Positions 1-64,000 of a stretch of 64,000 bases of DNA are shown here, one piece after another. Positions within the stretch are counted from its first letter, which is position 1; every line of letters starts with the position of its first letter. The position numbers and the translations under genes are program-made. The stretch is from Heterotrichella gracilis (lineage: Eukaryota > Sar > Xanthophyceae > Tribonematales > Xanthonemataceae): positions 99,277 through 163,276 of the forward strand of contig JAULBX010032146.1 of the NCBI GenBank assembly GCA_032358255.1, read 5' to 3'. The notes beneath the pieces were generated by a model that was not told where the DNA came from, did no database searches, and saw only the letters and a program-made list of their open reading frames with translations.

Positions 1-3277
<3,277 letters not shown>

Positions 3278-4177
3278 AGGAAACCACGAAGCGCAAGCGC
3301 AAACCAAGCAAAACTATAGCACCATGTTCTACCGTATCACCTGGCTGAGTTATGCTTTGGTAAAGCAGACGCGAGAAAGGTGTGGGCTGGTGTGGGAGAG
3401 GTGAGGTGAGTTGCGACTGTGTCCTCTTGCCACAGGGGTGATGGGGATAGCGTAGAGAACAAGGAGGCTTGTTCAACAGATAAAATGGGGTATCAGTTGC
3501 GAGCTGTTCCTGTTAAAAGAACGTTGCGCAAGCTCGAGTTTTTGCACCCTGGCAGGCACAAAGAGTTTCATCACCCCCAGAAAAACCATTCTTCCCAACA
3601 CGATCTGCAGGGATTCAAAATTTGTGGCTGTATCGGTTGCGAAAATAACGCAAACGCAAAAATTGGGGCACAAAACAGGGCGGTGGGTTGCTTCTCTGCG
3701 CAAACATATGAAGAGGCTACCATTCTGCGTTGCTATCTGCTGTGCTATGTTAGCAGGGCGTCTAGAGTGGGCATCTCAGACAATGCCTTTGCACTGACAG
3801 GGGCCCAAAGGTAAGGACGCTTGGCGAGCCGCGCCCAGGTTACGAGCTTGCAAGCTGAGCGCACGTTGACAGCGTCGGTGCTTCTGTTGTGGAGTGCCAC
3901 TTTGACCTTGTTGCTGCCTCATACATGGGGTGTGCAACGTGCACCCCGTTTGACTAGGATCGGAGAGCAGGACACACCTTGAGCGTCTCAACTTGCTCTC
4001 CTGTTCTGTGCTGTGCTACCCGAAATCAGAACACTCTGCTGTGTAAAAGTTGGGAGAGTGCACCTCCCAAGGACTGTGTGCACCTTGGCAGTCCCTCTAC
4101 ACGGGAGGGAACCCTGTTCTGGCACTTCACTGTGTGCCCCATCTTATGCTGTTGCACAGTGCAGGTCAGCAGGAGTT
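3278..4177. other. Divergent intergenic region
   Basis: About 900 bp between the start codons of DDX41 (leftward) and the 250-residue protein (rightward). It presumably carries both promoters and 5' UTRs. I see no convincing coding exon, TATA box or repeat; the open frames here have no recognisable composition. Confidence 0.5.
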
Positions 4178-5390
4178 ATGGCACAACCCTCCGTTGCCGT
4201 GCCTGACAGCGTAGAGCTGGCGGATGAGGACGACCCTTGCTTGGACGCCGCTGTGGCCAAAACCAGGTGGGTGGCCACCCACTACCAAGAGTGCCCATGG
4301 AAGAGGGTACACACACCGGGCGTTCTCTCACTCACTTTGTCACGTTCTCAACAAGTTTGCAGTTTAAAATACTTATTTTCCGTGCAGGCAAGCAGTCCAC
4401 CTGGACCAGCACCACATGCGCACAGCAGAGGACTGGCTGGAGCCTTCCCTGGCAACAGCAGAGGGTACTGAGCAGGTACAATCCCACAGCCCCGCCTCCC
4501 TTGTTGCCCACTGCTCTAACCTCCTTTCTGCTGCAGCCACACAGCAGCAGCACCTGTAGCTGACTTGTTGTTGCCTCTTCAGGTGTATGGCCTGCTCCAC
4601 CAATATATCCAGAACGACAAGTTTGTGGAAAGTCTCAACTCGTTCCGGGTATCCTCCACAACCACAAACACCACAGCAACTGCGCACCACCACCACTGCA
4701 CCGTAACCTCAGACGTCTGGGAGTATGAGGAGGTCTTAGCTGAACACGCCAAGCCTGAGCTTCACCCAACAGCCCCACAGTTGACTCCGGTGATAGAGGA
4801 GGTGCACGCACACACTGCAGCACCTGCCACAGCCTCTCCACCCGAGGACGACCAGTTTGTGTTGGTGGAGAAAGAAGACATCATCGAGGCAATGGGCACC
4901 TTCATCGCTGCTTACCTGGCAACACTGCCTGAGGCTCAGAACATGGACCCCAAAGAGCTGCAGAGGGCACTGGCAGAGTCCCTCAAGGTGGGTTACAATT
5001 TGCCAGTCAAGTACTGGTGTAGGCTGTAGGCTGTAGGACAAGGCAGGCTTGATACAGGCGACACAGGGCTTGAGGTTGTTGTGCGTGGTTGCAGGAGCTG
5101 CGCAAGGGGCCTGTGAGGAAGCTGTACGACTGGAGCAAGTACTGTTACCGCGCTGCTGCTTTCTCATACACAGGTACACCCACCAGCCTGCTCTTTGTCT
5201 GTGCGCTTAACCCTGCTGATTGGTAAGCCTGGAATGATGTCTTGTTGCAAATCTTGCCCCAGTGGCTTTGTGACCAACTCCCACGGTTGTTGCTGCAGTG
5301 TTCACCATGTTTGACAACCCTTGGCTGGTCAAGGCGATCCTGCGAGGCATGCTCACCTTCACACGGATAGTGGTCAAGATCCTGCTTTGA
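4178..5390 (+). CDS. Conserved-looking protein of unknown function, 250 aa
   Basis: Five exons, 4178-4266, 4388-4475, 4583-4987, 5095-5173 and 5299-5390, join without frame error and end in TGA. I do not recognise a named family. The N-terminal third is acidic, and the middle is a Thr/His/Pro-rich, probably disordered stretch. The last 90 residues look folded: an amphipathic segment (EAMGTFIAAYLATLPEAQ), a charged stretch with PKELQRALAESLKELRKGP, an aromatic patch (KLYDWSKYCYRAA) and a hydrophobic, basic C-terminus (NPWLVKAILRGML). That end resembles, from memory only, uncharacterised plant proteins of similar length. It could be a peripheral or tail-anchored membrane protein. The first intron donor was placed at 4267 (CCAG/GTGGGT) because a later donor gives an early stop. 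Confidence 0.72.
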
Positions 5391-6456
5391 CGCGGCAGAC
5401 CCCACAGTAGCGGCGTGGATGTTTGTGCAAAAGCAGGGCAAACTGTATTTTATTATGTAGCGGTAGAGGTCTGGCATACTATGCCCAGATATATTCTGCC
5501 CATTTTTATGAGCTGCTATTGAAGCCCTTGCCCACGTGTTGGCAAATGCATTTGCTCGCTATCACATGTCTCGTGCTGCAGCACTTTGTGGATTTCAAGT
5601 CTTCAATAGTTGCATCCTCTCGGCGCACTGTTTTGTGGTAGCCACCCAGTTGTACATTACCCAGTTTACCAAGCATACCCTGTTCAAGGGGGTATTAGTC
5701 ACGCAGCAGCTGTAGGCGCAACTGAGGGACCCTACCACCTTCCTGGTTGTAGCAGTTTAAACAGTGAATTGCTGCTGCAAAGTGTATGATAGACACAAAA
5801 TATACACAGCATTACATTGGTGTTTGCAGATCATGCGGTCATCAACATCACTTTTCCTGTGATGTTGATCAGAAACATACATACACACGTAGTAACCACA
5901 CACTTGCCTTTGAAAGCAGCGCCTGCAGCGCTCTGTAGTATATCATACACAGTGTTGCTGGCTCAGGAATTAATTAATTACAGTTAGAAAGAAAGAAACT
6001 GTAACAGCCTGTAGCAATGGACGCCTTGACACAGGTCAACTGCTATTCACTTGACGACAACTAAACCTGGCTCAGCCAGACAGCGTGGGCATTGAATGGG
6101 GATGCCAATGCTAAGCTAGCTTGAAGCATTTTTTCATACTGAGAAAGGACTACCGCGCAGTAAATCAAGACAAATCATGGACATCCTATTTATGAAACGC
6201 TGCAAACGTTTATTATTATATTGCTGGTAGTATCACCACAATGATTGACGATAAATCACTGACCTGCACTTTCAGCAATTTCTATCATATGTATTAGCAG
6301 CGCTGCCAGCTGTTGAACCACTAAAATTGTCCATACTATGGCAATTGTTATGCCGCCCGTAGTAGTCCTTCACTGAAAACTGGGTCTTCTTTGCACTTTG
6401 AAACAAATTTTCCAATGCCCAGACTGCTGGGCACAAATGCTTGCCTCAGGCATGAT
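5391..6456. other. Intergenic region between convergent genes
   Basis: About 1.07 kb holding the 3' flanks of the 250-residue gene (+) and the TPR-like gene (-). Fairly AT-rich, no coding signal. It contains an 11-bp stem-loop at 5841-5869. Confidence 0.5.
5841..5869. repeat. Inverted repeat, 11-bp stem, 7-nt loop
   Basis: ATCAACATCAC, loop TTTTCCT, then GTGATGTTGAT; the arms are perfectly complementary. It lies about 450 bp past the stop of the 250-residue gene. No function can be assigned. Confidence 0.6.
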
Positions 6457-9400
6457 TCAACGCATGCACAGCAGCCTGACCACGCGCTTGTTCATCTCGA
6501 TGTCCGGACCAGCAGCACTGTACACCTCCTGCAGACGCTTTTGAAGTCCATCCTTGCCAAGCACTGGCAAATCCAGCGCGCTGCGCACCGCCTGAAGAGC
6601 CCCACCACCACCGCACTGCGAATGCTCACACAGTGCCGCCAACAGCCCCTCCAGAGCCCTGTACTCTATCACCTGGACGCCTACTGTGCGCGCATGGCAC
6701 AGGGCCTGGCGCAGCAACTCCACCGCCTGCCGCGCCCGACCCGCTTGCACACCGCCAGCCCTGTTGTCATTCTTCCTGAGCCACTGCTGATGGAGGATGG
6801 TCAGCCCAGCCGCTGCCAGTGCTGCTTCCAGCCTTGGCAAATCCCGAGTGGCGTCATTGGGTGCCTGGGGCTGAGAGCCCCCACTGTCCGCTCCTTCCAG
6901 GTGTGCTGCATGCTGGAAGAAGACCAGGGCCGCTGCCAGGTTGCCCTCCTGAGCAGCCACTACTCCGCGCCAGTACCTGCAGGTGGGGACACTGCATTAG
7001 TTGGATTCAAAGCAACCCTAATGCCAGCAACGATTGGACAGTTGAGTTGATTGTTTGTACAAGGAGGTGGTCTTGGCAAACGCAAGGGTGCCAGCAACTG
7101 TGAGCGGCTTTTTTGGGAAAGCAGAGAGAGGTGCAGCCTGGCACTGTATCGTCTGCTTAGGATCCCTGCTGACAACCCTTCACAAGGGTTCTGATCACTC
7201 ACTCAACATCCGCTCGCATATCCCCACTGCCCACTCCCGCTCCGGCCACCAGATTTAGTACTGCCTCCAGCTGCACCGCCGCCCTCTCTGTCGCCCCCAC
7301 ATACAGATCCAACTGCAGCTGCATCGGTTCCAAGGAGATCACCTCAGCAAGCGGCACATCAGGGACTGTGTGGAACTCAAACGCCCTCCAGGACTCCAGG
7401 CTTGCCGCAACACTGGCCATGTCGGCAGGCAGTGCAGACCATGTGTCCCGCTGACAGGCAGGGTCATTGGTCAACTCCCCCAGCAGCTTCTGGCAGGCAG
7501 CATCTGTGGATGCCAGCTGGCGTGCCATGCAGCCCTTTGACGAGTGGCGGTGATGCCCTTCGTAGGAGTTTCTGATACCGGCAGCACGCTTGGCGGCGGC
7601 GTACTCCTCCCAAAACACTGGGCTGTCTGGCGAAATCTCCTGTGCACTCTCAACCGCCAAAACGCCAGTATCACCGCCAGAGCTGGCGCTGTCATTGCTG
7701 TCAGCTAGGGCGCCATGCGGGTAGGATGTGGCGCCCTTGCTACCCCCATTGCCATTCTTAGCTTGCTGAGGGCTCCTTTCTGGCTGTGGTTCGATGTTCT
7801 GGTTACACAGTGTAGCACCAACATGTTCGCCTGGTGGCCACGTCGGCACATGCATCTGCAGATGCTGCCTGCCAAGGTCAAGCTGTTCTTGTGCCTGCTT
7901 AAGCAACCCCAAGCACAAGCAGATTGCAGCAAGCCTGGTGCGGCCAGCCACCACCTGCACATGGCACAAGATACATTCAGTCAAATTGGCACACCTGAGT
8001 AGTATATACACCTTGATGTGGGAGGGCCCATGCAGGCCAGTGCCGGCACAATCACAATAATTATGCAATTAGCATGTTGCCAATTCAAGCACCATTGACA
8101 TGTTATCCCTAAAGCCTTGGACAGTGGGTGGTTTGCTGCAAACACCAAGCTGTTTAATTTTTTATTGCAATAGCAATCAAAACTGTGCATGTACTGTTGC
8201 AGTATCAGGTCAATGGCAGTTGCTTTGATGCATGGCGTGTGAGGCTTAAAGACTGGTGCCAATGCCGCATGCGCAGTGAGGGATGAGTGAAATGTTGCCC
8301 TCGCGTTTCCTGGCTCCCCTCACCCACAACGACAGATGCGCACCTTGTCCAGCAAATCCCCGTAGTCCTCCAGTATGCCCATCACCTGTTGATAGCACTC
8401 CCTTGCCTGCTCAAATTTGCCCAGATCCATGTACAGGTTTTTCAAGGGATTCCAGCGCATTAGACCTTTCCAGGACCGGGTTGCAATACTGCATCTGCAG
8501 GTTCTCCACCTTGCGCTGCACCACCCGTTCCAGATCCTCCTCCAAGGAGTGCCATGAAGTGGAGATGACTCCGGTCAAACCCTAGACGACAAGTCAAATA
8601 TACTCTTATCAGCAGGGCAGCAAAGGGTGGTATTACAACCCCAAATGCAGAACTGTTATCAAAAGGATTGGTGAGATGGGAAGCAATGGCCCGACACCAT
8701 GCGTACAGTGGCAGGTTTGTGTTACATACCATTGCTGCCATAGCACCCGGCCCACCACGACACAGCACCTCGATTGAGATGCCTGCCAGTATAATTTCCT
8801 CACACATGCACTGGCGTTGGTGATTTGCCTCGTCATCCCTGGCCATGCACTGCATCAGCGCGCGGAGGGCGGTGGGGTAGTCACCATGACGACAGCAACA
8901 TTCCACCTGAACAGGCAAGGGGTAGTATCACATGATCGCACAGTAGAGGCATGCTTTCAAGGACGTGAGCTGCATTAACATGTCAAGTTGTCCCCTGTAC
9001 CGCAATGTTACTTCAATATAAGCATGCTTGCACTGATCCCTATGCCATAATCCCACTCACTACTACCTGCCTTTGGTGTTCGTATACTGCAATGCTGACA
9101 TTGTCTGACTGAGAATCGTACCAAGTTGTAACTCACAGCATTCATTAGTGACAAATGAATGAACACAATCAATTACATTCATGGCATCAAACATTTTGCA
9201 GGGGATAGCATGGTTGTCCGAGGCGGTTTCGCTTACGCAAAAATTGATGGGTTTGCTTGCACTAGGGTCATGCTCACCATCAACACATTGGTGTTCCGTA
9301 AGGTTTCCAAAACTTTCTGCCTGTCTGACTCATTGCTCGGCTCAAGATCATTGTAGAGGGTCGAGAGAAAGCCTGTGGCACACATACACATCACACAGGC

Positions 9401-10660
9401 ATGCAAACAAGACAATAGATAAACCTACTTGCGGATGCTTTTGCTAGAATTGTTGCGGCTATCTGCTTAGTAAGGCTTACTAAGCAGATAGCCCTGGTGA
9501 ACGACCAGTCAAGCTGCCACGGTATTGCTAACGCACTTTTGCGCTGCCCAATGCGCTGCTTAGCAGCAGAAGTCAACAATGGGTTTGTACAACTAATGCC
9601 TTGGTCGAAAATGCACAGCCCTCCACAATCCGCCCCAATGGCTGTAATCAGGTCAGTGTTGTCAGCCTGCCCTGGCCAGAACCCCTCCTCACAAGCATGA
9701 GCGTGTGCAGTAGGTTTTGAGCAAGCACTCACCTGTTGCCTGTGCCAACAAACCGCTTGCCACACCATCCAGGCCAAGCATGTGGCACAGCTGTGCAAGG
9801 CCTTCGATGTTGTTAGTGTACTCCATCACCCACGCTACGCTACCCTCTGGATGGTCTCCAGGGTCACGACATGCAAGCTGTGATGGGGAGGTCAAGCCCA
9901 GCATGGCCAGGGCTGTGGGCTGGAGTGCGGTGGCAGCCTGGTAAGAGGGAGAAGGAGTGGCAGGGCAGGGGTCAACGGGGCTGGCAGCAAAAGAATGCAG
10001 CACTTTTGAGTCCAAAAGGGTTGCCATGGTGAATCCATTGCAAGTGTGTTGTGCTAGGATTTTATATGACAAGTGTCTGCAGTATGTCAGCTGCTGACAA
10101 GCGCCAACTGGGTCACCAAAGTATGACCAACTCACTTGGCAAAATCACCCTTACCATGAGAACCATGTGCCCTGGAACTACGTCCCTCCTGTTGCAGTGT
10201 GCATTAAACTTTGAAATCCTAATATAAACCCTACCTGCTGCATCTTGTCATCAGGGATGACCAATTCCCTCCCCTCCTGCAGCGCCGCCAGCTAGAACAG
10301 TGCACACGTCAGGGCAGCCCAGCGCTCACTACCCGCTGGCCATACATCCCGCGCGGCACGCACATACCCCTTCATTAGGGTTTCATTGCCTCCCGGCACA
10401 GCCCGCTGCAGGGTGTCTGCTGCAATGTGTGCATCAGATGTGGAGGCAGATTTGAGGAGAGATGCTACTTGTGCCGCAATGTTGGCAATGTGATTGATCG
10501 GCTTGGTGGCAGCGGGGGACCCATCAGGGGACACGTGGAAGGCCTCTACTCCAAAGTCCCGGGCCACCAGAATGATGCCAACTAACTTTGATGGGAGTCA
10601 GGCGGCAATAGCACTATTCATAGCTCCCAGTGCCTGATGAAGGAGACCTTCAAAACCCAA
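6457..10660 (-). pseudogene. TPR-like alpha-solenoid protein gene, apparently inactivated
   Basis: Exons on the minus strand: 10660-10235, 10090-9733, 9372-9278, 8906-8730, 8581-8344, 7954-7203 and 6976-6457 (TGA). Junction phases all agree, and the translation is helical and TPR-like, for example NLYMDLGKFEQARECYQQV and YWRGVVAAQEGNLAAAL. Three lesions interrupt it. In exon 10660-10235, TGA at 10598-10600 and TAG at 10292-10294 fall within one coding-like frame; each is one C-to-T change from Arg (CGA) or Gln (CAG). Exon 8581-8344 is 238 nt although both flanks are phase 0, and the reading shifts by one base near 8440-8450 (ALESL in one frame, KNLYMD in the next). I found no start codon or upstream exon. 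The family is not recognised; cohesin loader SCC4, APC5 or separase-like proteins were considered without a match. A recent pseudogene is most likely; sequencing error is the alternative. Confidence 0.7.
9457..9493. repeat. Perfect 37-bp palindrome (18-bp arms, 1-nt centre)
   Basis: GGCTATCTGCTTAGTAAG, a central G, then CTTACTAAGCAGATAGCC. The arms are exactly complementary over 18 bp. It sits in the intron between exons 9733 and 9372 of the TPR-like gene. It could be the hairpin end of a small transposon or a recent fold-back. Confidence 0.9.
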
Positions 10661-11293
10661 CTGCAAAAGGTGCACAATGCTATGGGTCGGGCCATAGAGG
10701 TGCACAAGCGTGCTGTCCGATTACAAAGCATGCTTTGAATGCCGAGGCGGGTCTTTGTGCCTTGCTGACACTTTTGGAAGTTCCAACCACAGCAAGGCGT
10801 TCCAATCCAACAACGACTCTTGTAAGTTACAAGAAAATAACATTCAATTATCCATATACTATTGACAGGAGCATATATTGGCAGTCACCCCTGCTGATCT
10901 ATACCAGGCAAAAGGGTACTTGGTTTGCAAAACATACGGGAAACAAATAGAGACAATAGCGGCGTCTGCAAGCCACTAGAGGGGGGTTTGAACATCAACA
11001 CACAAAACATAAGGGCCATTCTTTGACTGTCTGGAAAACAGTGTAATCGTCTACGTCGTCATGCGTTCAAATTCAGTCTTGTACTGCTCAACTTGAGTCA
11101 AAGTTAACAAGTCGCACTTGCCTGGGCCCTTCGACACAAACGCATTCCCAGCTGCATATAAAATGTTTAAAGTACAAGGTCTTCTTCTCTGAGCCACTTC
11201 ATTGGCCACTGTCCACATGCGTTGTTTGCTAGTATGAAAAATCACTTTCCTATTTTGCAGTCCTAAATGGTCAACCCTACTCAAGTCAAAGCT
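10661..11293. other. Intergenic region
   Basis: About 630 bp between the TPR-like gene and the ELIP-like gene. One open frame on the minus strand (11051-11284) continues in the frame of the ELIP-like gene after its TAA, but its composition is not protein-like. Nothing else is seen. Confidence 0.45.
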
Positions 11294-12300
11294 TTACACG
11301 TCCTCTGTTGCAGGCCCAGTCAGCAGCAGCATGGCCACAAAAGCTGAGCCAATCTCCAGCTCAGAAAGGGCTTCCACACCAGTCTCAATGTTCAGCAGCG
11401 CCAGGGCACCTTCCCCAGTCACAGCCTCCGCTGCGAAGATGGTGGCCAGTCCCAAGAACGCCATCCTTCCCAGGATGTTGCGTGTCTTCTCCACCCAAGG
11501 TGTGCTGGAGCTGCGGACCTGGTTCCAGATGCTGGTGCGGCTGGGGTACAGGCCTGCCATCAGCAGGACAGCGATGGCCACCAGCAAGACTGGGTGTGAC
11601 TCGTGCAGGGGCACGCCTGTCTGGCCAAAGTTCAACCGCTCCACAGCTGATTGTCCTGTGAGCCTTTCACCCAGCAGCACAGCCTGCAACACCAGTAATT
11701 GCTCTGTAAGGAAACAACAGCGTGGGAGCAGGTGAGATCCCTATTGGACACAGCTGCACAAGGTTGCTGAAAAGCAGGGCTTAAAAGGCAAGCCCTGGCT
11801 GTACTGGCAACAAAGCAGGTCACCATCAGCACACCAACTTCAGCCTCCAACTAGTGAAGACAATGCCAATATTCAAATACCAAGGACAGGTTCCTGGCAA
11901 CTAGATAGGCATCACCTACCCCGGTGAACAGCAGGGCCAGCCGCTGCCAGAACTTCTCCACTTCTTCCGGCGAGCTTGAGTCCTTGACGGCGCAGAACTT
12001 GACCGTCTGAGTCAGGTACACCTTGTCTGCTGGCATCGCAGCTGACTCGTTGAGGGACAGGTCTGGGTCATTGCGGGCTGACTCGATACCCGCATTGCTC
12101 AATGTGCTGCGGGGATCGCTCGTGCTTGCACCCTGGTAGTGCTGTGGCACCAGCCCGTTCAGGTTTGAACCCTCCTGGGCCGGGATGGCAGCGCTGCGAA
12201 CAAGGATTTGCCGCCGCGCTGGACGGCACACTGGGCGGGCATAATATCTCGTGCATTGCACGCTGTGGAGCTGGCGGAGGAGCTGCGTGTTGGCATTCAT
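11294..12300 (-). CDS. ELIP-like / LHC-like (LIL) chlorophyll-binding-family protein
   Basis: Two exons: 12300 to about 11916, and 11703-11294 (TAA); roughly 264 residues. ATG at 12300 opens a Ser/Arg-rich, acid-poor N-terminus (MNANTQLLRQLHSVQCTR, then PVCRPARRQILVRSAA) typical of a plastid transit peptide. Three hydrophobic helices follow in ELIP order: helix I around EKFWQRLALLFTG and LQAVLLGERLTG, helix II HPVLLVAIAVLLMAGLYPS, helix III EKTRNILGRMAFLGL then AAEAVTG. Helices I and III keep the Glu...Arg pair of the LHC motif (E-x4-5-R-x-A-x3-G and E-x6-GR-x-A-x2-G). The usual Asn/His chlorophyll ligand position appears replaced. By family, it should sit in the thylakoid membrane in photoprotection or pigment storage. 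The donor may be at 11915 (GTAG/GTGATG) or four bases earlier with a different acceptor; both give almost the same protein. Confidence 0.78.
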
Positions 12301-13516
12301 GGCACCCCCTTGCTGCAGCTGCAAGCAGCAGCCGCTGTCTGTTTGGCAGTGGAGACGGAAAGGGCTCTGCAACGACAGCTGCCACTTGCGATAGTAGAGA
12401 CAGGTTTGCAGTTTGGGTCCACTTTATTGGAGGTTTGGCGGAGGCCACTTTCTGCACAGGAACGGTTGCAAGTGGAGGCAGCGACAAAACCCTGAATGCG
12501 AGCTAGCAAGTCAACAGCTTTGTCTACAGACGTTCCCTTGCCATGATCAAGTAGCATTCTTGCACGTTGTGTCTTCAAACCCAGGTGTCTGACATGGAGC
12601 CGAAGATGCGCCGGATCTGCCAGATCGGCGGCTAAAACCCTTAGTAGTTGGCTAGGGTTTTCCGAAAAGTGGACCTGGGGTTTTCAAAGGGTTCGGCCTC
12701 TGTCTGTCTGCCGGAGTTAAAGTTTGGGTGTGAAGATGCAGAGTGATACAACGTGGTTAGGTGAACGCCCAACTGTCCAGTCGCAGCACTGTGGTCGCAT
12801 CTCGACAGAGCGTCCGCACCGGTGAGTAGCGCCCAAGATCGACCGCATGCATGCACATCGCATTTTACACCTGGCCCCACCTGGCCCCGTCCAGAGGCGC
12901 TTCCAGGGTTTGGACCCTGCACCTGTGGCTAGTGTGTACGTGCGATCCTCGTGTATGGATGCTGCACGGGGACGGTTGCCGTCTTTGCAGGACGAGTGAT
13001 TGCGTTGTCGGTACCCTAGCTTGATGGCTTGTCTGTGAAGATTCCGCTCTTCTACGCGGACATCTGGTGCACGGTTTGGACTCCGGCAACAAAAAATTGC
13101 TTGCAGTCTGCAGTATAAGTGAACGACACTGCGCGTCAGCCTTAGCGACCACTAGTTCGCGCGTGTGTCCGCTGGAAGTGGTGCATGAAACACTCGCACA
13201 CGAACCACATCCCCACCAAGATACCACTGGGTGCACGTTTGATATATGCGCTGTTGGCCTTGCTTGTTACCTTACTTTAACTAGATGTCTGTGTCTCCGG
13301 GTCTGATTGCATTCGCTTCGCGAGTTGTTGCGCGGTGATTGACACCAGGGTAGTCATGAGGAATTCAAAATACGCCGTTGCCGGTCCCCTTGCATTAACG
13401 TGCTGCAACCTGTTTGCCAGCGCTGTACAGCCACTAATGACTGTACCTCCATACTGTATCGCCTTGTCACCGACTTTCGCTGTGCTAACACCCACCTGTG
13501 GCACAGATCACCCATC
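12301..13516. other. Divergent intergenic region
   Basis: About 1.2 kb between the start codons of the ELIP-like gene (-) and the CAP gene (+). It should contain both promoters and 5' UTRs. A telomere-like TAGGGTTTT fragment occurs near 12651. No exon with a frame fitting either gene was found. Confidence 0.45.
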
Positions 13517-14745
13517 ATGGCGTCGAGCTTGCAAGTGACTTTCGCACTCCTGCTGGCCGCCACCATCGCCACCCCGAGCTTGGTGATGGCAGGTAGGGTA
13601 CAATACGTTTTGTCAGATGCATCCGCATCAAGAACTGCAAATGCTATCTGCTTGCCTCGCGCCAGCTCCATGAAAATCCAGCTGGCCACGGGGATGCATA
13701 AACCTGACCCTGCTTCACATGCCTGCCAAGTGATCTGACTCATTGTCCTGTGTCCTGCGCAGCTATGTGCCCAGACTGGCAGAAAGTGCTCAACAGCCAC
13801 AACTCCGTACGGTCCAAACACAAGTAAGACGACCTTTGGGTACTTGTGGTTCCTAGCCCCTTGTTTGTCATGCACCTCTCCCCAGGCCTGGTGTAGTCAT
13901 TGGTAGTGCTTCCCTACCCATGGGGGCGCATTGCTAGCCCTCTGGATGTGCCTTGTGTGGTTTGCACGAAGTAAGAGTATATCAAATGCTTAACAGGGCA
14001 TCGGCTAGCCACATGCATGTGCGCCACATGCCACCATTCCACTTGCCACCGCCACGAGCCACTGACCAACAGGTTTCACACAACCGTTTAACCAAGCTAA
14101 GTATTCATATCCCTATACCTACAGACGTATGTGTTATTGCAGGGTGAAGAAACTGTCGTGGGATTGGAGCCTAGCGAACAAGGCCTCCTCCTGGGCGCAG
14201 CACCAGGTAAATAATGGCTGCAGGATGGAGCACTCGCGCACCCCTAATGTTGGCGAGAACCTGGCCATAAACCCCACCGCCTATCTCAAGAACAAGCTTC
14301 AGTGCAAGTTTGGGTTTGACATGTGGGCCAACGAGGGCAAGAAGTACAAGTTCTCTGCAACACCCGCAAACGACAACGACTTTATGCAAATTGGCCACTT
14401 TACACAGGTATGCATGGGGAAGTGATATGTCACACAAAATTTGCTAATAGTGTCTAGGGTGGGGTATTACATGCCATGTGGGTTAGGCTGTTTGACATGC
14501 CGGTTCTGTAAACAGTAAGAAACCACTGGGCAGGTGAGTTCAATAGAAAAACAAATTCAGAACATTGCTTGTGGCCATCTGTTGATTATATCTTGTGGTC
14601 CATGCAGGTTGTGTGGAAGAGTACCACCAAAGTGGGATGCGGTGTTGCCAAAAACAGCGGCTGCACCATCGTTGTCTGCAATTACTCCCCACCCGGAAAC
14701 GTGGTGACAAACTCGGGCTTCCGTGCCAACGTCAAGCGGCCATGA
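13517..14745 (+). CDS. Secreted CAP/PR-1 (SCP/TAPS) domain protein, 179 aa
   Basis: Four exons, 13517-13592, 13763-13823, 14143-14407 and 14608-14745, give 179 residues ending in TGA. Residues 1 to about 25 form a signal peptide (MASSLQVTFALLLAATIATP, cleavage likely after SLVMA). The rest is almost entirely a CAP domain. It shows the first cavity His region (LNSHNSVR), the GENLA Glu motif, CAP signature 1 (GHFTQVVWKST) and CAP signature 2 (VVCNYSPPGNVV). Conserved Cys residues suit the three disulphides of PR-1 proteins. The protein should be exported to the cell surface or wall. In this family, roles include sterol or lipid binding and defence; nothing here shows which applies. There is no C-terminal extension, so it is a minimal PR-1-like form. 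Confidence 0.93.
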
Positions 14746-16090
14746 CAAGGGAAATCAAAATGATGGCAAGGAAGCACTGTACGGTTGTACCAGTTGCTTC
14801 CAAGCGGTGGACGTATCTGGGTGAAAGCAGTAAGGCCAGTTCGCACGTTGCCAGCCAGGGTAAAATACGCATCTAGTTATTTCAAGCAAGATATTCCAAT
14901 GTTTAATTGATTTAGTTGATATTTTCTTTTGGGGTTATTTAAGTTTGCATTAAAGTTACAAGTGATATCTTATCACATGCAACCATTGCATGGCTTGCAA
15001 TATATGCATCCCCTGACCACTACCTGCTTACCAATGCTTGTTAATTTATACGCTCACATTTGGTGCTGTATTGTGAAGGTTTTCAACACACCGCCCACCA
15101 CAAAATAGCGGCCTGCCAATAGTCACGTATTGGCTGCCGATTTAGTCCATGTGGCCCCGGTCGCCCTCGCCATGTCCCGTGGTGCGCATTGTATTGGGAA
15201 TTGAAGAAATCGCAATGCTGGCTAAAATTGCCCCCCCTGCATATTGTAGAAGTCAGAAGTCTACTGCACAATTTCGTCGCAAGGACCTAGGGCACATTTT
15301 TTCCCCATACTGCTGTACTGCAAATTTTCTTTTCTGTGGTTCACGTACTGCAACATTGTCAACTGCTCAGTACCTGTCTATGCTTCTCAAGCTGACACTA
15401 GTACAGAATGGGTTTAGGGTTCGGGTTATGCGGTGTGATCGGTGCCGTGGCCCATGCGTACCATGCAAGCCTTGCAAACTTTACATTGGGTAAGGGTAGC
15501 AAGTTGTAGGTTAGGCATGCCTGGTGCAAATGCCGTCTTGTCTTCCCAGGCCTTTCTTGAACTCTAGCAATTGCTGGCAATGTAATACCATTATGGCAAC
15601 ACACCACTGTCAGTCAATGGCTTCGGCACATGTAAAATTATGCAGCTTCGATAAAGTTTGGTTTTAGCTGGTCCTTTTGGATTCAGCTAAGGTACACCAC
15701 CCTGGGAGAGAGTAGCAGAATTCACGATGGGTTTGTGAACCATCCAGCTGTGGATCTCGACGTTGTAATGAACAAGACCCATTGGGTTCTAGTACAGCTT
15801 AACTCGACACATCTGGCCCTGTGGGCTCAGTGAGTCTCAGTGAGTTTAATCGGCTTCTTGAACACTTTGACCGTTTGCGTGTGAGGGGGCTATTGTTCCT
15901 GTCGTCACTTATGTGGTGTCTCCATGTACTTGGTTCTGTTACAAGTAACGCCACGGTGTACCCACGTCATGACTGACTACGGTAGTCACCGGGGCAATGC
16001 ATGCATATGTAAACTATAGGACAAGATGGAGCCATGTTTGTCCAGTGCAGTTGAGGGTTGAAGTTTTACAACTGGCTATAGCTTCTTAAC
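14746..16090. other. Intergenic region
   Basis: About 1.3 kb between the CAP gene and the RECQ gene, both rightward. It contains a short TTTAGGG-like run near 15410-15430 (GGGTTTAGGGTTCGGG). No coding exon was identified. Confidence 0.45.
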
Positions 16091-24236
<8,146 letters not shown>

Positions 24237-25227
24237 GCGCATGCATATTTTTACAGTGGCGCAATTTCATGCTAAGCATACAAGCTGCCGATATAGCAGC
24301 TATTGTGACTCAGTGTCTTGACTATTTATGATGGGTTCTCCATTCGGCCCCCTGATATGAAACCCCTCTACACGCCTTTGTGTGAAAAATATAGGGATTT
24401 TTGAGAATGGTTTTTTCAGCATGAATTTAGATTTGGCTCACAATCATGGTGGAGACTGCAAAAGTAGTAGACTGCAGGTAGTTTTGCAATGCTTGTTACA
24501 TACAGTTTCTGGCCCGTACCGGTATGTACTGAACTATCGATGAACGGGTGCCAAGCGGCCCCGATAGAAATCCCCTTTTTCGCCTTATGCAAAAGTACAC
24601 GAGTTTTTTTATAGGCGGCGGTGAAACGGCGGCATTGCATCCGCCGGACTGCATCCTCCTGTAAAACAAGTTTGCATGTACAAGGTTGCGAAGTGTTGCG
24701 AAGCCAAGTGCGAAGCCGCAATTGCCATAAACAGTCTCCTCCACATGGAACGAACGCTCCAATATGTAACTTTATGCTTGCACAAGCAATTTACATTCGA
24801 GGGACGAAATAGCCTGGAAGCCTCGGTCATTGCTTCCGATGTGAAATACCTGACACTAGTGCTCGGAGGGACGCTGCAAACAGTATATTCGCTAGTACCT
24901 CCGAGGCGGGTTGGCAAAGTTCTTAGGAGGAAGTCCTCCTGCAAGCCACCTAACGGTCTTTATTTCAAGCCTTCAACTAAGATTCGATTTAGGCCGTGGA
25001 ACTGCCCGCCGGCAGCAGCGATAGCGCTACTTCAGCAGCCTGCAGTGCCCGCTGTGTAGGCTCCTGGAGATCTGATGCCACAGTGACTGTGACAGCGGCA
25101 TAATGCACTCAGCAATAATTGAGCAGCTTAGCCAAGACCACAGCCACCGTGGGCCACCAAACCAGTCACCCCAGCCAATTCACAAGCACTGCCTTTGTCA
25201 ATGGGCCAGCATTAGCGCACCTTAAGG
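24237..25227. other. Intergenic region
   Basis: About 990 bp between the RECQ and glycosyltransferase-like genes, both rightward. Open frames exist on both strands around 24416-25059, but none shows a recognisable domain or splice pattern. Confidence 0.45.
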
Positions 25228-28200
25228 ATGCCAGTGCTGCAAATCATGAGGCTGAACATCTGCAGGGCTGTGCTTGTTGCTTGGTTGCATAGCAGCCTGC
25301 AGGGAGTGCATCCTGCAGCAGAACTTGATGATGACTCACAATCCCGGGCAACAGACAGGCACCAATTTGGCTTTGAAAACAGTGATGCGGCCACCCAGGG
25401 CCGGCGCCAGCTAAGCCAGAGTGAAACGTCAGTGACACTACTTGATCAGCCGTTTGAAATAGTGGTGCTGTATGACAGGAAGTGCAATCTTTCCCTACAC
25501 GCATTGCCTGCTTCAATTCAGCAGTTTGAATCCAAACAAGAGGAGTGCTACTGGCATGCTGCGCAAACGAGTGGCTGCAATGGTAGCCATCCAGAGCTGC
25601 TGGACACAGGGTGTAGGGACACAGGCTCAAGTCCTTGCAGCAACCTGGAAAAATCAGCATTATCCGGCCATTACAAGCGGACGTAAGGCTTGATCCCAGG
25701 CTCTGAGTGAAATAAAAATACCCCTTTTCATTACAGCCTTTGTGTGTAGCATGGCATGCTGTTTTCTATTATTTCCATTGAGTGCATTCCCTGGTTGCTG
25801 TGCTGGGGTCCATGCCAACAGGCGTTGCTGCGCACTCTCTTTAACCCTGTAGGGCAAACCCTGTCACTGTGTTTGGTTTTGACCTACATGCTGTGTTTGG
25901 TTTGGGATGAAATGTGGTTGTTAACTTAATGCAGGTACATGATTGCCATCGCAAGGATTGTGCCATATTTGCGCCAACTGGGCTGGCGCAACATCATGAA
26001 ACTGCCTTCGGAGCTGAAGCGCCGGCATGTCAGAAAATCCCTGGAAGCTGCTGATGTAATCATTGCTGAATATTTCGTGTACAACCAGACAATGGTATAT
26101 GCACTTCAGGAGGGCTGGGATCTGTCTGGAAAATCTTGGATAATTGCGGACACAGGAGACTCGTCAACTGTCACCTACCAACCCCCAGATAGGGTATGGT
26201 ATGCAGGCTGGCCATAGCCAGTGTCTTGTTGCATGCCCAACAGCACAAACCCGGGGTCTGTTCAGTTGAATGGCCATTTAACTCAGTTCAGAATTGTATC
26301 ATGTCCTTGGCATCGTGAGAAAAGCTTGCCATTTTACTTCAAAATGGCCACCCTCATGGGATGAATCCATGAAATTTACCACTGGCATTGCTACAGGAAT
26401 GTGGTGGACAGGCAGTCCCCAGCATGGATAAATTTCTGGAGAGCCCAAATGTACTCGCTTTATTGCAACCTCACACACACAAGGTACCGTGAAGCTTGCA
26501 GTGTACGGTCTCTAGCAAGGAACCTACACACGTGTATGAGTAGCCTGCGCCAGCAACACCAGCCACCTCCACTCCCATGCATGGTGTCTGCATGTTGGCC
26601 AATTAATTATTTGCGATACGTGCGTCCCTTGCACATCTACCTACATGACGCTGATTTAAAATTGCGAAGTTGATATGGCTCATCGAAAAAAAAAGCCTTC
26701 CACGTCTGGTGCAGCCCATCCAATTGAATAATGGACCACTGATGGTGCGGAGCAGTGATCCTTGTCAGACTTCATCGGCGCAGTGGAGCGGTGTCCCTAT
26801 TGTGTCTGATTCAGGATACCAGAAAAAGTAAGTGCTGCACAGCGCTGGGGAAGAAGTAAGGCTTGGCTAAGCAAGGCACTCGCATTTTGTCCCCTCCTAC
26901 ATGCATCGTCACAGAGATACACGACAAGCATTTATGTAAGTCAAACATATTGAGAACCATCAAGTACAAATTTGAATAATTTGTTGAATTACTCGAGCAA
27001 TTTATTCTCTGCGCTGCTTGCTTATAGCACTTCCTTTTTTACAACCTTGCAGGATGCGGCAGCCACCTCTTAGTGAAGCAGCACTGAAGAAAATCAAGCC
27101 CAAGCTGAACCACGTTTTCCGGTACCGCAACCCATTGGACTGTGGGGGAGAACCCAGCAAGCTGCATTTTGTGCGTTTCTTCATCGACTCCACATTCACC
27201 ACGCCCCTACTCAAGGACCGCCCAGTAGATATAGCTTTTTATGGCAAGGCATGTGCTGGGCAATGGATGTGCCACATGCGTTTTGAGCAGCATTTACAAC
27301 ACAGCACACCAAATATTAAAATGCATTATCTCAAACACTGCCAAATTGCGTATCTAACATACCGTACGCATGTCTGCATGTGCATGAGCAAACATACATT
27401 TTATAATATGGCACGAGACTGTGCAATCCCTAAAATTTAAAACCTAAAACAATGTGCTTACATGGCGCAACTGTACAGGTGCACACTACTCAAGGCAACA
27501 GTGCTGCATACAATGCGCACCGCCGACAGGCTGTCTCAGCGCTAAGGAGGATGCAAAAAGCACATCCAGAGTACAGCGTTGGCTTGCCCTTGGGGCACCG
27601 GCACTCAGGACCAGAGTGGGCCAAAGAGCTGCAGGATGTCAAGGTGGGTGAAACTCATGTTAGGGGGGACTTAATCCTTTTCATTTGTTAACAAGGGTTT
27701 GATGCCATTAACTTGTTTTTGTGTTTTTGAGTTTGCTTTCTGCTATATGGTCAAAACTGGACTCCCAAGGCACATGTAATGTTCAGGTTTTGTATGTCTC
27801 TGTCTCATCAGAATCCCTTGGAAGTTGTCTACCAATGGTATGCTAAAGGATGTAGCAAGTGCTTAGCCTAAACATGAAGCACGCAGTGCCACACTCTAAA
27901 ACAATAAATTGATATGGGCCCATGATTTATTGCGGGTTTGCAGGTGTTATATAGCCATAATTTTTGTAAAATTCCTTCACAATGATATAGGGTCCTGATG
28001 GCTCATTTGTGGGGTTTGCAGATTTTTGTCTCCCCATATGGACACGGCGAGTGGTCTCACAAGGACTTTGAGGCGCTGATGAGCGGGTGCCTGCTGGCAA
28101 AACCACGCGCCGAGGGCTACCAAATCTACCACGACATCTTCCGTGCAGGGGAGACCGTGATCAGCACTGCAGTGGACTTCTCAGATCTGGAGGCCAAGGT

Positions 28201-28339
28201 GGTGGCTGCCCTCTCCGATGTGGACGCTGCGCAGCGGATGGTGGGGCGGGGTCAGCAGCTGCTGCGGGAGGCTGCTGACATGGACAGATATGCGCAGGAT
28301 GTCAGTGCTTTGCTCCTGGAAGTGCTTCCTGGTGCATGA
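25228..28339 (+). CDS. Membrane-anchored glycosyltransferase-like protein, 530 aa
   Basis: Seven exons, 25228-25682, 25935-26193, 26397-26483, 26715-26827, 27053-27248, 27479-27643 and 28022-28339, give 530 residues ending in TGA. A hydrophobic segment at residues 8-22 (RLNICRAVLVAWLHSSLQG) looks like a signal anchor, followed by a Ser/Gln-rich stem. The C-terminal 100 residues match the nucleotide-sugar end of GT-B-fold transferases: VSPYGHGEWSHKDFEAL, then GCLLAKP, YHDIFRAGETVIS and DFSDLEAKV. From memory this is the SP-G-GE-x4-DFEA-x5-G-LLxKP pattern of algal and viral transferases. The middle part (DIAFYGK then the YNAHRRQAV region) would be the hinge between the two Rossmann halves. It is probably Golgi-located; donor and acceptor are not predictable. 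Intron 5 starts with GC (AAG/GCATGT), the only placement that keeps phase. Confidence 0.72.
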
Positions 28340-29369
28340 CATGCCTTGCATTTGACCCCTTGAACTGATTGGGGTATCAGCAATGCTAGAGCCCACATTC
28401 CAGGGACTGGCTGTGTGGCGATGAAGCCAACTGAAGTAAATGAGATACTTTTGTTTTTGCTTTTTGAGCACGCATGCACAGCACACCACTGTGCTGCCAC
28501 TTGTCCCACCGTGTGTACGATTATTTGTAAGAGCCCTGTGGGTGCTCATGATTATCATTATTCAACGGCAAGGACAGTGCCACAATATTTCAAGTATGGT
28601 GAAGCCAACATATTCCGGGCATTTTATGTTCCAACCTTTTATTTGTATATGGTTGAAGACAGTGGAGTACAGGCAGCCAACCTTGCCAAAAAGCATTTAA
28701 GGTTGAGTAGCATGCCCATTTTTGCATAGACCTTAGGCAAGTGCTGGCTAGGGTAAAATATCACTGACGTATCAAGCATCATTTTCCTTGAAACACGATT
28801 CTGTCACAAATTGTATGAATAGGCACCCACCTATGGACAAGCAAATATTGCTGCCTGCATGCTATCTCACCAGTATATCCTTCCAGTGTATTGACAGCTG
28901 AAATGCTATCACATTGAAGCCACCGCCTAGGTCAGTTATTTCTGTTGATGGTTGAAGCTGGAATGGTACTCCCTTGTTTGGGTTTACTTGTCGAGCTGGC
29001 ACGGACGGATGAACTCTCGTAAGCACAAATTTTAAGACTTTTGAAGCTGCTTGAGGAAACGTAAGACAAAAGACGCACTGGGCTGGTCTCAAGGACTCCT
29101 CTTAAATATGCATGCATACGGGCAATAGGTTATGCATGCATGCGCCACCTGGCACTGCACCGCGTGGCATCCACTGGTTTTGCAGCGTTTGATCGAGATG
29201 TGCGCTTGTGCCTGTTAAACCCCCATCAGGCGTCTTCTTGCAAGGGTGCTATGGGATGGCATCGTCAGCCCACCAACTGTCACCCCTTCGCAGGTTGTGA
29301 TCTATTTGGCAGCCTCCCTCCTGGCTACCGTACACCAGCCAGCTGTGCTAGTGTGGAACCACCCGCACA
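28340..29369. other. Intergenic region
   Basis: About 1.03 kb between two rightward genes. It should hold the 3' UTR of the transferase-like gene and the promoter of the PAP2 gene. Nothing else was recognised. Confidence 0.45.
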
Positions 29370-30480
29370 ATGGCAAAGGGCAAACCAACGAAGCATAGCA
29401 TGCCTGTGCGCCGTGCCAAAGCTGTCACCCACCCACAACCCAGACCCGCCCCCTCCATAGACGACTCCCCACAAATACAGTTTGAACCCAGCCACACCCC
29501 AGTGGCAGCCCTGGTGAACATCTTTGCAGTGTGCGCCGGCTTGTGTGCGCTGGTGTGGTACGATGCCACCAACCCCAACAGCTTGGGCACCCTGCGGCAC
29601 TTGGACCAGGCAGTGTTCAGATTCACACAGCGCCTGCCGGAGCACCTGCCGCGCACAACCAGCGAGTCCCTCAAGGGTTTTGGCAACCTGGTGTCGGGCC
29701 TCACTGCGCAGCTGCTCATCATCCTCTGGGGGGTGTAAGTTGAACGATGTGCCACACTGTTCCAATGCAACCCTACTAGGCTTTGCTTAGGAGCACAAAC
29801 CCTAAAGTAGGGTTTTACCGGCCTGAACCCTGAACCACCCAAAACTTGCTGAGAATGGTAGAGCACCATTGTTGGTGACGCCATCCCGGTGGAATCGCGA
29901 AACATTGGTTACTGGCACAGGTGGGCAACCCTGAAATTCTTCACACTGACATCCTCCCCCTTGACAATGGCGCAGGTCGATAATGAATCTCATGTTTCGC
30001 ACACGGCGCGCCCCCGCCCACAACATCTTCACCATCCTCATCCCCACCATCGTATTTGGCTTGGGCGCACTCCCCATGTCCCCATCTGGAGACACCTTGA
30101 TGATCCAGTACATCGCCAAGCACTTCCACAGGGAGCCTCCCCAGCCTGAAATCCCCGCCCCTGACCAGCCCCTCCCCGGGACAACAACCTCCTTCCCATC
30201 AGGCCATGTCGTCACCACCACCTACTTGTGCGGGGTGCTCCTCTTCGTATTCCTGCCCAGGATGGTGGAAGACATGAACGCGCACGCACAAGTAGCCATC
30301 ACGGGCTTTGTCGGTCGGTGGGGGGTGCCTGTGTGGCTGCTGCTGGGGTGCACCACAGGGGCGGCCAGGGTGCTGACGGGGCTGCACTGGACGTCAGACA
30401 CGCTGGCGGGGGGCTGCGCGGGGGTGGCCCTGCTGCTGGTGGCGCTTGCATGGCTGCTGGCGATTGAGAAGCGGTTGTGA
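29370..30480 (+). CDS. PAP2-superfamily membrane phosphatase, 289 aa
   Basis: Two exons, 29370-29734 and 29976-30480, spliced at a GT/G codon, give 289 residues. A basic, Pro-rich N-terminus precedes about six hydrophobic segments, including ALVNIFAVCAGLCALVW, NIFTILIPTIVFGLGAL, YLCGVLLFVFLP and CAGVALLLVALAWLLAI. The PAP2 core is present: SFPSGH with His199, and R253-x5-H259-x3-D263 (ARVLTGLHWTSDTLAG). These supply the nucleophile and its Asp partner in lipid phosphate and polyprenyl-phosphate phosphatases. The first motif (K-x6-RP) is not clear; a basic RTRRAP sequence sits near its place. Family substrates are phosphatidate, sphingoid phosphates or polyprenyl diphosphates, in ER or plastid membranes; the sequence does not decide which. 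Confidence 0.87.
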
Positions 30481-31793
30481 GGTCTTGACGCTGCTGGTGG
30501 GCGGCGCCGAGTCGGGCATGCACACTTTTTCTGCATGGTTTATATGTGCACACGCACGAGGCCTGTCCCTGCATCTCATGGACAATGAGGCTATTTTCTG
30601 TTTTTGATTTCATTATTTCGTGAGCGCAGCTAATATTTCACTGGAGTCCACAGCGGTGCTGTTGAGTTTTAAACTCAGCTGTCTGTCAACCTCGTTTACT
30701 TGGAAGAAAGTAACAAAGAAACAAAACGCACCCCACACACGATGGCACACCACAACCAGCAGTGTTAAAAAGTGGTTAATGGTTTAAGTGTCCCCAAATT
30801 ATTAGATATTTTGTTGCAAACTTCTCTACACTGTAGACAGATTGTTGACGTGATGACTCATCACAGTGACTCATAATGTGACATTCTATTCAACAATATG
30901 TACAGGACTCGAGAGTTGTGGGACATAACAAGTGGGAAATGCACCTACCAAGTTGCAGGCCGCCTGCAGTGCAGTGCAGCCCGGCGTCATGCCACATTGT
31001 GGCAACGTTGTCAACATGTCACTGGGTCACAAGGACCGATAATAAACCGTTAGCAAATCCAATCGCTCTGGTCCCAGACCACTGGCAGGAGTCTCCTTTT
31101 TCCTCACAAAGAGACAAGTTGTGTCAGACAAGGCAACGCCTCCAGGACCAGCGAGGTGGTACACTGAAGGTGCTAATTAATTACATCCTGCCAGTCTCAG
31201 ACTGGTCTGAGACAACTTGAACAAACAAGCTAGCCTAAATTATGGCTGGTAACACAACTGAGTGTGCGTGCTGCTATTAATTTGCCAGGCCTGTCAGGTA
31301 CCTCACACGCCTGTGCAACAATGATTCACAACGTTCAACAGATAGTAACAATGATTGCAAGCCCAACGCCAGATGCAACAATGCACCCTATGCCACATAC
31401 TCCTTTTCTAAGGGCATGGTGGATGCAAATACATCCAAATGGAGAAGCTGCTGTACCTCCAGGTGCACCTGCACCTTGATTCTCATTTCTGAAATGCCAA
31501 GATGATCATGTCAGGTGCAAACATGCATTCAATACCGACAGCCAGGCCCAACAGACCTGACTGACAATCCCTGGTACTGGTGTATTTTGTGTCCAAGCGC
31601 GGCAGCTGCCCCAATTGCACGCCAAACAATGTGCCTATTGTGGAAAGCCACAGCAACCGATTGACCCCTATAAACTCTGCCGTTGGTAGATTTGTCTTCT
31701 GCTCAAATTTGCCCGCTGCGAATTTCTCAACAATAGGCCTGAATCATGGAGATAGGGCGTCCACGCAAAACAGACCCCTTGCTTGCATTATGT
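30481..31793. other. Intergenic region between convergent genes
   Basis: About 1.3 kb between the PAP2 gene (+) and the CDSP32-like gene (-). It contains overlapping short palindromes at 31192-31212 (GTCTCAGAC, TG, GTCTGAGAC). No exon was seen. Confidence 0.45.
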
Positions 31794-34080
31794 TTAGCGC
31801 CACGCATTCTTACGCACCGCCTTCTTGCGAGGCGTAGAGACACGTGGCGGCGGTGGCGGTGGCGCAATGCCCTCTTTACTCTGCACCTCCAGAATCTTCC
31901 CAATCAGATCTGCTCTGCTGGAGCCGGTGTGTCGCAGGATTTCCTTGCCGTTCCTGAAAAACAGGAAGGCAGGCACCTGCACATTGGACAGACAGAGCGC
32001 CATCAGAATGCAAGAAAAAGACAATAAATCACCCAGCATGCATCACTGACGGCATGCTATCAGGCTGCAAGTGAACAAGCCATGCATGTAATCCATGCCC
32101 ATTTGACATGTGCCACCACGCAGTGCCTTGCAGCATTCATCCTGCTCGATGGCATCCTCGCCTTGATACATGCACATTGCTTGGCGCCGCACATGCAAGG
32201 CTCGCGGATGCAGGCTAATGGCTAGCCTGCTTGTTTTGCTGGCATGCATGTGATCCCCATGTGACAACCGACCTAACTAAAAACTAGGTAGAACCCTCTT
32301 GCCAGTATGGTATGCGCAGGTGGCGCAGCCTCACCTCAGGCACTCCCAGCTCCTGCATGAGGTGCCAGGTGTCCTCATTCTCGTCCCCCATCAGGCGCGC
32401 AAAGCTGGCGTAGCCCTGGAAGCTGCGCGCCAGAGCCAGCACCGCGGGGTAGATGTGCACGCAGGGCGTGGCGGTCTCAATGGACACATCCACCACTGAC
32501 AGCATGTTCTCGGGCTGCTTGTTGATAAATGCATCCAGCTGGTCCTTGTTGTGGATGTCTGTCACAAAGCTGCTGGGCTTGGCGTCGCCTTCTGCTGCAC
32601 CCCCGTAATACAGCACACCTGGAAACCCATGTGAGGTGTCGTGACTGCCTGTGCGCAGCACTAGCAGTGGACCCCTTCTTTGCTGTCACTACAAATACAT
32701 GAGATTGACATGATACTGATTTTTACTTCTTTTAAATATTACTCTCCCACCAAAGTGAGACGGGATACAGTAAGTCCATGCTCAGCATCGCAAGAATTAC
32801 AAGATTTTACAAGATTTTAATTTGACAGTCACATCCAGCCTTCCTTGTCACTGAAATTGCGGATACACCCCCCTGCCCCCCCATCCACCCACACCACCAC
32901 ACATGCATACCTTCTCCGATGTCTGTCTCCATGTCCATGAAGCCCTTGTGCTCCCACAGCTTCTTGCCGTTCTTCCAGAACTGCACAGTGGGCAGCACCT
33001 CTATACCCAGCCTGTCGCACAGGCTGCTTGACTCCTCAGCATCCGCCTGCACCAGCCAGCCACGGTTGGAAAGGCATTAACACGATATTTTTGCTTGGAG
33101 ACCCACGCCACAAAGGGCACGGGCTGGGTTGCTGCAATGAAAGCAAGGTGGAGTGTGGCATGGCAGAAGGGAAGTGGCTGCGTACCACCAAGGAGACGAA
33201 CATCACGTCCGGCGAGTTCCTTGCAGTGCGCTGGAACACGTGCTTGATGTCCTTGCACTTTTGCAGCTGCTGCTGCTGGTCCTGGCGCCAGTGCAGCTCA
33301 GCCTGCTCCACCCCCGCCTCGCACACCGAGTCGGACTGGACTTCCACCACCACCAGCTTGTCAACACCCTGTGGCAGAGGGGCGCGAGCTTTCAAGAACG
33401 CAGCGTGAGCACTCTGTGCAATTTCTTCAATACCGGCCGACGCCGAATCCCCAGTCCCTGGCACCATCCCCGCCGTGTACGATGCACGCGTGGTTATGCA
33501 GCGGACAAACCGCAAAACATAAAATGAACCTCACACTCAGGACCACTACAAGTCTACCAGATTAATGGCCATCCGCGTTCCAGTGTGAGGCCAAGCGAAG
33601 GCAGATGCCATGCCCCACACAGTGATTGTAGGCATACAGCTGTCCCCGAGGGCTTTGCTAGCACAAGCGTTAGGGGGCATAGTGGGGTTGGGCAGGGTCT
33701 GCTGACCTTCTCCAGGGCCCTGTCAAAGTCTGCCTCGTTGTAGACGTACGTCACCCTGTCCTCCACTTCCTGGGACTCCCTCAGGCGACGCTGGTAGGCC
33801 TCTTCAGGGGTCTCATTCTGCCTGTACGATGGGCTCCAGCTAGGCTGACTGTCAGGTCCAGCTGCGCATTCACAGGTTGTTGAAAAAGTGGGTATGGTCC
33901 CAAGTGGGAGTTTACGAAGGTTAAAGCCACCACCTGCCTCTGCGGCTTACCATAGGTTCGCAGGCAAGGCGCCCGCCTCCTCGCGGGGATGTGATGTGAT
34001 GTGTGTGCCAAGAAAGGTCGACCGCTGGTGGCTGATGGCACGTTACACAGCCTATGCATCGAGTGCATGGTTTGCAACAT
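31794..34080 (-). CDS. CDSP32: CDSP32-like plastid double-thioredoxin-fold protein, 355 aa
   Basis: Six exons on the minus strand, 34080-33951, 33861-33707, 33368-33189, 33046-32911, 32618-32335 and 31976-31794 (TAA), join in frame to 355 residues. Residues 1-43 form a His/Arg/Ser-rich transit peptide (start MLQTMHSMHRL). A charged linker leads to thioredoxin fold 1 (DKLVVVEVQSDS, GIEVLPTVQFWKNGKKLW), which lacks a CxxC, and fold 2 (LYYGG, MGDENEDTWHLMQELGV, VPAFLFFRNGKEI). The order and linker motifs match plant CDSP32, a stromal thioredoxin that donates electrons to peroxiredoxins and methionine sulfoxide reductases under drought and oxidative stress. In fold 2 the plant CGPC site reads A250-T-P-C253, so only the second Cys remains. 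The C-terminal proline run and basic tail (PPPPPPR, KKAVRKNAWR) extend past the plant end. Confidence 0.88.
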
Positions 34081-36117
34081 ATTGGAGGACTGCAAGACAG
34101 GTGCCGTGGCACAGAAGTACACGAAAACGATTGCTGATAGGGTAACCTAGGTTGCCACAAATGGTTTCGGAACCAGGATGTGGGCGAATTCACGGCCTGC
34201 ACGCAGGACTTGACCAAAATTTTACCACACCAGGATATGTGCGTCTAGTTGATCTTCCTGGAAAGCAGCAGCCGTGTGCACGAAGATATCTTGTTGAGGG
34301 CGCCGTAAGGGGTTTCACCACGATGCATGCAAACTGCCAGACGGCCTCGGCAGCGAACTTCACCACAAACAAGGTGCAAGCGTGTGATAAGTAACAACCC
34401 TCTGAACTGTACTGCTATACCCTGTCCTGTTCTTTCGTTTGTAAGGAAGTTGCGTCGCCAAATGCATGCAATCGTGGCCCGACTGTAGTATAATAGTACG
34501 ATAGCGGGGGAGAAACTGGGGAGGAATATCATGATGCATAAAACTAGGAGATTTCACCCAAAATAGAAAAACAATTTGCTGAACCCACCCAAAACCAGGT
34601 GAGATCCTGGGGGATATCTTAAAAGGGCAAGAGAATAGGGGTGGGGTTGCGGTGCAATTAATATTTACAATACAACCAAGGTTAGAAATCAGGCTGTGCA
34701 TATGCATAGCCAAGCAGTTTGGTACTTGGCGCTGGAAATACTAGTGTTGACCTTCGCGATCCAATTACTGCTGGGTCAGGTCTGCCCAGTGCATACCTAC
34801 CCTCATTCATGCTCTTTTGACGCCTGTGCATCCTCCACGTGCTGCAAGCAACGCAGCACTAGCCTATCGTCCCCGAGTTTTTAACTCTGCTTTCCTGCGA
34901 CGTGAAGTGTAAAAGATTTGGCTGAAAAGGGTCCTACATACTGCAATGATTCCCATGACAGACAATTTTCTAGGTACTTGTATGAGTCATGGACCTGTTG
35001 CAATTGCATATCCATGACCGTGCCAGAGTTCAAGGCAAATGTTACAGTTCTTGACTGTACCACAAATGGTACATTTTGGACAAATGAGTACTGTAGTTGA
35101 TCCTCAATAGGCAATTGTCCAGCCAGCAATGTCACCAGCCCTAGCAGACAGTGCAAAGGCTAGCCTTGACATATAACGTGCATGTACAATCCCCACCATC
35201 ATAAAGAGGAAAACCTCAGTGGCTCCAAATTCACAAATGCACCGCGACTCAATCAGAACTAGTGACTGAAATCATGCAATTGGATTACAGCGACACTTCA
35301 TCCTTGTCATTAGAGTGCCGCAAGATTCCAGCCGTTGAACGTTGGACCGCCACTGGCAGAGAAGTATAGGTATCCTTGAAACATATCCAGTTCCTGAAAT
35401 GAAATAAATTGAGGCGTTTTGCATCCTTGGTCATATGCAACACAGCTCACAGATTGCAATTTTTGCGATGCGCAGGAATTGTTTCACAAACAGTATGCAA
35501 CAGGAATGATTTCCCTCAGGACTACAGCCTGTACATGCCAGTGGCAATTGTGCGGGTGACTGGTAAAGCTGAGCTAGATAAAAAGCTGTATCATCGTTGT
35601 AGCCATCTAGACATTAATTACATTGCCGGTTTTCTGTGCAAAGTGTGTTTGCTGTTTAAAGTTGTGTTCAAACCGTGCAGGGCAAGGCAAGGCAGGTCTG
35701 TCAAGCCTGCTGTTGCTGAATGCTGCTCACCCATTGGCCGCGACTTGGGGTGACCAGCGGGCAGCCAATGGGCATGAGCCACGTGGTCAATCATTTTGAA
35801 CTGGTGGGCAGTGCAGGTCTGTCAAGCCCGCTGTTGCTGAATGCTGCCTCATGCTGATCAGTCATAGACAAGTAGTGATCCAAGGTAGGCGTAAGTGTGT
35901 GGTTGCCACACGAGAAGATGCTGACTGGAACATACTTGTTCTTTTGCAGCATGCCCTTTGATTGCATGAACGTGTCTTTGATCTGCGCAAGGATGAGTTT
36001 GGCGGTGTCAGTTCAGTGCTGCTGCAAATTCTTGGCCAGTGCTGTCATTTTGTCAATGATATAGAAGATGCACTAGTGAAAATGTGGACCGTTGTCCACA
36101 GAGGTCACATAACGTAC
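34081..36117. other. Intergenic region with a possible tiny secreted Cys-rich ORF
   Basis: About 2 kb upstream of the CDSP32-like gene and past the GT49 gene. On the plus strand, 34696-34884 can encode a 62-residue product with a signal-peptide-like start (WYLALEILVLTFAIQLLLG) and several Cys. A second Cys-rich stretch at 34974-35100 could be its next exon (donor GTGCTG at 34839, acceptor TTCTAG at 34973), which keeps phase. Without homology this is only a candidate. A 35-bp direct repeat lies at 35692-35726 and 35813-35847. Confidence 0.35.
35692..35847 (+). repeat. 35-bp direct repeat, two copies 121 bp apart
   Basis: Copies at 35692-35726 and 35813-35847 differ at one base (CCTGC versus CCCGC) within the sequence beginning GCAGGTCTGTCAAGCC. 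The spacing suggests a small segmental duplication. Confidence 0.75.
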
Positions 36118-39100
36118 AAAATTAAGTCTTCGTTCTGCGCCACCTCTTCGAAGGCGTGCTTTTGTTTTTGGATGTGGGTAGTGGACCACAAATCCACTTG
36201 GATGAACCAACACGGTTGGTTATAGTGCTGTCAAGATAGTCTGTATTTGCAAAATCTTGTTCCATCCATAGCCTCTAAATCTCTCGTCATACCATGGCAC
36301 ATGCCATTTTGCCATAATGATGTATGGCTCCCAGCCCTGCAAATTTGAAGCTTTAAAGCCAGGCACGGTGTGGGGGGCAAAGGTGCATGGATTTGCAACC
36401 ATATAATAAATATAAAATAATTACAATCCGTATGGTACTAGAATTACTACATTTAAAAGCAACTTGCTGAGCTGAGCTGTCAATCAGGCACGTCACAAAT
36501 CTCGTCACTCCTCCTAGTGATGCAATTGTATCAAAGAAAGCTGCTAGCCTCAGGTAGTATTTGCTCAGGCTGGCACGCCGCCTCACAAGCGCATTGTCCC
36601 ATTCCCAGTTTTTAATGATTCTGAAATGCAAACATAACCTACCTTTGCATGTTCTGGTATGGGTATCGTGTAATAATGCGAAGCATTCACCCATAAGCCA
36701 TAGTTTGTATGCCGGTGTCCTCTAGCATAAAAGCCTGTGCCAAACATGACCATGCGCCTGTCGTGAAACATGCTCACCATGTCTGTTTTTGATCCTGCGT
36801 ATGGACGTGGCACATTAAATCAATGTGAAAATCAGTAGCCAATGACAAGTACCAATATTTGTCATGCGACTTTCATGGCGTAACCAGGTGGCGGTGCAAT
36901 TATTTCTGGTCTGCACTTGTAGTTTTCAAATTGGTGGGAGTGGACTGAAGTTGGCACTTTTTGCGGCATGGTATTTTGACGGTCAGTCAAACAGTTGACA
37001 ATTTAATACTAGCGCAGCATGCTAGCTAGGCGCTGAGCTTAAATCACCTTCCAATTGGTGTAGCACTCATGACATATATCACTGCAGTGCACTGCCTGCC
37101 CTAGATGCTCGATATTGACATTCTTGTGACAGTGACATTGGTATATCTCGAAACCTTACCTGCAACAGATTGCAACGCAATTTGACCGCCAGACTCCATA
37201 TCTTTGCTGGATGCTTCAAAGGCTGGCAACACAATAATACAACGATTATTTGCCGCTGTCACGATAAAATTGTACGCATCTGCAGCCGGATCCATCAGTG
37301 TGTACGATAGTCCACGGCTGGGTAAGAAGTCGACATCAAGAAGCAACACCACCTGCACCGGTGAATGTAGCAGCCACGGGTGTACAAGATTGATGACGTA
37401 AAGTGCATGACTACAGAAATGCCGCTTATTCACATCCATGCGTGTTTGTCTCTGATGAGTTATTTGGCTGGCAGCAGTGCACATGCCTTCAATGAATGAT
37501 GTCAATTACTACATCATGTGACCAGCCTGTGTGACCAGCAGGCATGTGAACCACGTTCCAACTTTGAATGTGTGCCGCACCGTACATTGGCAACCCATAG
37601 CACACTTAATGCGTTCAACATCCAAATCAATAACAATATTGATATGCATATGTTGAAGTGACAAAGTGCATGCGTCATGTAGACCCTTGCTCTAGTACTT
37701 TACCTCAGTTTCTGCTGCTGTAAGGGCAACATTTCTCAAAACATTGCAAGGATGTAGCTTGGCTTTCACGTCTTCAAGATTGCTTATTTCTTCACCCACC
37801 AAAACAAGGTCCAGTTTACACCAACCAACATGTGAGGCCGTTTGCAAACGTTTATGAGTGAGGGATGCATTAAGTGAAAAAAAAAACAAAAAAAACAGAC
37901 GCCAAAGGCGTAAATGTGGAGGCATAGCAACTAAGTGTAATAACTCCGGAGGTCTTGATGCTTTGTCATGCATGGCTTGTGAAAAGGTATCATCTAGGAC
38001 TTCAAACACTTACTTTTGCTGTGATAACAACACCTGCATTTAATATCAATAGCCACTGCCACTGCCCAAGGCAAGATGGCAACGTGACACAATTTACAAA
38101 AGATTATCGCACCTTCCCGCTCAAGTTGGGTATGAAACTGATCCAGCTCCTCATGCAGCTGAGTGATAGGCCTCAATTCTGTGTCGGACGCAGTGTTTGG
38201 ATCCGGCACAAAGTTGCCAGCCTTGATTGTCACTCCAATGACCGCTGATACCACACTGCCCCAGTTCATGCACATGCGCCTTAGCATGTGCAGCCTGTCA
38301 TAGGACAGCTGTGTAACTATGGTGATCTCTGTGGGCAGCCTGTGGCGGGTGCTGCGCCACGAGTTGAGGGCAGCCAGCACCTTGGATGCTTTCACCTTTG
38401 ATGCTGGTTCTTGACAGACATGATCCTGCACAGTCTGTAGACAAACAGGTGCTGTAGATGACCCAATGGACTAGGGATCCTGGGATGAGATGCACGGTAC
38501 GTACATGCGAGCGACATATTGACAGATAATTACTATCATTTTACTCCTGGCATCATGCATGAATAAACCAACTTGCGCATTATGCTGACGTAAATCATTC
38601 AAAATTGCAGTGACTTTGGCCCCTAGCTCAGCATTTGCGCGTTCCCTGTCTTCTCTTTCCTTCAATGTCTAATGAATATAAAACACGTTGGAATATATAA
38701 TATGTATAAATTCTTTATATATAAATATATGTACTACATGATGTTATGGGGTTCGGTTTATTTTTGGTACACACACATAACTGGGTTGTCAGAAAGAAAT
38801 AGAGGTCATGGACAGGTGCGCATGCGGCCAACAGGTGAGTCACAGGCAGTCACTATGTAGGCCACGTACAACACACACTGTGACACCGGCCCGGGTGATC
38901 GAAGTGTTCTCCAGATAGGCACCAAGAGATGTACACTTGCATGACAAAGCACTGTTAGCATAAGAAAAGGCACAGCCTCGACAAGCAGCATCCACGTGTC
39001 ACTCCACCGTGTCTGACCCAACAGATAAGCAATCGCAGTGCCCGGTTGACTCAACTTGAAGGCGCCTGTGGGGGGCGGATGAAGGCTGGGCCGGGTTGAT

Positions 39101-39498
39101 AGACTACGGTAGTAATGAGCTTAGGGTGGTTCGTACTAAGGGGGTTAAGACCTGGGGTTGAGACCTTAACTCAAACAAAAATGTGTTGAGTGGTGCAAAT
39201 GGGTCAATTTTGATTTAGCTTCATCCAAACTAATACAATGTAGGGTTTTAGGGTCTTGGGCTGAGGACTTGGGCCAATGCCCGCATCCCTGAGTACTCTG
39301 CTGGCTCCCGTTTCACTAGTTTCGAGCAGGTTCCAAACGTCCAGCAGATGAGCATGGGTCAGATCTATGTAGCTATAGCCGCTACCGGGTCACCTGTGCT
39401 ATGGCTCGATCTTCACGGGCTGCAGTCAGACTCTGAGTGATTACAAGACCCACAACGAAAAGAGCTGCAAGGAATTGTAGGAATCGCCTGGCCGCCAT
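36118..39498 (-). CDS. GT49 (LARGE/B4GAT1-type) glycosyltransferase with in-frame TAA
   Basis: Golgi-type II glycosyltransferase. Exons on the minus strand: 39498-39394, 38668-38573, 38434-38113, 37789-37704, 37352-37160, 36794-36643, then 36336 onward; all phases agree. Exon 1 encodes a signal anchor (MAARRFLQFLAALFVVGLVI), exon 2 a coiled-coil stem. The GT49 domain shows EITIVTQLSYDRLHML, NVLRNVAL, the DxD site VVLLLDVDFLPS, VLPAFEAS, HTNYGLW and GWEPYIIMAKWHVPWYDERF then GYGWNK. A TAA at 36220-36222 follows 38 codons into the last exon. The same frame continues with PTVLVHPSGFVVHYPHPKTK, the expected family C-terminus, up to a possible donor at 36117 (TTT/GTACGT). Thus the gene is either truncated at 356 residues, a decaying gene (CAA to TAA), or affected by a sequence error. 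The true 3' end is unresolved. Confidence 0.8.
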
Positions 39499-41215
39499 TT
39501 GCTCTTGCCAAGAGTCTTGGCTCGGTACCACTGGCACTCTTTCAGCCGCAGGTCCTGCGCAGGAGTCGCCCCAGCGACTGCAAGGCATGCACCGATGCTT
39601 CTCTGGTCAGCAACTGCCGTGGCACAAGTTGTACAGATGATGTACAGACAAAGACCAGAGTGGTCGTCTTTCAATGCTGAAAATGAGTGTTGAATGCTGG
39701 CGCCGGGTGATCTTCAGGCCCCGATGGTCGATCATCGGTGTTGACCTTCACTGTACCTAGTTGCCCCTCTATCACAGCTGTATCCGACCTTCCTTAAGCT
39801 AAACCTTGGGCCAAGGAAGTACCTCAAGACGAGCAGGTATCCATATTGGCGCACACACACACCAAACCGACACAAACACAGCGATGTGACATGTGACACG
39901 GAAGTACAGTACTGTCCATGTGACACCAGTGTACATATGCACCTGGCAAGGGTAGGTAGTATGCATATAATTCTTGTCTGTACCATATGGTACCAAAATA
40001 GGGACGTGGGACAAGCAGGCACCAAAATGCGTGATCACAAGGTACACTGTGGCACTTGTCGAGCAAGAAGCTCACGCGAAGCAGCCGGTGTGGCCATGGA
40101 GCGTTTAATGAAGTGCCTGTCCCTACCTGGCCTGGTACGATCACTCCAGGCCTTCAAAAGTCAGTGATTTGCAACTGATCAGCTTGGTGGCCTCTGCCAG
40201 CGGCCTCTGGGCCAGTCTCTGCATTGCCACGGCGTGCCAGCGGCAGAAAATCCCATCATGAGGGGTACCTGTTGCAGCTTTAGACACTAGCATGCCATGG
40301 CTTGGCTGACATGTCATCATTGATATGTCCGCCTGGATGCACTGGAAGTGCATCACAACAGAATGAGCATGGTCGTTTAGCACTAAAGACCATGACTTTG
40401 TCAGGTAAATCCGCATGCGAGCACCCTGAGGTTAAACCTTTGCAAACTTTGCAAACAAGCACCTGACACTAGCCATCACCACTGCTGGTGCTGCAATGTT
40501 CAGCTGCGCCCGGCAGCCGCCACTCCTCAAACTGCATTTCCAGCCATTAGCGCACTCAGTGTGCCGCCCACTGGCTGCTGAGCAGGTGCACTGTAAGAAT
40601 GATGATGTGGCAATGTGGATGCAAAGGGGCTCATCGACGTTTGCTTGGCTTACATGGAGTATTTGATGCGCGCAGCACAAACCTGAAAGAACACTTTGTA
40701 CACGCAGCACATGTATGAAATGCTGCATGTGTAAGTTCAGGATGGTGGATGGAAATGCCTGTCACTGTAATTGTTAAGGTATTGTACATAAACGATCAGT
40801 AAATTGTATTAAGGGCAACTCAGTGACGCCAACCATTTAAGCATACGACATCATCGCATGTGGGCAATCATGGCTGAGGGCATTCAAAAAAAAAAAAAGC
40901 CTCGATAATCATTGCCAACAATGTCCAGCGCGCACGGGAGAAAAACGCATAATCACGCTGCAATACACAAACTGCCCACACCGCTGCCCCAAGGACCCCC
41001 TTCCCCCCGCTGCATACGTGCAAGGCTATATTATGCCAGCATTTGCCAGCCACTGCACCTGCATATTGAACCTGCCAAGCCTGAAAGCTCACACTTTCAC
41101 AGACTATCAACCAATTGCTACCACCCATTTGCTACCAAATGCATTCCATGCCGACGCTGCAGGCGGGCCCAAGCCTGGCCCAGCAGCCACAGCGCCACAC
41201 ACAAACTTCACCACC
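39499..41215. other. Intergenic region
   Basis: About 1.7 kb between the start of the GT49 gene and the end of MCM5, both leftward. It presumably includes the GT49 promoter and MCM5 3' UTR. No further coding exon was recognised; a poly-A run lies at 40887-40898. Confidence 0.45.
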
Positions 41216-44200
41216 TCACTTGAGGCGCTTGATGAGCTTGCGCTCGCGCCGGTACTCCATCTCCCCCCCGGTGGCCATGTACGCCAGCGCGCGGCGCACC
41301 AGCGTGTCCGACATGCCGATGCGCACCAGCTCGTCCACCAGCTTGCGCTCCGACACCGTGCTGCCGATGGCCACCCGGCGCTTGATGTGCGCCTCCACGC
41401 CCTGGATCTCGTCCTTCTGGGCCTGGTTCAGGACCAGGCCGTCGGTCACCCCAGACTTGGCTGCGTCCAGCGTGGAGATGCGGAACAGCTCGATGGCCTG
41501 CAGGGGGCAGGGGGAATGATAGGTGTGAGCAAAGTAGATACGAGGCGTGGGAGGTGTTTGCCATTTTAAAGTTGCTTAACACATGACACTGCTTGTATAT
41601 GGCGATGATCAGGTGTTGATGATGTCAAACAGGTGGACTTGGATTTTCATGTGGGTCATGGCGCTGCACAACCGCAAAGTTTGCCTTCCATAATTGCCCA
41701 TGTTTAACAGGAAATGCATACAAAATGACAGCGATTCAGGATCGACTGATGGAGACACCACACCGCATACACCTTCCCCATGTCATTACACAGGGTGACA
41801 ATGAAGAGAGCAGCAAATGTGCTGAGGTCATGGCATGAGGTGCCAAGGATCAGCACAGCGCCCTGTCATGGCGGCTCTCACCTTGGTGACATGTGCCTCC
41901 GTGGCCTCTGTCTTAAGCTGCATCTTGGCCAGTGACTCTGAGATGCGAATGATGGCCTCAAGCTGGCGCACCGTGATGGGCACGGCAGGCATCTCCCCAT
42001 CAGCGTTGTCCCGCCGGGTCTGGTGGAGCAATGAACGCATGGATCAGTAATTGTGTATCACACTTGTGGACTGTTGTGTGCAACCAAAGCATACGCATGG
42101 TGCTGATAGTGTCATCACCACATCCCTGAAGCAGCAACAGCACCACGACCACATTTGAGTACTGAAAAGGTCAATGCTTCAAGATAAGTCAACGCACCCC
42201 CCACACACCACCCAGTTCCTCCTGTTACACTCACCATTTCCCTGATGTGCACATATTCCGCTGCCAGTAGGCTGGCGGCCTGCTCTGACAGCCTGGGAGC
42301 GCAGTTTGCCTTGCAGTACTCGATGTACCTCTTCAGGAACCGCTCCCCCTCTGCCTCCTCCTCAGAGTTGTCATTGCCAGCTGTCGCCTCGCGATGGATG
42401 CGCAGCACGTGCCTGGGCAGGGGATGCACATGCACACTCAGCACCAAGCACCATTGGATTATGAACGGATGCTAACGCAAAGCAGGCGCAGTGTAGCAAA
42501 CTTGAGAAGGGCTCTGCCAAACTGGACCAGAGGAGTGCCAATAGGAGAATGTTGACCCTTGGCCGACATCACGTAGGAGCACTACTGTAATGTACATTAT
42601 CATCCCTTAAGTCCAGACCCAAAAAACCCTTGCAAGGGATCTTGAAGCACCCACCTGGCAATTTGCTTGTCCCTCTCCTCTGTGCGCTCATCCTTCACAA
42701 TGAAGATGAGGTCAAATCGCGACAGGATGGTGCTCTGCAGGTCGATGTTGTCTTGCGCGGTCTTCAGGTCGTCATACCGGCCCGAGGGCGGGTTGGCAGC
42801 CGCCAGGACCGACGTGCGTGACTTGAGCATGGTGGTGATGCCTGCCTTGGCGATGGAGATGGTCTGCTGCTCCATGGCCTGTGGGGGTGGGTTGGAAGGA
42901 GGGTTTTGCTAGGGTTTGGGCTAGGGTTTGCCTAGGGTTGAGAGGCTCTAGGTATGGAGTTGGTCTGCTGTTCCATGGTCTGTAGGGAGAGTTGGGTGCC
43001 ATGGGCCTTGGATGGAATGCAGGACAACATATTTGCCAGAGCCTTTGTGAAAGGCGCGGAATTCATGAAATTTACGCGAATATTTTAGTTCCTGTCATGC
43101 ATGCATATCACCACCAAGCAAGGAGCATGCACTGCTGTCCTTGTAGCCCTGCAACCTGTCACCCTACACCCTGAGCACGTGTGTTGCCTCACCTCGTGGA
43201 TTGCCACCCTGTCCTCCGGCCGCATCTTGTCAAACTCATCGATGCACACCACGCCGTTGTCCGCTAGCACCATGGCGCCTCCCTGAGATGGCACACACGG
43301 GGCTCAGGTGGGGGGTGAGCATCACTGATTGCACACTAATTCACCAAGCACGGGCACAAAGTTGGCATGCTGCTGTCTAGGACGATTGTTGGACATGAAC
43401 CCGCATTCAACCCCTGATAGACTATTCTCAACCCCAGACCCACCTCAGCAGGGCATGCCCCATTGCCATGTGAACCATTGCTGCACCAATGCCAGCCTGA
43501 TGCAGCATGGTGAATCCGCAGCATCGTGCATCCAACACTACAGACTGCCCTGTCTTTGCTTCCCCCTACCTCCAGGTAGAACTCCCCACTCTGGCTGTCC
43601 CTGATGACAGACGCAGTCAGACCCGCGGCACTGGAGCCCTTGCCCGAGGTGTACACCGCGATGGGCGCAGTCTTGGAGGTGAACTTGAGGAATTGCGACT
43701 TGGCGGTGGAGGGGTCACCCAGCAGCAGCACGTTGATGTCGCCCCTGCGGTAGGTGCCGTCCGGCATGCGCTGCACGGAACGGAGTGGTCGATTAACAGG
43801 ATGTGGGGAGCGAGGTAGAGGTAGAGGTCATTGGTTAGTTGTTGAGCACATATAGTAAGCATTGTGACGATCATGTGGGCTGATGATCTATCCATGTGGT
43901 CCACGCCTATCCAATCAATGTAATGCATGCAGCAATTTAATTAATAAGGCTCAAGCATGTTCAATGGTTACCAAACAGGACTCCACTGCATGCCATTGCA
44001 CATATGGCACCAGAGGATAATGACTAATTCCCTTGGCCCCAAATGGTACAGCATGCCTACCTTGCGCGATCCGCCAAACAGCAGGCACCCCACCGCCTTC
44101 TTGATGTTGTCATGGCCCAGGATGTTTGGCGCCATGCGTGCCGTGATGGCATCGTGGATGTTGGGATCGGATGAGTACTCCTTAAACTGCTGGACCTCCT

Positions 44201-46423
44201 CGGCACTGCAGCCGTATATAAGGGCTTTAGGGTTTCACCATGTGGCTGAGTAGGGTTTAGGGTTCGACTGTGTGAGACATGTACCACTATGTTTCTTGCA
44301 TGCTGGGCCACTGCAAGTGGTGCTACGACAGTGCAGGTGACATTGTTGCATGGGGACATTGAGAGAGGCTGCATGGATCAGCTACCCAGCGATGCTAGGT
44401 GGGGCACAGCTAGGGTAGGCTAGGCTGCAGCTCTCTAGGCACATGCATACAATAATGCTGGGCTTGTCAAGTGCTTTTAGCCATACCTGAACAGTGGTCT
44501 GCGGCTGGCAAACTCATCGATGTCATCATCCAGCCCCACAACCCTTAGGTAGGGTTGGCGCACTGCCACGCCCGCCTGCTCACCGCGCTTGGACTTCATG
44601 CCTTGCTGCACAGTTACAATGGTGCACCTGTCAGCATGGCTGCGGCTGGTATGTGCATGCAGGAATGGTGCTGCCTTGGTGTGTTGGAACTAGGAAATGC
44701 CACAAGGCACACAGCTGTGTGCCACTGCACGCTATGTCAGGGGTAGTATGTAATATTGGAACACGCCTCAGCCCAAGAGGAGTGCGCAAGGTGCTTGCAG
44801 TGCCGGTGCATGCACGCCCTCACCTCAAACACCGAGTAGATGGCCACCACGTTGACTCGAGTGCCTGGCGCAATCTTGCCTGCCAGGTGGCGGTCCACCA
44901 CCAGCAGGATGCTGCGGGGCAGGTCACCAGTGGGCACATCCTCAGGCCGCTCCTGTGGGGTGCACACAAGGCGTGGTTGGTTGCCTCTGGCAGTCAAAAG
45001 CTCTCAGGGATGTGCATGTCAATGTGGTGCTATCAGCCGGTGGCAGGCAGGGCGTGTGATGGCTTTTGACCCATGGAGGTCGAAGTATTTAGGGTTTAGG
45101 GTTTGATGTGTAGGCCAGGTACTTGGGGCTGGGATGCATATGCTGGGGTGCAGGTGAGTGCTGCACTTGGTGCGTTGTGCGTGCTGCCCACCTGCATCTT
45201 CAGGGTCTGTTGATCGATGAACGAGCTCTTTTCGGGCACCACCACCCATGGGTCCAGAGGGCAGTCGGTGCCGGTCATGGCGCCACCATCGCAGTTGCGT
45301 GGGAGCATGGTGCCACCCAGGCCTGGGTTGACATCAAACCGCTTGACGTTCTTGCACTCCCGGCACACACAGGTGATGTGTGTGGCTTTGTTCTGTGGGA
45401 GGAGGGGGAGGGGCATATCAGGGAGAGTGACCCACCAATGGGGCTATAGCAAGCAAATGCCTTGAGAGGGAGGGGAGCCGTGCTTGTGGGTGGCTGAGAA
45501 CCTGGTGCTTCGTACCTTTGGCTTGGAAGCTGCTGTCACAATGCCTGGAATCATCACCAGCTGGGAGACTTGGTCAGACTGCAGCAAGGGGCACAACCAT
45601 GAGCTCCATGAGAGTGTTCTGCAGCCAGGACCATCATAAAGCACATTGCATGCTGCAAAGCTAGATTGGTAGTTTAGTGACCTACCGTCAGCTGGCGCAT
45701 GGAGTAGGGTTCGAAGCCGTCGGAGCTGTCAAGGGTGATTTGGAAGTTGTTCCAGTCTGGCTCCTCCTCCCCTTCCTCCTTCAAGAACTCCAGCTTCTGA
45801 AGCTGCTGAACCGCTGCCAGCTCAAACTACGCACAGCAGTGGAACTATTTCAGCAGCAGGATTGAGACTGAGAAGCAGCAGGCTGTGCCCAGGACACGTT
45901 GTCACGCAGGTTATGAGTGAGCTAGTGCCACTGCCCATGAACCCATCTCGTGGAGCGTACCAGAGGCAGGTGCTCTGTCGGGTTGGCTTTGAGCTGAGTG
46001 CACAGCACGTGGTCGAAGTCATCAAAGTCCAGCAGGTCCACGCGCAGGAAGCCCTTGTCGCGCTTGAGTTGATCCCTTGCATATGACAAGATTCCCCATC
46101 AGGTCGATGCCAGCAGCAGGGCAGCTCAATACAACAGCCAGCAGGATCGGGAAAGCGCAAGGCGCATGCATCAGGGTACCAACCTGTATTTGGAGACCTC
46201 GCTCCTCTTGTTCTGCTTGTCTCTGCCAAAGTATTTCCGGATGAACTGCTCGTACTTGCGGATGACCTGAGCCCTGGATGCCTCAGGCGCCTCGAGGGCC
46301 AGATGGTGGTCCTCAAAGTATATTGCTCCCTCTGCACGACCAAATGAACTTCAGTACACGTTACAAACGCGGCTAGTGCTGTGGAAAACCCAAGGCAGCG
46401 TACGCACCATCGAACCCAGCCAT
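41216..46423 (-). CDS. MCM5: DNA replication licensing factor MCM5, 729 aa
   Basis: Subunit of the hexameric MCM2-7 replicative helicase in the nucleus. Fifteen exons on the minus strand join in frame: 46423-46408 (16 nt), 46331-46184, 46075-45961, 45826-45686, 45578-45516, 45392-45192, 44952-44824, 44605-44487, 44205-44061, 43770-43570, 43282-43193, 42878-42655, 42412-42235, 42019-41882, 41497-41216. The start [13 protein letters not shown] matches plant MCM5 starts, which fixes the tiny first exon. Zinc-finger Cys are C169, C171, C174, C195 and C205. Walker A is GDPSTAKS (377-384), Walker [10 protein letters not shown] (DE 441-442), the arginine finger SRFD (509-512). The C-terminal winged helix ends in KLIKRLK. 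Length and all motifs equal those of functional MCM5. It is head-to-head with the giant gene, start codons 719 bp apart. Confidence 0.97.
42904..45105 (+). repeat. Scattered TTTAGGG-like fragments in MCM5 introns
   Basis: Three introns carry short runs: 42904-42937 (three AGGGTTTG-type units), 44224-44266 (TTTAGGGTTT twice) and 45087-45104 (TTTAGGGTTTAGGGTTT). They are interstitial telomere-type repeats, each only two or three units. Confidence 0.65.
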
Positions 46424-47142
46424 CTTTGCAGGGGTGTGTTGTTGTCCCTGCACGCCCCAAACTCTGGCCTTGTTGTCTGCAACCACACGCGATATGCAAC
46501 GCAACCAGAAAGTACAACCAGGACCGGAAGAGCAGGAAAGCGTTGCTTATGTCGTGCTTGTTTTGTGGCAGCCTTTGTATGTAAGCGGCAACTTGCTGAG
46601 CCTTCTTTCCAAGTTTGAATTTGAAATTTCTAGCAGGGATGTTTTTTGGAACCGGGAAACACATCCGCATTGCCATACCCTTTTCCGGCCGACATAGAAC
46701 CCTCATCCGACACCGAGCACTCCGAAGAACAGCAAGGCGACATGCATGCAACTTAAGTGTTGTCTTCTCGTGGGATACACGGCTCGGCAGCGAACCGCAA
46801 CGTCCATGCCTGCGGCAAATCCCTCCGTATTGTTGCCACTGACGACTAGCTTGTGTTCCGTCTCGCATGCATATACCTGCCCACCTGCAAAGACCCTCCC
46901 ATGCTTTTGAAAACACTTCTCACTGTCCGTGGTTCCTGCCCATTGAGCAGTGCTGTTCCAAAACGTTTTAATTGGTGGTAACGCAGTTTGGGTATCGCAC
47001 CTTGGATATCGCATTTTGGGTGTCCACTTCGTATCTTCTTAGGTCTTGGACTTGTGGGCAGGCCATCTATGAGACAGTGTCAAGCACAGAAGCTTCAAAA
47101 GGCTGGTCTGTACAGCAGCGCCTGCCACGAGCTTTGGGCACA
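46424..47142. promoter_or_regulatory. Bidirectional promoter region between MCM5 and the giant gene
   Basis: 719 bp between two opposite start codons; it must hold both promoters and 5' UTRs. No TATA box is obvious. An E2F-like TTTCCGGCCG occurs near 46680, but this was not tested against background frequency. The shared spacing is the only regulatory evidence. Confidence 0.4.
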
Positions 47143-50100
47143 ATGCCGCTAGACTTGTACATCGTGATTGATTTGGCGTGTGCACGCTTGCAAGCCCCAC
47201 CAGCTTCACCATCATCACATCGGCCGAACCCACAACCTCTTGATGTCGCTGAACAGCTTCTCCAGCTCCTCGCGCGAACCTTGGTCATCCAGCAGCTTAT
47301 GTCCCAAGGAGAGGGTGCAGCGTGGAGACAGAGGCTCTTTGACAGCCGGTACCAAAACGCAAAGGATGTAGAAAAGGCCTGCAAAGCATCCATGAGGTCC
47401 AACAAATCTGCGAAAGGTAGGGGGTTGCGTTGTGTTTTCTGTATTCCAGCTCGCAAGAAACTCTGATTGGGTTCCATTACCGGCTGCGCGCTCCGGTTTC
47501 ACCAGCTGGTGGGGACCAATGGCGCATCTTGTTTCCTAGTCTGAACTAAGCCAGTGTTCAGATGGGCAAGGCAGGCCACCCAACGCATGTTCTACGCAGG
47601 GTTGCAAGGCGCAGAGCTTGAAGAAAAGAAACAAGCAGTGGCGGCGGTGGTTGAACAGCTGGTAGAGGCTTTGCAACCATTGAAGGAAGTGCAGACTGGC
47701 AGCAGCTTTCAGGACCTGACCCGCCTGTGGACAACCCTCCAAGTGCTAGGTAAGGACTCTTCTGTCTCCCAGCAACGCTTGAACACGTCTGTGGTTCCTA
47801 CTTTTGACCGGTGGCTGCTCAACGTACCTCCCAGGCCGGTATATCGATAGCAAAAGCGGTGCCCACCTGGGCACCCAACTGTGGAAGTCCTGTGCTGACG
47901 CCTTGAAGGTGTTGGTGCCTGTCCACCACGAGCTGGGCACAGAAGCTGACCCGTTGGGCGACGACAGCACCACTGGTGCGCATATGAGCAACTGCTTGAC
48001 CAGCACACCTGCGTTCCTTGCTGTGGGCACTCTGGCTTCTTTGGTTGCTGAAAACACGCTGTGCTCAGGGTCTGCACCACTGGCCCAGAAGCTGCTGATC
48101 TGCTTTCTGGCTTTTCCTGAAACTCAGGAGAAGGTCGACACCCTGCTAAAAGGTATGTTGTGTCTTTGCTGTACTGCAAGCTTGGTGTATCTTGCAATGA
48201 CGCCGTTGTGGGACCTAAGTGGCAACTAGCCAACACAGAACATATTATTGTGGTGGTTCTTAACCACTATGTTGCGTGCAGGACCAGAAAAAGCTGGAAT
48301 GCGTTCACCTCTTGAGGATCTGCACAACCGACAGCAACAGAGTGGGGCACACATAGTGCTAGTTGATGTGGGTAAGTGGAACAGCCAACAGTGGAGGGAG
48401 CCATCTAGCACCTGCCTTGCCCTCCCACTTTATACAAAGCTTGGCTGATTCTCCTGTGCGCTTTGCAGGCCCTCGTGGTGGCTCAGGTGAAGCCAGGTCC
48501 AGTTTCATGAAACAGGGATGCAGGTAAAACGCTTTTGCGCACAACCGCAATGTCACTCCCCCATGGTACACCTCTGACAGTGCACGGTGCACCCTGTAGG
48601 GCGTTGTGCCCAGGCATGACAGTACTCAGGATGGAGGAGCTTCAGCAGCTGGGTCCAAAAGGCCTGGCAGAGGCATACAATTTGTTGCCTTTGCCTGCAG
48701 AAGCACCAGATTTCGGTTGGCCAAGCCTTGGCGCTGGCGTTGAAGCCATGTTGAGACACCTGGAGAAGAAAAGGGCATCGATTCATCCACAGGGTATGTT
48801 GCGTCTTCAAATAACTGCTTTCCATTGCTGCGCTGTGGACTTGGTTCCTTGGAAAGGCCACAAACATATGCCAATTGTTTTGTGAAGTATGCGTGCCTTT
48901 GCAGATTGGGGGACTGCAGTCGGGCAGCCAGCATCACCGGAAGATGCAGCACCGGGAACAGATCCACTGGATTTGCTGGATCTTGGCAAGGAAAACCAGA
49001 ATGCAAACAAGGCAATTGTCCAGAAGGTGAACATGCATACACCGCTTACTGGAATGCAGATACAATTGCGTGCTTTGAATGTGAGCCAGGCATCATGCAT
49101 TTCTTTTCTAGATTCAAGTCTTATGCATCTAATAAAAAGATGCACATTGTGCAATGCAGGGGGCGCTGGCTATGACGGCAAAGCCTGCGCTGCAGCGGAT
49201 TCTGGCTAAGGCGCCGAAACCAGATTTGAGAGCACAATTGCAAGCCATGAAACCACCGGTGAGTTCCTGCAGCATAGTATGCACTAGCTACATAAGCAGT
49301 AAACCCAATGCCTAAATTAACAGATGAACAATGTACTGAGTAACAACCATGCTGACTGGGACCTCAGTATAGGACCTGAAGTGGATTTGGCCGTGCCAGA
49401 TGGCAGGGCAATTGCACCCCTCTCAGATATTGTGCCACTCTTAGGTTCATGGTAGCATGGGGTCCTGGTCCACAGTGGTATGCATGCAGGAGCCCTTGCT
49501 GGCAGAAGGTTGTATGTAGCTTGCACTTGGCAGCAGGGTGCAAGGGGCAGGGATGCACAGGATGTGGTCAATACCGATGGATGCACCTCGCCTAGGATCT
49601 TGTGCAACTGCAAATAATGCCAAACAGTGAGCATGTTTTAACTGAAAACTTAGGCGGTGTGGCTGACAATTGTCTGGTTATGATTGTCTGGTTGATGATT
49701 GTCTGGTTGATGATTGTCTGGTGATGATTGTCTGATTATGATGCAGCCCGTGCAATCCAAGCCAGATCGGGAGAGCCCGTCCTGTTCACAGGCAGTGCAT
49801 CAAGCCAGCCCAGCCGCACAGCGAATCAGCGCAGCGGTGCCGCTGACTCTTGAACAAGCCTTTGACAAAGCTGTAGGGTACGCATACAGCACCAAACATG
49901 TGGCATTGCAGGCTATTCCCCAATCGCTGACCTGTTGTCCCTCTAGAGCTGCTGGAATGGTTTTTCTTAAGAGACTGCACAAAGGCAAAGCATGCCGCGT
50001 CTTGTTAAGTGCTGGTATGCGTTCTTGCAGGCTGAAGAAGGACGCTCTGGCAGCTGGCAAGAGCACAAGCGAACTGCGCAAGAGTGCGCAGGACATTGTC

Positions 50101-53100
50101 AAGCAGACGATGGAAGTGGTGACCAGGTATTGCAATAACACACCCATGCGCTTGACACACGTTTTGGCTGGTGCTCCTCTGTGTCACGTCACTGTATTTA
50201 CCTGCCGTTGCTTGTCTATCAGATATCATTTGTTGCTGGAAAAAAATAAATTTACTGTTGTTTAAATATATTATGTCTTTCATATACTTCTACTATTAAA
50301 AACAGATAACAATTCATGACAAACTTTGATTTTATCTTTCACGATTGGCAATTCACGGCACCTGTTATTGTGATGGTGCAGGCACCTTCCTTCACGCAGT
50401 GAGTCACTCGGCAGTATTGACCCCCATCGGAAGAAACCCTTGACAGGAATTCTGGACGTCCCCAAGCCCATCTCAGACATGAAGCTGCAGCTCCTGGTAC
50501 CTGAAGCTGTTGCAAAGGAATGGGGCTTGTATGATGACAGCAAAGAGGAGCGGAGCAAGCTTGTGAAGCCACAGGCAGCCTTTGAAGTCTTCCTGATGCT
50601 GGAAATTGGGCTCCAAACGGAAGGTATGCTGCCAGAGTTAATTACGTGCTTGTGAATTGAAGCAAACTTTAAGGCACCATCTGGCAGCTGTACCATTGAT
50701 GGATGACAACATTGTAAGGGACGTGTATGTAGTCTCCAGCCTGGCTCTGTGAAATGTGAAATGCTGTTGTGGTTTGCAGCCATATACTACCTGTGCATTT
50801 GTGCAGGCTTGTATGAGAGGAAAACTGCATTCACCGAGGGTGAGATCGATGTGCTGGAGTATCTGTATGACACCTTTTTTGCGCTTGACAATGGTTCCCA
50901 GAAGATGACAGACTTCCACAAAGAGTACATCCAGCAAACCTATGGTGAGTCGTACTGTCAGGATTACTTGCCTACCTTATTGTCTTTATTTGTGTGGCAT
51001 TTTGCATTACAACGTTGGTGTGGACTGTTGGTGATTGTTGCATGTCAAGCTACTGCATACCTGCTTACTTGCTTATGTCTTCCTTGTTATGTATATCTAT
51101 TTTTAATTATATATTTTTGAGAAAAAAATTGTCCGAAATCAACCCCCACAACCAACGTGGGGGCCCGATTCGTTGAGGATATCATATCAAATATTTGGGA
51201 GTTGGGCTCTTTGGCTACATCTTGTTGGTAACAACAAGGAATTGAAGCGCTGCCCATCCATACTTTCACCACATACCTGCGTTGTACTCCATGCAGGGGA
51301 TCTCAGGAAGGCAATGAAGATGCTGAGCGACAAGCTGGGGCTGACTGAGGACATCCTCCATGTTCAGATACAGAACACTCGCGACCAGGGAGACAGAACT
51401 AGCCAGGGAGGCAGGACCAGCCAGGGAGGCAGGACTAGCCAGGGAGGCTCTCAAGCTAGTGACGGCGATCTCAGAAACAAGGAGGTTTCCCAGAAGCCTC
51501 CAAAACCTCCTTTGAATCTGAGGTAGGATCTTGCTGAAAGGAGTGCACGGGCGATCCATGCATGCATCTGAATTTGCACAGATATCAGCGGCCGGAAGTA
51601 CTGCAGGTTAGCTACACACACTCCATGTATGGGCATGGTCTTTGCTTCAAACTCAAATGTTTATTCTGTTCTGCCTTGTTGTTGTACAGGGCACGCTTGG
51701 ATCGCAAGCTGGAGACACACCCGACCTATGCGGGCAATGCCAAAGCCCGCAAGCATCAGGCCAGCAAGCCTCCTGCATCCAAGGCACACCATGTGCCAGA
51801 CAGCAACAGCAAGAGCGGAGACTCTTACAAGCAGGATGCTGAGGAAGGCACCACCTCCAAAAGCCATATCCTGCCTGGCTTTAGGTGCGCCTGCATGTCT
51901 ATATATACCGCTGTCTGCAGTCCATGCATCCCCGCCAAATAGCGAGTCTAGCTGTGAATCCTTTACAAAACGGGGCCAGGCAGATCTGTCTGGACACCGC
52001 ATGTACCAATTCTGGATCTTTGCCTCGCGTGAAGGTTCTATATTTGCCTTCATGTCTGACATGTGATTCCACTCCTGGGCAAAGCTTATGCTGTTGCCAC
52101 ACATGCAAGGACATGTTATTGGCAATACTTGCCAATTAGTACAGCAGTACCACCATGGCTTGTATTGCGTGGTTTTCTGCTGTCTCCTGAAGTGGTGTTT
52201 TGCTGCTGGTGCAGACCTGATCTTCCCCGGTATGCTGTATCACATCAACTCAAGTCCAAGTCCCAGAAGCAGAAAGGTGTGACCATGCTTCATTTGTCTC
52301 CGCCATCACAATGTGTTTGACAATGTGCGTAGATGATGCCTGCACTTGTGCACTGCATTGCCATGCCAATTGCAAGCTGTTCTCATGACTTGAATAATTG
52401 TGAATGAAGCGGCGGAGTGCCTTTGCAGATGCAAGCACAAGCAAGACGAGGCGCATGTTGCTGCCAGCAACCCCTGGGTGAGTCATGCCGGCCATCGGTA
52501 GCACATATAGCATGTTGGTTATCGATCATGTCAACTGGAACTTGCTGCAAACTTTGGGTGCAAATTGATCTGTAAATGTAACCTTACCGATATATGTACT
52601 TGCAGGCTTGCCTACCCTGAGGATGACATGGTGCCAGACACAGTGCTGAAACCAACACTGCCCTCCTGCGACCTCCCACGCATGGGACCAGACCCCTTCT
52701 CGGCAGCTCTGGTTGGCGGAGGTATGACTGCTCAGCTTTGCATCAGCACTGCCAGTCAATTTGTTGTTTTATTGACCAGCCCAAGCTTGGCTTCCATGTG
52801 TTTTGACTTGGTAGCATCTTCTCTGCCGTGCTGTTGAGTGTGCTGAGGCCTGACAAGCAGCTGTGCATTATGCAGACCGGTCATTGCTTGGAGCAATCAG
52901 AAATGGCGTGAGGCAACGGGCAGCAGAACCACCAAGGTGGGTTGTCAGGCACAATGTGTAGGATCATGCAACTGGATTCGGCCAGCGCTGCAATTAGTGA
53001 CGCATTGCACTGCCATGTACCTCGTTGATGTGGGTGTTCACCTGCACGCTGGCCATGGTTTTTGCAATCAATCAACAACATTAGCGGCTTCTGAAAGGCA

Positions 53101-56100
53101 GGTGCATGGCGGGTGGCCAATGTTGATGGATGCCTCCAAGGGATGCATGTAAATCTAAATGGAACTGTAACAAACAAACAGATGGGGATTCCCAGCTGTC
53201 ATCTGTAATTGGAATTTTGGAAAACTACCTGCTTACTGCTGGTACATGCTACATGCAGGCCCGCAGCAGGCAACCATGCAGCGTTGGAGCTCCACACAGC
53301 TCCAGGGCTACTGGACTTATACCAGTGTGACGTGGACTTCCGCCGCCATGACCTGTCTGTCTTTGACCGCCCCTTTGACACCCAAGTGAGCGCTTTCCCG
53401 CCACTGCATGCTCCCAGCCAGGGCCAATCCCAAATGGCAGCTCTCATGCCCACCATGGTCCAGCCACAGGGCGCCACCTCAGTGGGTGCTGCGTTCGAGG
53501 AGGTTGTGGAGGCCAGTGACGACTCTGGGGCAGCAGGGTGTGTGTGCAGTGGCGGGGACGATGATGCAGCGCTTGGGGATGATGGGGCAACCCCTGGGAC
53601 CCTAGCACCTGAGCCCGCCACCCACCCTACCATAAGCCCCACAGCAGGCTGTGAGCCGCCAGTTGCAGCAGCAGCGGAAGCTCCCATGCTCCCTGGTGCA
53701 GACCTGCATGCCCAGCCCACGCCACCTGCATGGGTGGGCGGCAGCGCCGCCGGCGCTGGATTGCCCACACGCTGCTCAGGCAGGATATCTGCTGGTGGGG
53801 TACCTGCTGCGCCTCCTGCTGCCGCTCCTGAGCACTCAGTCCCTGCCGTGGTTGGCAGTCTTGCCACTGGCAAGCGGGGCAGGAAGTCGATGCAGCCCGT
53901 GGACCAAGTGCCCAAAGGTGTGTGGCTGAGTGGTGTGCATGCGCTGGATAAATACATACATGGGTAGTACACAGTGGCGGCAGGCAGTTTGGTGAATCAT
54001 CACTGTACATCATTTGCTCTACACTATACCATATGTGAGCGCTGTAGCAACACCAGTTGTTGCGTATCCTAATTTGATTGTCACATCTGCAGATAATGAC
54101 GAGGAGCAGGTTGAGGCTACCCCCCCACCCATTGCAGCACCAGCCGTCCCCACGCCATCCGTTCCTGCAGCTGTGGATGCACCACTGCTCAGCGGTGCAG
54201 TTCCACAAGCTCAACCGCCACCAAGGGCAACTGCCAGGCGTGCCAGCGGACCTCCAGTCTCCGCACCGCCTGCCACCCGCTTGCGGCGCTCCAGTGCGCT
54301 TGCTGCTGTGCCTGCTGCACTGCCTCCTGCTGGCCAGTCTCCTGCTGACCAGTCTTCTGCTGACCAGACACCTGCAGCAGATGGGCCTGCCACTGGCCAG
54401 AGGACAGTGCGGTCCACCCGCTTGAAGCAGAAGATTGCAGCTGATGAAGGTACTGTCTATCGTACGCGGTAATGGTGCATGGACTTAAATACCAAAAAGT
54501 GAATAAAGATAACAAATAATCATAAAAAATATACAAGAGCAAAAATGATATGTAGCCTCCAATCACAACGTTCATCTGCAAACATCACCTCTGCAAACAT
54601 AAGCAATGTTCGTCACAACCCCCCATTCCTGCGATGTACGTATGTCAGCAGCTAACAATAAATCTTGTTGCAGTTCCTCAATTGGCAGCAAGTGCTGCTG
54701 TCAGGCATGCCGGCGTAACCCCAAGCCCTGCGCCGCCTACCACCCGCTCGGGCCGCATTCGTGGGCATGCTGCTGCGCCTGCTGACAACTCTCCTGCTGA
54801 CAGCCCTCCAGCCGAACATTCCCCTACGGACCAGTCACCGGCAGCACCGGACGCTGCCACTGGCCAGAGGGCAGGGCGGTTCACACGCTCGCAGAGGAAA
54901 AGTGCAGCTGATCAAGGTAATGCCCTTCCTGCATGGCAGTGTGCAGAGCATATGGGTGGCGCAAGCTTGTGCTTGGCTAATTGTAATCTGGCTTTTGTGC
55001 CGGAATGCTTGTAGTATATAGTGTAGCGAAGCATACTCCTGGATCACTTACATTCACCCAAACCCCTGCGCCTTGTCGCATTTTCTTCGTGTAGTGAAGA
55101 AAAACATAGTGCCTTTCCCCTGCCTGACATCATGTGTAATATGATGATTGTGCAATGCACAAGCAGCAGCGCATGCTGCCAAAATCCTGCCGACTTGAGC
55201 ACTCGTTCCTGCAGGAGTGAATGTGGGAACCGCTGGTCAAGCCGCGGCTCGCGCTCCTGGTCAGCAGGCAGCTGCAGGTGTACTGAGTGCAGCTGCTGGT
55301 GCAAACCAGGCGGCTGCCACTCCCCAAGGACCGCTCGTGGAGGATGCAGAGCAGGTGGAGGATGCAATTATCATGGGTACACCACCAACACCTGAGGGGG
55401 CAACCCTGGTGAAGGGCAACTCTGCCGGCAGCAGTGGGAAGCGGACGAGCTATGATGCTGCCGCACTGCTGTCAGCTGGGACGCATGGCCGGCGTGCAAA
55501 GCAGGCCGATGCTGCGCCACCACCACGCAATGAGGTGAGCCCATTGCTATGCATGCAGTGTAGCTGCATGCTGTTTACATCAGGTCATCCCCCTGGGGCA
55601 GTGCAGCAATGCTTGGCAAAAAATTTGCATCTTACCCAAATTGCGTGACGCAGATGTGGCTGAATGTGTAGGTACATGCACACATTCGCATCTTGTCCAC
55701 ATCCAAGCAACTCATGGTTCCTTAAACATGTGCCCAGGCTGAGCCAAGGCAGGAGCAGGCACCATTGCCACTGGCCGGTGCCGATGTGCAGGCCCAGCCA
55801 ACACCAGCCACAACTGGGGACATGGGCATCTCTACCCGCAGTGGGAAGCAGGCGAGCGGTGACGCTGCCAGACTGCCATCCCCTGCCAAACGTGGCCGGC
55901 ATGCAAAGCCGGGCAATGCTGCGCCGTCGCCAGTGCCCGATGCTGATCTGCAAACCCAGGCAACACCACCCACAGCTCCGGGTATCTCTACCCGCAGTGG
56001 GAAGGGGGCGAGCGGTGATGCTGACGCTCAGCCTTCAGCTGGGACGCGCGGCCGAGGTGCACAGCAGGGCGATGCTGCACCACCACCAGGCAGTGAGGTC

Positions 56101-59100
56101 CCACCATCGCCAGTGGCTGATCTGCATGCTCATCCACCACCAGCCACAGCTGCACCCCACGGCAGGAGAGGCACCAGCAGCGCACAGCCTGCCAAGCGCA
56201 GCCTCAGGCAGCACGCAGCAACACCTGCTGATGCAGTCCCTGCTGCTGATCCTGGCGGGGCTGATCCTTCCGCAAGGGTTCCAGACCAGGCAGGCACTGA
56301 GATGGCTGGTGGGGCTGCCGGTGGGAAGGCGAGAAAGCAGCAGAAGCGGTTGCAAGGTACTGGTCTGTACAGGAAGCGCACGGCACTTATCTTGAAATGC
56401 GCTACTGCGCTGTCAAGATGCATATTTTGAGCATGCCTTGATTGACTGCAAAACTGCACTCTGCCACTGAGCAGTGCAAATTAATGATGTGAGTGCTGTG
56501 AGTGGGTTGATACACGCTGCATGGTGCTGACACTGCAATTCTGATTGGGCCATGCGCACCGCATGGCACTGATGATTGTGCATATGTGCATCCAGGAACT
56601 AACGCGGCGGAACAGGCGCCAGCACCTGCACCCAGCGCATCTATCCGTCCACCGGTGAAGCAACGCCGCTTGGGTTGCTCCAAATGCCGAAAGCGCCGTA
56701 CAGGCTGTGCTAAATGCCGAGGCGAACAACCCGCAGCCATCAAACCCTCCACCAAGCCCAAAGCTGGTCGTGGACCACCGGTCGCAGCAAGAGCGCCCCC
56801 TCCCATGCTCCCTGGTGCAGGACTGGACACTCAGTCCACACCTTCTGCAGAGATGGGCAGCGGCAGCGCCGGCGCTGGTCGGGTGAAGCGCCACTCGTGC
56901 CACAGTGCGGCCCCTGCTGGTGGGGTCACTGAGGGGGGCCCTGCTGCCACTCCTGAGCAGCCAGCACCTGCAGTTGTTGTTGAGGTTGCCACTGGCAAGC
57001 CATCCAGGCAGTCAAAGCGATTACAAGGTGGGGACCAGTTTCAGAGAGGGTGTTGCCCTGCCTGAAGAACACACATAGGCCTCGTGGTGGCGATTGATTG
57101 TGTGCATCATCCTGGTGCACATTGAGTAACAGTCACAGCAGTGTGACTGCATATTGCATCGTGGGCCCATACAAGGAAGGATTGCAGCAGTTGCGCTTGC
57201 GCTTCTTGGTTGGAAACCATGCTGAATTGCAGCAGTTGCAATTGTCTTCCTGGTTAGATACCACGAAAGCATGCATTGCAACAGGTCATGTAGCAGTTCC
57301 TCATAATGTATGATGCCTGCAGGAGCGGATGCGGAGCAGCACGCAGCTACCCCTACCCCCCGGTCAACACCAGCTGTTCCTGCAGCAGTGGATGCATCTC
57401 CAACCAGGGATGCAGACCAACATGCGCAAGCATTGCCGGGGGATGCAGCCAACAGAATCCCAAGGCCTTCCCCGCCTGCCACCCGCCACTCGCGCCGCTT
57501 GAGTGAGCTTCCTCCTGTGCCTGCTGGCGAGGCATTCGCACCATCATCAGTTCGTGCCACTGGCCAGAAGAGAAAGGCGGCCATGACAGGTACAACTTGG
57601 TCATATAAATTGTTTTTGGCAATGACAGGCATAGCTGGCAAAGGTAGAGACCTCATTTCATGGTGTGGACTGCGTGCCGCACATACCTTTGCCAGCGCAT
57701 GCATCGTTGTGCATACCTATAGCCTTGAGGGCACCATACAGTAATGTGCTGGGTGCCTGGATTTTGAGTAGCGGGTGGCGATCATCACAATAACAATGCT
57801 ATTATGATGCGTTACGATGGGACTGCCATGCACAAACAGCTGTTTGTGGGATGCTGACTCGAGGTGCCCTGCCAGCAGATGGTGATGTGGAGCATGCACT
57901 GGGCAGTCCCACACCTCATACAGCCCTTCCAGACTCTGCGGCTGCTGAACTCCAGTCAGGTGCAGAGCTGGACAGGCCTGCTGTTGGCTCTGCGCGAAGG
58001 AAGTCAGCCCGGCTCTCGCCAACCAATGGTGCGGTTGGATGCCAACTGTGGCAACAGCATGGCAGCGCAGTGGTGTCCTTGTATTTTATCATCTACTACA
58101 GTTTAATTATGTATTCTGGAAAACTTGGGCTGTTGACATCGCTGCTCCTGTAACTCTCTCCCCGCTTACCGCTACTGTTCATGTGGAAGCTAAATTGTCA
58201 CATATACCTGCCAGTGGATGATGCACCAGGCTTACAGCTTGCGGTTTACAGTCCATGCCACCTCAAAGCACCACAGTTGGCTTACCATCATCCCCCTGTG
58301 CAGCTGCACAAGACCTCCAGCCATCGTCTCCACCACAGCCGCAGCCCTGCTCCCCGTCAGATGCAGCCACACCAGCCACTGCAGCAGCCAGCCTGCTCAG
58401 CTCAGAGGGGGTGAAGCACCCCTCGTCTCAGCCTCTCCACACCCCTCCGGCTGTGCAGGCTTCCAATGCAGAAGCAGGCCAGGGGAGCGGCTTCAATGGG
58501 GGCATCGGCAGTAAGGTCAAGAGGAGGAGGCAGGGCCAGGGTGCCGCACAGCCGCCGCTGAGCAGCATTGGCGAGCACAGCAAACCAAAGAAGTCCCGCA
58601 GCAGCAAGGCGGCAGGGGATGCCAGCGCAGCTCCCCAGGCGCCTGAGTCGCAAACCATTGGTGTGGCAGCAGGGCAGGGCACCTCTGAGGGGTGTGATCC
58701 TGGGGCAACATCCCCAGCCACCGTCGCCAGCGGGAAGGCAGGCAGGAAGGTGACGTCCCCTGCTGTGGTCCCCCGCAGGTCCAATCGCATGTCTGGCGAG
58801 CAGTCTGGGGTGTCAGCATGCAGGTAAGACCGAGATTGGGGGCATCCAGGACTTACCTTGATTGTATTGCATGCTGGGCGATTTCTGAGGCTCAGTTGGA
58901 AAGAGTTTTGAGTTACCATTGGCACGCTCTGCCGCACATTGACCTCTGCCTGCTGTTTGTTGATTTGTAATGAATGATGCGCAGCACACAGCTTGGTAGG
59001 CCCTGCTTGAAGTTGCTGCGCAGAATCGAGTCTGTATTGCAATAATGTATGAAGAACTTGTGTACTGCCATGCAGGGAAAGCGGCAGGCCTGGGTCCGGG

Positions 59101-60474
59101 GTTCAAGCCAAGAAACTGAGGAGTGGCAAGGAAGTTCAGGTTCCTGAGGTGCCGTCACAGGAGCCCATGATGGTACAGATTGCGCCAGAAGAGGCGACTG
59201 TGGAGCATGCGCCAGAGGATGGTGCTGTGGAGCAGCATGGACAAGAAGTTCTGGAGGTACTGATTTGGCTGCAGTGTGCACAAACTGAGCTGCAACATGG
59301 GTGTCTCTTGATGCACAACTGCAGTAGTTGCATCCATAGTGGGGATGAGACTCGAGCCCATTTTCACCCATTTATTATCTATGTATCTAGAGCACACTCA
59401 ACATCCTCCCAAAAAATGTAATTACATATGTTTAAAAGTTTATGACTTCTTCGATTTTCCTGCAGTGTCACATTTTTCTGAAAGATGTTTATTGTTGTCA
59501 TATTTCAAATTCAAAGTAACCAGGCTGGGTACAGCATTTGCATCCTCCATTTCCTCTATCCTGTTCCACACGATCCTCCTTCTGCACTTTTGCAATGCCC
59601 CTCAGTCGCCATGCCACATGACAGCAACACAGCACTCTGCTGAAGCTGCATTGAAGTATCAAGCGCCAAATAACCATAGTTTCCCGCGTGTTTCCCCTCA
59701 CCCCTGCCCCGCCATTGCCCACAGGCGCCTCAAGGTGATGCAGATCCACAGCCTGCGGGACATGGCAGCGCCACCCCTGATGTCACAGTTACTGTAGGCA
59801 CCAGGGGCACACCGGCACAGCCCAATGTCACACCCACAGGCCCAAGTGGAGCGGATTCTGGTGCTGCCATCAGGCTGCCATTTGCGATGTCTCCCACCGT
59901 ATCCCTTCGTTCCCGGGAAGGGGCCCATAGCAGCCCAGCGCCCATTGCAGCGCCCACCATTAACGCGCACTCATCCTCACCGAGTGCGCGGCGCTTTTTC
60001 AATGCCGTGACAAAACCGTTCCGTGCCGTTGTGGGATGGGCAGTCACCTCATTGTCGCCATCACCCGCACGGCCGCAGCTGGAGAGCGCAGGTGCTTCAC
60101 TCCTGCAACAGCAGGCAGCGCCATCCCTGTCAACTGGAGGCAACACCCACAAGAGCCTGAATCTGGATCCAGCTGGTGGCAGCCTGCCGGTGGCATCCTC
60201 TCCTGTGCAAGCGGCCACACCTGTGCCAGCTGCAGAGGCCAAGTCAGACGACAGAGCGCCCAGCCCTGGCGGGTCAGGAGGCGCAGGCACGGAATCCAGC
60301 TCTGGTGTGGACCATGCACATGTGGCGGGTCCAGGGGGCAGCCCTAGCAGTGCGCGGGCGACCACCAGGGGCAAGGGGGTTGTCAAGCGGAAGGGCGCCA
60401 AGCGCACGCCATCGCGCACCTCCGGGAGGCTAGTAAAGCGCAGGGTCAGCCAGCCCAACAGGCGGTATTCTTAG
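47143..60474 (+). CDS. Giant repeat-exon protein of unknown function, about 2,393 aa
   Basis: Twenty-nine exons join with no frame error: 47143-47416, 47600-47749, 47835-48152, 48282-48371, 48469-48523, 48600-48793, 48905-49026, 49160-49258, 49747-49877, 50031-50126, 50382-50623, 50807-50944, 51297-51522, 51690-51884, 52215-52276, 52429-52477, 52606-52721, 52876-52936, 53259-53917, 54093-54449, 54674-54916, 55215-55534, 55738-56356, 56596-57027, 57323-57589, 57879-58028, 58238-58823, 59076-59256, 59725-60474 (TAG). Residues 1-870 look folded and helical in places (EIDVLEYLYDTFFALDNG, LRKAMKMLSDKLGL). This middle part faintly recalls the Treslin/Sld3 domain, which is a guess. Residues 870-2393 are Pro/Ala/Ser-rich and disordered, with repeated segments ending in basic patches (ATGKRGRKS, ATGQRAGRFTRSQRKS, VKRKGAKR). 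Exon 24 has C-x2-C-x6-C-x2-C. Likely nuclear and DNA- or chromatin-associated by composition. No upstream in-frame ATG exists in exon 1. Confidence 0.75.
49668..49740 (+). repeat. Minisatellite, about five 14-15-bp units, abutting a splice acceptor
   Basis: Units of the form ATTGTCTGGTTGATG repeat five times with small length changes. The array ends at the acceptor of exon 9 of the giant gene (49746) and supplies its pyrimidine-poor branch region. Confidence 0.85.
51395..51448 (+). repeat. Three in-frame 18-bp repeats encoding RTSQGG
   Basis: Three tandem 18-bp units at 51395, 51413 and 51431 in exon 13 of the giant gene encode RTSQGG three times. They differ at one synonymous Thr base (ACT/ACC) and at the first Arg codon (AGA/AGG). 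Confidence 0.9.
53259..58028 (+). repeat. Tandemly duplicated exon family within the giant gene
   Basis: Exons 20, 21, 24, 25 and 26, and the pair 22+23, are phase 1 at both ends, so they can be duplicated or skipped without frameshift. Exon 19 (53683 on) and exon 24 (56802 on) share APMLPGADLHAQPTP- and PPMLPGAGLDTQSTP-type segments, then GSAAGAG/GSAGAG and ATGK plus basic residues. Exons 20 and 25 share VPAAVDA; exons 20, 21 and 25 share ATGQ[RK]. Exon 23 has an internal duplication (GISTRSGKQASGDA and GISTRSGKGASGDA). Confidence 0.8.
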
Positions 60475-61307
60475 GTTGAGTTGCGGATAGGGGCTGAAGA
60501 GGCTTGCCACAGTGCCCAGCGGTCAGGCCTGCTTATTTGCTGGTTGAAAGACTTTTTATTTTACTGGTGGTTGTTGTGACAACAACCACAGTTTGACAAT
60601 GCCTTGAGACAGCTGTTTCTCGTGTTCCTTGCAGTGCCCATGTTGCATGACCTCGTATTATGAGGTCAATACAGTTGCGCCACAACTGTCACTAGCGGTG
60701 CCAAGTCTCTCTGGCCCATATTCGATGAGTGCATTCGATACTCTTTTGCATTTGACCAGCACAGCACATCAGTGCAGCTTATGCATGGTTTGCTACACGC
60801 ACCATGTTCCACTGGTTGCTACCCGGCCTCTCTGTATCTTCAACAGAGTGGACATGTGATGTGCCGCGGTGTATGGGGGCTTTTGGTTCTTTCTTTGTTC
60901 CTGGAAGGTCTGTAACCAACATAAATAGTAACAGAACCACAGAATATGGTAGGTCTTCAAGAGGAAGAACCCTTGGCAAGGGTCGACAGCGGACAGTTCC
61001 TCCCCGAATTCTAGTTGTATACCTCCCCGGGCCCCCTCCTGTGGCCTCGTGTGCAGCGCCACTGCCACACACGTCGCGACTGCCGTTGCACACACAAAGG
61101 GACTCTTGTGGGCTGTTGCACCGATGCGTTCGCCACGCGCAAGCAGTTGCAAGTGCTCGTCGTTGCACCAAACCCTGCCCAGCCAAAAGTCCAAGTCTGT
61201 CGGTACATATGTGGCAAATAGCGGGGTGCGACCACCCACCTACAGACCAGCTGCACACCTCCCATACTTCGTACCTTGACGTCCTAAAGGAGCTGTAACT
61301 GGGAACC
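60475..61307. other. Intergenic region
   Basis: About 830 bp between the giant gene and the DUF3067 gene, both rightward. It carries the stem-loop at 60567-60589. No exon was recognised; the open frames around 60779-61309 are antisense-compatible noise. Confidence 0.45.
60567..60589 (+). repeat. Perfect 23-bp palindrome in the giant gene's 3' flank
   Basis: GTGGTTGTTGT, a central G, then ACAACAACCAC: 11-bp complementary arms, 93 bp past the TAG stop. It may fold in the 3' UTR; no role is known. Confidence 0.85.
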
Positions 61308-63961
61308 ATGCTGACATCCAGCCTTCAGCGCCCTCCCCGGTCGCTGGGAAGGCCAGATCATTGCAGCACTCGACCCAGGGTGGTAGCGGTTCGTGCGGGC
61401 TTGGGGGACGACATTCGTGACTTCTTTGACTTCAATAAGTGGGCGCCCAGGAGCTCCAGGACGTGGAGGCTGAGGCAGGGGCCTGGGGAAAGAGAGCTGA
61501 AAGCTTCAGGTAAGTGGGTGGCCCTCCATGTAAAAATATCTACTGAGAGGTCCATCTTGGCTGGGTACAGACCACTGTGCCGTGGTTTGGCCTCCACGCT
61601 TGCCAGGGCACCAGATGCAACGTTTCTTTTAAGGCAATTGTGCAGTCTGCACTGGTCGTTGGACTGCTGCAGTCACCAGAACATGCATGCAAAGTGATTG
61701 GGGGCGGTGGAGTAAGCACCAACACTCATTTGTGGTGTGGTGCTCTAGAGGTTCAAAACAGACTGTGGGTTACTGGTGGTTCTCTAGCGCACACACCTTG
61801 TTTGCAAGGTGTTTCGGGTCTGTTTACTCTACTGGCAAAAACCGTATTTAAAATGCAATGGCAGCCTGTTCAGCAACCAACCTTCCAAGGTGGCGCCACC
61901 CCACCTGCCCAGTTGGTTGTAGCAACAAAGCTGTAGTGCATATGCGCAACCCCGTCTAACACTGTGTATTGCACCACAAGCAGCCTAACACCTCAGCCTT
62001 GTGTGGTTTGCAACATGTCGGGCTATGAACACGCCGTCACAAACACGCCCTCTCTGTCTCCAGAGGCTGCTGCGGCGCAACCTGCTGAGGAGAAGTCCTT
62101 CGATGTGCTCAACCAGCGCATCAGCCAGCTGCGCAGCGAGTCCAGGGAGGAGCCATCCAACCTGGAAACCCTACCGGAACCCTCCACCAGCAGCGCTGAC
62201 TCAGCAGATGCCCCGGGGCCCTTCTCCTCCATGTCAGAGGAGCAGTTCAGCGCCAGCCTGAACCAGCGCATCTCCAGCCTGGCGTCCAGTTCAGACGGCG
62301 ATGAGCCTCCTGCTGCTGAAGAGCCTCTGCCAGCTGGCAGCATGACAGGTGTGGGGGGTTGTGCACGTAGACAGTCATTGGGTGTTGGCTGCATGTACCT
62401 GTGCACAGGCGTCGCACATGGATAGTTCTCGCAGTGGGCAAACAGGAATCTAGCGACTGTCATGCGGGAGCATAATGGATTGAGGTGGTATTGACTATTA
62501 AAAGGCAAATTCTGACATAGTAGCCATTTGATGAAAATGAAATTGATTTTGTTTTGGAAATCTTGCATAAATGCTGAGGCTTTGCTTCCGTCCATGTGCA
62601 CGGCTTCAGGTTTATCAGTCAAAACGCATTCCTGCCACACGATTAACAGGCGGTCTTGCATCCACCAAACCAGCCAAGTCGGTTCTGACACTGCCCCTTT
62701 GTTCCCATCCAGGTGCGCAGCTGCGTGAGATGGTGTACAACAAGTACGGCAAGACCTACGACCTGTCCATTGTGCGCCGCGACATCCCTGGGAAAACTAT
62801 CGTGTGCCTCAATGTCATGTGGTGCCACCTGGAGCAGAAGTCATTCCCCATGACCGAGGAGGAGTACCTTGATAAGATGGACACCATCGCATTCTACATG
62901 AGGTGAGGGGAGGGGTTGCATACCCGGGAGAAGGTTTGCACAATTCATTTGGCGGCGCTATGTGTGCAAATCAGTATCTAGCAGGCACGCGTGGGGTGTT
63001 GGGGATTGAAAACTTTATTGCATGTAGGACATAGCCCCATGCATCGGCTGCAACAGCATGCGAGTACCTTGACAAGATGCACACTATTGCCGTCTACATG
63101 AGGCAAGGAAGGGATTTGCAAACCATGGAGAAGGTTTGCGCAAATCGTTCGGGGTGGCCCATGACGGCGCTCTGCATGCCAAGTCAGTGTCAAGATGGCA
63201 CGTGTTGGAAATGTGGGGTGTTGGGGATTGAAGAGCAGGAATGCACATGGCATGGCACTATAAGCAGCCCTCTGGTTGGTCTCCTTTCCTACAATTTTTA
63301 GTGTGCAGTTTGGGTGTTGGGAGGTTTTGAGGTTGCTAAAAAATGGGGGGTTGTTTTTAGAGTTTTACTGGAGGGTTTTATACTGTTTTTCTGGGGATCA
63401 TTTACTGGGGGGGTTTTTTACTGTTTTACCGGGGATCATTTTCTTTTCTTGCGAACCGTTTTTTTGCATGTGAGCGCGCATTGCTCTGCACCTCCGCTGC
63501 AGGTATGCTGCCCCTGTCCCAGCGTGTAGTCCATTGTTTTCTGAGCCGCGACGGGTACTTTATTATTCTATTCTATTATATGGCACGATATTGCATTTAG
63601 GACATAGCCCCATGCGTCTGCTGCAGTAGCACCCTTTGCATGCCGAGGATATGGCCATAGCTCTTCCTCTACTTCCAATCCGCCATGCACTGGGCACTGC
63701 TTGCCACGTATGTACTGCATCAACGTTCACCATAGCTCCCCCATCATTGCACAGCCATGGTGCCACCACATCCTGCTCATTTGCCTCACCACCACTCATT
63801 TGCCGCCCAGGTCGTGGGGCCAGGAAGACACTGTGCGGCAGTTCTTTGACACCCCTCCGAGGCCAACGCGCGGTATGCCCTCCCGGCCGGTGGTGGGCAT
63901 CGCCATCAGCATTCGCCTGGACCTGCCCCGAGCAGTTATTCAGGAGTGGTTTGGGGCCTAG
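61308..63961 (+). CDS. Plastid-targeted DUF3067 protein, 275 aa
   Basis: Four exons, 61308-61509, 62064-62348, 62713-62902 and 63811-63961, join in frame and end in TAG. Exon 1 starts with an Arg/Ser/Pro-rich transit-peptide-like sequence (MLTSSLQRPPRSLGRP). Exon 2 is acidic and low-complexity, with a repeated NQRIS motif (DVLNQRISQL and ASLNQRISSL). Exons 3 and 4 encode the DUF3067 domain: LREMVYNKYGKTYDLSIVRR, GKTIVCLNVMWCHLEQKSFP, EEYLDKMDTIAFY, WGQEDTVRQFF and a final DLPRAVIQEWF. The family is confined to cyanobacteria and plastid-bearing eukaryotes and has no assigned biochemical activity. Here it has gained an N-terminal extension relative to the short cyanobacterial form. Intron 3 holds a partial copy of exon 3 (63062-63232). 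Confidence 0.88.
62862..63232 (+). repeat. Imperfect duplication of an exon-3 end plus intron sequence
   Basis: 62862-63010 and 63062-63232 align along their length, with gaps. Shared blocks include GAGTACCTTGA[TC]AAGATG, CTACATGAGG, GAGAAGGTTTGC and GGGGTGTTGGGGATTGAA. The second copy could encode EYLDKMHTIAVYMR, but its splice donor is GC rather than GT. Confidence 0.8.
63018..63631 (+). repeat. Dispersed 42-bp repeat and a 38-bp tandem repeat in DUF3067 intron 3
   Basis: Copies at 63018-63058 and about 63590-63631 share GGACATAGCCCCATGC followed by CTGC-rich sequence. Between them, 63365-63440 contains two tandem copies of a T/G-rich 38-bp unit starting TTACTGG and ending GGGGATCATT. Confidence 0.65.
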
Positions 63962-64000
63962 GCTATATTCCCGTAGCAGAATGGCAGGGGGGGCGGGGGG

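Follow-up and report, generated by a model that had tools for sequence, protein, structure and literature searches.

A single gene of 29 exons, encoding 2,393 amino acids in one reading frame, lies on the forward strand (positions 47143 to 60474) of the window, the whole 64,000-nucleotide stretch of DNA analysed here. Several of its 3' exons are paralogous, its tail exons end in basic patches, and it stands head-to-head with MCM5. From sequence comparison we lean slightly towards regarding it as a Treslin/Sld3-like candidate, an origin-firing factor of a photosynthetic eukaryote. If so, it would be an algal candidate for a core replication-initiation factor that ranks among the least conserved. 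The folded N-terminal portion would assist in bringing Cdc45 to loaded MCM2-7, and the Pro/Ala-rich basic tail of about 1,500 residues, which grew in part through exon duplication, most likely tethers the protein to chromatin.

The resemblance to Treslin was found in exons 10-13 (50031 to 51522; residues 478-711), the candidate Sld3-Treslin domain (STD). Within it, residues 561-665 or thereabouts resembled the STD core of human Treslin/TICRR, with a z of about 4. The human Treslin query matches the Pfam models Treslin_N, M and STD, and the yeast Sld3 query matches the PDB SLD3 chains. End-gap-free global alignment of the core with human Treslin gave z values of 4.1 and 4.0 (3 and 5 of 2,000 shuffles), a p-value that is optimistic because the region was picked after the motif had been seen. 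Local alignment gave a score of 48 (21 and 37 of 2,000 shuffles), and single-sequence hhalign aligned 74 columns at a score reached by 1 of 150 shuffles. The accepted human-yeast Treslin/Sld3 pair was weaker in similar tests (62/500 shuffles; 8/150 with hhalign). For a wider STD region the comparison with human yielded a z of 2.6 (42 and 47 of 2,000 shuffles), and when the human STD core was slid along the whole protein the best window was at residue 571 (score 38), followed by one at 466 (score 35).

Comparisons of the other N-terminal regions gave no clear similarity. Exons 1-6 (47143 to 48793; residues 1-360) occupy the place expected for the vWA-like 'CIT' domain; similarity to human was not demonstrable there (280/1,000 shuffles, z about 0; Treslin_N unmatched), and the end of CIT was equalled by 64/1,000 shuffles. 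In the linker of exons 7-9 (48905 to 49877; residues 361-477) no Ku-like M domain was detected: residues 1-919 contained no Treslin_M match and the comparison was equalled by 503/1,000 shuffles, with methods too weak to exclude this Ku70-like beta-barrel. Set against the whole of the first 1,047 residues of human Treslin, the protein reached an ordinary local score at best (433/1,000 shuffles), and the reversed sequence outscored the real one (63 vs 48). The segment after the STD scored below its shuffles (997/1,000), and similarity to yeast Sld3 was not found (107/500 shuffles; 31/150 with hhalign). Exons 14-18 (51690 to 52936; residues 712-872) form a basic linker with a lone T-P at residue 812, where the TopBP1/Dpb11-binding segment would be. 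This T812-P is the only S/T-P between residues 642 and 983, one site in place of the two CDK sites for TopBP1/Dpb11.

Database searches gave a similar picture. The Pfam Treslin models were silent on residues 1-919; PF21855 misses yeast Sld3 as well. Profile searches of the genome returned no Treslin_STD, Treslin_N or MTBP_C match, although the controls gave no match either, and a search of the genome with the human STD found nothing at E 10. The PDB sequence search with the STD region and the NCBIfam search (a sole match) stayed at chance level. Degenerate-pattern scans for relatives gave 6 pattern matches in viral contigs and 61 in genome contigs, both non-eukaryotic collections, none confirmed, and the literature titles listed included none on an algal Treslin with such a tail. 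The non-Treslin Pfam matches, to the N-terminal domain of syntaxin 6 (0.12; 0.094) and Sina_RING (0.28), were rejected as chance-level.

Membership of the Treslin/Sld3 family is not claimed because Pfam is silent, neither a vWA nor an M domain could be demonstrated and one T-P replaces two. The gene could instead encode a lineage-specific chromatin or replication protein outside Treslin/Sld3, its STD likeness being chance between helical segments and its tail and MCM5 adjacency unchanged; we give this a substantial but lesser probability. It accords with the missing Pfam match, with the failure of our comparisons to find the vWA domain, the M domain and a second CDK site, with the near-equal rival window of the same protein (35 vs 38) and with the post hoc choice of region. 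However, the similarity covers 74 columns and is stronger than between the accepted human and yeast proteins, and the gene is arranged divergently with MCM5. The MCM5 gene (41216 to 46423, reverse strand, start codon read at 46423-46421) is separated from the 29-exon gene by 719 bp (46424 to 47142), an intergenic region common to both. MCM5 is a replication gene, and its adjacency, from which no homology is claimed, lends only indirect support to a Cdc45-loading or origin-firing role. With the core resemblance and this shared region, the view in the preliminary description that no described family has this architecture is probably wrong for residues 1-870.

As a Treslin/Sld3-like candidate, the algal gene would share with Treslin/TICRR of animals and plants a similar STD core (that of human) and a T-P site following it. 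Animal Treslin, too, has an extended and mostly unstructured C-terminal region (PMC8807876). Unlike Treslin/TICRR, the algal protein has no demonstrable vWA and M domains and no second CDK site, and it shows no detectable similarity to yeast Sld3. A tail made partly of duplicated exons is a further difference.

The duplications were assessed across all 55 pairs among exons 19-29, with protein- and codon-shuffled controls. The results showed that exon pairs 19/24, 20/21, 22/23, 20/25 and 19/20 outscored all 300 protein shuffles. At the DNA level, 19/24, 20/21, 22/23, 21/25 and 20/25 beat 100/100 codon shuffles (Gumbel P < 1e-8), as did 26/28 at a Gumbel P of 0.002; the relationship of 21/25 has DNA-level support only. 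Paralogy beyond shuffled controls holds for 19/24, 20/21, 20/25 and portions of 22/23, and for the intron-bounded pairs 19/24, 20/21 and 20/25 similarity exceeds composition, in agreement with the earlier proposal that exons 19 and 24, and exons 20, 21 and 25, are related.

Exon 19 (unit A, 53259 to 53917) scored 206 against exon 24 (unit A', 56596 to 57027), compared with a shuffle mean of 54, at a DNA identity of 0.69 in the aligned part. Exon 20 (unit B, 54093 to 54449) is a paralogue of exon 21 (unit B', 54674 to 54916; DNA identity 0.74) and of exon 25 (unit B'', 57323 to 57589). The likeness between exon 22 (55215 to 55534) and exon 23 (55738 to 56356) is a sub-exon repeat, not a copy of the whole exon: the 3' part of exon 22 is common to exon 23 (about 120 bases at a DNA identity of 0.81), whose internal repeats (STRSGK twice) resemble the exon 22 end. 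The short exon 26 (57879 to 58028) ends in the basic patch RRKSARL, and exons 27-29 (58238 to 60474) encode the remaining disordered basic tail and the stop codon. The units, arranged A B B' C C' A' B'', may have arisen by copying of an A B block to A' B'' and of B to B'. Introns of paired exons were not clearly alike (eight pairs, P 0.04 to 0.89; 40 shuffles each), and the lowest P among all 378 intron pairs, 0.001 (40 shuffles each), was about the chance expectation. Three of four matches to an exon-start motif lay at exon starts, a hint only, as the pattern was chosen post hoc.

The statement that most 3' exons are phase-1 symmetrical was too strong: five of 11 are (exons 20, 21, 24, 25 and 26), plus 22 and 23 jointly. 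Length variation by exon skipping found no support, with symmetry not clearly enriched among internal tail exons (5/10 vs 7/17 for exons 2-18). For exons 19, 20, 21, 24 and 25, the proposal that a disordered basic tail grew through exon copying was supported, and a DNA- or chromatin-binding role for the tail is plausible.

The tail has a pI of 9.6 and contains 52 S/T-P sites, compared with 32.7 in shuffles. ATG[KQ], noted in the preliminary description, occurred five times against an expectation of 0.2, with a single copy in each of exons 19, 20, 21, 24 and 25. The proposed basic patch was also confirmed: K/R made up 40 of the 200 final residues (20 per exon) of exons 19-28, compared with a circular-shift mean of 19.8, and none of 1,471 shifts was as high. 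The full CDK consensus [ST]Px[KR] was not enriched (4 vs 3.2; 770/2,000 shuffles). The tail is weakly constrained, as dN/dS between its repeats is 0.57-1.19. These last two results, and the short tandem repeats within exons 13, 20, 21 and 28, would suit a near-neutral low-complexity sequence that grew by slippage and duplication and serves no specific function, whichever N-terminal identity applies. We regard this as rather unlikely, since about 1,500 codons of open frame carry coding signal, the basic patches are located at exon ends, and the S/T-P, basic and ATG[KQ] motifs are more frequent than in shuffles, albeit partly inherited via duplication.

A chromatin tether has a working model in metazoan Orc1, where, according to PMC11077064 and the related PMC6764820, a fast-evolving, hypervariable disordered region recruits the replication initiator to chromatin under regulation by phosphorylation. 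Orc1 is a different protein acting at another replication step, and the abstracts of those papers do not mention exon duplication. On our preferred reading, the algal tail would be a phosphorylation-tunable tether to which each unit adds one basic patch. If right, the gene would offer a clean case of a hypervariable disordered tether evolving by countable exon duplications. Tentatively, and with less confidence than in the Treslin likeness, we suggest that an algal origin-firing factor gained a modular tether in which exon duplication adds basic, S/T-P-rich units singly, one unit bearing a Cys module (GCSKCR-x4-GCxxCR) common with MBD4-like DNA glycosylase and BRCT-type genes. Changes in exon number, through evolution or splicing, could then set how strongly the tether holds.

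The rebuilt model comprises a CDS of 7,182 nt without internal stops, GT-AG borders in 28/28 introns and mutually consistent exon phases, reproducing the 29 exons described earlier. Position 47143 is the first in-frame ATG, and the frame stays open upstream without an ATG. Codon log-odds were trained with the exon tested and exons 14-18 excluded, and compared with 500 intron windows length-matched to each exon and scored in the best of three frames; background and control were drawn from one set of introns, a bias in favour of exons. The assigned frame was clearly coding in 26/29 exons, and 25/29 were matched by at most 2/500 windows. The signal was weak in exons 4, 5 and 12 (26, 24 and 20 of 500 windows); exon 12 scored below zero, and the assigned frame of exon 5 was no better than another frame. 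An erroneous fusion of two adjacent genes, a replication-factor-like gene that stops near exon 18 and another, for a disordered protein, that begins with exon 19, is improbable: composition does shift strongly towards the tail and the continuous transcript is a prediction from sequence alone, but linking exons 14-18 show coding signal in the joining frame (0, 3, 1, 0 and 2 of 500 windows) and every phase fits, stop-free.

E2F-like octamers occur in the 719-bp intergenic region at 46652 (CCGGGAAA) and 46812 (GCGGCAAA); they are not significant alone because TTTSSCGC, at nine per 64 kb on both strands, is expected about 0.1 times in 719 bp and was seen once. The Cys module of exon 24 (GCSKCR-x4-GCAKC, 56673 to 56717), a possible zinc knuckle, matched a pattern found eight times in viral sequences, all chance-like once translated. 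The module recurs in two genes: one for an MBD4-like glycosylase, matched in the PDB at E 7.5e-29, and a BRCT-type gene, whose BRCT assignment is weak (Pfam 0.0028, below the cut-off; PDB 0.0018).

We rebuilt the model of the studied gene from the sequence, which gave 29 exons on the plus strand (47143-60474) with 7,182 coding bases and 2,393 residues without a stop. GT-AG borders were present in 28/28 introns, in agreement with the 29-exon gene of the preliminary description. Upstream of 47143, the reading frame was open and contained no further ATG. Codon statistics trained on the other exons favoured the assigned frame in 26 of the 29 exons, with a bias towards exons since the same introns served as background and control. 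The scores of exons 14, 15, 16, 17 and 18 were reached by 0, 3, 1, 0 and 2 of 500 intron windows, respectively. Exons 4, 5 and 12 were weakly coding (26, 24 and 20 of 500); the codon score of exon 12 was below zero, and the assigned frame of exon 5 was no better than another frame. The better reading of the sequence is a single predicted gene, with the small linking exons 14-18 joining both halves. Intron 8 carried a 14/29-base tandem repeat (49669-49742; ATTGTCTGGTTGATG).

The preliminary description knew of no described family with this architecture. For the N-terminal half (exons 1-18) this is probably wrong, as residues 561-665 resemble the core of the Sld3-Treslin domain (STD) of human Treslin (z 4.1 and 4.0; 3 and 5 of 2,000 shuffles), with p-values that are optimistic because the segment was chosen after the motif had been noticed. 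Single-sequence hhalign aligned 74 columns with human Treslin, a result reached by 1/150 shuffles; for the accepted human-yeast pair, hhalign was reached by 8/150 shuffles and local alignment by 62/500. When the human STD core was slid along the protein, the best window scored 38 and the window at 466 scored 35, and the wider STD gave a z of only 2.6. Local comparison with the whole human N-terminal part was ordinary (433/1,000 shuffles; reversed sequence 63 vs 48), and similarity to the human CIT (280/1,000), end of CIT (64), M (503) and post-STD (997) segments was not significant. Yeast Sld3 showed no detectable similarity to this protein. Both reference sequences were checked, the human one by full-length matches to Pfam Treslin_N, Treslin_M and Treslin_STD and the yeast one against PDB SLD3 chains. 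A Pfam search of residues 1-919 returned no Treslin match, a negative result that counts for little, as yeast Sld3 is likewise missed by PF21855; genome searches for Treslin gave no match. Two CDK sites were expected after the STD, but only one T-P is present there. Since this tested defining feature is lacking and three others (STD, vWA-bearing CIT and M domain) are not clearly recognisable, the gene is a Treslin/Sld3 candidate, not a member. Directly after the STD-like core, an 18-base tandem repeat in exon 13 (51385-51448) encodes TSQGGR copies.

The tail (exons 19-29) was assessed for exon paralogy in all 55 pairs. Pairs 19/24, 20/21, 22/23, 20/25 and 19/20 exceeded all 300 protein shuffles, and 19/24, 20/21, 22/23, 21/25 and 20/25 lay far outside 100 codon shuffles at the DNA level (identity of aligned parts, 0.69-0.81). 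The paralogy proposed earlier for exons 19/24 and 20/21/25 thus goes beyond shuffled controls, as does the similarity of 22/23, with 21/25 doing so at the DNA level only. Among eight pairs of introns flanking paired exons there was no clear similarity (p 0.04 to 0.89); any such similarity having been lost, the copies are probably old. The dS values were 0.31 (20/21), 0.49 (19/24), 0.61 (20/25) and 0.83 (22/23), and the dN/dS values 1.19, 0.79, 0.57 and 0.76, respectively, indicating that the duplicated exons are under weak constraint. A possible reading of exons 19-25 is the order A B B' C C' A' B'', in which A B would have been duplicated as a block. Pair 22/23 is a sub-exon repeat and no whole-exon copy. 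One copy of this repeat is split by intron 22 (55535-55737), the others, in exon 23, being intronless; intron gain or loss is possible. Of the tail exons, 20 and 24 served as queries against the 68.5-Mb genome (E 0.001) and matched only their own gene, in a search of limited sensitivity in which exon 20 missed exon 25.

Residues 873-2393 have a pI of 9.6 and contain 18.5% Ala, 13% Pro and 10% Ser. S/T-P (52 vs 32.7 in shuffles; 0/2,000 as high), [RKH]Sx[RK] (11 vs 1.8) and ATG[KQ] (5 vs 0.2) were in excess, due in part to the duplication itself, and the full CDK consensus [ST]Px[KR] was not enriched (4 vs 3.2; 770/2,000 shuffles). Exons 19-28 are enriched in basic residues towards their 3' ends (40/200 vs 19.8; 0/1,471 circular shifts). 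From this composition, and by analogy with the Orc1 disordered region, the tail would most likely act as a chromatin tether. That region brings fly ORC to chromosomes, even though its orthologues cannot be recognised from sequence (PMC11077064).

Exon 24 contains a Cys module (LGCSKCRKRRTGCAKCR; 56673-56717) with the pattern LGCSKCR-x4-GCA[KQ]CR, shared with a BRCT-type gene and an MBD4-like glycosylase gene, the other copies lying at about 7374-7442 (minus strand) in L010 and about 6908-6976 (minus strand) in L011. An own-genome search with 29 residues (E up to 10) found three places, with three candidates scored; the two other places, C7 and C42, carried LGCSKCRHSRSGCAKCR (E 7.8e-5) and LGCSKCRYSRNGCAQCR (E 0.0067). 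The open frame of the module at C42 extends into a glycosylase domain resembling that of MBD4, which matched MBD4 structures at E 7.5e-29 across 117 residues with exons joined by eye. Segments of the C7 gene resemble BRCT domains (Pfam RTT107_BRCT_5, 0.0028, below the cut-off; PDB Mdb1, 0.0018). Against Pfam and PDB, the module itself gave chance matches at most and no family. All three module-bearing genes look DNA-acting, which modestly favours a function in DNA transactions.

The studied gene lies head-to-head with an MCM5 gene (41216-46423, minus strand; start codon at 46423), identified by MCM_N, MCM_OB, MCM P-loop and MCM5 C-terminal domains and by MCM5 as its best PDB matches (1.2e-33). 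The start codons of these divergent genes are 719 bp apart, and the interval contains two E2F-like octamers, one of the TTTSSCGC type (about 0.1 expected, not significant) and a weaker one. Downstream, at about 61308-63961 (plus strand), is a DUF3067 gene (Pfam E 1.9e-27). The host is presumably a green alga, as the preliminary description had it; the DUF3067 family is cyanobacterial/plastid, which fits a photosynthetic eukaryote.
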